From the NCBI RefSeq assembly GCF_002873335.1, contig NZ_MCUW01000068.1, forward strand, positions 1 to 64,000: DNA of 64,000 nucleotides, given 5' to 3'. Origin of the DNA: Vibrio sp. 10N.286.49.B1. GTDB taxonomy: Bacteria; Pseudomonadota; Gammaproteobacteria; Enterobacterales; Vibrionaceae. The notes below the pieces were generated by a model, which saw only the letters and a list, made by a program, of their open reading frames with translations, did no database searches and had not been told where the DNA came from. The position numbers and the translations under genes are program-made. Positions 1 to 64,000 of the stretch are shown here, one piece after another. Within the stretch, counting starts at the first letter, position 1. Each line of letters starts with the position of its first letter.

Positions 1-186
1 ATTATCGTTCCAACAGAACGATAATGATTTTTGACTGTGTGACAGTAAGCGAGCTTACTACCCTTAGGTCACGTGTTCATTGAAAACCATTTTACTTCCG
101 AAGAAGTGTTCGTTTCTACTTTGCAGCAGAAGCAAACGTAATGATTATCATCAACAAGTGTCCACACAGATTGATATAGGTTTATA

Positions 187-199
187 TTGTTAAAGAGCA
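187..199 (-). promoter_or_regulatory. boxA antitermination element of the rRNA leader
   Basis: The minus strand reads TGCTCTTTAACAA, the standard gamma-proteobacterial rRNA boxA that recruits the Nus factors. It lies about 40 nt downstream of promoter P2. Confidence 0.88.
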
Positions 200-243
200 T
201 CTCTTCTTGGTTAGCGCTGGGCTTTCCCTTTGAAGAGGCGGCT

Positions 244-271
244 ATTCTAGCGAGATAATTGTTAGTGTCAA
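244..271 (-). promoter_or_regulatory. rRNA promoter P2
   Basis: Minus strand -35 TTGACA (266-271) and -10 TAGAAT (244-249) are separated by 16 bp. This is the promoter closer to boxA. Confidence 0.8.
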
Positions 272-392
272 ACACTTTTTTGATTTATTTTCTCAATTCT
301 TTCGAAAACAAATCTTAAACTATCTTTTGGCTAGAAGCCTTACTGATTATTGCCTTGAACCCTTGTGGGCTCTGCCGTGTCAGTGAGGACGC

Positions 393-420
393 ATTATAGA
401 GATCAGCTTCACATTGGCAA
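393..420 (-). promoter_or_regulatory. rRNA promoter P1 with AT-rich UP region
   Basis: Minus strand -35 TTGCCA (415-420) and -10 TATAAT (393-398) have a 16-bp spacer, followed by a GC-rich discriminator (GCG) typical of stringently controlled rRNA promoters. An A/T-rich stretch at about 421-460 lies where an UP element is expected. Confidence 0.85.
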
Positions 421-532
421 GCGTTTTTTTGAATAAATTGCAAAAATAAGCCTTTTTAATTAACTTTAACTTCAAAGCCTTATTTATCCCACTTTACCCT
501 CACACCACATACAGGTTATCCACAGACTTATT

Positions 533-562
533 AAAAAAAGGAGGCTTTCGCCCCCTTTTTTT
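533..562 (-). terminator. Intrinsic terminator of the cysJIH operon
   Basis: On the minus strand a GGAGGC/GCCCCC-type stem with a short GAAA loop is followed by seven T. It lies 23 bp past the cysH stop codon. Confidence 0.8.
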
Positions 563-584
563 GATTTTTTAATCTAACTCTTGT

Positions 585-1358
585 TTAAATTCCTGAGCCA
601 TCTTGCTCGTTATCTTCTTCATGGAGGCCACATTCACGCTTTAGCCCATTAAACCTTGTTTCTTCTTCTTTCATACCCGGTTCCCATCTTTTTGTTGAGT
701 GGGTATCTCCAATAGATAGATAACCTTCATCTTTTAGCGGGTGATAACGTAGACCGTGTAATTGCAGGTACTCTTCAATTTGGCTGTTGGACCAATCAAT
801 AATCGGCAGAAACTTAAATCGTCCATTTTGAATCGCAAGCACAGGTAAATTCGAACGGCTCTCTGCTTGTTCTCGTCTTAACCCTGAAAACCATGTTTTA
901 ACATTCAGGTCTGCAAGAGCGCGCTTCATTGGTTCGACTTTATTAAGGTGATTATATTTCTTAATTCCCTCTATACCTTGCTCCCACAATTTTCCATATC
1001 TGACTTCTTGCCAATTAGGACTTAGTTTAGCGCTATAGATATGTAGGTTAAGATCGAGCTGCTGCGTTAAAGCATCTATAAACTGATACGTTTCAGGAAA
1101 CAAATAACCGGTGTCAGTTAATATGATGGGAATGTTTTTTTGCACATTGCTCACCAAATGCAGCATCACTGCCGCCTGAACGCCAAAACTCGAACTCAAT
1201 ACGTGCTGACCTGGCAAGTTCTCAATAGCCCAAGCAATTCTTTGCTCCGCATTAAGTAACTCTAGCTGCCCATTCAATTCAGCTAACTTCAGAATTTGTT
1301 CCGTCTTAGTTAAAGAGAGCAACGCTTCAAGCTTCTGGCTTTCTTGGAACTTAAGCAT
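585..1358 (-). CDS. cysH: Phosphoadenosine phosphosulfate reductase (CysH)
   Basis: CysH reduces PAPS to sulfite with thioredoxin as donor, the step before sulfite reductase in cytosolic sulfate assimilation. The 257-residue length is normal. An SSSFG pyrophosphate-binding motif sits near residues 55-60, and the C-terminal KRECGLH motif carries the catalytic Cys243. The single C-terminal Cys without the CC pairs of 4Fe-4S APS reductases points to a PAPS-specific enzyme. The start overlaps the end of cysI by 8 bp, so the two are translationally coupled. It is the last gene of cysJIH and is followed by a terminator. Confidence 0.95.
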
Positions 1359-3066
1359 AGAAATCCCTCTTTGATACTTTAACTTCCTCTATTACTCCCG
1401 TACGAATAACAAAATCGCCGAATGCTTCTTTATTAAGGCGGTTTTTAGCCCATAGCCCCACCAGCTCATCAAGCTCTTCTAAAATTTGTTTTTCCGTTAT
1501 GTTCTCTTTATACATTTTCGGGACACGAGTACCGGCTTTATTCCCCCCAAGGTGGACATTATACCGACCTGGTGCTTTACCAACTAAACCAACCTCAGCC
1601 AACATCGCTCGACCACAGCCATTTGGGCAGCCCGTAATACGTAAGATGATGCTTTCTTCTTTTGGAATCTGATGCTTCTCAAGTACGTTTTCCACATCAG
1701 TCACGAAAGATGGAAGAAAGCGTTCGGCTTCTGCCATGGCAAGGGGACAGGTTGGAAAGGCAACACACGCCATCGAATCTTTGCGCTGCTCACTCACTGA
1801 GTCATCCATCAAGCCATGAGCGCGAGCTATCTTTTCAATCTTCGCTTTTTGAGCTTTACTTACCCCTGCGACAATCAAGTTTTGATTGGCCGTCATTCGG
1901 AAGTCGCCTTTATGAATCTTAGCAATCTCAGCTACGCCCGTTTTTAAGGGCCTACCTGGATAATCAAGTAATCGACCATTCTCTATAAACAATGCCAAAT
2001 GGTGTTTACCGTCAATGCCGTCAACCCAGCCGATACGGTCGCCACGCTCAGTAAACTCATATGGCTGACTTGCGGAGAACTTCACGCCAGCGCGTTTCTC
2101 TACTTCAGCCTTGAAGACATCGATACCAACACGGTCTAACGTATACTTGGTTTTGGCATTTTTACGGTTAGAACGGTTACCCCAATCACGCTGTGTTGTC
2201 ACCACCGCCGCCGCAATGTCTAAGGTATGTGCGAGTGGCACAAAGCCAAAATCATCGGCGCGTCTTGGATAAGTAGACGTATCGCCATGCGTCATGGCCA
2301 AACCGCCTCCCACAAGGACATTAAACCCAACCAACTTACCGTTTTCCGCTATCGCGATGAAGTTAAGATCATTCGCGTGAACATCCACATCATTTTGTGG
2401 CGGAATAACGACGGTTGTCTTAAATTTTCTCGGTAGATAATTACTGCCTAAAATCGGTTCTTCATCTGTTGTTTCTACTTTCTCTCCGTCTAGCCAAATT
2501 TCGGCATACGCTCGCGTCTTCGGTAGTAGATGTTCACTGATCTTCTTTGCCCATTCATAAGCTTCTTGATGAAGCTCTGATTCAACAGGGTTCGTGGTAC
2601 ATAACACGTTTCGGTTCACATCCCCTGCCGTAGCAATAGAATCAATACCGATCTTATTGAGTGTCTGGTGCATTAGCTTAATATTAGGCTTGAGCACGCC
2701 ATGAAACTGGAAGGTTTGACGGGTAGTAAGACGAATACTGCCATACAAACTATGATCAGTTGCAAACTCATCAATGGCTAGCCACTGCTTTGGCGAAATA
2801 ATACCACCCGGCATGCGAGCTCTAAGCATCACATTATGGAGCGGCTCTAGCTTTTGTTTCGTTCTTTCATTACGGATATCACGGTCATCTTGCTGATACA
2901 TTCCGTGGAAACGAATAAGTTGGAAGTTATCTGCGGTAAAGCCACCAGTAATTTGGTCGGATAAGTCAGCCTCAATCGTACCGCGTAGGTGATTACTCTC
3001 TCGCTTCAAGCGCTCGTTATCAGCTAATGGGCCCAATACTTGGCCTAATACTTCTTGTTTGCTCAT
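1351..3066 (-). CDS. cysI: Sulfite reductase hemoprotein beta subunit (CysI)
   Basis: CysI is the siroheme/4Fe-4S subunit that carries out the six-electron reduction of sulfite to sulfide, with CysJ as electron supplier. At 571 residues it has the family length. Two cluster-ligand motifs are visible in the C-terminal third, CVAFPTC and GCPNGC, which together hold the siroheme-linked 4Fe-4S. The ATG start overlaps the cysJ stop by one base and the end overlaps cysH, so the three genes form one coupled operon. The siroheme is made by the pathway that uses CobA, encoded at 57529. Confidence 0.96.
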
Positions 3067-4898
3067 TAGTACACATCCTTTTGATAACGTTTTGCTTTTC
3101 TTAGTTCGCTTACGTATGCCTCAGCCTGCTCAAGATCTTTACCGCCATACTGTTTTACAATCTCAATCAGCGCAGTATTCACATCTTTTGCCATGTGCGT
3201 CGCATCCCCACAAACATAAAGATGAGCACCTTCTTGTAGCCATTGCCAAATTTGCTCACCTTGCTGGAGTAGACGGTGCTGAACATAGACCTTCTCATGC
3301 TGGTCACGGCTAAACGCCACATCTAGACGATTCAGTACACCTGACTTAAGGTACTTCTGCCATTCAACTTGATATAGGAAATCTTGAGTAAACGTTCGAT
3401 CACCAAAGAACAACCAGTTCTTACCTTTTGCATCACGATTTTCTCGCTCTTGAATAAAGCTTCTAAATGGCGCAATGCCAGTGCCAGGGCCAACCATGAT
3501 AATCGGTGTGTCATTATCATCGGGTAATTTGAATTGCTTGTTATGTTCAACGAAGACTTTCACTTCGTCGCCCTCTTCAAGGCCTTTTGCTAAATGGTAC
3601 GATGCACCACCATGTCGCTTTTCATCTCCCTTGTTGTATTCAACAAGCGCTACCGTTAGATGCACCTCTTCTTCAACTTCTGACTGACTGGAAGCGATAG
3701 AATATAAACGTGGCGTTAAGCGGCGTAATAGTGAGATGAGTTGCAAAGCATCAAGCTTGGTTTTCTTCTCTCGAAGCACGTCGACGACTTGAGTTTCGCC
3801 TGAGTACTCACGCAACTGGTCCTTATTGTCGACCAACTTAAGTAATTTTTTGCTGCCCGATATCTCGGCGTACTTAGTGACAAACTGAGGGTTTGACGCC
3901 GTGATCTCGTAGTGCTTAATCAGTGCCGAACGTATCGAGATACTCTCACCATCGACATCCACACTTTCAATCCCAGAAAGTTGCGCTTGAGCGAGAATCG
4001 CATCCACCAGCTCACTGTTGTTTTCAAACCAAACCCCCAATGCATCGCCGGCTTGATACGTCAGGCCTGAATTCTCGAGATCAATTTCGATGTGTCGAAC
4101 ATCTTTTCCTGAGTCACGGCCTGTGATTTTTTGGCTAGTTAATAGCGTTGCCGTGTATGGGTTCTGTTTTGTGTATGTCGTGGTTGCACCAGCGGTGGCA
4201 ACAGGTAACGTAACCACATCCGCTGCTTGCGAAGATAAATCGTCTTTAATGACTTCAAGCGCCTTAAGTCGCCACTCTGCCGCTACGACATCGTAATCAA
4301 CATCACAATCTAACCTTTCAACAAATGGCGTCGCGCCCTGCTTAGTTAAAAAGGCATCAAAGTCTTTACCCGTTTGACAAAAGAACTCGTAACTTGAATC
4401 GCCTAAACCAATCACGGCAAACTTCAGGTTAGGAAGCTTAGGTGCTTTCTTTGACTGCAAAAACTCATGCAACTCAATCGCATTATCGGGTGCTTCACCT
4501 TCACCATTTGTTGACGCCACAAAAATCACATGCGTCTCTTTAGCGAGGTTTTTACCTTTGTAGTCACTGGCATCAAATAGCTGTGCTGTGATTCCATGCG
4601 CTGACGCTTCTTGCTCAAGAGCCTCAGCTACGCCTTTCGCATTCCCGGTCTGAGACGCGTAAATGATGGTAAGCTTGCCAGCAGGCTGAGAGGCTACGGC
4701 GGTGGTGACCGCGCTCGCTACAGGTGTTAACGGTGTTGGGTTTTGTGCTTGACTCAATCCCCAAAAATAACCACTCACCCACGCCAATTGGTTGGACGAT
4801 AAAGAAGTTGATGCTTGTTGTAATTGCGATAGCTGCTGATCATTGATTGGAGCAGCTAAGCCCGGAAGTTCTTGTTGTGTATTTCCATTTGATGACAT
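3066..4898 (-). CDS. cysJ: Sulfite reductase [NADPH] flavoprotein alpha subunit (CysJ)
   Basis: CysJ transfers electrons from NADPH through FAD and FMN to CysI. Domains in order: an N-terminal helical stretch with [11 protein letters not shown], a flavodoxin domain ([14 protein letters not shown] near residue 75), an FAD-binding domain (RLYSIASS) and an NADPH-binding domain ([14 protein letters not shown]), ending in the usual YQKDVY. The reading frame is open to 4919, but the ATG at 4898 (MSSNGN) is preferred because it matches family N-termini better. It is the first gene of the cysJIH operon; a CysB-controlled promoter is expected upstream but is not clear by eye. Confidence 0.95.
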
Positions 4899-5016
4899 AG
4901 TCACGACATCCCTAAACATTGCGTGACGATAGATTAACCAACCATTTTAATAACAAGAAAGAATAGATATGTATGTTTTATAACTTTTTGGAAGAAAGGA
5001 ATGTTTTGAGGGGGGA

Positions 5017-5247
5017 TTATTTCGCTTCAATACGCACCTGAGAAAAGCCAACAGCCAGCGCAGATTTAGAGGCTTTATCAAGATCAATATACTGACACTC
5101 GGCACCGTGAATGTCTGTCAGCATAAGGAATCCGCCTTGCTTGTGGCGAAATTCAACTACCCAGCCCCCTTCCGATTCAGATGGTTCAATAATCGCTTCA
5201 GAAAGTAAGTCTTGATGATAAAGGTACTTCAATTCCGTTATGGTCAT
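5017..5247 (-). CDS. Small conserved protein of unknown function, 76 aa
   Basis: A soluble 76-residue protein starting MTITELKYLYHQ with no membrane segment or known catalytic motif. A strong GGAGG lies five bases before the ATG, which supports the start. The composition (acidic, alternating hydrophobics, HKQGGFLMLTD) suggests a small mixed alpha/beta fold. It sits between cysJ and pspG on the same strand, about 100 bp after pspG, and could be read through from the pspG promoter. I do not recognise a function. Confidence 0.7.
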   Translation of the reverse strand: MTITELKYLYHQDLLSEAIIEPSESEGGWVVEFRHKQGGFLMLTDIHGAECQYIDLDKASKSALAVGFSQVRIEAK

Positions 5248-5346
5248 GCTTCCTCCAAAATTCTATAGCGGAGCCTGTTGGCGTCAGCTCCTTCATTAAC
5301 TATAGCAAGCTGGATCATTTTCGTCGGATTCGTTGTTACCAATATG

Positions 5347-5556
5347 TTAACTAGAGCGTGCAATAAAGCGGTTATATACCCATAAGGCGATAACAAACGC
5401 GACAATCCACGGCAGAAGTTGGAAAAGGACACCCACCATTCCTAACATAAATAGCACAGTGAATGACGCAACGATTGCCAATGAAACGGTGACAAACGTT
5501 ACCCCCGTCATGACTAACACTCCGATAAAGACCATGATGAAAATCAGTTCAAACAT
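5347..5556 (-). CDS. pspG: Phage shock protein G (PspG)
   Basis: A 69-residue inner-membrane protein with two hydrophobic segments (residues about 3-33 and 45-63) and the family pattern FELIF...LFQLLPWIVAF. PspG is an effector of the Psp envelope-stress regulon. Its place beside dusA is the same as in Escherichia coli, where pspG (yjbO) neighbours dusA. Its start has the RBS AGGAGG. The sigma-54-type promoter at 5623-5639 is what is expected for a PspF-activated gene. Confidence 0.85.
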   Translation of the reverse strand: MFELIFIMVFIGVLVMTGVTFVTVSLAIVASFTVLFMLGMVGVLFQLLPWIVAFVIALWVYNRFIARSS

Positions 5557-5622
5557 ATCGCCTCCTTAGGCACTGAAAAAATAATAGTGGTGTAAGACCT
5601 AACACCGTAATATTTATGATAA

Positions 5623-5639
5623 AGCATGAACCGTTCCAA
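5623..5639 (-). promoter_or_regulatory. Sigma-54 promoter of pspG
   Basis: The minus strand reads TTGGAACGGTTCATGCT. It matches the sigma-54 consensus (TTGGCACG-N4-TTGCW) at all but two positions and has the correct GG-N10-GC spacing, with GG at 5636-5637 and GC at 5624-5625. It lies about 70 bp upstream of the pspG ATG. PspF is the known activator of this family. Confidence 0.85.
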
Positions 5640-5670
5640 CTTTTCAAGCCATTGATAGTATTGCACTTAT

Positions 5671-5710
5671 AAAATAAAAAACTCCAGCTGATCGGTAAAT
5701 CAACTGGAGT
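5671..5710 (-). terminator. Terminator of dusA
   Basis: Arms 5681-5692 and 5699-5710 form a 12-bp stem with one G-U pair. They are followed on the minus strand by a T-rich run at 5671-5680. It lies 30 bp past the dusA stop. Confidence 0.75.
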
Positions 5711-5739
5711 TGGTATTTTTAACCACTAACTTGGTAAAT

Positions 5740-6741
5740 TTAAACGTCGAGTTCTTTCGGAATTTTAGTCAGTGCCGTTTGAATCACTTCAACGCCTGCG
5801 CCCTTCTTATGCGCATTTTCACTAATATAACGACGCCATTGTCTGCCACCAGGTAAAGCTTGGAATAAACCAATCATATGTCGGCTGATATGCCCAAGAT
5901 TAGAGCCATTAGCAAGTTGCTTCTCAATATACGGATACATCGCCTCCACAACCTGACTGCGTTTCTTCACAGGCGTGTCCATTCCAAAGATGGTTTGATC
6001 AACCTCAGCCAGTAAATACGGGTTTTGATAAGCTTCGCGCCCAATCATCACTCCATCTAAGTGCTCTAAATGCTCTAACGACTCAGCTAACGTTTTTATC
6101 CCGCCATTAACGCCAATCTGTAAGTGCGGGAAATCTTTCTTAATTTGATACGCACGAGGGTAATCTAGCGGCGGGATCTCTCGGTTCTCTTTTGGACTCA
6201 AGCCACTTAACCATGCTTTACGAGCATGAATGGTAAAGTCCTCACAACCCCCTTGCTCTGAAACATGAGACACAAAACGCGTAAGAAACTCGTACGAGTC
6301 CTGATCATCAATCCCGATTCGAGTCTTCACCGTCACAGGAATAGAGACCACAGCTTTCATTTCCGCAATACATTCAGCCACCAGCTCAGGCTCCCCCATG
6401 AGGCAAGCCCCAAAGCGACCATTTTGAACACGATCTGACGGACAACCAACATTGAGGTTGATTTCATCATAACCACGCTCTTGAGCAAGCTTCGCGCACG
6501 TTGCCAAATCGGTTGGGTTTGAACCGCCTAACTGCAATGCGACAGGATGCTCTTCAGTATTGAACGCTAAAAAGTCACCTTTACCGTGAATAATTGCCCC
6601 CGTCGTAATCATCTCGGTATACAACAAGGCTTGCGAGGAAAGCAAACGATGGAAATAACGACAGTGCCTATCCGTCCAATCGAGCATGGGTGCAATTGAA
6701 AGGCGAGCTGCGCTGTAATTACTAGGGTTTTCAGGTGTCAT
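5740..6741 (-). CDS. dusA: tRNA-dihydrouridine synthase A (DusA), chimeric 5' end
   Basis: DusA reduces uridines in the tRNA D-loop using FMN and NADPH. The 333-residue protein shows [14 protein letters not shown] at the N-terminus, [14 protein letters not shown] with the catalytic Cys, and the HARKAW motif. Codons 1-16 and the promoter region lie on the phage side of the attL core (6674-6693), so the coding start is supplied by the integrated element. A displaced alternative dusA start is found at 20612-20692. The reading frame is intact, so the enzyme is probably made. It is a known integration target for dusA-associated integrases. Confidence 0.94.
6674..6693. repeat. attL core, 20-bp direct repeat in dusA
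   Basis: This 20-bp sequence inside the 5' end of dusA is repeated exactly at 20622-20641. Both copies encode the IAPMLDW segment of DusA on the minus strand. The two copies bracket the integrase-to-Qrr block and are the expected recombination cores of a dusA-specific integrase. Confidence 0.85.
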
Positions 6742-6765
6742 AACGGTTTACTCTACATTTACACA

Positions 6766-6781
6766 CTGTATATACATACAG
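6766..6781. promoter_or_regulatory. LexA (SOS) box between dusA and integrase
   Basis: CTGTATATACATACAG differs by one base from the ideal LexA palindrome CTGT-(AT)4-ACAG. It overlaps the -35 position of a putative integrase promoter (-10 TAGAAT at 6790-6795, 17-bp spacer) and also lies just upstream of the chimeric dusA start. Both could be under LexA control. Confidence 0.7.
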
Positions 6782-6815
6782 CAATTTGCTAGAATTGCCC
6801 CTAAATTACCCTATC

Positions 6816-6835
6816 AGTACGGATATAGTACGTAT
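6816..6835. repeat. Left copy of a 20-bp arm-like repeat
   Basis: AGTACGGATATAGTACGTAT recurs with two mismatches at 20567-20586 near attR. Each copy contains two AGTACG units one helical turn apart. This is the layout expected of integrase arm-binding sites, which is an inference. Confidence 0.5.
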
Positions 6836-6850
6836 CGAGGAGTAGGACGA

Positions 6851-7915
6851 ATGGCATCATTCAGCATTAAAAAACGCACACTGAAAAACGGTGAATCTCG
6901 CTTTACAGTAGACGTTGTGGTTAAAAAGAATTCGGCGATTATACACAGAGAATCAAAAACATTCAGGAAAAAAGAACATGCCCGAACCCATGCTATGAAA
7001 AGGGTTCGCGAGCTAGAAAATCCGTACTCAGAGCAGCAAAAATCCGTACCAATATACGTACTGCTCGATCAGTTTATGGAAGAGTCTGATTTATGGGATA
7101 AAACCGGCCGAACGAAGCAATACGTCATCAAGATGCTCCGCGATTGCGACATAGGTAATGTTGAAACTGACCAACTCAAAACCAGTGATTTAATTCAGCA
7201 CTGTAAACACCGCAAAGCAGCGGGTGCAGGTGGCGCGACTATCTATCATGATGTGGCTTACTTGCGATCAGTGATGAAAAAGGCAAAACCCGTATTCAAT
7301 ATCCGCGCTAACTTTCAAATTTTTGAGGAGGCCGTCCCCGTTCTCTCCGATATGGGGCTGATATGTAAAAGTCAGAAACGAACAAGGCGCCCAACCAGTG
7401 AAGAGCTTGCGGATTTACGTAACGGTTTAGAAGAAAGACAAAACACCCGCGCGAACGGCCAGATTCGAATCCCATTCATCGACATACTGGATTTCAGTAT
7501 TCTTACTTGTATGCGGATTGGTGAAGTGTGTGCGCTTCGTTGGGAAGACATAAACGAAGAACATCGCACCGTGTGGGTACGCGATCGCAAAGACCCACGC
7601 AAGAAACAAGGTAATCATATGATTGTGCCGCTCTTAGCTGAATCGTTTGATATTGCTATGCGCCAACCGAAACAAGGTGACCTGATTTTTCCGTACAACT
7701 CTAGAAGCGTGACGGCAGGGTTTCAGCGCGTTAGGAATAGCTTAGGGATTGAGGATTTACGCTATCACGATTTAAGGCGTGAGGGTGCCAGTAGGTTATT
7801 TGAAAAAGGCTACTCCATTGAAGAAGTAGCACAAGTTACTGGTCATCGTAATTTGAATATTTTGTGGCAGGTTTATACGCAGTTATTTCCGCATAAGCTG
7901 CATAGCAAAATGTAG
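6851..7915 (+). CDS. Tyrosine-type site-specific integrase (dusA-associated)
   Basis: The integrase recombines the phage att site with the 5' end of dusA. The catalytic set is visible: Arg222 in TCMRIGEV, His306 and Arg309 in YHDLRRE, His332 in GHRN, and Tyr342 in WQVYTQL, the nucleophile. An N-terminal arm-binding domain occupies about residues 1-60 and a SAM-like core-binding domain about 65-180. A 354-residue length is normal. The GGAGTAGGACG just before the ATG supports the start. It is transcribed away from dusA. A deleted paralogue lies at 20793-21147. Confidence 0.93.
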   Translation: MASFSIKKRTLKNGESRFTVDVVVKKNSAIIHRESKTFRKKEHARTHAMKRVRELENPYSEQQKSVPIYVLLDQFMEESDLWDKTGRTKQYVIKMLRDCDIGNVETDQLKTSDLIQHCKHRKAAGAGGATIYHDVAYLRSVMKKAKPVFNIRANFQIFEEAVPVLSDMGLICKSQKRTRRPTSEELADLRNGLEERQNTRANGQIRIPFIDILDFSILTCMRIGEVCALRWEDINEEHRTVWVRDRKDPRKKQGNHMIVPLLAESFDIAMRQPKQGDLIFPYNSRSVTAGFQRVRNSLGIEDLRYHDLRREGASRLFEKGYSIEEVAQVTGHRNLNILWQVYTQLFPHKLHSKM

Positions 7916-7935
7916 TAATACGTTTTGCTATGCAG
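7898..7935 (+). terminator. Inverted repeat at the end of the integrase gene
   Basis: Perfect 13-bp arms (7898-7910 and 7923-7935) flank the integrase stop codon. There is no long T run after it on the plus strand, so it may act as a hairpin stabiliser or a weak terminator, also facing the end of the cargo operon. Confidence 0.45.
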
Positions 7936-7999
7936 TCGATAAAATCAATACCCAGTATTTCAGGGGGTTACTCACTACTGACAGAACCTTATATCTGAA

Positions 8000-8659
8000 C
8001 TAGCCTGCATTCAAGTTTTCAATACGCACTAACCAATCATTGAAGTGTTTACATTGACTACGCATCTCATTTAATCCGATATCACAAGCTATCAATGGTC
8101 CGTGTAATGTCTTTTTATAGTTAGGCATAATAGAGAGTATACGTTTTGATGGTGCGGTTTGAGGGCTATTGTTGATGTGTTCTGGGCTGATAAAAGATGC
8201 CTTTACTTCTAATAGCCTTTCTATCGGGTCGGTACTGTCTAACCAGTATTCAAACTGCGATGGGTCACAGAATAAGAGCGCTTCATATTCATGTAGTAAC
8301 AGATTTCCGATGAAGTTTTGTTGATTAATATCATTTTCAAAAGCCTGTTCTAGATACTTCACTTTATCGAAAGCATCATTTTTACCTTGATATTCTTGCG
8401 ACTTAAAGTTTGGAAAATCTGTAGGCAAACCATAGAAGTCAATTAGGGTTGTAACATAAGCGTCCTTATCTTCCTTACACAATCGTTCAACTTGGTGTTT
8501 GACTTTACCATAGCTAACTATGCCACCTTTATACCCCTTACTGGTTTGCGCTAGAATTGGCGTAAAGAAGATATTTCTCTGAGAAAAATATGGCGTTAGA
8601 ACTTCATAAACAAAAGTTTCTTCTGTCTGGCCTTCGACAAAAATCTTAACCCTGATCAA
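8000..8659 (-). CDS. DUF4276 family protein, TOPRIM-like (putative defence effector)
   Basis: A 219-residue protein with hallmarks of the DUF4276 family: KIFVEGQTEETF near residues 5-16 (the acidic TOPRIM-like motif), TLIDFYGLP with an Asp, and LLLHEYEALLFCDP. In related systems a TOPRIM protein is the nuclease or effector partner of an ABC/AAA ATPase. The best start is TTG at 8659: it overlaps the stop of the ATPase gene and has GGGAGG upstream, while the longer ATG reading (8695) begins inside the ATPase gene. The function is inferred from family and neighbour only; nuclease activity is not demonstrated. Confidence 0.8.
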   Translation of the reverse strand: MIRVKIFVEGQTEETFVYEVLTPYFSQRNIFFTPILAQTSKGYKGGIVSYGKVKHQVERLCKEDKDAYVTTLIDFYGLPTDFPNFKSQEYQGKNDAFDKVKYLEQAFENDINQQNFIGNLLLHEYEALLFCDPSQFEYWLDSTDPIERLLEVKASFISPEHINNSPQTAPSKRILSIMPNYKKTLHGPLIACDIGLNEMRSQCKHFNDWLVRIENLNAG

Positions 8660-9747
8660 CGCTGTGGCCTCCCGCCCAATAGATTTTTCTTCCACATATC
8701 ACCAAGACTAAACTCTTGTAACCATTCAGTTAACAGATTTTCATCTAGGCGTTTAAATGTAGATGCGCTGCCAACTCGGTCTACGACTATTAAATCTTCA
8801 ATGTCAAACTCATTCACAAGTTCTACTGATTGAGTAGAAACAATTAATTGATGATTATTACTTGCAGAAGATATTAATGAAGCTAATACCGAAATAGCAT
8901 AAGGGTGAAGGCCTAGTTCTGGTTCATCAACTATGATTGCACTTGGTTTATACTCTTCAGGTTGGAGTAATACGGCAGCTAAACATATAAAACGTAGCGT
9001 CCCGTCTGATAATTCATTTGCTTTAAATGGAATGTCTTGGTTTTTTTCGGTCCATTCCAGTTCAATGAAGTCAGGATTGTTAGGTGTCGGCCTCAAGTTA
9101 AAGTCACCAAAAAAAGGAGCAACCATCTGTATAGTTTTTACTATTCGTTTGTAATTGTTCTGATGATTCTCCTTCAGTCGAAACAAAAATGCAGCCAAAT
9201 TTGCTCCATCTTCCCTTAGATAATCATTATCATTAATTCTATGGACTTGCTTAACTTTGGCAGAATCACTGGTGTCATGAAAATGATAAACTCTCCATCG
9301 ACGCATAATTGGCAACGTGTAACTTTTAACACCAGAACGATGATTTTCTACTTGAGACTCGAAATGACCCGAATATACACCTATATCACCACTCACGTTC
9401 CACCATAGAGCTTCACGCGAAAAGACCATTCTGTTGTCATTTGTAGGCTCTAATTCAAATTTATATCCGTTATTCCCAAAGTAGAACTCACCTGTAATGC
9501 TATCAGATATTTTCCTACCAAAGTGAAGAAGAGCATCAGGCCCCCCTGATTTGCTCACCGTTAATTGCAAACGATGGTCTAATATAGAGGGAATAAGTTT
9601 TAAAAAAGAAATAAAATTCGACTTACCAGCACCATTAGCACCGATTAGAACATTAAGACACCCCATTTTAATGTCACAATGTTTAATAGACTTGTAGTTT
9701 TCGATTAACAATTGACTTAATTGATCTGAGCTAGTGACTGTTTTCAT
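8656..9747 (-). CDS. AAA family ATPase, RecF/OLD-like (putative defence sensor)
   Basis: A 363-residue ABC-type ATPase of the AAA_21/RecF-like class. Walker A is GANGAGKS at residues 36-43. A signature-like ELSDGTLRF lies near 255, and Walker B IIVDEPELGLHP near 285 is followed by an STQS switch region. No nuclease domain is fused, so the DUF4276 neighbour is the likely partner. The start overlaps the upstream RHH gene (ATGA) and the stop overlaps the DUF4276 start, so all three are one coupled operon. The pairing resembles the ATPase/TOPRIM layout of OLD and PARIS systems, but the exact system type is not assigned. Confidence 0.85.
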   Translation of the reverse strand: MKTVTSSDQLSQLLIENYKSIKHCDIKMGCLNVLIGANGAGKSNFISFLKLIPSILDHRLQLTVSKSGGPDALLHFGRKISDSITGEFYFGNNGYKFELEPTNDNRMVFSREALWWNVSGDIGVYSGHFESQVENHRSGVKSYTLPIMRRWRVYHFHDTSDSAKVKQVHRINDNDYLREDGANLAAFLFRLKENHQNNYKRIVKTIQMVAPFFGDFNLRPTPNNPDFIELEWTEKNQDIPFKANELSDGTLRFICLAAVLLQPEEYKPSAIIVDEPELGLHPYAISVLASLISSASNNHQLIVSTQSVELVNEFDIEDLIVVDRVGSASTFKRLDENLLTEWLQEFSLGDMWKKNLLGGRPQR

Positions 9748-9932
9748 TTCTTATCCTCAGGTTTTTCTAACCTTACTAAAGGATTAAAGCCCCTATCCTT
9801 ATGTTGAACCAGAAAGTCAGATATAGCATGTCGAACTATCCATGAAATAGACACCCCACTAACCCTAGCTAATTGTTGCAAGTCTTGGTGATGTGTTTGA
9901 GATAATGAGAATGTCGTACGAACAGATTTCAT
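9744..9932 (-). CDS. Ribbon-helix-helix (CopG-like) regulator
   Basis: A 62-residue protein whose core, RTTFSLSQTHHQDLQQLAR followed by ISWIVRHAISDFL, has the beta-helix-helix pattern of RHH/CopG/Arc regulators. Such proteins bind palindromic operators and usually repress their own operon. A perfect 11-bp inverted repeat at 9951-9981 just upstream is the obvious operator. It is the first gene of the RHH-ATPase-DUF4276 operon, so it probably controls expression of the cargo. Confidence 0.8.
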   Translation of the reverse strand: MKSVRTTFSLSQTHHQDLQQLARVSGVSISWIVRHAISDFLVQHKDRGFNPLVRLEKPEDKK

Positions 9933-9950
9933 ATTTAAACTAGGATTTTA

Positions 9951-9981
9951 TGTATAGTGATTCACAGTGCATCACTATACA
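9951..9981. promoter_or_regulatory. Palindromic operator of the cargo operon
   Basis: TGTATAGTGAT (9951-9961) and ATCACTATACA (9971-9981) are perfect inverted arms with a 9-bp spacer. They lie 19-49 bp upstream of the RHH start codon, where a self-repressor would bind. Confidence 0.65.
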
Positions 9982-10079
9982 CCACTCGACAACAAAAGGC
10001 AGCCTCACAAGAACGTGCTCACCAATCTTGGGCCACTTCATGTAAAGAAGTCAGAACAATTTTCTTTAATCAAAAGAAC

Positions 10080-10241
10080 CTACAAATTAGTTTTTTTATT
10101 TTCAAGCCTAGTCAAACGCTCATCCATCTTTTCCATCATCAGCCGCAACCACTTCACATCCGTTTTAAGCGCTATCCCTACACCAACACCGCTAGATAGC
10201 GCACTGACAGCGGCAATAATCACCGCTTGATACTCAGCCAT
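10080..10241 (-). CDS. Small membrane protein with charged C-terminal helix, 53 aa
   Basis: Starting at MAEYQAV (10241), the protein has one transmembrane segment (residues about 5-24, small residues and Gly) followed by an amphipathic charged helix rich in Lys, Arg, Glu and Met. The ATG lies inside the end of the upstream gene, as for most genes of this operon. It is the last gene of the late operon. The features fit a holin or spanin-type lysis accessory, but this is inference. In element 2 its position is taken by an unrelated 57-residue gene. Confidence 0.65.
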   Translation of the reverse strand: MAEYQAVIIAAVSALSSGVGVGIALKTDVKWLRLMMEKMDERLTRLENKKTNL

Positions 10242-10434
10242 TAAATTCATCCCGTATCGCTTCCCACAAACCAAGCAGTAACGGTGCTACCACACCAATC
10301 ACGCCACCTACTTGCACACCCTCAGGCGTAATGCTTGCCGTCAATAATTCAGGGTGACCAGTGGCAAGCGCTACACCCGCACCAATTAGCGCTAACCCTT
10401 TTTTCGTTGAGGGTTGATTCAAGTCTATTTTCAT
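10234..10434 (-). CDS. Small hydrophobic protein, holin-like candidate, 66 aa
   Basis: Two hydrophobic segments (about residues 13-27 and 42-57) separated by a short polar loop, with charged ends. A close homologue is kept in element 2 (22157-22363), showing it is a conserved part of this phage family. The GGAGTCACCCAA before the ATG provides a ribosome site. Location beside the muralytic gene and size suggest a holin; the exact role is unknown. Confidence 0.7.
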   Translation of the reverse strand: MKIDLNQPSTKKGLALIGAGVALATGHPELLTASITPEGVQVGGVIGVVAPLLLGLWEAIRDEFNG

Positions 10435-10450
10435 TTGGGTGACTCCTACT

Positions 10451-10540
10451 CTAGCCGTTGATGCGCTTCCAGATATACGCGCTGATTAAAGCGGTGAAAA
10501 TGCCCACCGCGACTCGTTGCATCATTTCTTTTTGATTCAT
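10451..10540 (-). CDS. 29-residue membrane protein
   Basis: A short gene starting with ATG at 10540, overlapping the stop of the muralytic gene (GTATGA). It encodes MNQKEMMQRVAVGIFTALIS and then AYIWKRING: a charged N-terminus, one membrane helix and a basic end. The protein sequence is identical in element 2 (22380-22469), although flanking DNA differs, which supports it as a real gene. The role is unknown; virion membrane or lysis protein are both possible. Confidence 0.7.
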   Translation of the reverse strand: MNQKEMMQRVAVGIFTALISAYIWKRING

Positions 10541-11013
10541 ACCAGGGCGACTCCTTGTTTCGCATCTGATAGCGAGTAATAACGCCCGACTTCCATAATC
10601 GACATGGCGTGAACCAAGCGAGCAAGCAATTCGTTATCGGCTAGGTTGAGCGCGGCGTTTGGTGAGACATTCAATTGCCCCGCCACGAACTGCGAGTAAT
10701 TCGCCGTGTCGTTTTCATGGCTTGGCGCCCAACGCCCGATAATCTCGTTGATGCTGTTTAGGCCATAGAGCATTTGATAATTGCGCACGAGTTTGGCCGC
10801 TGCTCGAAAACCGTATTTGTGATCGGAAAAAGTCTCAAAGGCTTTGTCTTGCGATGGGGTGACTTTGCCCGTCCATGCGTTGTTACTGATTCGAATATTG
10901 AGCGGGTTGTTATTGCGTATCCCGCGATTGAGTTGTGATTTCACGATCTTTACTCCTTGCGGCGCGCCCCACATTAGCGCACCGATTAGCACAATGATGA
11001 TTAACGCTCGCAT
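10537..11013 (-). CDS. Membrane-anchored muralytic (lytic transglycosylase/lysozyme-like) protein
   Basis: A 158-residue protein with an N-terminal membrane anchor (residues 2-17). A phage peptidoglycan-hydrolase-like domain begins RGIRNNNPLNIR; the NNNPxNIR motif and the later FSDHKYGFRAAAKLV segment are typical of virion-associated lytic enzymes. It probably digests peptidoglycan during entry or exit. A frameshifted fragment of the same gene remains in element 2 at 22466-22700. The start lies 6 bp after the preceding gene. Confidence 0.75.
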   Translation of the reverse strand: MRALIIIVLIGALMWGAPQGVKIVKSQLNRGIRNNNPLNIRISNNAWTGKVTPSQDKAFETFSDHKYGFRAAAKLVRNYQMLYGLNSINEIIGRWAPSHENDTANYSQFVAGQLNVSPNAALNLADNELLARLVHAMSIMEVGRYYSLSDAKQGVALV

Positions 11014-11019
11014 AATGGG

Positions 11020-11730
11020 TTACTCTGGCTCGTCAAATTTTACGGCTACCCAAACTTTGCTGATGGATATGTCCACATCGTTTTGATAGACCGTGGTACC
11101 ACTTGCCGCGCCCAAATCAACACTATTCCCCTGCCCTAAAACAGTGGTACGCAGCACTAAATTAAAATCGTTTTGTGCTGTATCGGAATAAAGCGCTCGC
11201 TCAACAAAGTGGTTGAAATGGACGCTCCCGACAATTGAAAGACCACCCTCATTTATGACGGCTGGTACCTGCGCCAACGTTGCATTTTGTTGATATTGAC
11301 CACTTAGCTGCAATTCATAATCAACAACAAGATTGCCGCCACTGTCCGCGCAACTTTGTACAGCGGCTAATGCGTCACCCGACAAGCCGATAGATTTGCT
11401 CACATGCAATGAGATCTCAAAGCCCATCACGTTCCACCACTCAGAAGATACGTATTGCTGCATATCTTCAAACGCCGTAAACAAGTTAAAATACAAACCG
11501 TCATCGTCATGTTCGTAGAGGCGTTGGTTATAGCCACTCGCGTCATCTTGATAGTCACGGCCTAAACGGTACTCAATTGGATAAGGTATCGAGAACGGGT
11601 AAACCGATTTAAGGCTGACCGCCGCCGTCAAATCCGGTGGCGCAGAGCCACCAAATTGACTCAATAGGCCATAGAGAAATTCAATTTTGTTGCGGCTGCT
11701 CCCCGTTGGCAGCTCTGGAAGGTTGGACAT
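11020..11730 (-). CDS. Putative virion protein (spike/vertex candidate), 236 aa
   Basis: A soluble 236-residue protein without signal peptide or membrane segment, rich in beta-prone and aromatic residues (for example YEHDDDGLYFNLF, EISLHVSKSIGLSG). It sits among structural genes between a repeat protein and the muralytic protein. I see no enzymatic motif. Position and size suit a vertex or receptor-binding protein, as spike proteins diverge fastest in this phage group. The call is positional. Confidence 0.55.
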   Translation of the reverse strand: MSNLPELPTGSSRNKIEFLYGLLSQFGGSAPPDLTAAVSLKSVYPFSIPYPIEYRLGRDYQDDASGYNQRLYEHDDDGLYFNLFTAFEDMQQYVSSEWWNVMGFEISLHVSKSIGLSGDALAAVQSCADSGGNLVVDYELQLSGQYQQNATLAQVPAVINEGGLSIVGSVHFNHFVERALYSDTAQNDFNLVLRTTVLGQGNSVDLGAASGTTVYQNDVDISISKVWVAVKFDEPE

Positions 11731-11732
11731 GG

Positions 11733-12428
11733 TTAATACTCCAAGACTTGAACGGCATCCGGCGCCGTTCCTGTTAGTTCAATTAGCGCGGTGCTGTCTA
11801 AACGGATTTGCTCACCTGCGGCCAATTCAAAGCCCATCAAATCAATAAGCCCTGTATTGGTGGATTTCGCTTTTATCCACACGCCTTTACGCATGGTATT
11901 GGCGGGAATAGAAAGCGGGACTTCACCGATATGAGCATTTAGGTTGCCACTGACCTCAAGCACCACTTTCGGCAAGGTACTTACCGCGAGGCTTTGCCCT
12001 GCTTTGATTTCTACTGGGGGCAGAGAATCCACACCAAGCGATTGATTGTTTTCAATCTGCATCTTTGGCATTGAGCTAATGGTGACCTGTTGCCCCTGCG
12101 CAATTTCAACGGCAGGTAACGCACTCACTTCGATTTGCTGATCATCATCAATCTGCATTTTCGGCATGGTTTGAATATCGAGCTTTTGACCTTCGATAGG
12201 CGCAGTGAAATCCCCCACGCCATGCTCTAGGCTTAAGCGACCTTCACCACTGAGCAGAACGCGCCCCAATTTTTTGCCGTATCGAAAAACAGAACGATTA
12301 AGCAAAGTCACGCGCTCGCCTGTTTCATCCATTTCAACGGTGAGTTTGCCGCTAATGGATTCCACAAACAGCCACGTTGATTCCAAGGTGACAGGGATAG
12401 GTTGCCCTTTAATAAGTTCTACAATCAT
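11733..12428 (-). CDS. Virion protein with 16-residue beta repeats, 231 aa
   Basis: The middle of the protein (about residues 78-157) has five consecutive repeats of about 16 residues following the pattern xxxQxLxVxxLPxVEI, for example QQIEVSALPAVEI and QSLGVDSLPPVEI. Such regular beta repeats form solenoids or fibre shafts. N- and C-terminal domains (residues 1-75 and 160-231) are globular. The start overlaps the preceding stop (ATGA). A spike, penton or fibre role is likely but not proven. Confidence 0.6.
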   Translation of the reverse strand: MIVELIKGQPIPVTLESTWLFVESISGKLTVEMDETGERVTLLNRSVFRYGKKLGRVLLSGEGRLSLEHGVGDFTAPIEGQKLDIQTMPKMQIDDDQQIEVSALPAVEIAQGQQVTISSMPKMQIENNQSLGVDSLPPVEIKAGQSLAVSTLPKVVLEVSGNLNAHIGEVPLSIPANTMRKGVWIKAKSTNTGLIDLMGFELAAGEQIRLDSTALIELTGTAPDAVQVLEY

Positions 12429-12943
12429 TTGCGCATCGCCTTCACTAGAACAAAGCCCAGTACCAACACAATGATGCCCATGAGGATTAATTGCTGTTGG
12501 TTCAATTCGCTTTGTCCGTTGTCTTGTTTGAACTTGGCAAGCTCGGTTAACTTGTTCAGGTTCTCGCTGTTTTGTGAGGCCTGATTCCCCGCAAGCCCTG
12601 CCATCATTTGTAAGTGTTCGCTGTTTGATGCGCTGTATTCTTCCAGCGCTCCCGCGGCGAACTTCAATGAGTTCTCGGTGTTTCTGTCGACTAATTCGAG
12701 TGACTGTTTACCAAAGTCGAGGGATTCGCTTACCGTGTTCCCTGCAAACTCAAAGGACTCATCAAGCGCATCGCCTGCAAACTCAAATGACTTGGCAACG
12801 CTGCCGTGATCGGTGACCGTGGCGTTAATGGTTGAACCTTCAATGCCACTCAGCGCCACGCCTAAGTTGTCACCGCTAATAGCATTTTGACTACTGGTGT
12901 TCTTTGTACTGGTGCTATTGCTTGAACTGGAACTGCCGCCCAT
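12425..12943 (-). CDS. Membrane-anchored virion protein with hendecad repeats, 172 aa
   Basis: An N-terminal Ser/Thr/Asn-rich segment is followed by 11-residue repeats (SFEFAGDALDE, SFEFAGNTVSE, SLKFAAGALEE) that suggest a coiled coil. A C-terminal membrane helix (about residues 151-168) with a basic KAMRK tail follows. This layout, stalk outside and anchor in a membrane, fits a protein linking the internal membrane to the capsid or vertex of a PM2-like virion. The function is inferred from architecture and position. Confidence 0.55.
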   Translation of the reverse strand: MGGSSSSSNSTSTKNTSSQNAISGDNLGVALSGIEGSTINATVTDHGSVAKSFEFAGDALDESFEFAGNTVSESLDFGKQSLELVDRNTENSLKFAAGALEEYSASNSEHLQMMAGLAGNQASQNSENLNKLTELAKFKQDNGQSELNQQQLILMGIIVLVLGFVLVKAMRK

Positions 12944-12946
12944 GCG

Positions 12947-13321
12947 CTACACCTCCCAACGTAAAAATTCGTGGTCACCGTGTTGGCTAATCTTCACATC
13001 ACCAAGACGCTTTAATAGCCGTGCGACCAATGGAAAATAGGTGCGGGTTGAAATAGCACTCAAGCCAGAACGTTTGACATATTCGGCAAGCTCTCGCGTG
13101 GCATCCACCGCACCATTGCCTGATACCGCCCAAATGAAATAGGCATTGCCCATTACTTCCCCTGCCACCGTTAACCGATAATCGTCACCGGACAATTCAT
13201 ACACGCTGACACGACCGCCTTTGATTTCGTGTTTCATCACGTCAAAGTCATTCGGGCAGGCACGAAAGGCAGGTTTGAGGCGTTCAATCGCGCTCGGTGA
13301 TTCGGTGACAATTGAGATCAT
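12947..13321 (-). CDS. Conserved phage protein, weakly acetyltransferase-like, 124 aa
   Basis: The start MISIVTES at 13321 overlaps the stop of the preceding gene (AAATGA); a longer frame to 13375 would run through that gene. The central GNAYFIWAVSGNGAVDATRE and the following helix then TYFPLVARLLKRLGD faintly resemble a GNAT fold, but the acyl-CoA motif is not clear. It is soluble and lies in the structural operon. The function is unknown. Confidence 0.55.
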   Translation of the reverse strand: MISIVTESPSAIERLKPAFRACPNDFDVMKHEIKGGRVSVYELSGDDYRLTVAGEVMGNAYFIWAVSGNGAVDATRELAEYVKRSGLSAISTRTYFPLVARLLKRLGDVKISQHGDHEFLRWEV

Positions 13322-13509
13322 TTCAGCACCTTGAGCGCAAATACCGCTATCAACGCCACACCCACAATCAGCCACGGGTTTACGCCGCCGCCCATGTTGA
13401 TGCCGCCAATGGATTGCCCTGATTGGTTACTACTTTTTGCGGTAGAGGGACCAGCACTGCCACCCGTTAAACCACCACCGCCCGTTAAACTGGTCATTGC
13501 TCCAAACAT
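13318..13509 (-). CDS. Small Gly/Ser-rich membrane protein, 63 aa
   Basis: A Gly- and Ser-rich N-terminal two thirds is followed by a C-terminal membrane helix (NPWLIVGVALIAVFALKVLK). The start is coupled to the end of the 43-residue gene (TGATATG). Several small single-span proteins of this type make up the inner membrane of PM2-like virions; assignment to that group is by position and shape. Confidence 0.6.
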   Translation of the reverse strand: MFGAMTSLTGGGGLTGGSAGPSTAKSSNQSGQSIGGINMGGGVNPWLIVGVALIAVFALKVLK

Positions 13510-13510
13510 A

Positions 13511-13642
13511 TCAACCCTTCTTAAACCAGATAATCAGCGCAAGAATAGCGATGATTTGCCAAGCGGTTTTATTCACGCCTTGAGCGGAAAAATAACCACT
13601 GGCAAACACCACCCCCGCCACGCCTAAATAGAGAAAAGGCAC
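13511..13642 (-). CDS. 43-residue membrane protein with GTG start
   Basis: The GTG at 13642 shares one base with the TAG stop of the previous gene, and an AGGAGG lies at the right distance inside that gene. This start gives MPFLYLGVAGVVFASG and a second hydrophobic segment (TAWQIIAILALIIWF) before a KKG end. The longer ATG frame (13723) overlaps the upstream gene in another frame and is rejected. A virion membrane protein is likely. Confidence 0.65.
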   Translation of the reverse strand: MPFLYLGVAGVVFASGYFSAQGVNKTAWQIIAILALIIWFKKG

Positions 13643-13989
13643 TACTTGCCTCCTTTCATGGCGACATAAGCCCCACCCAATACGACCACCATGATCAACA
13701 CCACAATCATGAGTGTTTGCCACTGCACCCCTTGCCCACCTGTTTGCACAGGGGCACCATTGGGTTGCTGATAGTCGTTATTGTTGGATCGGTTTTCGTC
13801 AGGGTTGGACGTTTTAGCGCGGTCTAACTCGTCATCCATTTTGATGCCAAGCCAATCACCACCAAAGCCGCCGACCACATCGACTGCACCGCCTACAATC
13901 TCGCCCGTACTTTCCACTAAGCTGTCCCACCACCCCGAACTGGTCGAGGTGGCCGCGCCTGTCGAAAGATATTCGTCAGGGTATGCCAT
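13642..13989 (-). CDS. Membrane-anchored virion protein, 115 aa
   Basis: A soluble N-terminal part with GGAVDVVGGFGGDW is followed by an Asn/Gln-rich linker and a C-terminal membrane helix (about residues 90-110, TLMIVVLIMVVVLGGAYVA) ending MKGGK. It directly follows the capsid gene. The arrangement resembles the major or minor membrane proteins that line the PM2 capsid interior. The assignment is inference. Confidence 0.6.
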   Translation of the reverse strand: MAYPDEYLSTGAATSTSSGWWDSLVESTGEIVGGAVDVVGGFGGDWLGIKMDDELDRAKTSNPDENRSNNNDYQQPNGAPVQTGGQGVQWQTLMIVVLIMVVVLGGAYVAMKGGK

Positions 13990-14000
13990 GAGTCACCCCC

Positions 14001-14834
14001 TTATTTCGGTTGAGAAATCACGCCCACTTGCTCGATCGCTTCAATCAATACCGGAATGCTGCCCGCCGCTGATTTCTCGATCTCAAACTGCAATTGTTTA
14101 TAGGCGTTAGTTGGCAAGCGCCCCTCAACACCAAAGCCGGTACGAACGAAGTCCAAAGAAAACCAGTCTTCATTTTGTTCAAGCTCAGAAAGGGCAAGGT
14201 CAAAGGCGTTATCGACTTTATTGACGTTCATTTCTTCCACGTCATCACGCAGTACGCGAACACGGTCGATAGAGCTGTCTTTAAAGTGAATACGTTTTAG
14301 CGATAAGGCAGGGGAACGCTCTGAAAAATCAAACGGCGTTCGACCTGTCGCACTCGCAAACCACGTCAGCGAGTAAATACGAGGCAAGTAGATACGTGTT
14401 GATTGCGCCGCCGTTGAATGGGCACGAGCACGGATACTTGGTGGATTAACGCCACCCGCTTTAGGGGCGAGCTGAATGTAAACAAACCAAATTTCACCGT
14501 TCAGTGTCACTAGCTCACCCGTACGAACGCCCGCTTTTGTGCGCAGTTTTAGATCAGCAAATGGAATGACATAACGACCGGACGATTGGTATTGCTTACG
14601 ATGTTCCTGAAGGTCAACAAGATCTTGTCCGGTGAGGTTGTACACCTCTTTACCGTTCAAGGTAATACGCACACGCTCAATATCGGCAGGGTCAGCAATA
14701 TCAGTAACTAACTCAATAGACTGATAAGTAGGACCACTAACAAGGCGCAGTGTGGCTTGGTTGCCCCAATTCACACCCTCAACAGGGTCTAAATCACGAG
14801 GACGTGGGTTAAATGGTGTCGTGAGTAGTTCCAT
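14001..14834 (-). CDS. Major capsid protein, PM2 P2-like double jelly roll
   Basis: The 277-residue product resembles the corticovirus PM2 capsid protein P2 (269 residues). After a short N-terminus, SGPTYQSIELV is followed by DIERVRITLNGKEVYNLTG, then QDLVDLQEHRKQY, a run that parallels the P2 text around its VELDG segment. Later, LSLKRIHFKDSSIDRVRVLRDD and the DWFSLDFVRTG segment parallel the second jelly roll. It is soluble with mainly beta composition and lies next to the packaging ATPase and membrane genes. The similarity was judged by eye; a profile search or structure prediction would settle it. Confidence 0.75.
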   Translation of the reverse strand: MELLTTPFNPRPRDLDPVEGVNWGNQATLRLVSGPTYQSIELVTDIADPADIERVRITLNGKEVYNLTGQDLVDLQEHRKQYQSSGRYVIPFADLKLRTKAGVRTGELVTLNGEIWFVYIQLAPKAGGVNPPSIRARAHSTAAQSTRIYLPRIYSLTWFASATGRTPFDFSERSPALSLKRIHFKDSSIDRVRVLRDDVEEMNVNKVDNAFDLALSELEQNEDWFSLDFVRTGFGVEGRLPTNAYKQLQFEIEKSAAGSIPVLIEAIEQVGVISQPK

Positions 14835-14837
14835 AGT

Positions 14838-14966
14838 TTAAAACCACCCTGATTTACCATTGATTTGTTCTTTGAGCGGGTTAAGTGCGCTCACATTGTT
14901 GATCATCGCTAATGCGACCAGAACGGCCACAACCGTGAACAACATGGTTTTGTGTTTTGCTTGCAT
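14838..14966 (-). CDS. 42-residue single-span membrane protein
   Basis: ATG at 14966 is preceded by AGGGGAAACC. The product is MQAKHKTMLFTVVAVLVALA then MINNVSALNPLKEQINGKSGWF: a basic N-terminus, one membrane helix and a polar tail. The stop is three bases before the capsid start, so translation is coupled. It is the first gene of the virion operon downstream of the twin palindromes. PM2 virions contain several proteins of this size. Confidence 0.7.
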   Translation of the reverse strand: MQAKHKTMLFTVVAVLVALAMINNVSALNPLKEQINGKSGWF

Positions 14967-15045
14967 GGTTTCCCCTGTTTCACAACGTTGGAAATAAAAT
15001 GAGTTTTAATAAAAACAGTAAAATGTCATATCGTCACGATGTTTG

Positions 15046-15077
15046 AACCTATAGGTAGAACTTTCAACCTATAGGTT
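15046..15077. promoter_or_regulatory. Twin palindromes upstream of the virion operon
   Basis: ACCTATAGGT occurs twice, at 15047-15056 and 15067-15076, exactly 20 bp apart. The right copy extends to a perfect 12-bp palindrome. The sites lie in the only sizeable gap between ATPase and virion genes (14967-15087), on the upstream side of the first virion gene. Two sites on the same face of DNA suggest a dimeric regulator of a late promoter. Confidence 0.5.
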
Positions 15078-15087
15078 GGAATGAGCG

Positions 15088-15837
15088 TTAACGGTAGTTT
15101 CTAGAGAGCATTTTTCCAGTTTCACAATTCAATGCGCCCCGTTCTAGGTTGCCAATACCATCACGTACAATTAAGTATTCAGCAATAGCCTTGCCTATTC
15201 GCTGCTTGTTTACTTTCGCGCTTTTGAGATCAGCTATTTCATTGGAGTGAATCCCTTTTTGCTTGGCTACCCAATCGGCATCAACACCGGAATTTACCGC
15301 CCCTAACCACCAAATGGATGATTGGTTGGTCACGGTTTTAGGCACTTCTTGCCCACGCTGAAAAATAGTGTGTACCACATGCCCAAATTGACGCCCACCA
15401 CGCAGCAATTCACCCGTTTTTCCCTCCAGTTTGCCCGAGGTTTCCGCGCAGCTTGCCAACTCTTCAATCACCACATGCAATTTAGGTTTGAATCCATCCC
15501 CTAGCGCCCAAGCTATCGTGCTAAATAACTCAAGCTCAGACATGCACGCCCCTTTTGGAGGAATGTAAGCCAACTTAAACGCGCACCCCATGCGGCGCCC
15601 TTGCACCGCCGCTTTAATGAATTGGGCTGGGTCGGAAAACCCATGGCACATTTGCCCGTGAAATTTACTCCCTGCATAATTTCGGTATGGGTCAAAGAAC
15701 AGCGTTTGTGCTTTCTTGGGAACCAATCCAATGTGTTTTACTGCACTGGTTTTGCCACTGCCTGTACCCCCTAAATAAACCGTATGTTCAGCATCAAGAG
15801 CAGGGTTAGAATTAATCGGATTTACGAGTAACGGCAT
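15088..15837 (-). CDS. Genome-packaging ATPase, PM2/PRD1 P9-like (FtsK/HerA family)
   Basis: A 249-residue ATPase with Walker A GGTGSGKTS at residues 23-31, Walker B LHVVIEEL near 120, and the downstream GRQFGHVVHTIFQRGQEVPKT segment typical of the packaging ATPases of double-jelly-roll phages. It would translocate DNA into the preformed capsid at the vertex. The AGGAGG before ATG supports the start, which lies within the end of the preceding gene. Together with the capsid gene it defines the element as a membrane-containing icosahedral phage. Confidence 0.85.
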   Translation of the reverse strand: MPLLVNPINSNPALDAEHTVYLGGTGSGKTSAVKHIGLVPKKAQTLFFDPYRNYAGSKFHGQMCHGFSDPAQFIKAAVQGRRMGCAFKLAYIPPKGACMSELELFSTIAWALGDGFKPKLHVVIEELASCAETSGKLEGKTGELLRGGRQFGHVVHTIFQRGQEVPKTVTNQSSIWWLGAVNSGVDADWVAKQKGIHSNEIADLKSAKVNKQRIGKAIAEYLIVRDGIGNLERGALNCETGKMLSRNYR

Positions 15838-16255
15838 CGCGCTTATCCTCCTGAACCTTTTTCACTTCCAATGCGGTGATTTGTTTTTTAGACGCCCACC
15901 ACAAACCCAAGATAGCCAAGACTAGGGTCATGACATTCATGTAGTCGCCGCATTGCTCCAACACCGCGCCACCGTATTGCTTGGCAACAGGGCGAGCCGC
16001 TGCAATGACGCTTTGCTTGGCGCGTTCATCAAATGAAAAATCAATGTCTTTCATAATGGAGACCGCTTGCTCAACCACCACTAAACCAGTCGTCACCAAT
16101 GCGTCGAACGCCTCACTTACATCGGCTTCCTGCTCTTGCTCTGTCGCATTGGGCTGACCGTCAACGGACGCTGGCGCTTCAGATTGAAGGTTAGCCACAT
16201 ACACATCGAGCGCGGCGAGGTTATCAGGACAGCTTTCAACCGTTGAATCACTCAT
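15812..16255 (-). CDS. Membrane protein with acidic N-terminus, 147 aa
   Basis: The start at MSDSTVES (16255) overlaps the preceding stop (ATGA); the longer frame to 16345 is not used. Acidic N-terminal 45 residues precede a helical region, one membrane segment (about residues 112-128, MNVMTLVLAILGLWWAS) and a charged C-terminus. It is unknown and located between a zinc-ribbon membrane protein and the packaging ATPase, so it could belong to the packaging vertex. Confidence 0.6.
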   Translation of the reverse strand: MSDSTVESCPDNLAALDVYVANLQSEAPASVDGQPNATEQEQEADVSEAFDALVTTGLVVVEQAVSIMKDIDFSFDERAKQSVIAAARPVAKQYGGAVLEQCGDYMNVMTLVLAILGLWWASKKQITALEVKKVQEDKRDAVTRKSD

Positions 16256-16760
16256 GATTAGCTTCCCCCTGGTTAACTTTATTCGCTGCCAACATGCGTT
16301 TAACCGCAAACAACAACACAAGGACGAGCCCCAAACACGCGCCAACCTTTAGAAATTGCGGTTGAAGACGGTTTTCTGGTAATGGTGCTTTATCCGCTGT
16401 CGTTTCGGTTGAAAGCGTTGGTTCAATGGGGGTAACGTCGGTTGATTCAACCAATTCTGACTCATCACTGATTTCGGCTTTTTCCGGTGGCTCAATAGAG
16501 GTTTCAACCTTATCGGGCGCGGCTGGGAGCAAATCAGGGGACGCTTGCATGTGCTCGGTACAATAGGCGCTAACGCTCTTGCTCATTGATGCGTTTCCGC
16601 AGTTTGGGCACTTGTAGTACAGCAATCCCAAATTGCGCCCATTCTTAACGGTTTCGCCAGAATCAATGAGTTTACCTTCACCAATCATATGAACGGTTGA
16701 ATTTGTATGGCAGACAGGGCAAGACACATGCCCCCGTACTGGGTTGGGTGTTTTACTCAT
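16248..16760 (-). CDS. Zinc-ribbon protein with C-terminal membrane segment, 170 aa
   Basis: The start MSKTPNPVRG at 16760 overlaps the stop of the upstream gene. Two CxxC pairs, CPVCHT (about residue 14) and CPNCGN (about residue 50), form a zinc ribbon. They are followed by a long acidic Glu/Pro/Thr linker and one membrane helix (about residues 140-160). The pattern suggests a membrane-tethered DNA- or protein-binding module. The function is unknown. Confidence 0.65.
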   Translation of the reverse strand: MSKTPNPVRGHVSCPVCHTNSTVHMIGEGKLIDSGETVKNGRNLGLLYYKCPNCGNASMSKSVSAYCTEHMQASPDLLPAAPDKVETSIEPPEKAEISDESELVESTDVTPIEPTLSTETTADKAPLPENRLQPQFLKVGACLGLVLVLLFAVKRMLAANKVNQGEANHE

Positions 16761-17061
16761 CGGTTGCCGCCTCTTCAATGACCACTGTTGATTGCGTTTT
16801 AAGTTGCTGCTTGCGCTGCTCTCGAATGATGCGGTTTGCCTTGGCGACCAGCTTTGCTTTATCGACGAGTTTTGGATCAAGACCAAGGACGGAAAGCGGG
16901 TCAGCGCCACCCATGATCACTTTAGGTGCCAGTGACAAAAGCTCAGTGGGTGAGAAGTCTTTGACCTTATCAAACGCGCTTTCTAGCTCTAGTTCTAGCG
17001 CGTCAATGGTTTCAATGCGTGCCAATTCAGCTTGGCACTCTTGTTGTGTCAGTGTTTTCAT
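16753..17061 (-). CDS. Helical phage protein of unknown function, 102 aa
   Basis: A soluble, mostly helical, charged protein (MKTLTQQECQAELARIE...) with a C-terminal basic helix KANRIIREQRKQQLK. It follows rep after a hairpin and is coupled to the zinc-ribbon gene. No motif is recognised. Confidence 0.6.
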   Translation of the reverse strand: MKTLTQQECQAELARIETIDALELELESAFDKVKDFSPTELLSLAPKVIMGGADPLSVLGLDPKLVDKAKLVAKANRIIREQRKQQLKTQSTVVIEEAATDE

Positions 17062-17102
17062 AAATAGTCCCTGTTTCTCAACGTTGACAGTGGGTTAAGA
17101 GT

Positions 17103-17125
17103 ATTTGGCCTACGATAGGCCAAAT
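17103..17125 (-). other. Perfect hairpin directly after rep
   Basis: Ten-bp arms (17103-17112 and 17116-17125) with a 3-nt loop lie just after the rep stop. The same hairpin is preserved in element 2 (22703-22725), and half of it recurs near zur (28684-28697). There is no T run, so an attenuator, RNA-stabilising stem or replication/packaging site are all possible. Confidence 0.5.
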
Positions 17126-17127
17126 GC

Positions 17128-18939
17128 TTAGTAAGTGATTAATCGACCTTGTTTGAGCCTAATTTTGCAGTATTGGTCAATGGTGACCGTTCCCCCTTTT
17201 GATAATGGTTTGAGAAGACATTCCACCCCCTTCATGCTCCATCCGGTCGCGTCCATAAGCGCTTTAATTATTGGAGAGTTACAGTTATTTTCAGTGCTCC
17301 AAGGTACGGCACTCCGTGCCTTTTGAAGACGCTTCACGTCTTTTTTACGAACGAGGCTATAGCACTCGCTTGCGGTTTTAATGAGAGCCCCAAGCCAAGA
17401 AAAGCCAATGATTTTTTTGTTGGTTTCACCGTACTGATTTTGCTTCGATTCGTATTCGACTCGCGCACCGTTGGCGAGCTGGCAAAACAACGACCACTTT
17501 GATGAATCCGCCGCTTGTCTTAGTTCTTCCAGTTTTGGGTCTATCTTGGTTTGCTCTGCGGTTGCCCTACGAAGATTGCGCCACAGTGAAACAGGCTGAC
17601 CACCAAATTGTTGAAACTGTCTGATACGGTGAGTGGATGCCCAAGCGCGAGCACGATAGGCATATTCTTCCGATTCCGTTTCAGGCATATGCTTGCCGTT
17701 AATGTTTTTTGAAACGTACTTAGCGATGTAGGCCGTTGCCCCGCCTTTTTTTGGATCGGCTTCTTTCACATCAAAGCGTGGTGAAATATCTTTGCCTAAC
17801 TCGCTCCGGTCTTCCCCTATCGCGCACCCTTTTAGAATATTGGTGATCGTGGTTTTGTCCTTCGGTGAGCAAAACAAAAAATAGTGAGAATGGCTCGTTG
17901 AATCTTTATGAGGTTCAGCCACACGGAAACCAAAATACTCAATATTCTCTTTAGCAATAAGAGCACGAGCGACCGCCCACTTTTGCATGAGCGCTTGATG
18001 CCCTTCTTTCACAGAGGCGCCATTCCACTTTCTCGACACTCGGTGATATTTGCTTGGTAATGTCCAAGTGACGAACAAAGCAGTAAACCCTAAGTCCAGT
18101 GCAAATTCCTCAAAACCGCGAGAACGCACCATCATTTCAATGCGTCGATTCTCTGGGTTTGCCGTAGTCCTTTTGATCACTTCCTCTAAATCGAATGCTT
18201 CCCCCGTTTCCGTATTCATTACTGACATGGCCTCTATGTACTGTTTCGCTTCGCGTTGCTTTTGCTTCCAGTTTGAAAAAGACATGGCACTAATCACCGG
18301 CGCTTGGTGCTTACCTTCACCAACACGTTCTAGGGCAATTTGTACATATTCGATGTACTGCGATCGCAAATGCAAAAGTCGGCGTACTATCCATTCGTCG
18401 GATTGCATCTTGAGCGCGGCTATTTCGAGATCGCATTCCAGTTCGTCAGGCTTATCCTGTTCCTTCCTGAAATTTATCTTCGGTGGGTTGATATGGATTT
18501 CTTGCAAGGTGAAGGATTGACGCTCATAAACATGCTTGAGCGCTTCAAGATAGCTATTAAAAATCTCCGGTAGGCTTTCATCACTTAGCATCGTTGAGCA
18601 CGTATCGGCATAATTTTTTGCGAGCTTTTCAATGGCATCGTCGCGCATCAAAATATCATGGCTTAATGGTTCAGCACTGGCCTTGTATCGGCTATCCACA
18701 AACGAAAATTTATCTTCAATGAAACTCGCTCGCTTCAAACCAAACTTAACCGCATCTTCTGCAGCACGAATAAGGTTTTGAGTAGTTGGGTTACTGCGAG
18801 TCATGCGCTGTTCGACTTTACGTTTCACATCGTTTTTCACCATTTGAGGCAAGCGCGGAAAGAATCGGCGGGTAAACGCTGAAAGGCGTAATACGTCTGC
18901 CGCCTCCAACGCTGCCACTTCATTGATAGCTTTCGTCAT
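17128..18939 (-). CDS. HUH rolling-circle replication initiator (GpA/P12-like)
   Basis: A 603-residue initiator of the P2 GpA/phiX174 A class, as in PM2 (P12). Motif 1 is FVTWTLPSKYH near residue 290. The HUH-type metal site is SHSHYFLF near residue 350. Motif 3 has two tyrosines in AYIAKYVSKN near residue 403, one of which would cut and covalently hold DNA. The frame is open to 19062, but the ATG at 18939 starts right after the preceding gene and matches the gene layout. A heavily decayed copy remains in element 2. Confidence 0.88.
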   Translation of the reverse strand: MTKAINEVAALEAADVLRLSAFTRRFFPRLPQMVKNDVKRKVEQRMTRSNPTTQNLIRAAEDAVKFGLKRASFIEDKFSFVDSRYKASAEPLSHDILMRDDAIEKLAKNYADTCSTMLSDESLPEIFNSYLEALKHVYERQSFTLQEIHINPPKINFRKEQDKPDELECDLEIAALKMQSDEWIVRRLLHLRSQYIEYVQIALERVGEGKHQAPVISAMSFSNWKQKQREAKQYIEAMSVMNTETGEAFDLEEVIKRTTANPENRRIEMMVRSRGFEEFALDLGFTALFVTWTLPSKYHRVSRKWNGASVKEGHQALMQKWAVARALIAKENIEYFGFRVAEPHKDSTSHSHYFLFCSPKDKTTITNILKGCAIGEDRSELGKDISPRFDVKEADPKKGGATAYIAKYVSKNINGKHMPETESEEYAYRARAWASTHRIRQFQQFGGQPVSLWRNLRRATAEQTKIDPKLEELRQAADSSKWSLFCQLANGARVEYESKQNQYGETNKKIIGFSWLGALIKTASECYSLVRKKDVKRLQKARSAVPWSTENNCNSPIIKALMDATGWSMKGVECLLKPLSKGGTVTIDQYCKIRLKQGRLITY

Positions 18940-18943
18940 ATGG

Positions 18944-19135
18944 TTAACCCAAACACTCAGAAGCCGTACACACGTATTGCAGAGGGCGTACCTTTTTCGG
19001 TTTTGAACGGCCAATGCCGTGTTTATCACGCAGCTTGTCCAGTAAGTAAATTGAACGTTCACGCTTCTTTGGGTCGGGATTAACCATACCCGCCATATCG
19101 GGGCATGGTTTGTGAATAGGGTTAGTCACTTCCAT
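18944..19135 (-). CDS. Small phage protein of unknown function, 63 aa
   Basis: A basic, Pro- and Cys-containing 63-residue protein (CPDMAGMVNPDPKKRERSIY...VCTASECLG). The four Cys could bind metal but the spacing is not a standard zinc finger. It sits between prtN-like genes and rep in the early operon. The function is unknown. Confidence 0.55.
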   Translation of the reverse strand: MEVTNPIHKPCPDMAGMVNPDPKKRERSIYLLDKLRDKHGIGRSKPKKVRPLQYVCTASECLG

Positions 19136-19137
19136 CG

Positions 19138-19335
19138 TTAATCCTCCAAGCTTTCTAACAGTTCAGCATCGGCAACAAGCTGATCGTAAATCGGGTGTAG
19201 AAACTTAAATTCTGGTGAGCATGGCGATAACCAGTTCAAGCGAGTACGAACAATGTTCATCAGTTCTCTTGCTTCACTCGAATGAGAAAAATCAATACTG
19301 GTGCTATGGATTGGTGTCGATACGTTATTCATCAT
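19138..19335 (-). CDS. Small phage protein of unknown function, 65 aa
   Basis: A soluble acidic protein, two bases upstream of the next gene and 8 bp after the PrtN-like gene, so clearly part of the early operon. No motif is recognised. Confidence 0.5.
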   Translation of the reverse strand: MMNNVSTPIHSTSIDFSHSSEARELMNIVRTRLNWLSPCSPEFKFLHPIYDQLVADAELLESLED

Positions 19336-19343
19336 TTATTTCC

Positions 19344-19598
19344 CTATGCGTTTACTGAAAGCCAATCACGCTTTGCATCGGCGTGGCGTTGGTCGATGTA
19401 GTCGGCAAGATCGTCAATTTTGATTAGCGATGGACTGCGCTCTGAATCGCGCAATTTAAAGGTGGGAACGGGGAAGTCACAGGCTTTCGCTCTCTGCTCT
19501 GCCGTCTTGGGGGTAACGCCAAAAAACTCTTGGCTTATCTGTTTAAGTTCAACAGTCGGGTTTTCAAATCGTGCTAATAGCGCAAATTTTGTGTTCAT
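19344..19598 (-). CDS. PrtN-family transcriptional activator
   Basis: The 84-residue protein follows the pyocin activator PrtN pattern: MNTKFALLARFENPTVELKQI, then EFFGVTPKTAEQRA, then PVPTFKLRDSERSP and ADYIDQRHADAKRDW. PrtN proteins activate pyocin and prophage genes after the repressor is inactivated. It is the first gene of the minus-strand early operon and diverges from cI, so it is likely the first target of CI. Confidence 0.75.
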   Translation of the reverse strand: MNTKFALLARFENPTVELKQISQEFFGVTPKTAEQRAKACDFPVPTFKLRDSERSPSLIKIDDLADYIDQRHADAKRDWLSVNA

Positions 19599-19731
19599 AA
19601 TTCCTCCATGTAGTACACTTGAGGTAACTGCAATTAATTCACAATTCCTCAGAATCCCTCAAAGTCGATTTGAGTTAATTATGAGGCATTAATTATCTAA
19701 TTCAACCTATTTTTGAAGAATTGAGGCGACT
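19599..19731. promoter_or_regulatory. Divergent cI/prtN switch region
   Basis: This 133-bp gap carries repeated CCTCAA/TTGAGG half-sites. The clearest is CTCAAA-5-TTTGAG at 19658-19674, with further TTGAGG copies near 19618 and 19724. These are the expected CI operators overlapping both promoters. Confidence 0.6.
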
Positions 19732-20337
19732 ATGAGCGAGTTTGAGTTAAGTTTGAGGAAGCTTAAAGAAGTAACAAATACCTCGACAAATGCAGAGCTA
19801 GCAAAGGTTTTAGAGATTTCTCCAAAGACAATTTATACGTGGAGAGAACGCCAAAATATCCCTGAAAAAATATTCTTAAAAGCACGACAGCTATCACAAA
19901 AATCCGTTAGTTTGCCCGTCGGTTATCTCGCATTAAAATTTTTCGATATTGAAGTAAGTGCCGGACAAGGAGCACTTATCGAGAAAGAAGAAGAATCTAG
20001 CGCAATGGTTTTCAGTGAGCGGTTCATTAGACAAGAGCTTGGATTTAACCCTAATGACATTTTCTTAATGCCTGTCCGTGGTGACAGCATGATCCCCACT
20101 CTAAAAAATCAAAGCATCGTTATGGTGAATCGGGTTGATGGTTTTTCTACAGATGGTATTTACGTATTCCGCTATGACAATCGCTTGATGGTTAAAAGAC
20201 TCCAATTCCTACCGAACGGCATAAAAGTGGTGAGTGATAACAGCGCTTATGAGCCTTGGGAACTTGGGAAAGAAGATATTAAAGGGGCTGATTTTAAGAT
20301 CATCGGTGAGGTGGTTTGGTCTGGGCAAAGGATGTAA
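19732..20337 (+). CDS. LexA/CI-type phage repressor with S24 peptidase domain
   Basis: The N-terminal CI-type HTH lies at about residues 15-45 (NAELAKVLEISPKTIYTWRER). The C-terminal S24 peptidase has Ser119 in RGDSMIPTL and Lys155 in RLMVKRL, and an Ala77-Gly78 cleavage site in EVSAGQG. The repressor should therefore self-cleave on RecA filament contact, giving SOS induction. It is the only rightward phage gene on this side and keeps the prtN-led operon off. Its 3' end converges on the Qrr terminator. Confidence 0.9.
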   Translation: MSEFELSLRKLKEVTNTSTNAELAKVLEISPKTIYTWRERQNIPEKIFLKARQLSQKSVSLPVGYLALKFFDIEVSAGQGALIEKEEESSAMVFSERFIRQELGFNPNDIFLMPVRGDSMIPTLKNQSIVMVNRVDGFSTDGIYVFRYDNRLMVKRLQFLPNGIKVVSDNSAYEPWELGKEDIKGADFKIIGEVVWSGQRM

Positions 20338-20341
20338 GAAG

Positions 20342-20448
20342 AAAAAAGCCAGTTACCAAGGGGGTAACTGGTAAATTAATCTATGTGAACAAAGGTATTC
20401 ACTAACAACGTCAGTTGGCTAGGTGACCCTCGGCTTAATAAGGGTCGT
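20342..20448 (-). ncRNA. qrr: Qrr-family quorum regulatory small RNA, copy A (phage-borne)
   Basis: The minus strand shows the Qrr family plan. A 5' hairpin GACCCT/AGGGTC (20441-20446 with 20425-20430) is followed by the invariant target-pairing text CTAGCCAACTGACGTTGTTA then GTGAA. An A/T-rich stretch follows, then a terminator (CCAGTTACC/GGTAACTGG) and six T. Length is about 107 nt, normal for Qrr. Qrr RNAs use Hfq to pair with luxR/hapR, aphA and other mRNAs. This copy lies between cI and attR, inside element 1. There is no sigma-54 promoter at the usual position; a TAGATT box is at 20454-20459. Confidence 0.88.
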
Positions 20449-20566
20449 ATCGAAATCTAGAGGAAAAGCCAAATGACCTCCATACCACTTTAGGGTTGTG
20501 CGCTGTTCTTATTCGTTATTACATGACATAGAACAAAAAGATAGAGAAAACATATAAAACAAAGGT

Positions 20567-20586
20567 AGTACGGACTTAGTACGTAT
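20567..20586. repeat. Right copy of the arm-like repeat
   Basis: AGTACGGACTTAGTACGTAT, 18 of 20 identical to 6816-6835, ends 35 bp from the attR core. Together the two copies sit inside both ends of element 1. Confidence 0.5.
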
Positions 20587-20611
20587 GACTCGCTTTGAAG
20601 CCTGATATAGC

Positions 20612-20692
20612 TTAAAAGTGAGTCCAATCGAGCATGGGTGCTATGGAAAGACGGCTTGAATGGAAATCGCTTGTGTTGTCTGGCTTCATCAT
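20612..20692 (-). pseudogene. dusA: Displaced dusA 5' fragment
   Basis: The minus strand encodes MMKPDNTSDFHSSRLSIAPM then LDWTHF and a stop, a DusA N-terminus cut at the att core. It differs from the N-terminus now fused to dusA. It is best read as the start that element 2 once supplied, pushed aside when element 1 integrated. Confidence 0.8.
20622..20641. repeat. attR core of element 1
   Basis: Exact 20-bp copy of 6674-6693, within the dusA fragment. Confidence 0.85.
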
Positions 20693-20792
20693 TGTTTTAC
20701 CTAAGTTTTTAACCATTCAAATCCGCTTTGAATATCATGGATATTTCGCCCAAATTCGTCCTGTAGTACCCCTCAAAGAGTAGGACGACGGA

Positions 20793-21147
20793 ATGGCTTC
20801 TCTATCAATTGAAAAACGGCAGCTACAAAGCAACCATCATCGTGAAGAAAAAGCAGGCAATAATACACAGAGAATCGAGAACTTTCAAAAAGAAAGAGCT
20901 TGCGAAGACCTATTTCCCTTATAACTTTGGAAGTGTGACGGCAGGGTTTCAGCGCGTTAGGAATAGTTTAGAGATTGAAGATTTGCGCTACCACGATTTA
21001 AGGCGTGAGGGTGCCAGTAGGCTATTTGAAAAAGGCTACTCTATTGAAGAAGTAGCCCAAGTGACTGGTCATCGGAACTTGAATATTTTGTGGCAAGTTT
21101 ATACGCAGTTGTTTCCACATAAGTTACATAGCAAGAGCTTTGAATGA
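20793..21147 (+). pseudogene. Internally deleted integrase
   Basis: It begins ATGGCTTCTCT, homologous to the element 1 integrase, is frameshifted within the first 10 codons, and lacks about 230 central residues (about 47-279). The C-terminal catalytic part (YHDLRREGASRLFEKG, GHRN, Tyr) is intact in frame from 20809. It cannot encode a full recombinase because the core-binding domain and first catalytic Arg are gone. Confidence 0.85.
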
Positions 21148-21667
21148 GCTAACCGGCATCTCTGTACAATACAAATCACTTTTTATCGTTTTGCAGCCAA
21201 AGGTCACGCTTTTAAACAACCAACGGCCACTGTCTTATTTTCACCAAAAATCAAGGTTTTTATTTTTGAAGTGAGCAAAAATAACCCGAATTGCTCGCAA
21301 ATTAATTTTAAGATATGACAACCACTTAGCTGAGTTGTAAGTGGTTACTAACCTTTATATTCCCTTTCGTAAGTTATCCACAGTAATAGCAATTTGTGAA
21401 CTTGAATTTATTTTGCAGGGTGCTTATCTTGTACCCAGAAAAACAAAAACAACCATATATAGGGTTTCGGAGGTCAATTATGCATTTAAGATAATAAAAA
21501 CCCCTAACTAGGTCGCTAGGGGTAGTGCGACCGTCACATTTACCAAAGTACGATATTACCAGTATCGAAAGGTGAACGTTCAGCTCGACTTGAACAGTAA
21601 AAGCTTAACTTCTCCTCCTTACTTTGGCAAATACAAAAATATCATATTCACTTATGAGGTATTTCTA
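21148..21667. other. Non-coding stretch in element 2
   Basis: No convincing gene is seen. It contains one perfect DnaA box (TTATCCACA, 21374-21382) and two overlapping hairpins at 21500-21532. Confidence 0.5.
21500..21532 (-). terminator. Overlapping hairpins, minus-strand terminator candidate
   Basis: Stem 1 (21500-21506 with 21517-21523) is followed on the minus strand by a T-rich run. Stem 2 (21511-21516 with 21527-21532) shares bases with it, so the two are mutually exclusive, as in attenuators or antisense RNA ends. Confidence 0.4.
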
Positions 21668-21928
21668 ATGCCAAAAGACCGAAAAAACACAAAGAAAAGG
21701 GGCAACATTGAAGCTTTTCGTAACAGCATCGTTGCAAAAATATCACTTCGAAGCCCTACGACCACATTCAACTTATCGTTATATTACTCAAAAGCTACAA
21801 GACCTAAAAGCAGACATCTACAAACTAAAAGGAGCAGTGACGACTCAATAGTAAAAATCGTTTTAATTGGGCTTGGCACAGAAATCCTGAGAGTAGTTTT
21901 ACACTCACTAGAGTTCCCTATAGCTTAA
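21668..21928 (+). CDS. Doubtful ORF in element 2
   Basis: From the ATG at 21668 (MPKDRKNTKKRG, GAGG upstream) the frame encodes a basic, low-quality product. A different frame within it, from a TTG at about 21708 with AGGGG upstream, reads KLFVTASLQKYHFEALRPHS and then YRYITQKLQDLKADIYKLKG, which looks more protein-like (about 43 residues, ending near 21850). Either one frame is real or this is a frameshifted gene. No homologue is recognised; it replaces the defence-like cargo seen in element 1. Confidence 0.25.
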   Translation: MPKDRKNTKKRGNIEAFRNSIVAKISLRSPTTTFNLSLYYSKATRPKSRHLQTKRSSDDSIVKIVLIGLGTEILRVVLHSLEFPIA

Positions 21929-21986
21929 TGCATAGTTGCAGCTAAGTGACGTTGTGGTCAAAACAGACTCTCTTTGACCACAACGG

Positions 21987-22160
21987 TTAGCTACATCTAA
22001 ATACTATTGAGTTTTTTTCAAGCTCATTCACCTTTTGAATTAGCTTTCCCAGAAGAACATTTGTGTTTCTGATATTCTGCCAAAGCATTCCCAATATCAA
22101 AATTTCAGTCGGTTTTAAACCCAACTCTGCAAGGACAGGTAATATCGGTAAATCAATCAT
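21987..22160 (-). CDS. 57-residue helical protein of element 2
   Basis: ATG at 22160 overlaps the stop of the upstream gene (GAATGA). The product begins MIDLPILPVLAELGLKPTEI and ends with a coiled-coil-like helix (NVLLGKLIQKVNELEKN). It occupies the place of the 53-residue protein of element 1 but is unrelated, so the last gene of the operon is exchangeable. The function is unknown; a lysis or exclusion role is possible. Confidence 0.55.
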   Translation of the reverse strand: MIDLPILPVLAELGLKPTEILILGMLWQNIRNTNVLLGKLIQKVNELEKNSIVFRCS

Positions 22161-22363
22161 TCAGATCCCTTAAACTCATCCCGTATCGCTTCCCACAAGC
22201 CAAGCAGTAACGGCGCCACTGCGCCAATCACCCCACCCATTTGCACACCGTCAGGCGTAACGCTTGCCGTCAATAACTCAGGGTGACCAGTGACAAGGGC
22301 AACACCCGCACCAATTAACGCTAACCCTTTTTTTGTTGATGGTTGATTCAAGTCTATTTTCAT
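22157..22363 (-). CDS. Holin-like small membrane protein, element 2 copy, 68 aa
   Basis: Starting at MKIDLNQPSTKKG (22363), it is about 90 percent identical by eye to the 66-residue gene at 10234 and keeps both hydrophobic segments. It is an intact frame in an otherwise decayed element. Confidence 0.65.
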   Translation of the reverse strand: MKIDLNQPSTKKGLALIGAGVALVTGHPELLTASVTPDGVQMGGVIGAVAPLLLGLWEAIRDEFKGSE

Positions 22364-22379
22364 TTGGGTTACTCCTACT

Positions 22380-22469
22380 CTAGCCATTAATACGCTTCCA
22401 GATATACGCGCTGATTAAAGCGGTGAAAATGCCCACCGCGACTCGTTGCATCATTTCTTTTTGATTCAT
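22380..22469 (-). CDS. 29-residue membrane protein, element 2 copy
   Basis: Same protein as 10451-10540 with silent changes only, which argues for coding function. The ATG overlaps the stop of the muralytic fragment. Confidence 0.6.
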   Translation of the reverse strand: MNQKEMMQRVAVGIFTALISAYIWKRING

Positions 22470-22700
22470 ACCAGGGCGACTCTTTGTTTCGCATCCGGTA
22501 GCGAGTAATAGCGCCCGACTTCCATAATCGACATAGCGTGAACCAAGCGAGCGAGCAATTCGTTATCGGCTAGGTTGAGCGCGGCGTTTGGTGAGATATT
22601 CAATTGCCTTGCCACGAACTGCGAGTAATTCGCGGTGTCGTTTTGATTGCTTGGCGCCCAACGTCCCCGATGATCTCGTTGGTGCAGTTTAGCTCATAGA
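22466..22700 (-). pseudogene. C-terminal fragment of the muralytic gene
   Basis: Homologous to the last 75 or so codons of 10537-11013, with a frameshift near 22665. It is abruptly joined at about 22700 to sequence that follows rep in element 1, a deletion junction. Confidence 0.8.
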
Positions 22701-22702
22701 GT

Positions 22703-22725
22703 ATTTGGCCTATGATAGGCCAAAT
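22703..22725 (-). other. Post-rep hairpin, element 2 copy
   Basis: Arms 22703-22712 and 22716-22725, matching 17103-17125 except for the loop and adjacent bases. Confidence 0.5.
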
Positions 22726-22739
22726 ACTTAATCGTTCTA

Positions 22740-22990
22740 ATTTTGTTTCGACTCATAGTCAACTCACACACCGTTGGCAAACTGGCAGTGCAACCATTAG
22801 TTAGAGGAGGCCGCGGCTTTTCTTCAGACTGAGTTCTATCTTGTTTGCTCCGGTGTTTTACAACCAATCTCGTTGTGTTTACTTTCACCGAATCTTCTAA
22901 GGCAATAGCAAGATCCTAATACAGTTCATCTGGGTTACCTGGTTCCTTACTGAAACGAATGTATCGTGAATTGATTGCAGGGCGAGGCAT
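22740..22990 (-). pseudogene. Decayed rep fragments
   Basis: Short blocks match rep of element 1: 22742-22790 with about 17440-17490, 22815-22860 with about 17510-17570, and 22920-22965 with about 18435-18480. They are separated by deletions and stop codons. Confidence 0.65.
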
Positions 22991-23069
22991 CACCGCGCTT
23001 GAAAAGAAAGAAATATAAGGGACCGGTTTTGGGCCGCCGGTGAGGTGATAGTGTCAGGATAAAGAATCT

Positions 23070-23177
23070 AAAAAAAACCAGTTACCAAGGCGGTAACTGG
23101 TCAATAAATTGATGTGAACAAAGTTATTCACTAACAACGTCAGTTGGCTAGGTGACCCTCGGCTTAAAAAGGGTCAT
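23070..23177 (-). ncRNA. qrr: Qrr-family small RNA, copy B
   Basis: Same plan as copy A: 5' stem GACCCT/AGGGTC (23170-23175 with 23154-23159), invariant CTAGCCAACTGACGTTGTTA core, and a terminator of CCAGTTACC/GGTAACTGG with eight T. The loop and linker differ from copy A while the stems and core are identical. It lies at the end of element 2 that corresponds to the Qrr position in element 1. A TAAATT box is at 23183-23188; no sigma-54 motif is seen at the expected spacing. Confidence 0.88.
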
Positions 23178-23190
23178 CTACGAATTTACA

Positions 23191-23415
23191 TGACAACAAG
23201 ACAATTAACCACACTACTTTTGTGGTATTTACTTTTCTTTTTCAGACACTTGATATCAATAATCTACAGCCTATCTTGCATCCGGTAGGGCGTGATATCA
23301 CCAATATCACACACGGTGAGCGAACAAGTCACTATCAGAAAATGGATTACTGATATTATTCCAGCAATCCATTACCTAAGATTCTAGGTTTCCCCTCATA
23401 AAGAATGTTCAACTC
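23191..23415. other. Gap between Qrr B and the LysR gene
   Basis: No gene is seen. It contains an 8-bp inverted repeat AATGGATT/AATCCATT (about 23340-23373) and a short stem ACCTA/TAGGT downstream of the LysR stop, a weak terminator candidate. Confidence 0.4.
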
Positions 23416-24336
23416 TTATGCAGATACGGTATTCATGGCAGCCTCATTAATTTTATTTCTTAGCCAAACAATCGATGGATCACGATTTCTCGATGTTGAC
23501 CAATGTACACCGACCTCAATTTCTTGTTCAAGGAAACTATTACTTAGTACTTTTAACTTATATAAGTCTGCGTTTTCAACGGCCATTTTTCTAGTAAACA
23601 CAACCAAATTATCACCATATCTGATTGACGATAATAGCCCCCAATAACTTGCGACCTGTCTTTTAACTTGCCTTTTTTTTAACAATTCTACTGTCGCATT
23701 AGAAAAACTCTCAAAAGACTTATCATTGTCAGAGAGGCTTGAAAGCGTAATGTGATGATGATTTAAGAATTCACTTTCAAGTATCCGACTTCCAGAAAAA
23801 TCAGGATGATTACTCCTGCAGACCACCACCAATTCATCCTTATAAATCACCTGTGATTTGATGAAAGGTTCCGTTTTTATCGACCCTTCGATTGAGACAT
23901 CAATAATCCCCTGCCTCAACATATCTCTCGTCTTTTTAGCGCTATGATCATCCACGTAAATAGTGATATTTGGCGCCTCTTTTTCAACCAACCTAAAAAG
24001 CTCTGGTATTAAAGAGTGTTCAAATAGACTCATGGTTGATATTTTGAACACTCGCTTGCTTGAAGCGGGATCAAATCGAGTTTTTGTTGCTGATAGCATG
24101 TCTAGCTTTAATATTACATCTGCAATATCTGGGTATATTTCTAAAGCAAATGGGGTTGGCCTAACACCTGATTTTTCCCTAATAAAAAGAGGATCATTAT
24201 AAATATCCCGCAACTTAGAAATACTCTGACTGACTGACGGCTGGCTAATACCTAATCTCTTCGCTACTTTCGTATACTTTCGCTCCTCTACCACAGCAGC
24301 AAAAATAGCTAATAAGTGATATTCATTAAATTTCAT
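23416..24336 (-). CDS. LysR-type transcriptional regulator
   Basis: A 306-residue regulator with an N-terminal winged HTH (HLLAIFAAVVEERKYTKVAK then RLGISQPSVSQSISKLRD) and a substrate-binding domain from about residue 90. The start at MKFNEYH (24336) is chosen over upstream ATGs because the HTH normally begins within the first 10 residues. It is divergent from the large lipoprotein gene with 142 bp between them, so it probably regulates that gene. The effector is unknown. Confidence 0.85.
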   Translation of the reverse strand: MKFNEYHLLAIFAAVVEERKYTKVAKRLGISQPSVSQSISKLRDIYNDPLFIREKSGVRPTPFALEIYPDIADVILKLDMLSATKTRFDPASSKRVFKISTMSLFEHSLIPELFRLVEKEAPNITIYVDDHSAKKTRDMLRQGIIDVSIEGSIKTEPFIKSQVIYKDELVVVCRSNHPDFSGSRILESEFLNHHHITLSSLSDNDKSFESFSNATVELLKKRQVKRQVASYWGLLSSIRYGDNLVVFTRKMAVENADLYKLKVLSNSFLEQEIEVGVHWSTSRNRDPSIVWLRNKINEAAMNTVSA

Positions 24337-24478
24337 GGTTCTCATTAGGATATAAAGATTTTTATATCTAATAGTACCAGATTTTATTCTCAAAAAAGTA
24401 CACTTCATGAGTTTAATATCTTAATTACAATAATTTAAATAAAGCACAATAATTTTAAATACGAAGGACGTCCGAGTA

Positions 24479-27400
24479 ATGAAAAAAATCAGCTTGCTAG
24501 CAGCAGCGATTACAGTGGTTTTAACGGGTTGTGGAAGCGATGATTCAAGCTCTTCTAGTACCCCAATAAGCACATCGTTCACTATCACCGCAATTGATGG
24601 GTACCTATATAGAGCTAATGTCTATACCGGTGATAACTGTGACCAATTTATTGACCAGACTAACCAAGAAGGTCAACTGACACTAACTAATGAAACCATT
24701 AACAAAAAAGTTTGTATTAAAGCCGTAGCCGGTGAAACTATTGATATGACTCGTGGTGTCGTTGTTGATGACTTTGCACTTGCGGCACCTGAAAATTCTG
24801 GTCAATCCATTATTGTTAGTCCGATGACGAATCTGGTTGTTGAGCAAATCAATTTAGCAAGTGCAAGCAATATTGAAGTGACACAAGAAGAAGCGGAACA
24901 AGCTGTAATTGATTCTTTCAATACCCACGAAGATGTTATTTATACACATGAAGATATCTTTGGTGATTATATTGATGCAGCTGACGGTGAAGGTAAAGAG
25001 ACCGAAAAGGCGAAAACCATTAATATTGTAGGTGAAGCTTTAGTTGATAATAATGATGTGCTTGAGGTAAATGATCAACTACAAGTCATTTATGATATTT
25101 CAGAAGAAACATCGCATATTATTGCCGATGAAGAACAAGCGTTAGACAATAGTTACGCGCCTGTTATTGAAACCGGTGAGAATGGTTATGTTGGCATCAT
25201 TCCAAATAATCGCCCAGTAACAAAAGAAGTTAGTAAACCAAAGACTATCGATTTAGGGACTTCACTTAACTATGCGCTAGACACGTTATTTATTGATAAT
25301 AATGGTGATGATTTAAGTTACACCGTCGATGCCTCAGAAGCCGCTGGCGCCGCTATTACTACAAACACGTCGATGCTGACTATTACCCCCACTTTAGCAG
25401 GAACTTATGATGTATTAGCGTATGCATCTGATGAAGTATCTCGCTCTTACCCGTTAGTGCTAAAAGTCACAGCCGTTACACCAAATACCGCACCAATTTT
25501 GAATGAACAAAATACCTTGCAAGCGGATCTTGATGCTCTAGGGCTGACAGCAACAGTAAGCACCGATGAACGATTGTCGATTAGTGGCTTATTTACAGAT
25601 GCTGATAACGATCCTCTGATTTATGCTGTCACCGACGTGACAGAAAGTGGCTTGAGTATCAACGTAAACAACGCCAATACTGAACTGCATGTTATTGGCA
25701 CCCCAAGCCAAGAAGGAGCATTCACATTTGATATAACCGCTTATGATGGTGTTCACTCAGCAGTGAGCCAGACCTTTACTCTCAATGTTACCAAAGCGCC
25801 AAATACTCCCCCTATATTAGAGCCTACTCAGCACCAACGTGTGGCTGATGATCTAACCGCGCTTGAATTGCGAGTCGGTACTGCTGTTAATGGGTATATT
25901 AACATTGAGCAACTGTTTAGCGATGATGATGAATTAACACTCACTGTACAAGACAAGATCGCTGGCGTCGAAACCAATATCGATGGTGCTATTCTCACCC
26001 TATTAGGCACACCGACAGAACAAGGCAATCAAGGTTATCCTGCTTTAGACATCACTGCTGATGATGGCGTAAATACTCCTGTATCTGCCTATTTTGACAT
26101 ATTTGTTGCTGAAGAGGACAACGTTGATCCGGTAGACCCTGTTACACCAGCCCCTACCCCACTCTTTGAAGAGAAACACTTTATTGGTGGCTATTGGCGT
26201 ATGGGTGAGATTGGCGAAGATATCGGCCTGGAACACGATTTTAACGGTGACCTAGAAATGGGTTGGGCCTCATTGCTGAAAGAACAAGAACAGCACTATT
26301 TTTGTTGGGACAAGAGTCTTGATATCCAAACCCCAGAGCAACTTGAAGAGTTAGAAACACCAGAAAACAAAAAGCTGATAATCAACCCAAACAGTGAGGA
26401 TTGCAGGCCTGTCGATATCCAACCTGATGGCACATTATTGGGCGAAGGTAAGATTTACACCCCAGTCTACACCTCAGAAAAAGATGGTGACTATCAGATT
26501 GTGTTTGAAATTGAAGGCGACTTGTACTGGTTAGATTCCACCCAAGATTTACCATTTACGGCAATGTTACCTGTCCCACCAATGGATAAAACGGTTTATC
26601 AGAGTATTGATTGGACCGAAGGTTCTGGTGTTGAGGTACTCCTACGTAGTGCAGATTTTACCGTTAACGAACAGAATATTTATGCCTCAGACGTAACAAA
26701 GTCTGGAACATTTTTCGGACGTGAACTCGATGTCAATGACCCGTTAATTTGGATCGGCACCTGGGAGATTTCCAAACCAGGAGAGGATCAAGAGCTATTG
26801 AGCTATGACGCACATCACGCTGCTAGCTACGAACAGCGCTATATGCGCCAATTTAATGGTGGAGAGTTGAGCATTCTTGTTGCACAGCATGGTGACGAAG
26901 TTGGTGAAAAAGTAGATATCGTATTAGAGTCGAACGATCTAGCTTTATTACGACGTATCAATGCAGTATGGGACCCACAACCTGCGCAACCAACCCCTCT
27001 TAATCCAAGCCTACTCGAAGGGAAGACGTTCTATTTTACTGAAAATGGCGCCGCTACAGGTGGTGGCGAGTCCTTAAAACATCATGTTGTATGGTGTGAT
27101 GCCGTCAAGTTTGAAGACGGTAATTATTATTTTAGTCAACGTAATCCGTCGAACAGAACGGCCTGCCCAACAGACGCGGATCTCCTTGACGAAGGCTCGT
27201 ACTCCATTGATGAGGAAAATTCACGCTTAGTTGTTAAGAATGGTATTAACTCCGCAACTCATACCGTCATTGGGGATGCGAGTGACATCTCACAAGGTGC
27301 GCTTTCTGTCATATCTAACGGTGAACGCTACACCTACTTCACAGATAAAAGCTCTGTTGAAGACCGTTTGGATGCCAAATCCAGCACCAATGGTGAGGCA

Positions 27401-27760
27401 AGTAATAGCTTTGGCTTCTACTTACCTACGGAGCAAATGAACCACTCTCAACTGGGTAAAATCAGCATCAGTTTGACGCCGTTTAATGCAAATATAACGT
27501 TTGAGAAAGAAATCGATGGTGATGAGATGAGTTGTGAAATAATTCATGACTACTTTGACGGTTTTTGGTTAAGCTCTGGCGATAGCGCTAATTATGAGTG
27601 GGAATGTAGTCGCGATATTCAAGGCATTGTTTCAGTTAACATCCCAAGCAGGTTTGCATTGGATACCAATACTGTATACAGCGTAATTGGCACTTCAGAA
27701 AATAAGTATCAAGAATCCATAAAATACAGCATTCACTGGGATGAAACATTAGCGGATTAA
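24479..27760 (+). CDS. Large surface lipoprotein with Ig/cadherin-like repeats
   Basis: A 1093-residue protein with a lipobox (VVLTGCGSD, Cys18) followed by a Ser-rich tether. The region about residues 30-200 resembles a carboxypeptidase-regulatory or adhesin-type N-domain (TAIDGYLYRANVYTG). Three Ig/cadherin-like domains follow at about 245-330, 335-440 and 440-550, each with LFTDADNDPL or LFSDDDEL calcium-type motifs. The C-terminal half (about 560-1093) is of unknown fold with DGDYQIVFEIEG-type beta segments. It is probably exposed on the outer membrane and lies within the dusA-zur island. The function is unknown; adhesion is a guess. Confidence 0.75.
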   Translation: MKKISLLAAAITVVLTGCGSDDSSSSSTPISTSFTITAIDGYLYRANVYTGDNCDQFIDQTNQEGQLTLTNETINKKVCIKAVAGETIDMTRGVVVDDFALAAPENSGQSIIVSPMTNLVVEQINLASASNIEVTQEEAEQAVIDSFNTHEDVIYTHEDIFGDYIDAADGEGKETEKAKTINIVGEALVDNNDVLEVNDQLQVIYDISEETSHIIADEEQALDNSYAPVIETGENGYVGIIPNNRPVTKEVSKPKTIDLGTSLNYALDTLFIDNNGDDLSYTVDASEAAGAAITTNTSMLTITPTLAGTYDVLAYASDEVSRSYPLVLKVTAVTPNTAPILNEQNTLQADLDALGLTATVSTDERLSISGLFTDADNDPLIYAVTDVTESGLSINVNNANTELHVIGTPSQEGAFTFDITAYDGVHSAVSQTFTLNVTKAPNTPPILEPTQHQRVADDLTALELRVGTAVNGYINIEQLFSDDDELTLTVQDKIAGVETNIDGAILTLLGTPTEQGNQGYPALDITADDGVNTPVSAYFDIFVAEEDNVDPVDPVTPAPTPLFEEKHFIGGYWRMGEIGEDIGLEHDFNGDLEMGWASLLKEQEQHYFCWDKSLDIQTPEQLEELETPENKKLIINPNSEDCRPVDIQPDGTLLGEGKIYTPVYTSEKDGDYQIVFEIEGDLYWLDSTQDLPFTAMLPVPPMDKTVYQSIDWTEGSGVEVLLRSADFTVNEQNIYASDVTKSGTFFGRELDVNDPLIWIGTWEISKPGEDQELLSYDAHHAASYEQRYMRQFNGGELSILVAQHGDEVGEKVDIVLESNDLALLRRINAVWDPQPAQPTPLNPSLLEGKTFYFTENGAATGGGESLKHHVVWCDAVKFEDGNYYFSQRNPSNRTACPTDADLLDEGSYSIDEENSRLVVKNGINSATHTVIGDASDISQGALSVISNGERYTYFTDKSSVEDRLDAKSSTNGEASNSFGFYLPTEQMNHSQLGKISISLTPFNANITFEKEIDGDEMSCEIIHDYFDGFWLSSGDSANYEWECSRDIQGIVSVNIPSRFALDTNTVYSVIGTSENKYQESIKYSIHWDETLAD

Positions 27761-27796
27761 TTCGGTCTACTAGACGTGATGCTTTGATAAATATAG

Positions 27797-27818
27797 AGCC
27801 CTGCAGTGCAGGGCTTTT
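27797..27818 (+). terminator. Terminator of the lipoprotein gene
   Basis: AGCCCTGCA/TGCAGGGCT palindromic stem followed by TTTT, 37 bp past the stop. Confidence 0.7.
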
Positions 27819-28112
27819 GGGTCATACCTTCGCTCTATTTTCAACTAAGTGATAGCCAAGCGCACCAAGATGCTCAATCTACTGGCCATGCTGCCCCTTT
27901 TTGACGACACGTTAAGTTTGAGTGTTCTAATGTGTATACACATTAAGAGTATTTGAGTATCTCATTCGGAATACCATAACGATAATGATCCCATGATAGT
28001 GTCGCTGCCAACTTAGTGATGGGACATTGCTACGCATCCGCTTTAGCAAGTAGAACTGACCATTACGCAGAACTCTAAAAGCATAACGATCGTTTGCCTT
28101 GGGAAAGAATAA

Positions 28113-28224
28113 GAAAAGATAAGCCAGTTACCATTAATCATAACTGGCTTATACAAGATGTGAACAATGAGTATTCACTAACAACGTCAGTTGGCTAGAT
28201 AACCTTCAACTTAATAAAGGTCGT
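28113..28224 (-). ncRNA. qrr: Qrr-family small RNA, copy C (diverged)
   Basis: The core CTAGCCAACTGACGTTGTTA then GTGAA is identical to copies A and B. The first stem has changed on both sides (GACCTT/AAGGTT, 28217-28222 with 28201-28206), keeping most pairs. The terminator stem is a perfect 10 bp (28121-28130 with 28141-28150) with a new 10-nt loop but a weaker T run. A plausible promoter is TTTTCA (28251-28256), a 16-bp spacer and TATATT (28229-28234). No sigma-54 box is seen. Confidence 0.83.
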
Positions 28225-28393
28225 GTAAAATATACATGAAATCGATACTTTGAAAACGCTTACACTTCATAAATGTAACAAAATGTGTGCTCCATTTATA
28301 AAACCACACAATTACAGCTCAAATTAGAGCTTTAACCCCAATTCTCTTAGAAAACCTCAATGCATCAGCAGACAATATGAAGAGGAATGCCTT

Positions 28394-28413
28394 GTTCATA
28401 TACGTATATGAAC
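28394..28413. promoter_or_regulatory. 20-bp perfect palindrome
   Basis: GTTCATATACGTATATGAAC is fully self-complementary, about 170 bp upstream of Qrr copy C. It could bind a dimeric regulator; no protein is assigned. Confidence 0.4.
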
Positions 28414-28842
28414 GATGATGGTCAAACACCCATAACCGTTAAAATCTCACCTATTAACCAGGCTCGAATCATGCTGCTAGACAACAACTGGTTAAACCCT
28501 TTAAAGGAAGGGTTACTATAGTCCTTTTACTGCCCCCCCATCATGCATCACGATTTCCTGCTACTCATCGATTCAAGCTATCGTAAGAACAACAAGCCAT
28601 AAGCAATTGAATAATAATAAATAAAACCAAAACCACATCATAAAAAACACAACTTTTCGTTTTGAAAATCCTGTACAGATAGCATTTGGCCTATGATGTT
28701 CTTTTTACTACTAGAGCTGTACATCGATGATTTTTCAAAAGGTAACAACACCGCTTTTTTCGTGTTTTTTTAGGTGCCCACTGCTAGGGGCATTGAACGA
28801 AATAGTATAAGATGTACGGATATCGCTTAGGCAGGTGACCAC

Positions 28843-29292
28843 GTGAATCAACCGTTAATCAAGCAAGTCGAAGATATTTGTGCCGCTCGTGGCGTTCGTT
28901 TAACCCCACAGAGACGTCAGGTATTTACACTCATATGCGACAATAAAAAAGCATCCAGTGCTTATGAGTTACTGGAACAGTTAAAAGCCAGCGAACCCCA
29001 AGCTAAGCCTCCGACTGTATACCGAGCTCTAGATTTTCTCTTGGAACAGGGGTTTATTCATCGCGTAGAATCCACAAATAGCTTTGTCTCGTGCTGTTCA
29101 TTTGGTGAACACAAGCACTTTTCTCATCTCCTTATTTGTGACAAATGCGGTAATGTCGTTGAATTACAAGATGATAGTCTGATAGCCTTGTTGAATAGCA
29201 ACGTTGATAAATATGGCTTTCAATATTCCAACCACGTTATAGAATCTCATGGTACCTGTCAGACGTGTTCGTCATTGGAAGATCACACATAA
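28843..29292 (+). CDS. zur: Zinc uptake regulator Zur (Fur family)
   Basis: A 149-residue Fur-family repressor. The winged-helix part is RGVRLTPQRRQVFTLI to PPTVYRALDFLLEQG. Metal-binding residues include the HKHFSHLLICDKCG segment (Cys pair) and CQTC near the C-terminus, which form the structural zinc site. With zinc, Zur represses znu and zrg genes; a candidate box lies at 47761-47779 of this window. GTG is the start, at 28843. The gene defines the right flank of the island. Confidence 0.9.
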   Translation: MNQPLIKQVEDICAARGVRLTPQRRQVFTLICDNKKASSAYELLEQLKASEPQAKPPTVYRALDFLLEQGFIHRVESTNSFVSCCSFGEHKHFSHLLICDKCGNVVELQDDSLIALLNSNVDKYGFQYSNHVIESHGTCQTCSSLEDHT

Positions 29293-29304
29293 ATAGAAGA
29301 AGTT

Positions 29305-29766
29305 ATGCGCGCTGAATTTGTAAATCCGTTTTTAGCCTCACTCATCAATGTGCTAAAAACGATGGCATCAATGGAGATAAAACCATTGAAGCCTAGAATA
29401 AAGAAAGATGAAGTCGCACGTGGAGACGTGTCTGGGCTGATCGGCATGGTTGGCACTCAATCTCGAGGTTCAATGTCCATTACCTTTGAAGAAGGATTGG
29501 CGCTAGAGATTATGCAAAATATGCTCGGTGAGCGACCTCACGGCTTGAATGAAGAAGTGACGGATATGGTCGGCGAGATTACGAATATGGTCACAGGCGG
29601 AGCGAAACGTATCCTTGCTGAGAAAGGGTTTGATTTTGATATGGCGACGCCTGTTGTTGTCTCAGGTAAAGGGCACACCATCAGACACAAATGCGATGGC
29701 GCCATTATCATCATGCCGTTTACCTCTGATTGGGGTAATGCTTTTATCGAAATTTGTTTCGAATAA
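29305..29766 (+). CDS. cheX: CheX-like chemotaxis phosphatase
   Basis: A 153-residue protein of the CheC/CheX phosphatase class, which remove phosphate from CheY. The active-site signature EITNMVTGGAKRIL (Glu and Asn) is near residues 92-105, and the family N-terminus FVNPFLASLINVLKTM is present. It follows zur by 12 bp and is probably cotranscribed. Confidence 0.85.
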   Translation: MRAEFVNPFLASLINVLKTMASMEIKPLKPRIKKDEVARGDVSGLIGMVGTQSRGSMSITFEEGLALEIMQNMLGERPHGLNEEVTDMVGEITNMVTGGAKRILAEKGFDFDMATPVVVSGKGHTIRHKCDGAIIIMPFTSDWGNAFIEICFE

Positions 29767-29801
29767 AGCCACGCTCTCACAATCGGCCTATCGTTACTCA
29801 A

Positions 29802-29831
29802 ATGCCAGTTCCTTCGTGACTGGCATTTTTT
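29802..29831 (+). terminator. Terminator of zur-cheX
   Basis: ATGCCAGT/ACTGGCAT stem (29802-29809 with 29819-29826) followed by six T. Confidence 0.85.
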
Positions 29832-29942
29832 ATGGCCGTCACCTTCCTTGTCATTGATTTACTCGTGATATCGCCCTACCGCTAATCTCAGCAAAACGAA
29901 TCAGCAAATCCGCAATAAGTGGACAGATATTATGTCAGATAT

Positions 29943-29975
29943 AAAAAAACCGATGCCTACGAGAAGCATCGGTTT
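29943..29975 (-). terminator. Terminator of pmbA
   Basis: Minus-strand AACCGATGC/GCATCGGTT stem with a T run, 28 bp past the pmbA stop. Confidence 0.85.
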
Positions 29976-30002
29976 AATCCGGCAACAATTCAGTCGTGAA
30001 GA

Positions 30003-31346
30003 TTAATCGCCAGCTACCTTCATTGATTCAATCAAGATTGAACCGGTTTGAATTTGCGAACGCGTCTCTACGTCACTGCCGACAGCAACAATGTTTTTAA
30101 ACATGGTTTCTAAATTAGAAGCAATCGTGATCTCAGAGACAGGGAATTGGATTTCACCATTTTCGACCCAAAAACCAGCGGCTCCACGCGAATAATCACC
30201 CGTTACGGTATTCACGCCCTGCCCCATAACTTCTGTTACAAGCAGTCCAGTACCGAGTGTTTTCAACATTGCATCAAAATCTTGGCCCGTATTTTTCACG
30301 TACCAGTTATGAATACCACCAGCATGCCCAGTAGGGGTCATGTTCATTTTACGCGCCGCATAACTGGTCAGTAGATAAGTCGCGAGTTGGCCATCTTTGA
30401 TAATCTCAAGATCTTGAGTGAATAAACCTTCGCTATCAAATGGGCTCGATGCTAACCCACGTAATACGTGTGGCTTTTCTTCAACCTGAAACCATGTTGG
30501 TAAGATAGTCTCACCCAGCTTATCAAGAAGGAAAGACGATTTCCGGTATAGGTTACCCCCACTGATCGCCATCACTAGGTGCCCCATCAATCCTGTTGCC
30601 ACATCATTGGCGAACATGATTGGATATTGACCAGTTTTAATTTTTTGCGGATCGAGCCTTTGTACGGTTTTCAGTGCCGCTTCTTTGCCAACTCGCTCTG
30701 GCGACCAAAGATCATCAACATGGCGAGCTAACGTGTAACTATAATCACGCTCCATATCGCCATTTTTGCCTTCACCAATGACGCTACAGCTAATACTGTG
30801 TCGACTCGAGGCGTAACCTGCAAGCAACCCATGGCTATTGCCGTACACCTTTACGCCGTAATGACTGTCATAGCTTGCACCATCACTTTGTTTGATTCGG
30901 TCGCTGTAAGATAACGCCGCTTTTTCTGCTGCAATAGCGCGTTGCGCAGCGGTGTCAGGGTTTGGCTCATCAGGGTGAAAAAGATCAAGGTCAGGGATGT
31001 TCGAGGCCATCAGCTCTTTAGGTGCAGGACCTGCAAATGGGTCTTCAGACGTATATTGAGCAATGTCCAAAGCGGCAGCGACAGTCTGCGCAATGGCCTT
31101 TTCACTCAAATCGGAGGTTGAAGCGCTACCCTTGCGCTGACCACGATATACCGTGATGCCTAATGCGCCATCACTATTAAATTCGACGTTTTCCACTTCA
31201 CACAGTCGTGTTGAAACGCTTAATCCAGTACTTTTTGTAATAGCGACTTCAGCGGCGTCTGCACTTACAGATGCCATGTCCAAAGCTTTAGCTACTGCGG
31301 CTTCTAGCTCCGCTTGTTGCTGTGCGACTTGCTCTCTTACGTCCAT
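30003..31346 (-). CDS. pmbA: Metalloprotease PmbA (TldE)
   Basis: A 447-residue TldD/PmbA family protein which, with TldD, forms a protease that degrades unfolded peptides and processes some peptide antibiotics. PmbA is the subunit lacking the zinc site and contributes the substrate channel. Typical segments: [14 protein letters not shown] near residue 50, [17 protein letters not shown], and [26 protein letters not shown] near the end (shown in parts). The start at MDVREQV (31346) is preferred over the upstream ATG at 31367. It is divergent from yjgA. Confidence 0.93.
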
Positions 31347-31464
31347 AATCCATCTAACTTTTATCATTTATCTTCGTCTAGAATAACAAGCTTTTCGCTT
31401 TCTCCCCAGATTTCTTGCTAAAATAGCCAATATTCGTAACGAGATAGTGATATAGGCAGAAAAC

Positions 31465-32019
31465 ATGGCTCGCAAAAATCAGAAAGCACCTTGGGAAGAG
31501 GAAGAAGAAATCATTTGGGTAAGTAGAACCGAAATGAAAAACGACATGGAAGCGTTGCAAAAATTAGGCGAAGAGCTTGTAGAGTTGAAGCCTTCCGCGT
31601 TGGCAAAATTCCCACTAAGCGATGACCTAAGAGATGCAATCAAAGACGCGCAGCGCTTTAAAAATGAAGCTCGACGTCGCCAGTTACAATACATTGGTAA
31701 GGTCATGCGTAATATCGACCCTGAGCCAATTCAAGCCGCGCTAGATAAGCTACGTAACAAGCACTCTCAACTGACCGCGGCTTTCCATAAACTGGAAGAG
31801 CTCAGAGACAAGATTGTCGAAGAAGGCGATACCGCGATTGCAGAAGCAATGGAGACGTATCCAAACCTTGACCGCCATCGTTTACGCCAATTGGCTCGCC
31901 AAGCCAAGAAAGAAAAGTCAGCATCTAAACCGGCTAAGGCTTACCGTGAAATTTTCCAAGCACTGAAAGCGGAAGAAGTCGCGAAAGAAGAAGACCAAGC
32001 ACAAGACCAAGCCGAGTAA
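31465..32019 (+). CDS. darP: Ribosome maturation protein DarP (YjgA)
   Basis: A 184-residue, highly charged helical protein of the DUF615 family, which binds late 50S precursors. Family text is visible in [32 protein letters not shown] and [14 protein letters not shown]. An acidic Glu/Gln-rich tail ends the protein. It is divergent from pmbA, the usual arrangement. Confidence 0.9.
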
Positions 32020-32029
32020 TATGGATTTA

Positions 32030-32058
32030 GGCAGTGAGCGGGACAATCACTCACTGCC
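32030..32058. terminator. Hairpin between convergent yjgA and thiQ
   Basis: GGCAGTGAG/CTCACTGCC, a perfect 9-bp stem with an 11-nt loop between convergent genes. T runs are weak on both sides. Confidence 0.5.
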
Positions 32059-32110
32059 AGCTCTTCCTGTGACGTTCGTCTTGAGCACCTAAAAAATGGA
32101 TAGCGCGCCA

Positions 32111-32827
32111 TTAATGATGTGCAGCAAGCACAAACTCCGCTAGTTCCGTATTCTCATGCAGGCTATCCAGTTCATTGATGTCTCCCGTCTCAGAAATCTT
32201 GCCATTGGACAGAAAAGCAAAACGATGAGCAATCGCCTTAGCGTCATTTAAATGATGGGTAACCATGATTACGGTAATCTCGTTTTCTTGAGCCAGTGTT
32301 TTGACGACCGAAAGCATCTCCTTTCTTAACAATGGATCCAACGCTGAGAACGGCTCGTCTAGCAACCAAATAGGCCGAGACTGAACAAAGCACCTCGCCA
32401 ACGCCACGCGTTGTTTTTGCCCCCCAGAAAGCTCACCAGGTAGTCTATGTAGGTAATCTTGTAATCCCACCTTACTGGCGGCCTCCGTCACCTTCTGAAC
32501 CACCTCTGGCGTCATTTTTAAAGAAGGGCGCACACCCAACGCAATGTTTTCTTGTACGGTTAGATGGTCAAAAAGGTTATGGTCCTGGAATAGCATCGCT
32601 AATGGGCGTTGATGGGGCTCTAACGGTAGCAATGACTTTCCGGCAGCAAGAATGTCCCCTGATTCAGGTTCACAAAAACCAGAGACCATCGCCAATAACG
32701 TCGACTTCCCCGCTCCACTCGGGCCAATCAAAGCCACAATGTCGCCTTTATTGACACATAAGGAGAACTCAAACCAATCCTGATGATATCGATATTTCGT
32801 TTGATTCAGCTCCAACATCATACTCAC
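32111..32827 (-). CDS. thiQ: Thiamine ABC transporter ATP-binding protein ThiQ
   Basis: A 238-residue ABC ATPase energising thiamine/TPP import. Walker A GPSGAGKST (residues 36-44), signature LSGGQKQR and Walker B IWLLDEP are all intact. It overlaps thiP by 4 bp and is the last gene of thiBPQ. Confidence 0.93.
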   Translation of the reverse strand: MSMMLELNQTKYRYHQDWFEFSLCVNKGDIVALIGPSGAGKSTLLAMVSGFCEPESGDILAAGKSLLPLEPHQRPLAMLFQDHNLFDHLTVQENIALGVRPSLKMTPEVVQKVTEAASKVGLQDYLHRLPGELSGGQKQRVALARCFVQSRPIWLLDEPFSALDPLLRKEMLSVVKTLAQENEITVIMVTHHLNDAKAIAHRFAFLSNGKISETGDINELDSLHENTELAEFVLAAHH

Positions 32828-34419
32828 AATGCGCTCCTTTGCTTATCTTTCACGACTAATCGCTCGGTCAATGAAAACATGCCGATACTGACAGTAAAAA
32901 GTACTAACGACACCACGGCCGCGGCTTGCATTTGATAGCTGCCCAATAATTGATAAAGGTATAACGGCAATGTTTTAAAGTCCTGACTACCAAACAATGC
33001 AATCACGGTTAAATCCCCCAGCGATAAAATAAAGCTCATTGAAAAAGCATGCATCAGTGGCGCTCTTAGCGCTCGCCACTCCATACTGAAAAACCGGGCG
33101 ACACCAAGAATACCAAGACTTTGCCAGAGTAAATGGTACTGTGTGGCGAGTTGAAGCATAGGTTGATTCAAGGTTTTAATCACAAAAGGTAGCGCCATTA
33201 ACGCATTCACCAAGACAACAATAACCACGGCTAAACTAAACACATCCGTGACCCCGCGAAGCATAAGAAACGTTGCCGTACTCAATACCAATGCTGGTGT
33301 GACTAAAATTACCGTCCCCACCAATTCAATCTTATCCGCCAAGCGTAATTGCTCTTTCAGCCTTAACATTCGCGTCGAGCTTAGTATCAACACACCCGCA
33401 ACGAGCGCAATAGTCGCGGATACAAAGGCAACCTGAATTGACGAAAAAAATGACTGCCAAAACACCACGTCTGTCAATACATCGAATATTTTTTGATTGA
33501 GTCCTGCGATGATCACCATCAATAACGGCGGGGCGACAAGTAAAAGGCTTACCATGATCCAAAAGGTATCCCACACCCTTTTTCGCCAAGAATCCAAAGG
33601 CTGAATCAAAGAGGCAACACCAAATGCACTGCCCCCCTCAACAACTCGGCTAAAGCGCCCAACGAACAGCACCAATAAAGAGCATATCGCCATTTGCCAA
33701 ATAGCTAATACAGCGCCTACCTGTAGATCAAAGTCGAATTTAATTGCCTGATATATCGCGAGTTCAATCGTCGTTGCCTTAGGCCCCCCTCCCAGCGCCA
33801 TCACCGTGGCAAAACTGGTGAAGCAAAGCATGAATACCAGCCCGATAATATGGGGAAGGTGTTGTTTTATTCTCGGCCATTCCACCAACTTGACGCATGT
33901 CCAGCTACTCATTCCTAGATGCTTAGCAAGGCGCCGCTGTTCTGTTGGTACACTTTCAATCGTCATTAATAATAAACGAGTTGAAAAAGGCAGATTAAAG
34001 AAAACATGCGCAATAAGAATGCCGTTCAAACCGTAGATTGAGAAAGGGAGCTTGGCATCAAACACACTCAAAAATTGTGCAAGAACGCCTTGATTGCCGT
34101 ACATGGCAATGATACCAAACACCCCCACCAATACCGGAAGGACCAACGTAGTACCAAAAACCTTAAGTAGTAATCCTCGACCTATAAATTGCCGACGTGA
34201 TAGTGCATGTGCCACTGGTAAAGCAAAACCCACGCTTAATAACGTGGATAGCGAGGCTTGATAGAAGCTGAATTTGGCAACATGCAGGTAATAAGCATCG
34301 GTCATCAAGTCACTGAAATTGCCCAACGACGAATAGGATAATAATGCCCACAGCGATGCCAATACATAAGCGGCAATAATGAAGACAATCACGATACCGG
34401 TTTTAGGTGTACGTATCAC
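32824..34419 (-). CDS. thiP: Thiamine ABC transporter permease ThiP
   Basis: A 531-residue inner-membrane permease made of two fused ABC permease halves (about residues 50-260 and 320-520) with about 12 membrane helices. Fused halves are typical of ThiP. It works with ThiB and ThiQ and shares the operon, 66 bp after thiB. Confidence 0.92.
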   Translation of the reverse strand: MIRTPKTGIVIVFIIAAYVLASLWALLSYSSLGNFSDLMTDAYYLHVAKFSFYQASLSTLLSVGFALPVAHALSRRQFIGRGLLLKVFGTTLVLPVLVGVFGIIAMYGNQGVLAQFLSVFDAKLPFSIYGLNGILIAHVFFNLPFSTRLLLMTIESVPTEQRRLAKHLGMSSWTCVKLVEWPRIKQHLPHIIGLVFMLCFTSFATVMALGGGPKATTIELAIYQAIKFDFDLQVGAVLAIWQMAICSLLVLFVGRFSRVVEGGSAFGVASLIQPLDSWRKRVWDTFWIMVSLLLVAPPLLMVIIAGLNQKIFDVLTDVVFWQSFFSSIQVAFVSATIALVAGVLILSSTRMLRLKEQLRLADKIELVGTVILVTPALVLSTATFLMLRGVTDVFSLAVVIVVLVNALMALPFVIKTLNQPMLQLATQYHLLWQSLGILGVARFFSMEWRALRAPLMHAFSMSFILSLGDLTVIALFGSQDFKTLPLYLYQLLGSYQMQAAAVVSLVLFTVSIGMFSLTERLVVKDKQRSAL

Positions 34420-34485
34420 AAATACCTCGAAAAAAGCGGCCTAATATGGGCCGCTTAATAATGATGAGTTGAGTCAATGGTGGCG

Positions 34486-35499
34486 CTACTTAATAAGCGC
34501 AGATTGCCATTCACGAATCCACGTTTTTCGATTTTCTGCCACTTCATCTGGGCTAAAAGCCAACGCTTTGGCCGGCAATGTTAGCGTATCAAAGCCAGCA
34601 GGTAACTCGCTATCGATAACTGGGTACATCCAGTTTCCTGTCGGTATCTGAGATTGGAAGTCTTCCGATACCACAAACTGCATAAAGGCATCCGCTAGTT
34701 CACTGTTTTTAGTACTTGCGACCTTAGCCGCCACCTCTACTTGTGTGTAGTGCCCTTCTGAGAAGTTAGCCGCCACAAACCGTTCATCTTTTTCAGCGAT
34801 AACGTGATAGGCAGGAGAGGTGGTATACGACAGCACCAAGTCGGCCTCTCCTTCTAAAAACATGGAATAGGCTTCAGACCAACCCTTGGTTACTGTCACT
34901 GTTTTTTTCGCGAGCTGTTGCCATGCCTCACTTGCTTGATCACCATAAACTGATTTGATCCACAGCAGCAGGCCTTGACCAGGCGTAGAGGTTCTTGGAT
35001 CTTGATAAATCACGCTGAGATCGTCACGATCCTCAATCAGTGCTTTCAGGCTTGTTGGCGGATTTTTCACTTTTTCTTTGTTGTAAACAAACGCAAAGTA
35101 GCCATAGTCAAATGGGACAAACGTCTTATCTGTCCAACCATTTGGGAGCGTCAGTGCGCTAGTATCAACTCGGTGTTCTGACAGTAAACCGGATGACTTG
35201 GCTTCGCTCATTAAATTGTTATCAAGCCCCAACACAACATCGGCTTTCGTCGATGCGCCTTCTAAACGTAATCGATTCAGTATCGAGACACCATCATCCA
35301 AGGCAACAAATTGCAAATCACAACCACATTGTGCCTCGAACGCTTTCTCTATTGCTGGGCCCGGGCCCCAATCTGATGCAAAAGAATCATACGTGTACAC
35401 GGTTAGTGTTGATGCATTCGCCAGCTGGGCGGCACCAAGAAGAGAAGCCGCCATCGCGACTTTGGAAATAGTAAAATTAAATAAGCGGGGGGAATTCAC
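34486..35499 (-). CDS. thiB: Thiamine-binding periplasmic protein ThiB
   Basis: A 337-residue periplasmic binding protein with a signal peptide (residues 1-29, ending ANA). The family motifs TVYTYDSFASDWGPGPAIEKAFEA and LGLDNNLM are present (given in part: YTYDSFASDWGPGP). It binds thiamine, TMP and TPP for import by ThiPQ. The leader (35500-35690) lacks a recognisable TPP riboswitch but holds a large hairpin. Confidence 0.93.
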   Translation of the reverse strand: MNSPRLFNFTISKVAMAASLLGAAQLANASTLTVYTYDSFASDWGPGPAIEKAFEAQCGCDLQFVALDDGVSILNRLRLEGASTKADVVLGLDNNLMSEAKSSGLLSEHRVDTSALTLPNGWTDKTFVPFDYGYFAFVYNKEKVKNPPTSLKALIEDRDDLSVIYQDPRTSTPGQGLLLWIKSVYGDQASEAWQQLAKKTVTVTKGWSEAYSMFLEGEADLVLSYTTSPAYHVIAEKDERFVAANFSEGHYTQVEVAAKVASTKNSELADAFMQFVVSEDFQSQIPTGNWMYPVIDSELPAGFDTLTLPAKALAFSPDEVAENRKTWIREWQSALIK

Positions 35500-35579
35500 T
35501 GATTCTGTCCTTAGTTATTATTCTGCGTTCCATAAGCACAACCTTAATATCGGTCGTTTCGTTGCCATTGCTCGTGATA

Positions 35580-35641
35580 TTGCCCAGCGATCAGTCAGCA
35601 ACAGCTTGGTGACTGATCTCACCGCAGCTTGCGCTGGGCAA
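35580..35641 (-). promoter_or_regulatory. Long leader hairpin upstream of thiB
   Basis: Outer stem TTGCCCAGC/GCTGGGCAA (35580-35588 with 35633-35641) and inner stem GATCAGTCA/TGACTGATC (35589-35597 with 35610-35618) can nest into one structure with a one-sided bulge. The position, 80 bp before the thiB ATG, suggests a regulatory or repeat element. Confidence 0.45.
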
Positions 35642-35693
35642 CATTATCGACGCTGAATTGTAACTGTTACGTCACAAATTCACCAACGCTATT

Positions 35694-36344
35694 CTATTGC
35701 CTCTGATCATATCCCCAGCGAGGAACTAACGCTTGCGCAATCCCCATGTGATCTAAGACACGGGCGACAATAAAATCGACCAAGTCATCGATGCTTTTAG
35801 GCTGATGATAAAACCCAGGAGCGGCCGGCATGATCGTCACTCCCATTTGCGATAGCTTGTGCATGTTTTCTAAATGCAGGGTCGAAAACGGTGTTTCACG
35901 CACGACTAACAACAGTTGCCCACGCTCTTTGAGTACGACATCAGCCGCACGCTCAATGAGATTATCCGACATACCATGTGCAATCGCCGCTACGCTCCCC
36001 GCAGAACAAGGACAAATGATCATTTGCTTGGGCGCGGCAGACCCAGACGCTACGGGTGAAAACCAATCTTCCTTGCCACACACTATCAATTTTTCAGGCT
36101 GACAATTGAGTTGAGCCACCAGTACCTTATGCGCCGCTTCAGGCCCGCTGGGTAACTTGATATCATGCTCGGTTGCCAATACGACACGAGCGGCCGAGGA
36201 GATAAGCAGATGAACCGTGTAATCCGCCCCCAATAGACACTCTAGTAGTCGCATGCCATAAGGTGCGCCTGACGCGCCAGTAAAGGCAAGGGTGATGGCT
36301 TTATCATGAGTGCCGTTAACACCAGTGATGCTGTTAGGGTTCAT
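35694..36344 (-). CDS. ubiX: Flavin prenyltransferase UbiX
   Basis: A 216-residue flavoprotein that makes prenylated FMN, the cofactor of the UbiD decarboxylase in ubiquinone synthesis. The [19 protein letters not shown] motif near residue 18 and the [17 protein letters not shown] segment are family marks. The N-terminus may begin a few codons later. It directly abuts mpl (shared base at 36344), so the two are cotranscribed. Confidence 0.93.
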
Positions 36345-37693
36345 TACGCCAATGCCTCCAATAACTTGGGATGAATACCACCAAAACCGCCATTGCTCAT
36401 AACCAATATTTGATCGCCAGCCTGAGCTTTCGATTGGATGGCTTGAACCAGCTCATCTACACTCTCTCTAACCTCACAAGGTTGAGCACATTGCGCAGCG
36501 ATGTCAGCAACGGACCAATCGATATTATCGGGTTGGAGCAAGAAGATTTCATCCGCATCCTTAAGAGATTCGGCCAATTTATCTTTATGTACACCACGCT
36601 TCATTGTGGCAGAGCGAGGCTCTAACACGGCTAAAATTCGCTTATCACCGACCTTGTTTCTCAAACCATCAAGGGTCAGCGTTATTGCGGTTGGATGGTG
36701 AGCAAAATCATCATAAAGCGAGATTTGGTTCACTTCCCCCTTAAACTCAAGTCGACGCTTAGTGTTAATAAATTGACCTAAGGCTGCACAAGCAAGTTCA
36801 GGGGTCACACCAACGTGCCTCGCGCCCGCGATGGCCATCAGTGCATTGTCGACGTTATGGTCGCCCACTAAATCCCAGCGCACGGTACCCACTTTTTCGC
36901 CGTGCAAATATACGTCAAAATGAGAGCCATCTTTTTGTTGCTTAACAGCATGCCAATCCGCCGATTCACCGGTATGCTCCACCTCACTCCAGCAGCCACG
37001 CCCAAGGACATCTTGAATTCCGCTATCGGCAGAGGGCGCTAAGATACGGCCATTACCAGGAACCGTTCGAACTAAATGATGGAATTGACGTTTTATTGCC
37101 TCTAGATCATCGAAAATATCAGCATGATCAAACTCAAGGTTGTTCATAATGAGCGTACGTGGATGATAGTGAACAAACTTAGAACGCTTATCAAAGAATG
37201 CACTATCGTATTCATCAGCCTCGACAACAAAAAACATCGATTCCCCTAAGCGAGCCGATTGACCAAAGTTCCCTAATACCCCCCCCACTAAGAAGCCTGG
37301 TTGATAACCACAGTCTTCTAAAATCCAGCTCAACATGCTGGATGTCGTGGTTTTTCCATGCGTTCCCGAGACAGCAATAACCCAGCGATCATGCAATAAA
37401 AACTCTTGCAACCACTGCGGGCCCGAGGTGTATGTTAGGTTTCTGTTCAATACATATTCAACGCAAGGATTACCTCGGCTCATGGCATTGCCAATCACTA
37501 CTAAGTCGGGGGCTGGGTCTAGCTGGCTTGGATCAAAGCCCTCAATAATCTCAATTCCTTGAGATTGCAGGAGCGTGCTCATCGGTGGATAAACATTGGC
37601 ATCACTGCCGGTCACTCTATGACCTAATTGTTGAGCTAAAACGGCAGCGCCACCCATGAAGGTGCCACAAATACCAAGAATATGAATATGCAT
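36344..37693 (-). CDS. mpl: Murein peptide ligase Mpl
   Basis: A 449-residue Mur-ligase family enzyme that joins recycled tripeptide L-Ala-D-Glu-mDAP to UDP-MurNAc. [12 protein letters not shown] (ATP site) lies near residue 110, [17 protein letters not shown] is the N-terminus, and [10 protein letters not shown] is present. The start at 37693 is chosen because the first residues then match the family; an upstream ATG at 37753 adds a non-homologous extension. Confidence 0.94.
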
Positions 37694-37951
37694 GTCGAGT
37701 TCTCTTTTGTTCGTGTGCGTCTTTCTCGCTTTCGCTATATATACCCAAACCACGCTATAAAAGCGAGGAAGTTAACAGTTACGCGGCGTTTTGTGACATT
37801 CATCATACAAATAGACCGTTTATAACGGTTACTTCATTACCATTAAAAAGTTCTGAGCCCTACAATATTTCATGCGTGTAGATGAATACCCCCAAATCAT
37901 CCATCTGCACTCCTCCCCCAAGATAATAGTTAGTAGATTAAAGGAAAATCC

Positions 37952-38962
37952 ATGTCTGAAATGCGCACCCTAGGCGAGTTTATTGTTGAGAAACAGCACG
38001 ACTTCCCCCACGCCAGTGGTGATTTATCATCCCTAATTTCTTCAATTCGACTTGCCGCTAAGATTGTAAACCGAGAAATCAACAAAGCGGGCTTGGTCGA
38101 CATTACCGGAGCCGTCGGTACGGAGAATGTTCAAGGTGAAGCTCAGCAAAAACTAGACCTTTATGCTAATGACAAGTTCAAAGCAGCACTTGAAGCTCGT
38201 GACCAAGTGTGTGGCGTAGCCAGTGAAGAGGAAGATGAAGCCGTAGCATTCAACAAAGAACTTAATAAGAATGCAAAATACGTTGTACTGATGGACCCAC
38301 TTGATGGTTCTTCAAATATCGACGTTAACGTATCGGTTGGCACCATCTTCTCGATTTATCGTCGTGTGTCTCCGATTGGTACACCGCCAACACAAGAAGA
38401 TTTTTTACAACCAGGTAATAAACAGGTTGCTGCGGGTTATGTGGTTTATGGTTCATCAACCATGCTGGTTTACACCACAGGTAAGGGCGTTAATGGCTTT
38501 ACTTACGATCCATCCATCGGCACGTTCTGTCTTTCTCATGAAAACATGATGATTCCTCAAGATGGTTCTATTTATTCAATAAATGAAGGGAACTACATTC
38601 GATTCCCGATGGGCGTAAAGAAGTACATTAAGTACTGCCAAGAAAATGAACCTTCGGAAAATCGCCCGTATACCTCTCGCTACATTGGCTCATTGGTGTC
38701 AGATTTTCACCGCAACCTTTTGAAAGGCGGCATCTATCTGTACCCAAGCACACAAAGCCACCCAAGCGGTAAGCTTCGTTTGCTTTATGAGTGCAACCCA
38801 ATGGCGTTCATTATGGAGCAAGCTGGCGGCATCGCGTCCGATGGTAAGCAACGTATCATGGACATAAAACCAACAGAATTACACGAGCGCGTTCCGTTCT
38901 TTGTAGGCTCTAAGGTCATGGTAGAGAAAGTCGAATCTTTCCTAACTGAATACCCAGAATAA
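37952..38962 (+). CDS. fbp: Fructose-1,6-bisphosphatase class I
   Basis: A 336-residue gluconeogenic phosphatase. The metal- and substrate-binding signature [12 protein letters not shown] is near residue 117, and [20 protein letters not shown] near 270. AAGGAAAA precedes the ATG. It is a single gene with its own terminator. Confidence 0.96.
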
Positions 38963-38990
38963 TCATTTAATTCTGAGTAATATAAATTCG

Positions 38991-39019
38991 AAGTGCCTCT
39001 CAATGAGGCACTTTTTGTT
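38991..39019 (+). terminator. Terminator of fbp
   Basis: AAGTGCCTC/GAGGCACTT stem with a T run. Confidence 0.88.
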
Positions 39020-39114
39020 TGTATTTTAAGCGTATATACTTTGTTTAACCCATTGGAACTACAACGCCTATCCTTAGTATCTATAGGGATTTAGAATAAA
39101 GAAGGAATGTCCAA

Positions 39115-39645
39115 ATGAGCTTAAACCATGTACCTGCAGGTAAATCACTACCTGATGACATCTATGTTGTCATTGAGATCCCTGCCAACGCAGACCCTAT
39201 CAAATATGAAGTCGACAAAGATTCTGGCGCCATATTCGTCGACCGTTTTATGTCTGCACCCATGTTTTATCCATGCAACTACGGCTACGTTAATGACACG
39301 CTCTCACTCGATGGTGATCCCGTAGACGTGTTAGTGCCAACCCCATACCCACTCATCCCTGGTGCCGTGATTCGTTGTCGCCCTGTTGGTGTGTTGAAGA
39401 TGACCGACGAGTCTGGCGAAGACGCAAAGATTTTCGCGGTTCCGCACAGTAAAATTTCAAAAGAGTATGAGCACATTCAAGACGTCGATGACATTCCCGT
39501 GTTACTTAAAGCTCAGATCACACAGTTTTTTGAACGATACAAAGAACTCGAAGTGGGGAAATGGGTGAGGGTAGAAGGTTGGGCTGATGCTCAGGCTGCC
39601 CGTGATGAAATCCTCTCCTCTTACGAGCGAGCACAAAAGAAATAG
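39115..39645 (+). CDS. ppa: Inorganic pyrophosphatase
   Basis: A 176-residue type I soluble pyrophosphatase. The active-site signature DGDPVDVLV near residue 65 and [12 protein letters not shown] are present. It pulls biosynthetic reactions by hydrolysing PPi, including the sulfate activation by CysDN encoded nearby. Confidence 0.96.
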
Positions 39646-39656
39646 ATTGATCAAAG

Positions 39657-39680
39657 AAGCGCTCTGGACGAGCGCTTTTA
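39657..39680 (+). terminator. Terminator of ppa
   Basis: AAGCGCTC/GAGCGCTT stem (39657-39664 with 39670-39677) followed by T residues. Confidence 0.85.
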
Positions 39681-39705
39681 ATTGATGGAAAACCGATGTG
39701 AGCAG

Positions 39706-39769
39706 TTATCGCTTCAAGTAATTATTGTTTCAAGTAGCTATCGTTTCGAGTAGCTATCGTTTCGAGTAA
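39706..39769. repeat. Four tandem 16-bp repeats
   Basis: Units of the form YTATYGYTTCRAGTAR run head to tail at 39706-39721, 39722-39737, 39738-39753 and 39754-39769. The two middle units differ by one to three bases. They are non-coding, between convergent ppa and a lipoprotein gene. Confidence 0.8.
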
Positions 39770-39826
39770 TTGTCGGTTAAGCTAATCACCGTTTTCAGGT
39801 AATCATCCAGAGTGGCGTCACGAGTT

Positions 39827-40180
39827 TCATCGCTTAGCTCTAGACTGCTTTCCTCGGTTATATTCTTCTGAGAAACGACGATTAACATCGTTGCAGATAC
39901 CGTAATAAATCCTACCATTCAATCCCATAACAAAAGGATCTTGTTGGCAGTACTCATCTTTGCCCGCTTGATAACCCACTTGGTACGCCTTGTACTGCGC
40001 ACTGGTCAAGGGCGGAGAGTCCTCTTTCAGCTCATTGTCACTTTTGATGACGTAACCTTTCAGCGCCCAAGCCTGACCAAAATCTTGCCATGCTTGGCTT
40101 TCAGTGGCTATTGGTGGCTGCAGTTGTACGCACCCCGCCATCATAAATCCAACGACCATCACAATGTAATTTTTCATCAT
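39827..40180 (-). CDS. Small lipoprotein, DUF2799-like
   Basis: A 117-residue protein with a lipobox (FMMAGCVQ, Cys17). A mature domain contains YQVGYQAGKDEYCQ and YYGICNDVNRRFSEEYNRG; the Gly-rich, repeated YxxGxxxG pattern fits DUF2799 lipoproteins. The function is unknown. It lies downstream of tamB with about 90 bp between and has its own start. Confidence 0.7.
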   Translation of the reverse strand: MMKNYIVMVVGFMMAGCVQLQPPIATESQAWQDFGQAWALKGYVIKSDNELKEDSPPLTSAQYKAYQVGYQAGKDEYCQQDPFVMGLNGRIYYGICNDVNRRFSEEYNRGKQSRAKR

Positions 40181-40269
40181 TCACTCCGTGAAAGCGCCCA
40201 TCGCTAATTATGTAAACATGCCTTAACTTTAGCACTGAATCTAAATAGCCACTCAGTCCACACCGAGCA

Positions 40270-43200
40270 TTATTCCACTTCAAATTGATACAGGAATATC
40301 ACAGAGCTATACAGGCCAGAAATCGCTTCAACATAAAAGTCTTCAATTATACGATAACGGACGGTGAATTCGCCCAAAGAGTTAAAGATACCCACGCCAT
40401 ATTTAACTTGTAAGCCAGGCAATACATAGCCACTCACCGTCACTTGAGAGTCATCCCCAGATCCGGCCGTATCCAACTGTAAATCTTTCACACCAAATGC
40501 TTGGCCAATTTCACCCACCACTTTTCCGCTTTTTGCTAAGCTTAAACCAATCAAGGTCGTGGTTAGGGCGTTGCCTCCTGTTTCACCATCAATATCTTGG
40601 CCACGAAGCAAATATGACAACGCATTGGCTTGTTGCATGACCGGATCGGAGAATATTTCTATTTTAGGTTCACTTGCGAGCCCCGTGACTTTAACACCAG
40701 CCGTGACATCATCCGCTGTCGTATCAGGGTTTCGAATGGCTTTAATATTTACGTAGGGTTGGTCCACTGGACCCGTCATCAATATCTTACCTTCGTCGAT
40801 CAGTAAGTCTTGTCCAAATGAGCTGTAGGAACCGTTGACGATGTTCACCTCACCTTGAACAAATGGCCCTTTGTCTTTTTGGGACACATGCAGCTTGCCT
40901 TGTAAGCCACCTTTAAGACCAAAGGCAGAGACCGTAAAGTCATTGCCAATGGAGATGGCAACATCCGTTTCAATATTGAAAGGAACCTGCTCATTATCTT
41001 CTTGTGGTGTCATATCAGCATTTAGCACCACCTGATCGCCCGATACAGCAACCGCACTTGGTGGAAGCTCTTCAACGGTTATTCGGCCCCATGGCAAAGC
41101 AATGGTCCCCGTCACCTTAGCGAGCTTGGGCGTGGCTTCAATCGTCATATCAGGCACGACTTTGACTTTGACCATTGGCGGTACGTCAACATTCAATTCA
41201 TCTGCAAACACACGAATCTTACTGCGCCAATTATCAAGGTCTCGCCAGTTACCATCGCCGTTCACCAACAACTCACCGTCATTGGTTTGGATCTTGGCAT
41301 CTAAAGTCCCATCATACCCATCGAGGTTAAGGACGACGTCACCCGATTCCACCTCTATTGGTGATATATCACCTTGAAGCGACAAATCAGCGATCTTGAA
41401 GTCACCGTACACTTGAGGGTGAAGAACATCACCTTTGATCTTAATTGAAGAACTCAAGTTGGCTTTAAGTTGGTTGAACTCACCGACTATCGGTTTTAAA
41501 AAGTCGAGATTAAAAGTGGTGAGGTCCAGTTCACCGTCAATCTGCTTATCTTCAGCTAAGACATCCGGCAGGGTGACCTTTCCAGATAGGTCGCCATTAT
41601 CCGTTACATCCAACAACCAAGACGCATTGAGTTCATCATTGGCTAAGTCGGCTTTTAATTGAATGCTTTCCCACCCTAATACAAGCGGCGACTCTAACTT
41701 TTGTGTCACTTGTCCTTTGGGTATATTGACATCCAATTTCAGCTCTGGGGAGACATCAGGAGCCCATTTTGCCCAAACAGTGGCATTCACGGTTCCTTCA
41801 AGATCCGTTTGCTTGGGTACATAAGCTTTGATTTGTTCGAAGTTGAAGTTTTTCAGTGTCACTAACGCCTCTCCAGAGGCTCCTGCTTGAATATCTTTTT
41901 CTAAACATATCCGCGAACTCGACTGAGCCCAACAGTGTGCACTCACATCAGCAACCTGCTTCTCAACATCCACTTTTACTTGGATAGGTTGTTGAAGATC
42001 GAGTGGTCCTTGCTCCGTTTCAAAGTGAGCGCTTGCCAACTCTCCGCTCCATATTAGACTTGGCTTATCGACTAAGGTCCCAATGACTTTCAACTTGGCG
42101 GATAATAAGCTTGAAACCATATCCAAATTTAATTCATGTTCAGCCTGTGTACCTTGTAAGGCTAAATCCACCGAATCTATACGCTGATCCTGATATTGAA
42201 TATCAGAAGCTTGAAGGCGAATATTGGCCTTAGCCTTCTCTATCGGTAGCGGTTGGGCATCACCAGAAAGTGACAGCTGCTCAATACTGGCCTCTTGCTC
42301 CCATTTCACCTTTTCGACTCGAAGACCAAGTGAGATATTAGGCTCTTTCATCTTGCCTTTTAGGCCGATATTCCCCATTAACAAGCCCTGTAACTCTGGT
42401 ACAGTCTTAGCTATATCAGGAAAGTTAATCGCTACATCCATATTCCACGCGCTGTTGAGATTCCCTTTAGCACTGAGTTGGTTAGGGCCATGGGCAAGCG
42501 ATAATCCCTTCGTATCGACTTTAAATTGTCCTTTTCCTGTAACATCTGAAGCATCAAGCTGGCCTTTAATCAATAAAGGATACTCTCGTAATATGCCGAC
42601 TATATCTAATTTAGGAACTTGAACTTTCCAGCCACCAGCATCGGTCAATTCACCAGACGTCACTAACTGACCACTGATATCACCTTCGGCTTCAGGCCAC
42701 TGTAAGCCGGGTTGAATGTGGGACAGCGCCACATCCGCTTTCCAGTTCACTGGCGCTTCCCAATTCGCCATCACGGCCCCCTCAACGCTGCCGCCCAATG
42801 TATCCAGCTTTAAGGTTTCAAGGCTAATTTGTGTCAGATCACCGCGACCTTGTACATCAACACTGACATCCGGTATTTGCTTTCCCGACGCCTGTGTTTG
42901 CAAATTAATCTCATAGCCATCCAGTGAGCCTTTTGCCAGTAGCTTATCTATTGCAACTTTATACTCGCTTTCCCCATTTAATGGCCACGAAGCCTTACCA
43001 TCGGTTAAGATGAAATCAAAAGGTAATGTCGGTTCAAGGGGTTGCAAATCACCAGATAACTCTGCATCAATGATGCCAGAAAACTCACTATTTAAACGTA
43101 ACGTTCCTACACTACCATCCGCAGTCAGCGCCAGCTTTTGTCCAGCCAAATCGGTTTCTTTTAGGTGAGCGTTTAATACGATGTCGAGTGGATAATCATT

Positions 43201-44046
43201 GTTTAAAGCAATATTGCCTGACAGCGATGCGTCGATCTGCGGCATATCTAATTCAAGGGTTTTGACACGCACATCATGCTTACCAGCAGAGCCCTGCAAC
43301 CCCAAATGATTAACGATCATAGGCTCTTCTTGTTGAAGAGTAAAATCGTAAATATCAATACGTGTAATCTCGACTAACAAGGGTATGAGCACTTCTGGAA
43401 GCTGAATTGCTTGTTTCGTTTGTTCTTCTTGAGGCGCTTGCGCAGTTGTCGGTTCAGGCACCTCCGGCGCGGCATCGCTCGCAGGTAAAGACACCACTGG
43501 TGTTGTAAGCTGTGTTTTACCAATCGAAAGCTTTGAACCCGTCATTGCTAATGAGGTAGTAAAGGTACCCCAGCTAACGTTAGTGCCCAAAATATTAAGT
43601 TTGATATCACTTAAGTTCACCGTACCAATGGCCAACGGAATGGGTGTCGAGATAGACGTTAACGGCTCACTAGGCTCTGGAGGAGTATCACTAGGAGCAA
43701 CCTCAGGCATCGAGAAGTCTAAACCTTGAACAGATAACTCGTTAACACAGACTCTGGGATCGCTAAGGCAATTTAAATCCACGGCAAGAGTTAATGAATC
43801 GGCCTTCAGGTCAATAAACAACGACTCATCCTTAAACGAGACGTTGTTCAGTGTAAACTTAGGAAACAACGCCCCTTCTGCCGACTCTACCTTTAATTCT
43901 GGTAGGGCTTGGTTCGTCCCCCATAAAATCGTGGTTAATCCTTTGTTTGTAAAAAGAACAAACGCAATCAACGCCAAGAGCAATACCAGTAGCGCTGTCA
44001 GTGTCAATGACACCCACTTTGTTACGCGCCAAACTTTTAACATCAT
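40270..44046 (-). CDS. tamB: Translocation and assembly module inner-membrane subunit TamB
   Basis: A 1258-residue AsmA-like protein: an N-terminal membrane anchor (about residues 9-31), a very long repetitive beta region bridging the periplasm, and the conserved C-terminal DUF490 domain (LLRGQDIDGETGGNAL, GVKDLQLDTAGSGDDSQV and terminal VIFLYQFEVE). With TamA it supports outer-membrane protein assembly and phospholipid transport. The start overlaps the tamA stop by 4 bp. Confidence 0.94.
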   Translation of the reverse strand: MMLKVWRVTKWVSLTLTALLVLLLALIAFVLFTNKGLTTILWGTNQALPELKVESAEGALFPKFTLNNVSFKDESLFIDLKADSLTLAVDLNCLSDPRVCVNELSVQGLDFSMPEVAPSDTPPEPSEPLTSISTPIPLAIGTVNLSDIKLNILGTNVSWGTFTTSLAMTGSKLSIGKTQLTTPVVSLPASDAAPEVPEPTTAQAPQEEQTKQAIQLPEVLIPLLVEITRIDIYDFTLQQEEPMIVNHLGLQGSAGKHDVRVKTLELDMPQIDASLSGNIALNNDYPLDIVLNAHLKETDLAGQKLALTADGSVGTLRLNSEFSGIIDAELSGDLQPLEPTLPFDFILTDGKASWPLNGESEYKVAIDKLLAKGSLDGYEINLQTQASGKQIPDVSVDVQGRGDLTQISLETLKLDTLGGSVEGAVMANWEAPVNWKADVALSHIQPGLQWPEAEGDISGQLVTSGELTDAGGWKVQVPKLDIVGILREYPLLIKGQLDASDVTGKGQFKVDTKGLSLAHGPNQLSAKGNLNSAWNMDVAINFPDIAKTVPELQGLLMGNIGLKGKMKEPNISLGLRVEKVKWEQEASIEQLSLSGDAQPLPIEKAKANIRLQASDIQYQDQRIDSVDLALQGTQAEHELNLDMVSSLLSAKLKVIGTLVDKPSLIWSGELASAHFETEQGPLDLQQPIQVKVDVEKQVADVSAHCWAQSSSRICLEKDIQAGASGEALVTLKNFNFEQIKAYVPKQTDLEGTVNATVWAKWAPDVSPELKLDVNIPKGQVTQKLESPLVLGWESIQLKADLANDELNASWLLDVTDNGDLSGKVTLPDVLAEDKQIDGELDLTTFNLDFLKPIVGEFNQLKANLSSSIKIKGDVLHPQVYGDFKIADLSLQGDISPIEVESGDVVLNLDGYDGTLDAKIQTNDGELLVNGDGNWRDLDNWRSKIRVFADELNVDVPPMVKVKVVPDMTIEATPKLAKVTGTIALPWGRITVEELPPSAVAVSGDQVVLNADMTPQEDNEQVPFNIETDVAISIGNDFTVSAFGLKGGLQGKLHVSQKDKGPFVQGEVNIVNGSYSSFGQDLLIDEGKILMTGPVDQPYVNIKAIRNPDTTADDVTAGVKVTGLASEPKIEIFSDPVMQQANALSYLLRGQDIDGETGGNALTTTLIGLSLAKSGKVVGEIGQAFGVKDLQLDTAGSGDDSQVTVSGYVLPGLQVKYGVGIFNSLGEFTVRYRIIEDFYVEAISGLYSSVIFLYQFEVE

Positions 44047-45758
44047 AACTCTGGCCCCAAACTAAAGTGAATTCGCCATTCTGCTTGCGGTTTGTCATCC
44101 AACCCTTTTGCAAAGTCAAATTTAATTGGACCAACCGGAGAGACCCAACGGATTCCGACACCCGCCCCTCGCTTCCAAACAGGCGAATCGTCAAAGGCAT
44201 CACCAATATCAAAGAATGTGGCCGCCCACCAATCGTTGTATATTCGATATTGATATTCTAATGAGCTGGTTGCTAAGTATTGGCCACCCGTTTTATTACC
44301 GGCAGAATCTTCTGGAGAAATACTTTCATAATCGTAACCCCTAATGCTGTTGTCACCACCAGCGTAAAAACGCAATGATGGAGAAAGCTTAGAAGGGTCA
44401 TCGGCGATATTGGCACCCAAGTCAATCTTAAAGAGACCACGATGATTTTCACCAATACTGCTGATCCAGGTAGAGGTGCCTCGCATTCTGAATACTGAGG
44501 TTTCGGAGAGTGCTCGTTTGTCGCCGACCTCAAACATTATGGTTTGCTTGTTACCACTCATCGGCAATACGCCTCCTCGAGAGACGACTCGTGAGTAGGA
44601 CAAGCCCGGCAAAACAAACTGCCCAACATCACCTTCTAAATTTCGTTCGTAGTCTTCAACAAGGTAACGGATATAGGCAGTACGATGCCAACCTCGGTCA
44701 AGCACCCAATGGCGCTCAAATGCTAGGTTAGATTCCAAGGTTTTCTTATCACTACGATTGACATTTTTTAGGCCATATTGGATGACGTAATAATCCTTTA
44801 ATACATCGTCTAACGGAATTTTATAAGCTGCTGTGACCTGTTGCTCAGGAATAGAAAGATCGAGGCTGGTATTGAAGCTATGCCCGCGTTGGTTAATCCA
44901 CGGTTTCTTCCATTTGAACTTAACCTTAGCGCCAACATCGGTTGAATAGCCTAAACCGGTTTCAAATTGATTTTTTACTTGTGGCGCCAAGGATACCTTC
45001 ATCGGTATTTCACGGCCGTTACCCACCTGAGTGAGATCAGGTTCAACGAAAACCGAAGAGAACCATTCTGTATTTGACAGGTTTTGGTTATGCTCTCCCA
45101 CCTTCCCGACTTGGTAGAAATCTCCACTTTTATAAGGCTGTAAAGACTGCACTCTATCAATATCGATCTGACTTCCTGTAATCGTTGCCTGCCCAAATTG
45201 ATAGCGAATCCCACTATCAAAATGCAAACGAATAAAAGCTTGGTTGAGCTCAGGAACGACCTCGAGGCGACTCAACGAATAAGTACCATCAAAGTACCCC
45301 TTTCGCAAAGCGAGGTTACGAATGCTAGATTTCAATGAGTCATATTGACTATGGTTAAGAACTTGACCTTCTTTGAGCGGTGTCACTCTGATAAGACGCA
45401 AAAAGTCGGCATCGTCTTTCGCTTCACCTGTCAAAACAATATCCATCAGTTTGACGCGCATAGGTTCGCCCGGCGTTACTGTCACCGTCAACTCATCTTG
45501 CTTGTCGTTCACTGAGAAATCACTTTTGGCGTGGTAGTAGCCTAAAGCACTGAGAGCAACATCAATGTCTTTGGTCAGGCGTGACTGAAAACGCAGTGAT
45601 GTTGAATATTCACTCGGTGAAATGGCAGACACATACGCATCCACATTATCTTGCAAGGGGCCGCTCAATCCATTGATGTTCAGGCTAATCTCATCCTTTG
45701 CCATCACTGACATGGACGCTAGCATAAACATTAGCGGTGGAAAAACTCTCTTTATCAT
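44043..45758 (-). CDS. tamA: Outer-membrane assembly factor TamA
   Basis: A 571-residue BamA-family protein with a signal peptide (residues 1-20), three POTRA domains (about 25-265) and a 16-stranded barrel. The RGYDYESISP motif of the L6 loop and the GIRWVSPVGPIKFDFAKGL end are present. It forms the TAM complex with TamB. Confidence 0.94.
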   Translation of the reverse strand: MIKRVFPPLMFMLASMSVMAKDEISLNINGLSGPLQDNVDAYVSAISPSEYSTSLRFQSRLTKDIDVALSALGYYHAKSDFSVNDKQDELTVTVTPGEPMRVKLMDIVLTGEAKDDADFLRLIRVTPLKEGQVLNHSQYDSLKSSIRNLALRKGYFDGTYSLSRLEVVPELNQAFIRLHFDSGIRYQFGQATITGSQIDIDRVQSLQPYKSGDFYQVGKVGEHNQNLSNTEWFSSVFVEPDLTQVGNGREIPMKVSLAPQVKNQFETGLGYSTDVGAKVKFKWKKPWINQRGHSFNTSLDLSIPEQQVTAAYKIPLDDVLKDYYVIQYGLKNVNRSDKKTLESNLAFERHWVLDRGWHRTAYIRYLVEDYERNLEGDVGQFVLPGLSYSRVVSRGGVLPMSGNKQTIMFEVGDKRALSETSVFRMRGTSTWISSIGENHRGLFKIDLGANIADDPSKLSPSLRFYAGGDNSIRGYDYESISPEDSAGNKTGGQYLATSSLEYQYRIYNDWWAATFFDIGDAFDDSPVWKRGAGVGIRWVSPVGPIKFDFAKGLDDKPQAEWRIHFSLGPEL

Positions 45759-45925
45759 GCTTTATTATCGAGACTGAAATTCGCTATTTTTGTTATTAGT
45801 TTGAATGATAACCTTGTTCAATTTGTAAGTCTTTATCTAACAACCCATACCGATCGAAAAGTATCATTTTCATACGACTGTTAGCGATGTTGTCTCACTA
45901 TAGTAGTCCAAAAAAGGAAGAACTC

Positions 45926-46546
45926 ATGCGAAAAACAGACATGATCACCAAACAACAAGCCCTTCCTGGTAGGGAAAGCGCCATCGCGACAATGGAACCA
46001 CACTATATCTATCATAATGATTTACAGGCGCCTTTAACGAATGATGAAGACAGCATCATTGTCGGCTTAGGGTGTTTTTGGGGAGCAGAGCGAGTGTTTT
46101 GGCAACTACCCGGGGTCACCAATACCTCCGTTGGATACGCGGGAGGGTATACGCCTAATCCGACATACGAGGAGGTTTGTTCCGGTATGACAGGACACAC
46201 AGAGGTCGTCCGCATTGTTTTTGACACAACACAAATCAGTCTTTCGGAGCTTCTTAAAGTGTTCTGGGAAACTCATGATCCGACACAAGGCATGCGTCAA
46301 GGTAATGATGTGGGGACTCAATATCGTTCCGCTATTTATTACCACAATGATGCACAGCGAGATATTATCGAGACAAGCGTTCGTTTGTTTCAGACAGCGC
46401 TGGGGGACTCAAGACCGATTCAAACAGAAATAGCCCTAGCGAGTGACTACTACTTTGCCGAGGTGTATCATCAGCAGTATCTTGCTAAAAATCCAAATGG
46501 GTATTGTGGCATAGGCGGCACTGGCGTTTGTTTTCCACCAGAATAA
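45926..46546 (+). CDS. msrA: Peptide methionine sulfoxide reductase MsrA
   Basis: A 206-residue MsrA that repairs methionine-S-sulfoxide. The active-site motif [11 protein letters not shown] near residue 50 and the GYAGG motif are intact. The start MRKTDM at 45926 follows GGAAGA; an upstream ATG at 45887 lacks a good ribosome site. It is divergent from tamA. Confidence 0.93.
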
Positions 46547-46581
46547 CGATGCGTAAACCCAAAGGGATGCCCAGTAAACAA

Positions 46582-46611
46582 AAACGCCTCAGAACAAGTC
46601 TGAGGCGTTTT
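46582..46611. terminator. Bidirectional terminator after msrA
   Basis: AAACGCCTCAGA/TCTGAGGCGTTT perfect 12-bp stem between msrA and the convergent 66-residue gene. Confidence 0.85.
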
Positions 46612-46638
46612 AACGCTCGGGATGAGACCGCCTTATAC

Positions 46639-46839
46639 TTACAAAGCTAAGGCAGCAATCTCTCCATTAATTTCTTTAAAAGCATCCAATTTGCGTCGGT
46701 CTTCCATGCCGGGCAACAATACCTTGCCATTATCAAACATGAACAACCCTAGCCCTGCAATAAAAAATTGCCCTTTGAATAACGTTTTGACAAATTTTGC
46801 TATCTGTTTGGGACGATAAACCGTAAATTTTCGCAGCAT
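46639..46839 (-). CDS. Small conserved protein, 66 aa
   Basis: A basic N-terminus with amphipathic helices (MLRKFTVYRPKQIAKFVKTL), a Gly/Phe-rich middle (FFIAGLGLFMFDNGKVLLPG) and a charged end. It may associate peripherally with membrane. It is a monocistronic gene convergent with msrA; the function is unknown. Confidence 0.65.
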   Translation of the reverse strand: MLRKFTVYRPKQIAKFVKTLFKGQFFIAGLGLFMFDNGKVLLPGMEDRRKLDAFKEINGEIAALAL

Positions 46840-47116
46840 AACCTAACCTCAATATCCGTTTGAGTAAATCTAGTGTCAAACACCTTTAAAGTGTCTCGCA
46901 ATATCTTTTGCGTCTGACTAGAAGTATACCTGAACTTTTGTATTAGACAAAACAAAAATTAACATCTTTGCAACAAGTTATAAATCACTGTTATGCTTGT
47001 AGTGATTTTATCAAGTATAGGACATATCTTGGTCAGATCGAACTCTATAAGTTGTAGTTAACCTAAGGCTCGCCTATGGTTAGCCCGAAATCTAATAAAA
47101 ATATGGAAATATAATA

Positions 47117-47668
47117 ATGAAACTAAAGTCTCTCCTGTCATTAACACTTATCTTTATACCTACTCTTGCAATGGCGACGAATGTACAAGTGGGTGGCAAT
47201 GCTCGCTCCGTTTCAGTCAAAGCGCACGGTGAACTTATTTTAGACAGTGATACCATTAATTATACAGAGTGGAAAAGCCAACAAATGCTCGGTAAAGTAC
47301 GCGTCATCCAAGCCATTGCTGGGCGCAGTAGTTCTAAAAAAATGAATGCAGCGTTAATGACGGCCATTACCGACGCTAAATTCCCCGAAGACAGCTATCA
47401 AACCACCACTATTATCAATCAAGACGATGCGATTTGGGGAACCGGATCCTTCGTTAAGTCTTCAGCAGAAGACAGTAAAAAAGAATTCCCTTGGTCTTCA
47501 ATGGTACTCGATGAGCATGGCCTCGTTGCCAATGCATGGCAATTACAAGAAGAAAGTTCTGCCATCATTCTGCAAGATAAGTCAGGTAAAGTCCTGTTTG
47601 TAAAAGAAGGCGTACTGAGCGATGACGAGATTAAATCCGTTCTCGGTTTAATAACACAAAGCTTATAG
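47117..47668 (+). CDS. ytfJ: YtfJ family periplasmic protein
   Basis: A 183-residue protein with a signal peptide (residues 1-20, ALAMA) and a thioredoxin-like YtfJ domain: TEWKSQQMLGKVRVIQAIAG and PWSSMVLDEHGLVANAW are family text. No CxxC is present. The role is unknown. It is monocistronic with a terminator. Confidence 0.85.
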   Translation: MKLKSLLSLTLIFIPTLAMATNVQVGGNARSVSVKAHGELILDSDTINYTEWKSQQMLGKVRVIQAIAGRSSSKKMNAALMTAITDAKFPEDSYQTTTIINQDDAIWGTGSFVKSSAEDSKKEFPWSSMVLDEHGLVANAWQLQEESSAIILQDKSGKVLFVKEGVLSDDEIKSVLGLITQSL

Positions 47669-47684
47669 TCCCTGCGTCATTGGT

Positions 47685-47708
47685 AAAAGGGAGTATGTCT
47701 CCCTTTTA
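47685..47708 (+). terminator. Terminator of ytfJ
   Basis: AAAAGGGAG/CTCCCTTTT stem followed by T/A-rich sequence. Confidence 0.75.
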
Positions 47709-47760
47709 TATTCACAAAAAATAAAAACAATCCTACCGTTTCATCTGGCAAATTCTATCG

Positions 47761-47779
47761 ATTGTTATACTATAACACT
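47761..47779 (+). promoter_or_regulatory. Candidate Zur box upstream of the zrg-type operon
   Basis: The palindrome GTTATACTATAAC (47764-47776) inside an AT-rich context matches the core of gamma-proteobacterial Zur boxes (TGTTATANNATAACA). It lies about 30 bp before the first gene of a zinc-binding protein/ABC transporter operon. Confidence 0.7.
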
Positions 47780-47805
47780 CACTTTTTCATGGAAGAGCGT
47801 AATTC

Positions 47806-48099
47806 GTGCCACATACTCCAGCCACAACATCGAGTACACATTTGTATTATGCGCTCGCATTGAGCCTGCTCTTACTATCGATCAACTTTATTTCAATCGA
47901 CCATCGCTATGATTTTCATGGCGATCATCAACATCATCACTGCGCGCTCTATGCAAAAGGCACACATTCCCTTCCTATTGTTGACCTCAAAGTATCGCCT
48001 ATCGTCACCTACACAGTCTCAACGATAGTGTTGAATCATGGTATCGATAACACGTTGCCTCTTTCTGTTTCAGCCCGATCTCCACCTTCTACGCTGTAA
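47806..48099 (+). CDS. Small His-rich membrane protein, first gene of the zinc operon
   Basis: A 97-residue protein with GTG start (GGAAGAGCG upstream), one N-terminal membrane segment (about residues 14-31) and a His/Asp cluster (DFHGDHQHHHCALY) likely to bind zinc. It directly follows the Zur box. The exact role is not known; it may help deliver zinc to ZrgA. Confidence 0.7.
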   Translation: MPHTPATTSSTHLYYALALSLLLLSINFISIDHRYDFHGDHQHHHCALYAKGTHSLPIVDLKVSPIVTYTVSTIVLNHGIDNTLPLSVSARSPPSTL

Positions 48100-48155
48100 A
48101 CCATACGGCCGACACCAATAAATATATTTACTCAGATTTTTAACAAGGACTCACC

Positions 48156-48800
48156 ATGAAACTACGTATGACTTTACTGGCAACGATGATTGTCTCTTCT
48201 ACGGCAATGGCAAATGACGAATTTCGCCAGCACGATGCTCATGTCCACGGGCAAGTAGCAATGAACATTGCTCAAGACGGTCAAGATTTATTGTTTGAAA
48301 TTACTGCACCAGGTGCTGATGTCGTCGGATTTGAGCATACCGCGAATACTGAGGCTGAAAAAAAGAAGATCGCAAACGCAGAAATGCTCCTAGCAAAAGC
48401 TGATAATATCTTCACGCTACCTAGCTCACTCGGCTGTACTAGTGTTGATACTCACATTGAGCATGGGTTAAGCGCTCACGACGAACACAGTGACCATGAT
48501 GATCACGGACATGACGATCATGAACACGACAAGCATGACGATCATGGACATGACGACCATGGGCACGATAATCACGCCGATCATAGTGACCACGACCACG
48601 ACCACGACCAGCATGATGGACACGGTGAATTCACTGTGCAATATCAATTTACTTGTTCGAACCTGACAGACCTCTCAGAAATTGAAACGCAATGGTTTAC
48701 TCATTTCCCTTCAACTGAGAAGATATCCGTCAACTTGTTTACAGATAAAGGCCAGTCGGCTCGCGAACTGAATTCAACATCGACCACAATCAAATTTTAA
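48156..48800 (+). CDS. zrgA: Zinc-binding periplasmic protein ZrgA (DUF2796-like)
   Basis: A 214-residue protein with a signal peptide (residues 1-20, TAMA). Family text RQHDAHVHGQVAMNIAQDG is followed by a long His/Asp tract (about residues 109-153) and a C-terminal domain with FTCSNLTDLSEIETQWF. The His tract is a zinc sink; in Vibrio such proteins work in Zur-regulated zinc uptake. It is followed by a hairpin and the ABC genes. Confidence 0.75.
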   Translation: MKLRMTLLATMIVSSTAMANDEFRQHDAHVHGQVAMNIAQDGQDLLFEITAPGADVVGFEHTANTEAEKKKIANAEMLLAKADNIFTLPSSLGCTSVDTHIEHGLSAHDEHSDHDDHGHDDHEHDKHDDHGHDDHGHDNHADHSDHDHDHDQHDGHGEFTVQYQFTCSNLTDLSEIETQWFTHFPSTEKISVNLFTDKGQSARELNSTSTTIKF

Positions 48801-48822
48801 ACGCATTCCGTTTGAGTCACCT

Positions 48823-48847
48823 CGCCCTGTATGTTTTATGCAGGGCG
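48823..48847 (+). other. Intercistronic hairpin after zrgA
   Basis: CGCCCTG/CAGGGCG 7-bp stem with an 11-nt loop and no T run. It may reduce readthrough or protect the zrgA mRNA end. Confidence 0.5.
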
Positions 48848-48864
48848 TCGTCAATGAGGTCTTT

Positions 48865-49554
48865 ATGACGAAAGTAATTGAGCTCAGCAATGTCACCTTT
48901 TGCTGGCAAAAAAATCAGCCTCCAACACTTGAGATTCCAGAGCTCATCATTGAGCAAGGCGAACACCTGTTTTTAAAAGGACCAAGTGGTAGTGGAAAAT
49001 CCACATTGTTGAGTCTTCTAACCGGTATTAATACGGCCACATCTGGCGATATAAAAACACTCGGACAATCACTGAGTCAATTATCGTCTCGTCACCGTGA
49101 TCGTTTTCGTGCCGACCACATTGGCTACATATTTCAACAATTTAACTTAATTCCATATTTGTCGGTGATTGACAATGTGACCCTACCTTGCGAGTTCTCT
49201 CAACACCGTCGCAATAAAGTCTCTGGCTCTATTCAAAACGAAGCCAAGCATCTACTTGAACAATTGAGGCTATCAAAAGATTTGTGGGTTAAGCCAGTCA
49301 CTGAACTGAGCATAGGACAGCAGCAAAGAGTCGCGGCGGCACGTGCTTTGATTGGTCAACCCGAGTTTTTAATTGCCGACGAACCCACGTCTGCCCTTGA
49401 TCATGATAACCGAGAAGCATTCATCGAGTTACTCATGGAACAAGCCAATAAAGCGCACTCAACTCTAGTGTTTGTCAGTCACGATCCGAGTCTGGAATCA
49501 CTGTTTAGTCGCAGTGAAAACCTCACCGATCTCAATCAAGCGAGGCAATCATGA
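48865..49554 (+). CDS. ABC transporter ATP-binding protein (LolD/MacB type)
   Basis: A 229-residue ABC ATPase starting at MTKVIELSN. Walker A GPSGSGKST, signature LSIGQQQR and Walker B LIADEPTSALD are intact. It pairs with the FtsX-like permease gene overlapping its end by 4 bp. In this operon it probably serves export or assembly of zinc-uptake components rather than direct zinc import. Confidence 0.88.
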   Translation: MTKVIELSNVTFCWQKNQPPTLEIPELIIEQGEHLFLKGPSGSGKSTLLSLLTGINTATSGDIKTLGQSLSQLSSRHRDRFRADHIGYIFQQFNLIPYLSVIDNVTLPCEFSQHRRNKVSGSIQNEAKHLLEQLRLSKDLWVKPVTELSIGQQQRVAAARALIGQPEFLIADEPTSALDHDNREAFIELLMEQANKAHSTLVFVSHDPSLESLFSRSENLTDLNQARQS

Positions 49555-50810
49555 GTATCACGATTAAACTGGCATGGAAAAGCCTACTCAATCGTAAAAC
49601 CACCGCCATGCTAACGGTCTTGACCGTCGCTATCTCAGTGATTTTATTAATGGGTGTTGAGCGTATTCGAACGCAAGCAAAAAGCAGCTTTGCCAATACT
49701 ATTTCTGGTACAGACCTCATAGTAGGTGGACGTTCGGGTCAAATAAATTTATTGCTATATTCTGTTTTCCGTATTGGCAATGCCACGAATAATATTGACT
49801 GGAAAAGCTATGAAGAATTTAGCCAACACAAGGCTGTGGACTGGACAATTCCAATCTCTCTGGGTGACTCTCATAAAGGTTTCAGGGTCATGGGTACCGA
49901 CCACAGTTATTTTGAGCATTACCAGTATGGCCAAAAACAAGCATTAACCTTTGCCAAAGGCCACGAGTTCAATACGGTATTTGAAACCGTTTTGGGATCG
50001 GATGTCGCAAAGTCATTAGGCTACGACATAGGCAGTGATATCATCATCGCACACGGCATCAGCGATGTGAGCTTTAGTCGTCATGATAACCTTCCCTTTA
50101 CCGTTGTTGGTATCTTAGCGCCAACCGGTACACCCGTCGATAAAACGGTCCATGTCTCACTGGGTGCCATTGAGGCGATTCATGTTGGGTGGGAGTCCGG
50201 TGCTAACCTAGGCAATGCCCCGAGCAAAGCGCAGTTAGAAAAAATGGATTTTCAACCAAAACAAATCACCGCAATGTTGGTTGGTCTAAAGAGTAAGATT
50301 CAGACTTTTGCTTTGCAGCGACAAATCAATACTTATAAACAAGAACCACTGAGTGCCATCATGCCGGGTATTGCTTTGCATGAATTATGGGGACTCATGA
50401 GTGTCGCTGAGCAAGCTTTGCTCATCGTGTCGATCTTTGTAGTGATAGCAGGGTTGATGGGTATGCTGTCTAGCCTACTAACGAGTTTACAAGAACGTCG
50501 ACGTGAGATGGCTATCTTACGAGCAATGGGAGCCAGACCAAGGCATGTCTTTGCCCTACTGGTCAGCGAAGCCACTGTGTTAACAACCATTGGTATCACA
50601 TTGGGTGTTGCAGGGACTTATGCATTATTAGCCATTGCAAGTCCGGTCATTGCGTCGCATTATGGCATCCATATTGCGTTAACAGGCATCACTAGCCATG
50701 AATGGCTATTACTTGGTTTTGTGCAGTTGGCTGGAATCATTATTGGTTTCTTCCCTGCTTTACGCGCCTACCAACAATCTTTAAGTGATGGTATGACCAT
50801 CCGTGTATGA
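49551..50810 (+). CDS. FtsX/MacB-type ABC permease
   Basis: A 419-residue permease with four membrane helices (about 20-40, 285-310, 335-360, 385-405) and a large periplasmic domain between helices 1 and 2 (about 45-280), the MacB/LolC topology. The ERRREMAILRAMGA motif follows helix 2. It overlaps both neighbours, so it is part of the coupled operon. Confidence 0.88.
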   Translation: MSITIKLAWKSLLNRKTTAMLTVLTVAISVILLMGVERIRTQAKSSFANTISGTDLIVGGRSGQINLLLYSVFRIGNATNNIDWKSYEEFSQHKAVDWTIPISLGDSHKGFRVMGTDHSYFEHYQYGQKQALTFAKGHEFNTVFETVLGSDVAKSLGYDIGSDIIIAHGISDVSFSRHDNLPFTVVGILAPTGTPVDKTVHVSLGAIEAIHVGWESGANLGNAPSKAQLEKMDFQPKQITAMLVGLKSKIQTFALQRQINTYKQEPLSAIMPGIALHELWGLMSVAEQALLIVSIFVVIAGLMGMLSSLLTSLQERRREMAILRAMGARPRHVFALLVSEATVLTTIGITLGVAGTYALLAIASPVIASHYGIHIALTGITSHEWLLLGFVQLAGIIIGFFPALRAYQQSLSDGMTIRV

Positions 50811-50820
50811 TGAGACCTTT

Positions 50821-51342
50821 ATGAACCTATTAGTTCGAACGATGTGTGTCTTCACCCTGGCATTTGGAGGGCTCCAGGCTCCTGCAATCGCACAAGAGGA
50901 TGCGCAGACCGATAGTGAAATCTTAACGCTAGATTGGATTGATTTAATCCCAGAAGCAGAGCGTAATCAATTTGATGCGATCGGTATGCCGGTGACGAAT
51001 CACTCTGGCGGGCAGATGGAGCAATCCATGATTGGCTCAGTCAGGCCAGAATTAAATGGCAGTACCGTAAAAATTCCTGGATTTGTGGTTCCACTAGAAG
51101 GAGATGAGGATACGGTTACCGAGTTTCTACTGGTGCCATACTTTGGCGCATGTATTCATGTACCGCCACCGCCACCAAACCAAATCATTTACGTGAAATT
51201 TAAACAAGGTGCCCCTGTGCATCGACTTTGGGATGTCATCTACGTCGTGGGGACATTGAAAACAGAGACCGTCAATTCAGAGCTAGCCGAAACTGGCTAC
51301 TTAATTGAAGGCCTCAGCATTGAAGATTACGATGACAACTAG
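50821..51342 (+). CDS. DUF3299 family periplasmic protein
   Basis: A 173-residue protein starting MNLLVRTMC with a signal peptide (to about residue 25). The family hallmark LVPYFGACIHVPPPPPNQII lies near residue 105 with its conserved Cys and proline run. It is the last gene of the zinc-regulated operon and overlaps the permease gene in a longer frame. The role is unknown; the Cys suggests metal or redox chemistry. Confidence 0.8.
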   Translation: MNLLVRTMCVFTLAFGGLQAPAIAQEDAQTDSEILTLDWIDLIPEAERNQFDAIGMPVTNHSGGQMEQSMIGSVRPELNGSTVKIPGFVVPLEGDEDTVTEFLLVPYFGACIHVPPPPPNQIIYVKFKQGAPVHRLWDVIYVVGTLKTETVNSELAETGYLIEGLSIEDYDDN

Positions 51343-51394
51343 AATCTACGCAACAATTGCGTAACGAAAACAACAGTTTGCTAGTGTATCTCAT

Positions 51395-51499
51395 TTAGCC
51401 AATGTAGGTAGAGAGATACGCTAGCACGCCAATGTAAACACAGAGCAACAGGGCTGTTGAGATGTGTTTCTTGAATTTATACTCTCTTGAGTAATTCAT
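51395..51499 (-). CDS. 34-residue single-span membrane protein
   Basis: On the minus strand a strong GGAGGGAG lies four bases before ATG at 51499. The product is MNYSREYKFKKHISTALLLC followed by VYIGVLAYLSTYIG: a basic N-terminus then one membrane helix. Its stop sits in a near-perfect 13-bp inverted repeat (about 51380-51426) that can act as terminator. It is too short for standard annotation. The function is unknown. Confidence 0.55.
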   Translation of the reverse strand: MNYSREYKFKKHISTALLLCVYIGVLAYLSTYIG

Positions 51500-51688
51500 A
51501 AACTCCCTCCTTACTCACCCACTAAATTTAACAAATATTTATCATTTATCCTAGGTTTTTTTACAACCTAACCCCTCTAATTATTAAAGCGGAAAATAGC
51601 TCACATAAATAGCACTAGTCATTTTGAGCAAACCCCGTTAAATTTATGACTTCCCTTCACTCTTATTCAGACGGTTAAGTGCATAACT

Positions 51689-52597
51689 ATGAGTAACCTA
51701 TCGGCCGGCAGCTCATCTCCAACAGCTGAACCTACCGCTCATCACTATGAGCAAAAAAATCAAAAAAAGAGTTCGCCGATGCGCGACAGCGCCAGTCGAA
51801 TCAAAGCCATTGCACAGACTCACATCCTTGATGCACTTATTACTGAAGAAGCGTCAGAAAAAAGTGTCTTCGAGCGTGCTATTTTGCGGGATAAGCAACG
51901 AAAAGAGCAACGTCAGAAAAACCTAGAGCATATCGTAAAGCTAGCACTGCAAGCGTGTAATAGTGAGGTGGCTAGTGAGCCAGATTTTGATTGGTTACTG
52001 CGGTTTTTTGATATGGCTCAGGATATCCATAATACCTCGATGCAAAAACTGTGGGCACAGGTACTGAAGCGAGAGGTAACCAATCCTGGCTCCACCTCTA
52101 TGAAAGCCTTAAAAACCCTCAAAGATATGACGCCTAAAGAGGCGCAAACCTTGCAACGCGCTGCCTCACTTGCCTGCAGCTTTGGTGCTGACAGCAGCAG
52201 AAAATTACTACTCGGCATCAAGCATCATGCCGGGCTGTTTAGTTTTTCAAAAAGAGACAGTTTCGATGAACTGAGCTTGGGTGAATTTAATCTTCCCTAC
52301 TCCAGTCTATTATTGTTAATCGAGCTAGGTATTCTTCTCGGTACGGAACTCGAATCCGGCGAGATTGCGCAAGAGCCAGCCTTAAATCTCAATTACCAAG
52401 GTAGCGAGTTTCAACTGCAATCTAAGTTAAAAGGCATTAGGCTCACCTATTATCGTTTTACCCCAACAGGCAACGAACTATGCCAACTGCTGGGGCACCG
52501 CGGAAACATGCAGTATCAAGAGAAGTTGGTGAACCTACTCAATAGGAAATTCACCGTTGCTGGCGAAGCCGCCACTTCTTTTCATCACAAGGTATAA
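51689..52597 (+). CDS. TIGR03899 family protein
   Basis: A 302-residue soluble, mostly helical protein with conserved stretches IVKLALQACNSE, MQKLWAQVLKREVTNPGS and PKEAQTLQRAASLAC; the region near residue 120-150 resembles DUF2806-type proteins. It is found near cys genes in Vibrio. The molecular function is unknown. Confidence 0.75.
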   Translation: MSNLSAGSSSPTAEPTAHHYEQKNQKKSSPMRDSASRIKAIAQTHILDALITEEASEKSVFERAILRDKQRKEQRQKNLEHIVKLALQACNSEVASEPDFDWLLRFFDMAQDIHNTSMQKLWAQVLKREVTNPGSTSMKALKTLKDMTPKEAQTLQRAASLACSFGADSSRKLLLGIKHHAGLFSFSKRDSFDELSLGEFNLPYSSLLLLIELGILLGTELESGEIAQEPALNLNYQGSEFQLQSKLKGIRLTYYRFTPTGNELCQLLGHRGNMQYQEKLVNLLNRKFTVAGEAATSFHHKV

Positions 52598-52665
52598 CGG
52601 ACAGCGCCGCCAATATGCTGCGATGAAAAGAGCATATTGACCCACATACGCGACATCGATTTAAA

Positions 52666-53283
52666 TTAAGCGATGATATTCTTTGCTTTCAAGACGGCTA
52701 AACACTCAGTGACCAACGTTGCCACATCGTGATCACTCGCTTGAAGGTGTATGTCAGGTTGAAGGGGCTGCTCATACTTAGAATCAATTCCAGTAAAATT
52801 GGCAATCTCTCCCGCACGTGCTTTCTTGTACAATCCTTTTGGATCTCGGGATTCGCAAACCGCCAAACTTGCATCAACAAACACTTCTAGAAATTCTCCT
52901 TTTGGAAGTAAGGATTTAACCAAAGCACGCTCTTCTCTATGCGGAGAAATAAAGGCCGATAGGACAATCAATCCTGCATCCGCCATCAGTTTTGCCAACT
53001 CACCAACACGACGAATATTTTCTCGTCGATCTTGTGCTGAAAAGCCAAGATCACGACATAAACCATGCCTAACGTTATCACCATCCAATAGATACGTATG
53101 GTGACCCAAGCGAATCAGCTCAGTTTCTAATGCCCCCGCTACCGTCGATTTACCAGCACCAGAAAGACCAGTAAACCAAAGGACGACAGGCTGCTGTTTT
53201 TTCAGCTCAGAGCGTTCCGATTTTGTTACGTAATGCTGATGCCAAATGACGTTCTCATCTTTTTCTAAAGTAGTATCTGACAT
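52666..53283 (-). CDS. cysC: Adenylylsulfate kinase CysC
   Basis: A 205-residue APS kinase that makes PAPS for CysH. The P-loop GLSGAGKST is at about residues 38-46, and DGDNVRHGL and FISPHREER are present. It is the end of the cobA-cysD-cysN-permease-cysC cluster. Confidence 0.95.
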
Positions 53284-53316
53284 ATAAATCCTTAATTGTC
53301 ACGAATCATAAAAACA

Positions 53317-55041
53317 TTAAAATGGGAAAAAATACGGAATCAGTGCTAATACCAATACGGAATAGACGATTGAAATAGGAATACCGATCCGAAGGTAATC
53401 TTTAAGCTGATAATTGCCCACGCTGTACACCAACAAATTAGTTTGATATCCGTAAGGAGAAATGAAGCTAGCACTGGCGCCAAATAAAACGGCCATAATG
53501 AATGGCATGGGATCAACCCCATAGCCCACAGCCATGCTATAACCAATAGGAAACGCTAGGGCCGCCGCCGCATTATTGGTGATGAGCTCGGTTAGAATGA
53601 GAGTAACGAAGTAAGTCGCCACTAACGCACCAAATACCCCCCAACCATTGAACAACTCCATAAACATCTCGCCCATCCGTTCGGACAGCCCTGTCGATAT
53701 CATCAGTTGAGCAATAGATAATGCAGAGCCGACGATGACCACGATATCGGTAGGAAAACGACGTCTTAGTTCTCCGAAATTAACAATTCCGAACGCTAAA
53801 ATAGCAATAAGATAGAGTGCTAGGCCCTTAATGATAGGAAGGACGTTAGTAAGCGCTAACACTATCACCGTAATGAAGCCGAACAACACATAGCTCGATT
53901 TGGCAAAATCAAGCTTAGCGCTCGAATCTAAGTCGTTGACTAACACAAACTCTTTTCGGTGCTTGCGCCTTTCATCGTCGAATCGTTTACCTGGCGCCAA
54001 GACAAGGGTATCGCCAGCTTGCAGTACAATATTACCCAATCCGCCTTCTAAGCGTTCGTGTCCACGACGAATTGCGACGACCACGGCATCAAATTTATCG
54101 CGAAAGTGACTCGATTTTAGGGTTTTATTGCAGAAAGTAGCTGAGGAACTCACCACTACCTCTAACAGGTTTTGACCGTTTAGATGATGCTGCCCAAAGA
54201 AAGTCAGGCCATTGATTTCTTGTAAGGTATTGACGCTCTCTACATCACCGCAAAATAGTAGCCTGTCTTTTGCCTTGAGTACGAAGTCCGGATCAACAGA
54301 AGCCAGCGTTTCACCATCGCGCACCACTTCAGCTAAGAATAGCTTTCTCAGTGCTCTCAAGTTATTTTCGGCAATACTGCCTCCGACTAAAGGCGACCCA
54401 GGCTCCACTCTAGCTTCCAAGAAATACGGTAAATCATCTTGGCTAATATCGTCATAGTTTGGCAGGAGATAGCTCAAGGGGATAAGCACAATCACCCCAC
54501 CAATCAATACACTCAAACCAATCCAAGTCGGTGCAAAAAAGTCTAAACTGGGCAGCCCAACGTCCTCAACAAAGCTATTAATAATTAGGTTTGTTGAGGT
54601 ACCAATCAGCGTTAGTGTGCCTCCTAATATTGCAGCGTAGGACAAGGGGATCAGTAACTTTGAAGGGGCGTGGCGCTGATTCCGTTTTATCGCACCGATA
54701 AGAGAAACAACAACAGCAGTATTATTGGTAAATGATGAAAGAAGCGCCGTAGAAATACCAAGCTTCGCCACAACGGAACCCAGTTTCCCTGTCGCAATAG
54801 AGCGACTAACCCAACTGATCAGGCGTGTCTTCTCCAAAGCGGCAGAAGACATGATGAGCAGCACCAATGTCAGTAATGACGAGTTGGTGAAATTGGTCGC
54901 AATGACGCTTAACTCCGTCATTCCTGTAATGAAGGAAATAAATGCCGCGCCAGCGAAAATAAGGCTGGGTTTAATTTTAGTGGCCACTAAGCAGCTAATG
55001 ATTGACATCAATAGCGCTAAAACCACTCCTTGTTCCCACAT
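53317..55041 (-). CDS. SLC13-family permease with RCK domains (probable sulfate transporter)
   Basis: A 574-residue permease with two DASS/SLC13 halves of membrane helices. Between them (about residues 205-380) are two soluble RCK/TrkA-C domains (LFCGDVESVNTLQEI and VLAPGKRFDDERRKH). The SFTNNTAVVVSLIGAI and ELITNNAAAALAFPIG hairpins carry the substrate-site Asn-Asn-Ala/Thr motifs. Its place between cysN and cysC strongly suggests sulfate uptake. The start MWEQGVV (55041) is preferred. Confidence 0.85.
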   Translation of the reverse strand: MWEQGVVLALLMSIISCLVATKIKPSLIFAGAAFISFITGMTELSVIATNFTNSSLLTLVLLIMSSAALEKTRLISWVSRSIATGKLGSVVAKLGISTALLSSFTNNTAVVVSLIGAIKRNQRHAPSKLLIPLSYAAILGGTLTLIGTSTNLIINSFVEDVGLPSLDFFAPTWIGLSVLIGGVIVLIPLSYLLPNYDDISQDDLPYFLEARVEPGSPLVGGSIAENNLRALRKLFLAEVVRDGETLASVDPDFVLKAKDRLLFCGDVESVNTLQEINGLTFFGQHHLNGQNLLEVVVSSSATFCNKTLKSSHFRDKFDAVVVAIRRGHERLEGGLGNIVLQAGDTLVLAPGKRFDDERRKHRKEFVLVNDLDSSAKLDFAKSSYVLFGFITVIVLALTNVLPIIKGLALYLIAILAFGIVNFGELRRRFPTDIVVIVGSALSIAQLMISTGLSERMGEMFMELFNGWGVFGALVATYFVTLILTELITNNAAAALAFPIGYSMAVGYGVDPMPFIMAVLFGASASFISPYGYQTNLLVYSVGNYQLKDYLRIGIPISIVYSVLVLALIPYFFPF

Positions 55042-55130
55042 AATCCTTATCCTCGCCAACTGACCATTTTGTCACGCACCATTCGGTGTGCTGTTGCTCG
55101 TGCTACGCCTTATAAGCTATGGCCACAAGC

Positions 55131-56543
55131 TTATATCTTGGCATCCCACTCAGGGAAGTGCTTCAATATCAGCGATTTAAGCTCGCTTTCAAACGCCCCC
55201 ATGCGCTCCTTAGGAGAACGCTGCTGCTCAGCAAGTGCATCTCGAACTAAGCCTGCCCCTACTGTCACATTGGTGAGGCGATCGATGATGATAAAGCCAC
55301 CTGTATCTTGCACGGCATCATAATTATCAATGGCTACCGATTCAGTAAGTGACCACTCACATAGCCCAATACCATTAATTGGCAGGGTTTCAGTATCGAA
55401 AGATGCCAGCGTATTGATATCGTATTGATGACGAACCGCTTCTAGCTGTCCTTGTGTTTTCTTGCCGGCGATTTTAATGTCGTAGGTTTTGCCTGCCGTC
55501 AATGCGTCATCCGTCATCCAGACGACATCCGCTAGCAGACGATTCGATGATGTCACTTTTGCATCTTGTTTGACGATAAGGTCACCACGGCTGATATCGA
55601 TTTCATCCGTCAAGGTTAACGTCACGGCTTGCCCTGCAAATGCTACGTCGAGATTGCCGTCGAATGTCACGATGCTTTCTATGGTCGACGTCTTTCCAGA
55701 CGGCAGCGATTTTATCTCATCGCCTACACGGATCTCTCCAGAGCCAACGGTACCAGCAAACCCACGAAAATCGAGGTTAGGGCGATTCACATACTGCACG
55801 GGGAATCGAAATTCGCCGTAGCGTTTATCTTGGTCAATATCGACGGTTTCCAATAACTCCAACAACGGCTTGCCTTGATACCACGGCATGTTCTCACCCG
55901 CGTCGACCACGTTATCGCCATCAAGCGCTGATAACGGAATAATTTGAATATCAATGCCTTTACCGAGTTTCTCAGAAAACGCTAAATAATCATCACGAAT
56001 GGACTCGAATCGCTCTTGAGAAAAGTCCACTAAATCCATTTTGTTCACGGCAACAACAAATTGCTTAAGCCCGAGTAAACTAGCAATAAAGGAATGACGA
56101 CGAGTCTGATCCAACATGCCTTTACGCGCGTCAATCAAAATAACCGCAAGATCACACGTTGATGCTCCCGTAGCCATATTACGCGTATATTGTTCATGCC
56201 CTGGTGTATCAGCAATGATGAACTTTCGTTTCTGCGTAGAGAAATAACGGTACGCCACATCAATGGTGATGCCTTGTTCACGCTCAGCTTGCAAGCCATC
56301 AACCAATAAAGCGAGATCAGGTTTGTCGCCAGTGGTTCCCACTCGTTGGCTATCCGAGTGCACCGCGGCTAGTTGATCTTCGTAAATTTGTTTCGAGTCA
56401 TGGAGCAAGCGTCCAATTAAGGTACTTTTGCCATCATCCACTGAGCCACAGGTCAGGAATCGAAGTAAAGATTTGTGCTGATGCTGGTTGAGGTAACCCT
56501 CGATACCCAGCTCGGCAAGTTGTGTTTCAACTACGCTATTCAT
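55131..56543 (-). CDS. cysN: Sulfate adenylyltransferase subunit 1 (CysN)
   Basis: A 470-residue GTPase subunit of ATP sulfurylase. G1 [10 protein letters not shown]3 [11 protein letters not shown] and G4 NKMD are intact, followed by EF-Tu-like beta domains. It drives APS formation with CysD. It lacks a fused APS kinase domain, consistent with separate cysC. Confidence 0.96.
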
Positions 56544-56561
56544 AATGTGTCCCTTCGATCC

Positions 56562-57470
56562 TTAGAAATATCCCTGACGTTTTTTAAGCTCCATCGATCC
56601 TGACTGATCATGATCGATCGCCCGACCTTGCCGTTCGCTTGAGGTCGCGACAAGCATTTCTTCAATGATCTCAGTCAGTGTGGATGCCGTTGATTCGACC
56701 GCTCCTGTCAGTGGGTAACAACCAAGCGTTCTAAAACGTACGCTCTTATTTTCCACTTTTTCATCAGGTTGGATCTCCATACGCTCATCATCAACCATGA
56801 TCAGCATGCCATCTCGCTCAACGACAGGACGCTCTGCCGCTAAATACAGTGGTACCATCTCGATATTTTCGAGGTAGATATATTGCCAAATATCCAGCTC
56901 CGTCCAATTCGATAGCGGGAATACTCGGATGCTTTCGCCTTTATTTATTTGACCGTTATAGGTATTCCACAATTCTGGACGTTGATTTTTAGGATCCCAT
57001 GTATGGTTTTTATCCCTAAACGAATAGACTCGCTCTTTTGCTCTAGACTTTTCTTCATCGCGACGAGCTCCACCAAATGCCGCATCAAAGCCGTATTGAT
57101 TGAGTGCTTGCTTCAAACCTTGGGTTTTCATGATGTCGGTATGTTTTGATGAGCCATGCACAAAGGGATTGATCCCCATTTCCAGGCCTTCTGGATTTTT
57201 ATGAACCAAAAGCTCAAACCCATACTTCTTGGCGGTACGATCTCGAAAATCAATCATTTCTTTGAATTTCCAGTCGGTATCCACGTGTAACAAAGGAAAT
57301 GGGATTTTTCCTGGGTAAAAGGCTTTTCTAGCCAGGTGCAACATGACGGAAGAATCTTTACCGATTGAATACATCATGACCGGGTTATCAAATTCAGCAG
57401 CGACTTCACGAATAATGTGAATGCTCTCCGCTTCAAGTTGCTTAAGGTGAGTGAGTCTTTCTTGGTCCAT
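56562..57470 (-). CDS. cysD: Sulfate adenylyltransferase subunit 2 (CysD)
   Basis: A 302-residue PP-loop ATP sulfurylase. The [17 protein letters not shown] motif near residue 38 and [21 protein letters not shown] are present. The start MDQERLTHL (57470) fits the family; the ORF extends further upstream without homology. It lies 18 bp before cysN. Confidence 0.96.
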
Positions 57471-57528
57471 TTGTTGTGCTTCCTTTTTTGCGAGTGGAGA
57501 CTCATTGCATCTCCACAAGACTGAATTC

Positions 57529-58443
57529 CTATGCACTCTTTACACTAAGCGCGTGATTGATTTTGTTTCCGAAGCTAACAGTCTTATTAAGACCCGTTGC
57601 CTCTCCGGTATTGTTTGTATCACCAAACCAAGCAAGCTCTCTTGCTAGTTCAACCACCTCGCCCACCACGATCAATGATGGCGCTTGTGCATTCTTTGCA
57701 AGATCGGAAAGATCCTTTAGCTGACCTATTAATACTTTTTGGTTTTGCTGAGTGCCACGTTCAATAATCGCCACTGGTACATCAAGACGTCGTCCATGAC
57801 GCACCAATTGCTGCTGAATATACTCTGACTTCATTAGGCCCATATAAATGACTAAGGTTTGATTGGGCCTTGCGAGTGTCGACCAATCCATATCGTCGCT
57901 TCCAGGCTTGAGATGGCCAGTAACAAATAGCGCAGACTGGGCATAATCACGATGAGTCAGAGGAATACCTGCATAAGCTGTCGCGCCAGCTGCAGCTGTA
58001 ATACCGGGAACCACTTGAAATTGAATACCGGCTTGAGCAAGAACCTGGAGTTCTTCTCCCCCTCTGCCAAACATAAAGGAGTCCCCGCCCTTAATTCGCA
58101 CAACCTTATGACCACTTTGAGCAAAATCGAGCAGTAATTGATTGGTCTTATCTTGAGGAACGCTATGATGCCCTGCTCGCTTACCCACACATACCAGCAC
58201 AGTGCTATCCGGTACCAAGGCCATAATTTCTTCGGAAACAAGGTAGTCGTACAAAACCACATCAGCTTGCTGTAAAAAATTCAGAGCTTTGAGAGTGAGT
58301 AACTCAGGATCGCCTGGGCCAGCACCAACCAAAGCCACTTCACCGGCTTTTAGTTTTGAAGAAGGCAATCTAGGTTTGACTGTACTCGCCACCAACTGAG
58401 GTGTAGGTTTTAAGTCTGTCGAGTGGTTATGAGCTTGGTCCAT
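57529..58443 (-). CDS. cobA: Uroporphyrinogen-III C-methyltransferase (siroheme pathway)
   Basis: An SUMT that makes precorrin-2 for siroheme, the cofactor of Cys[16 protein letters not shown] and [18 protein letters not shown] (SAM site) are intact, with [19 protein letters not shown]. No CysG dehydrogenase/chelatase domain is fused. The start is uncertain: MDQAHNH at 58443 or an upstream ATG at 58485. It is the first gene of the cysDNC cluster, so siroheme supply is coregulated with sulfate use. Confidence 0.92.
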
Positions 58444-58752
58444 ATTGGCAGTCCATCGCGTATCTGATGTTGGCATTATGACCAACTGGCTATATTACCT
58501 GAAATTCTAAAATTTCATTTTTTATTCCAAAAACCACTATAGGACGAATTTGCCACTTTTTACCGAAGTAAAAGGACGCATTCACGCGTTCCCTTCTACT
58601 ATTGATATTGGGGTGGCCTCGAGATGAGACATACGAATCAAAACTCACAATAACAACCAATTTAGATCACACTTTCTTTATGTATGAAAAATATCTTTCA
58701 TAACAAATTGATACAATTGGCATGTTTTGAAACAGAATTCCATAGAAAGGAT

Positions 58753-60726
58753 ATGAAGATGAAAGTGGCAGTGAAACCTATTTCAATCGCAGTGCTTGGC
58801 GGCATGCTAGCAATAGCAGGCCCGGTAATGGCAGATGAAATTAAATTAAGAATAATCGAAACAACTGATATTCATACTAATGTCATGGATTATGACTACT
58901 ACAAAGACAAGCCTTCACAAAAAATCGGCTTAGCCCGTGCTGCCACACTGGTCAAAGAAGCACGCAATGAAGTCAACAACAGTGTGCTCGTGGACAATGG
59001 TGATCTGCTACAAGGTAGTCCTATGGGCGATTACATGGCAGATAAAGGCGTGAAGCCGGGCGATATACACCCCGTTTACAAAGCGATGAATCAACTCAGC
59101 TATGATGTAGGTAACATCGGTAATCACGAATTTAACTATGGTTTAGATTTCTTAGCGGCTTCATTGAAGGGCGCTAACTTCCCGTATGTCAATGCTAACG
59201 TTTTTGATCAAGCAACCGGTGAGCACTACTTTAAGCCTTACCTCATCAAGACACATACCTTCCAAGATACCGATGGCAATGCACAACAAGTAAAAGTTGG
59301 TTACATTGGTTTTGTTCCACCACAAATCATGGTTTGGGATAAAAAAAATCTAGAAGGCAAAGTCTTTGCTAAAGACATCAAGACGACCGCTGAAGAACTA
59401 GTGCCTCAAATGAAAAAAGAGGGAGCCGATATCATTATCGCTATTCCTCACTCAGGCGTATCTAGCGACCCATATAAAGCAGGCGCTGAAAACTCAACGT
59501 ACTACCTTTCAGAAGTAAAAGGCATTGACGCGATCGCGTTTGGTCACTCCCATGCGGTATTCCCAGGTAAAGGGTTTGAAAATATCCAAGGCGTCGATAA
59601 CGAAAAAGGCACCATCAATGGTGTTGCGGCAGTGATGCCGGGTCGTTGGGGTAGCCATGTGGGTGTGATGGATCTCATGCTGACTAAAGATGGGGACACA
59701 TGGAAAGTCGCACAAACACAAACGCAAACCGAAGCTCGACCAATTTTTGATGCGGTCAGTAAGAAACCGTTGGTTGATGCCGATAAAGGCATCGTCGATG
59801 CGGTTAAAACCGATCATGATGCGACACGTGATTTTGTTAACCAGCCAATCGGCAAAGCAAATGATGTTATGTACAGCTTCCTAGCTCTGGTTCAGGACGA
59901 TCCTACCGTACAAATCGTCAATCTTGCGCAAATAGATTATGTTGAAACCATGATTCAAGGCGATCCTGATCTTGATGGATTACCAGTATTATCTGCCGCT
60001 GCACCTTTTAAAGCCGGTGGAAGAAAAAATGACCCAGCGAACTTCACCGAAGTTGAATCTGGACAGCTCACCTTCCGAAATGCGGCGGACTTATACCTTT
60101 ATCCGAATACGTTAGTTGCATTGAAAATGACAGGAAAAGAGGTCAAGGAATGGCTGGAATGCTCAGCGGGTCAATTTAATCAAATTGATGTTAGCAGTGA
60201 TAAACCACAGTCTTTGATCGATTGGGATAATTTCCGTACCTATAACTTCGACGTTATGGACGGAGTTAACTACCAGATCGATGTAAGCCAAGCCGCTCGT
60301 TATGATGCTAACTGTCAGCCGCTTAATGAAAACAGCGAGCGTATTGTCGACTTAACCTATCAAGGTAAGCCTATAGACTTAACCCAAACGTTCCTTGTTG
60401 CGACTAACAATTATCGTGCTTACAGCAACAAATTCCCTGGAACTGGTAGCGAATTCATTGCATTTGATTCACCCGATGAGAACCGCACCGTTGTGGCGAG
60501 TTACATCACTAATGTCAGTAAAGACAAAGGTGAAGTCACCCCGAGCGCGGATAACAACTGGACATTTGCTCCGCTTCAATCTGATGTAAAACTCGATGTT
60601 CGCTTTGAAACTTCGCCATCAGAAAAAGCCGCGAAATTCATCAAAGATAAAGGTCAGTACCCAATGGAAAAAGTGGCAACAGATGATGTTGGCTTTGCCG
60701 TTTATCGTATTGATCTACAGAAATAA
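58753..60726 (+). CDS. cpdB: 2',3'-cyclic-nucleotide phosphodiesterase/3'-nucleotidase CpdB
   Basis: A 657-residue periplasmic nucleotidase. The start [14 protein letters not shown] at 58753 follows GAAAGGAT and opens a proper signal peptide (to VMADE). Metal motifs: [27 protein letters not shown] and [11 protein letters not shown]. The C-terminal 5'-nucleotidase domain begins near 380. It salvages extracellular nucleotides. Confidence 0.94.
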
Positions 60727-60744
60727 CCACTAAGCTATCAGTAT

Positions 60745-60772
60745 AAAGCCACGCGAATGCGTGGCTTTTTTT
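60745..60772 (+). terminator. Terminator of cpdB
   Basis: AAAGCCACGC/GCGTGGCTTT stem with a T run. Confidence 0.88.
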
Positions 60773-60821
60773 ATACCCGCAGTTTACTCTAAATCAAACA
60801 CACCACATAAGAGACAAAGCA

Positions 60822-61274
60822 ATGCTTATCTGGAAAATAAAAAAATTTAACGAGCTAACCACACAAGAACTTTATCAATTATTAAAGTTACGTATTGATG
60901 TTTTCGTCGTAGAGCAAACGTGCCCTTATCCAGAACTTGATGACAAAGACCACCAAGCCGGTGTCTATCATCTTGCCGGCTACCGCGAGGATGAACTCAT
61001 TGCTTGCGCAAGACTTTTGCCAAAAGGCATCAGCTATGAGGAGGTCAGTATTGGCCGAGTTGCCACAAATAGTAATCATCGTGGCAATGGTTTAGGCCAT
61101 GAACTCATTAGCTATGCGATAAAAGCATGCGAAGATTTATGGCCAAATGAAGATATTACAATTGGCGCGCAATACCATTTACAAAATTACTATGGTAAAC
61201 ATGGCTTTCAGCCTTGCTCAGAGCAATATCTGGAAGATGATATCCCGCACGTAGATATGAGACTGACGCGCTAG
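60822..61274 (+). CDS. elaA: ElaA-like GNAT acetyltransferase
   Basis: A 150-residue acetyltransferase. The acetyl-CoA loop GRVATNSNHRGNGLGHELI near residue 73-90 and the ElaA N-terminus LRIDVFVVEQTCPYPELDDKD are clear. The substrate is not known for this family. Confidence 0.9.
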   Translation: MLIWKIKKFNELTTQELYQLLKLRIDVFVVEQTCPYPELDDKDHQAGVYHLAGYREDELIACARLLPKGISYEEVSIGRVATNSNHRGNGLGHELISYAIKACEDLWPNEDITIGAQYHLQNYYGKHGFQPCSEQYLEDDIPHVDMRLTR

Positions 61275-61291
61275 CGTCAGACTTGATTGCC

Positions 61292-61903
61292 TTATTTACT
61301 CCGGCCAAATCCGCCGTCAGACAACCTGAAGAACATGATAGATTGTTCGCCTTTTTCGATCTGCAGAATGTCCAACTGGCCCTCTTGGCTATATTTAAAG
61401 CGGATGAGCTGGCCTTGTTTAATTCGGCTTAGTGGTTTGTCAGCCCCTTCGACTCGAGCAAGAGAGTTTAAATCCGCCATCGGCAATTGGTTTTTTCTGA
61501 AAACCTGAGCAAGGGTATCGCCTTTCTTAACCGTATATTCTCTCCAATCGGTCTCAGTCACTTGCTCCAAATCCTTTTGAGCACTTTGTTCACTCAACGA
61601 CTGCGCATTAACACTGACGGTCACACGTTGGTTGGTTGGACTAGGCTCAATAGGTGATGTTGTCTTATGACTAGGCCAAAGCAATAACATGACTACGATG
61701 GGTACAATCACGCTTAGTAATCGACGGTGCAACAATGGCAAGTTGAACCAAAAGGATGAAAATTTTGCTTTCAACGCCAATAGATTCGGTTTACCAAGCG
61801 CTTGACTCTTGGTTTTGATTTTAGAAAAATCCATCTTAGCCCACAGCGCTTTTAATGGCTGTAAATGATCGATTTTTTGTTTCTTCCTTTGACGACGATT
61901 CAT
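61292..61903 (-). CDS. OapA-domain/LysM-like envelope protein
   Basis: A 203-residue protein with a basic N-terminus, one membrane helix (about residues 52-70), a linker and a LysM-like OapA domain (YTVKKGDTLAQVFRKNQLP at about 120). Related proteins affect peptidoglycan or cell separation. The start at MNRRQRKKQK (61903) is preferred; the open frame upstream to 62005 is not needed. Confidence 0.8.
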   Translation of the reverse strand: MNRRQRKKQKIDHLQPLKALWAKMDFSKIKTKSQALGKPNLLALKAKFSSFWFNLPLLHRRLLSVIVPIVVMLLLWPSHKTTSPIEPSPTNQRVTVSVNAQSLSEQSAQKDLEQVTETDWREYTVKKGDTLAQVFRKNQLPMADLNSLARVEGADKPLSRIKQGQLIRFKYSQEGQLDILQIEKGEQSIMFFRLSDGGFGRSK

Positions 61904-62115
61904 TCCTATCCGTCTCCTACTAAACAACGGGTCCAGTTTAAAAAAACCCACGATCAGAGTATAGGAAAATCGTAGGAAAACCTGTTTATAGCAGTCTAAT
62001 GTCACAAGTTTTACAACTTACTCAAATTAAATAGTAAAACTTCTTAAGAGCATTCCGGTTTTATTTAAGAACTGGTATCCTTTGCGCTTCATTCGATAAG
62101 CAAAGAGAGACCGTC

Positions 62116-62739
62116 ATGTCTGACGTGAAATTAGAAACTGTAGAACAAAAAGCTAGCTACGGTATTGGTCTACAAATGGGCCAACAACTAGCAGGAAGCG
62201 GCCTAGAAGGTCTTAACGTTGATGCAATCGCTAAAGGTATTGCAACTGCGCTTACTGGTGACATGCCAGAAATCGAAATTGATGAGATTAACAATGCTCT
62301 TCAAGACCTACACACTCGTGCAGAATCAGCTCGCCAAGAAGCGGCTAAAGCGGCATCTGCTGATAGTGAAGTATTCCTATCAGACAACGCACTTCGTCCA
62401 GAAGTTACCGTTCTTGAGTCTGGTCTTCAATACGAAGTAATCACTGAAGGTACTGGTGAAATCCCAACTGCAGACAACACAGTACGAGTTCACTACCACG
62501 GTGAGCTAACTGATGGAACTGTATTTGATAGTTCAGTATCTCGTGGCCAACCAGCTGAATTCCCAGTAACAGGCGTAATCAAAGGTTGGGTTGAAGCACT
62601 TCAACTTATGCCTGTTGGTTCAAAATGGAAGCTTTGCATTCCACAAGACCTTGCATATGGCGAGCGTGGCGCTGGCGCTGCAATCCCACCATTTGCAGCA
62701 CTTGTTTTTGAAGTAGAGCTTCTAGAAATCCTAGGTTAA
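62116..62739 (+). CDS. fklB: FKBP-type peptidyl-prolyl isomerase FklB
   Basis: A 207-residue protein with an N-terminal dimerisation domain (ASYGIGLQMGQQL) and a C-terminal FKBP domain (VRVHYHGELTDGTVFDSS, PPFAALVFEVELLEI). There is no signal peptide, so it is cytoplasmic, as FklB. It has its own promoter and terminator. Confidence 0.94.
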   Translation: MSDVKLETVEQKASYGIGLQMGQQLAGSGLEGLNVDAIAKGIATALTGDMPEIEIDEINNALQDLHTRAESARQEAAKAASADSEVFLSDNALRPEVTVLESGLQYEVITEGTGEIPTADNTVRVHYHGELTDGTVFDSSVSRGQPAEFPVTGVIKGWVEALQLMPVGSKWKLCIPQDLAYGERGAGAAIPPFAALVFEVELLEILG

Positions 62740-62762
62740 TCTCCATAAACATAAAATTATTT

Positions 62763-62789
62763 AAGCAGTGATTCGTCACTGCTTTTTTT
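62763..62789 (+). terminator. Terminator of fklB
   Basis: AAGCAGTGA/TCACTGCTT stem followed by seven T. Confidence 0.88.
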
Positions 62790-62832
62790 ATTGTCTAAAC
62801 TTACGGTCATGAACAACAAAATGGACTATATC

Positions 62833-63303
62833 ATGATCAAAATAACCCCTGCCGTGCTCGCACTCTCTCTCGTTACTTTACCTGCAATGGCCGAGTTTGA
62901 CTTGCCAACATTAGATTCAGATTCAACAAACAGCATGCTCAATAGCGCAGCGTCGCTAAGCCAGACACAAAATTCTGCAGTTGTCGGTGACCTTGTCGAT
63001 AATTTATCGATTACACCTGAGCAAGCAACGACTGGCGCAGGTGCGCTGTTATCGTTAGCTCAAAATAGTTTAGGAAGTGGACAAGCATCTGAACTGAGTT
63101 CACTGATCCCAGGAATGTCATCGTTAAGCAGCAGTGGTTTATTAACGTCAGTTGAAAATATGGAAAGCGTTAAGAATATTTTCGCATCGGTAGGGCTAGA
63201 TCCTAGCATGATCTCGCAATTCGCGCCTGTCGTGCTCGATTATTTAGGTACGCAAGGTGCAAGTTCTGAGTTATTAGGATCGTTAACGAGCTTATGGCAA
63301 TAA
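62833..63303 (+). CDS. DUF2780-like secreted protein
   Basis: A 156-residue protein with signal peptide from MIKITPAVLALSL (cleavage after AMA) and a Ser/Leu/Gly-rich helical mature part (GAGALLSLAQNSLGSGQAS, LIPGMSSL), typical of DUF2780. The start could also be ATG at 62809 or 62824. The function is unknown; it is secreted or periplasmic. Confidence 0.75.
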   Translation: MIKITPAVLALSLVTLPAMAEFDLPTLDSDSTNSMLNSAASLSQTQNSAVVGDLVDNLSITPEQATTGAGALLSLAQNSLGSGQASELSSLIPGMSSLSSSGLLTSVENMESVKNIFASVGLDPSMISQFAPVVLDYLGTQGASSELLGSLTSLWQ

Positions 63304-63335
63304 ATCGTACTGATAAATAAGCCAGATTTCAGACA

Positions 63336-63367
63336 CAAAAAAGCCGAGTATAAATACTCGGCTTTTT
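63336..63367. terminator. Bidirectional terminator between DUF2780 gene and rplQ
   Basis: AAGCCGAGTA/TACTCGGCTT stem with A and T runs on both sides, serving the convergent alpha operon. Confidence 0.85.
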
Positions 63368-63381
63368 AATGCTTCGAACTA

Positions 63382-63768
63382 TTACTCAGCAGCAGCTTCT
63401 TCAGCAGCTTCTGGGCGATCTACAAGCTCAATGAAAGCCATTGGAGCTTTATCGCCGGTACGGAAACCAGCTTTTAGGATACGTGTGTAACCGCCTTGGC
63501 GGGTAGCAAAACGTGGACCTAGTTCGTTGAATAGTTTCGCAACTACTTCGTTATCACGAGTACGTGCAAATGCTAGACGACGGTTAGCAACGCTGTCAGT
63601 CTTAGCTAGTGTAATCAAAGGCTCAACTACGCGACGTAGCTCTTTTGCTTTAGGCAATGTAGTCTTGATTACTTCATGACGTACAAGAGAGCTAGCCATA
63701 TTGCTGAACATCGCTTTGCGATGACTGCTGTTGCGGTTGAGTTGACGACCACTCTTACGATGGCGCAT
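63382..63768 (-). CDS. rplQ: 50S ribosomal protein L17
   Basis: 128 residues starting [20 protein letters not shown], the universal L17 N-terminus, with an acidic C-terminal tail (AAEEAAAE). It is the last gene of the alpha operon, 26 bp after rpoA. Confidence 0.97.
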
Positions 63769-63794
63769 GACCTAATCCTTCTAACTAGTATCGA

Positions 63795-64000
63795 TTAATC
63801 TTCAGCGATAGACGCTGGTGGCCAGTTTTCTAGGCGCATGCCCAGAGAAAGACCACGTGATGCAAGTACGTCTTTAATCTCAGTAAGAGATTTTTTACCA
63901 AGGTTTGGCGTTTTAAGTAGCTCAACCTCAGTACGCTGTACAAGATCACCGATGTAGTGAATCGCTTCTGCTTTCAGACAGTTAGCAGAGCGAACTGTTA
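63795..64000 (-). CDS. rpoA: RNA polymerase alpha subunit, C-terminal part (cut by window edge)
   Basis: The minus strand encodes the alpha-CTD ending [20 protein letters not shown], with the upstream [20 protein letters not shown] and [17 protein letters not shown] segments. Only the last 68 codons are in the window; the gene continues past 64000. Confidence 0.96.

Follow-up and report, generated by a model that had tools for sequence, protein, structure and literature searches.

The 64-kb stretch of Vibrio DNA analysed here (the window) contains three genes for Qrr small RNAs, two of which (copies A and B) lie in DNA of PM2-like prophages at dusA and lack the sites through which LuxO controls other Qrr genes. 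Our preferred reading, to which we assign a probability of about 0.6, is that A and B are Qrr cargo of these prophages, an RNA uncoupled from LuxO that would hold the lysogen towards the low-density state. It draws directly on location, homology, the missing LuxO sites, folding and seed, the predicted pairing with luxR, and the fact that the host has both luxO and luxR.

A search with the Rfam covariance model of Qrr (RF00378, gathering score 50), which an earlier note on this DNA had proposed as a check of its three minus-strand Qrr genes, gave exactly three matches at gathering level in the window, all on the minus strand and of full length, with E-values of 1e-16 to 2.5e-15 (cmscan; Table 1). 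The three genes are therefore real, and the coordinates first given for them were off by just 1-3 nt relative to the cmscan ends. The 20-mer Qrr core is exact in A, B and C, and in all three the 5' hairpin, a second hairpin and the terminator with its U-rich end fold, in agreement with the core, 5' hairpin and terminator described earlier for each copy. Since the copies are mutually divergent (A-B 88%, A-C 75% and B-C 72% identical over the alignment), an assembly duplicate is excluded; copy C is 72-75% identical to A, B and the resident Qrr L001. The window genome (G000) has five Qrr genes in total, namely A, B, C and those at C10:24664 and C10:161887.

Table 1. Features of the window that bear on the three Qrr genes.
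Feature	Position	Strand	Evidence or remark
dusA, integration gene; 5' end is the att site	5740..6741	-	blast and tblastn to dusA of relatives
Tyrosine integrase, element 1	6851..7915	+	Pfam PF00589, PHROGs integrase
AAA ATPase and DUF4276 pair	8000..9747	-	PF13304, PF14103; PADLOC HEC-01A 508 bits, HEC-01B 296 bits
Major capsid protein, PM2 P2 type	14001..14834	-	PF18628 156 bits, PF25513 132 bits
Rolling-circle replication protein	17128..19062	-	PF05840 249 bits
cI-like repressor with S24 peptidase domain	19732..20337	+	PF00717, PF07022, PHROGs repressor
Qrr copy A	20339..20447	-	Rfam 94.5 bits; in element 1, accessory slot between cI and attR
DNA upstream of copy A, candidate promoter with -10-like TAGATT	20448..20480	-	aligned with B, C and G090
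attR of element 1, dusA 5' coding fragment	20622..20653		matches dusA 5' ends at several loci (blastn)
Integrase remnant, element 2	20911..21135	+	95% aa identity to element 1 integrase residues 279-353
Further element 2 remnant	22157..22466		22167-22466 92% nt identical to element 1 10238-10537
3' end of a decayed cI, adjoining copy B	22998..23067	+	local alignment score 31
Qrr copy B	23068..23176	-	Rfam 94.7 bits; element 2 remnant
Qrr copy C	28114..28223	-	Rfam 88.7 bits; between lipoprotein gene and zur
Fur-family regulator, right flank of the insertion region	28843..29292	+	joined to dusA in G065 (L079)

Element 1 is a PM2-like (corticovirus-type, tailless) prophage in dusA. It extends from an integrase that adjoins dusA to a second, duplicated dusA 5' segment at about 20622-20653, and this attR segment is also matched by blastn between the genome G090 and window positions 6674-6705. 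Its major capsid protein is of the P2-type double jelly-roll kind, with PF18628 and PF25513 above their cut-offs, and it encodes a packaging ATPase (phrog_2666) and a rolling-circle Rep (PF05840). The gene dusA is a published integration target of tailless Vibrio prophages (PMC11630473). Copy A lies between cI and attR, as the earlier note had placed it: 1-2 nt separate its terminator from the cI stop codon, its transcription runs towards cI, and the dusA fragment lies beyond. The AAA ATPase and DUF4276 pair of element 1 is likely to be defence cargo, judging from its domain and PADLOC matches, and its stretch has no nucleotide match in G090.

Element 2 is a decayed remnant, older than element 1. 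An integrase fragment, a further piece with 92% nucleotide identity to element 1 and, directly before copy B, a decayed cI 3' end place B at the position that corresponds to that of A, as had been proposed; none of 1000 shuffles reached the alignment score of this cI remnant. With cI or a cI remnant adjoining each of them, A and B are both supported as members of a dusA prophage family, and their location is firm.

Copy C, also a genuine Qrr, lies next to zur in inserted DNA (zur being the Fur-family regulator of Table 1, so named from its neighbourhood). A cI remnant was sought before C as well, but 6 of 1000 shuffles were as good as the best match, which is off register, so C is not called phage-borne; a third prophage remnant at this place was accordingly rejected, despite a cI-like end that is visible by eye. 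Between element 2 and zur lie a LysR gene and a gene for a 1093-aa lipoprotein (window 23416-27760). The same pair is present between dusA and zur in three other genomes (G057, G044 and G183), and the lipoprotein gene is beside zur in a fourth (G171), in each case without a Qrr; the pair was therefore rejected as phage cargo that brought C, and it does not explain the presence of C.

The dusA-zur site was also found without a prophage. In G065 (L079) the gap between the two genes is about 140 bp, dusA and zur are neighbours in G040 and G145 too, and all Qrr genes of these three genomes are elsewhere, on other contigs. In G044 and G183, which have the LysR-lipoprotein pair at this site, the match table contains no prophage genes between dusA and zur, and the Qrr among the matches listed are all on other contigs. 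Because these sites are without Qrr, Qrr is no resident of the site in the genomes examined; the earlier note had held that the same loci in strains lacking the prophage would show them to be host genes, and the site is Qrr-free in all five. It is thus very improbable that prophages inserted around qrr genes that were already resident in the host. Such a history would agree with copy C, which adjoins a host gene with no phage gene beside it, but it conflicts with the joined dusA and zur of G065, G040 and G145, with the Qrr-free sites that hold only the LysR-lipoprotein pair (G044 and G183), and with the position of A behind cI and of B behind a cI remnant. For A, a resident origin is ruled out by the empty sites.

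The copies of the window are Qrr by RNA and predicted target, not by control. A strict sigma-54 site (TGG[CT][AC]N7TGC at the right distance) is present in 57 of the 63 Qrr copies for which no phage location was demonstrated, and a LuxO-like palindrome (at most two mismatches) was found in 57 of these 57, versus 38 of 1000 shuffles. The other six were set aside after their missing strict site was seen, so that 57 is no independent count, and 29 of the 57 are among the best-scoring matches of the search for Qrr in 227 genomes. No sigma-54 or LuxO-like site was found upstream of A, B, C or the Qrr of G090 (described below), which makes A, B and C Qrr by their RNA and not by their regulation; the absence of LuxO sites is firm for A and B. 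A, B and C thus share with the host Qrr1-5 of Vibrio the core, the three hairpins, the terminator and the predicted luxR pairing, and differ from them in being without the sigma-54 promoter and LuxO-like sites and, for A and B, in being on a prophage. Among the six copies set aside, a degenerate sigma-54 site accompanies LuxO-like sites in L102 and L108, whereas L002 of the window genome and L073, L074 and L075 (of G065, G022 and G089) have neither. These last four are resident Qrr at one syntenic place, and because they are uncoupled too, missing LuxO sites are weakened as a mark of phage origin and as proof of a phage strategy. Together with L002, copies A, B and C bring to four of five the Qrr of the window genome that have no LuxO control sites. 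The syntenic resident Qrr adjoins a DUF445-like gene, named by eye (L081 near 8688, L073 at 7692, L074 at 8262, and L075).

Judging from the upstream DNA, what drives A, B and C does not look like LuxO. When the DNA that precedes A, B, C and the G090 Qrr is aligned, all four have a TANNTT hexamer at the -10 place, which in A may be part of a promoter (Table 1). A scan for sigma-70 promoters left A and B without any minus-strand site; C received a single 9-of-12 site, no better than those of shuffles. An operator-like palindrome precedes the G090 Qrr, and the window does not contain an exact copy of it. Four further Qrr records on plasmids have both kinds of site, two of them with a degenerate end. 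Plasmid Qrr were observed in L226 (pFORC54), near position 6000 and just upstream of umuD, and in L230 and G153:C3; they retain LuxO-like sites and a near sigma-54 site. Five genomes (G154, G131, G134, G060 and G201) have 8-9 Qrr each, some of them a few kb apart, and the copies viewed have sigma-54 sites.

The host possesses LuxO (832 bits, NCBIfam cut-off 800) and LuxR/HapR (373 bits, cut-off 350). The seeds of A and B are predicted to pair with the luxR leader at -20.2 kcal/mol (equalled or bettered by 7 and 3 of 1000 shuffles, respectively), that of C at -17.3 kcal/mol (18 of 1000), that of the resident L001 at -20.2 kcal/mol (4 of 1000) and that of G090, scored only against the luxR of G000, at -16.1 (13 of 1000). 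In A, B and C the predicted pairing covers the stretch of luxR before the start codon, over the ribosome-binding site. The seed was used for this comparison because the duplex of the full RNA with the luxR leader did not discriminate: shuffles were as good in 57 of 200 cases for A, which was thus not separated from them, 12 of 200 for B, 1 of 200 for C and 14 of 200 for L001. A and B share their seed letter for letter with L001, so the pairing is no evidence for phage-specific selection.

It is improbable that Qrr A acts mainly on some other target, whether a phage mRNA, another host mRNA or cI. None of the 23 gene starts of element 1 paired with the seed beyond what is expected by chance for 23 tests, and luxR was the best seed match, equalled by 0 of 300 shuffles against 16 of 300 for the best phage start. 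In the version that concerns cI, this gene and Qrr A converge within 2 nt and read-through from cI would be antisense to Qrr. The convergent layout favours such an effect, as does the detection of a terminator at the junction on the minus strand only, so that cI transcripts may read into Qrr. An action on other targets also accords with phage VP882, for which the effect of Qrr in liquid is OpaR-independent and has an unknown target (PMC11315295).

Qrr was found in 214 of 227 genomes of the genus, a P2_N match in 65 and a match to the element 1 integrase at E<=1e-30 in 76. From the integrase matches 45 were taken, from the top of the list down to G150, each with at least 52% identity or nearly full length; one of these 45 genomes (G028) has no Qrr, and in the other 44 a Qrr within 30 kb of the integrase was present, among the matches listed, only in G000 and G090. 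One or two weaker Qrr copies are unplaced in at least 12 genomes of this count, and therefore 13 comparable dusA prophages with cI, hand-picked rather than random (G089, G030, G194, G179, G118, G141, G143, G085, G144, G003, G081, G046 and G128), were scanned directly with the Rfam model. None of the 13 has a Qrr at gathering level, and a loose search for the core in them gave one chance-like match (L077 at 7373), below the Rfam cut-off. Qrr is thus present in 2 of 15 comparable prophages, those of the window and of G090, Vibrio methylphosphonaticus S4B1, which has a related prophage (integrase 98% and P2 95% identical to those of element 1) whose Qrr likewise occupies the slot between cI and attR. 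The core combined with the CCAGTTA terminator arm was found in one record of the GTDB contig collection, that of S4B1, the window genome possibly not being included in this collection. Copy A as a query had no match in the phage collection.

In six prophages the stretch that follows cI, up to att or zur, was viewed, and in three of them this slot contains recognisable other genes. It holds a 311-aa ORF with HipA_C (34.4 bits) and HIRAN (37.9 bits) matches in G089, a 231-aa ORF in G194, a PemK-like ORF (39.8 bits) in G030 and a 353-aa ORF without a Pfam match in G081, and no ORF of at least 60 aa in G179 and G003. Tailless Vibrio prophages have accessory loci near their borders, often beside a regulator (PMC11630473), and the varied content of the slot agrees with this published locus. 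The presence of Qrr in few prophages and of other genes in the slot indicates that Qrr is rare cargo, one occupant of an accessory slot. The earlier proposal that this phage family carries Qrr as cargo thus stands for A, B and G090 and falls as a statement about the family as a whole; its suggestion to look in related dusA prophages yielded a second species with Qrr in the same slot, and none among the 13 others. Element 1 shares the dusA site, the capsid type and a variable border locus beside a regulator with the published PM2-like dusA prophages of Vibrio, and differs in that its accessory locus holds an RNA gene; the terms Qrr, sRNA and small RNA do not occur in the main text of that publication (PMC11630473).

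The Qrr of element 1 and G090 differ at 9 of 105 aligned positions (91% identical), whereas their surroundings differ more (cI at 100 of 600 positions and the stretch from Qrr to att at 30 of 173, each 83% identical). This difference argues against the possibility, which we consider unlikely, that Qrr A is a passenger captured from a host chromosome by a past imprecise event, its promoter lost, and now silent or decaying. A passenger would be consistent with the lack of a recognisable sigma-54 and a clear sigma-70 promoter for A or B, with the change in the core of the G090 copy (CTAACC) and with the small share of comparable prophages that have a Qrr. It is less readily reconciled with a core that none of A, B and C has altered, although overall they are 72-88% identical, or with the retention of the hairpins and the U-tail, a C-G pair of the first stem being replaced by U-A in C.

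If A and B are instead functional cargo, as we prefer, then A and the older B, in the slot between cI and attR, would have kept the RNA half of a Qrr gene (seed, hairpins and terminator) and have lost, or never had, its control half (sigma-54 promoter and LuxO sites). With the control half absent, Qrr RNA would be expected even when the host qrr genes are off: the lysogen may make it from another promoter despite the shut-off of host qrr by quorum sensing. Together with Hfq, the phage Qrr would bind host luxR/hapR mRNA across its ribosome-binding site, LuxR would be kept low and the cell would be held towards the low-density state, from which the phage might gain a more stable lysogeny or, at high density, weaker anti-phage behaviour. 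The earlier note had already suggested a bias on host quorum sensing, and the missing sigma-54 and LuxO sites together with the predicted luxR pairing make this putative effect much more specific. The closest support for a benefit to a phage comes from Vibrio parahaemolyticus, in which induction of qrr2 raised lysogenic conversion by VP882, independently of OpaR in liquid (PMC11315295); given that result, a phage Qrr would be a direct test of the tie between lysogeny and density.

VP882 resembles element 1 in that its VqmA and VpdS are phage genes that tap Vibrio quorum sensing (PMC10426928, PMC12197685), and differs in the nature of these genes: VqmA encodes a receptor protein, VpdS is a different sRNA, and these sources describe neither as a Qrr. 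No phage-encoded Qrr was found in searches of the open-licence literature (including PMC11315295, PMC10426928, PMC10162802, PMC9966536, PMC11630473, PMC13389391 and PMC12197685), a scope that does not prove novelty. The new point is control, a phage Qrr without the LuxO switch. Receptors such as VqmA are known to let phages eavesdrop on Vibrio quorum sensing; a phage with the central output RNA of the circuit and without its input control would write the signal instead of reading it and, if this RNA is functional, a virus can override the cell counting of its host. Qrr copy counts in Vibrio genomes mix the host circuit with phage cargo.

Qrr and Qrr-like RNAs are also present in other phages. 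A scan of IMG/VR for the exact core identified four tailed phages (L006-L009, Rfam 62.2-74.5 bits), and a shifted core also L111. In L009 a 104-aa ORF that belongs to phrog_27892, a family of unknown function, comes immediately after the Qrr, and an endolysin gene lies farther along. L006-L009 share 88% terminase identity with a cultured phage, Aliivibrio phage vB_Alvi_H905, in which a Qrr-like RNA (43.0 bits, under the cut-off) precedes holin and endolysin genes. L111 has a Qrr-like RNA of 47.6 bits on a contig with P2-like genes by ORF reading; C4 antisense RNA and isrK matches were seen on the same contig at 2311-2546. Further copies are those of the phage-plasmid p1 of Vibrio alginolyticus E110 (41.6 bits in our own model), its relative G044:C3 (47.9 bits, Rfam) and L161 (58.3 bits in our own model). 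Four of these nine copies pass the Rfam cut-off, three are just below it and two were scored by our own model only. No sigma-54 or LuxO-like site was found for the nine, which represent three other kinds of phage, in a search that spanned only 211 and 233 nt in L006 and L007. A scan of viral contigs with a 14-mer gave 68 stretches, four of which are L006-L009; the core was extended in none of the 64 others, and these were dismissed as chance matches (best in our own model, L225 with E 0.012 and L171 with E 0.039). An RNA of 34.6 bits in L232 (G066:C6), near position 6382, is also Qrr-like and without sigma-54 or LuxO-like sites.

It is possible, at somewhat less than even odds, that unrelated Vibrio phages have repeatedly taken up Qrr freed from LuxO, PM2-like phages as cargo behind cI, and H905-like phages and the phage-plasmid as a terminated RNA before the lysis genes. 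If this is true, the infected or lysogenic cell is told that density is low whatever its population, and every aborted late transcript of the H905-like phages and the phage-plasmid would be a Qrr. For the H905-like phages the comparison system is the 6S RNA of lambda, a late-promoter leader. The Qrr-like RNA resembles it in being terminator-ended and just before the lysis genes, and differs in its Qrr-like sequence; the likeness concerns these tailed phages and not copy A. At 11 places with a shared promoter motif (10 stretches on nine contigs, and H905), CCTAGCCAACT is exact in eight, and in the remaining three it has one mismatch, has two mismatches or is absent (one each). The late-leader RNAs before H905-like lysis genes (L006-L009, L112 and L156-L161) have the Qrr seed CCTAGCCAACT, often without the remaining Qrr.
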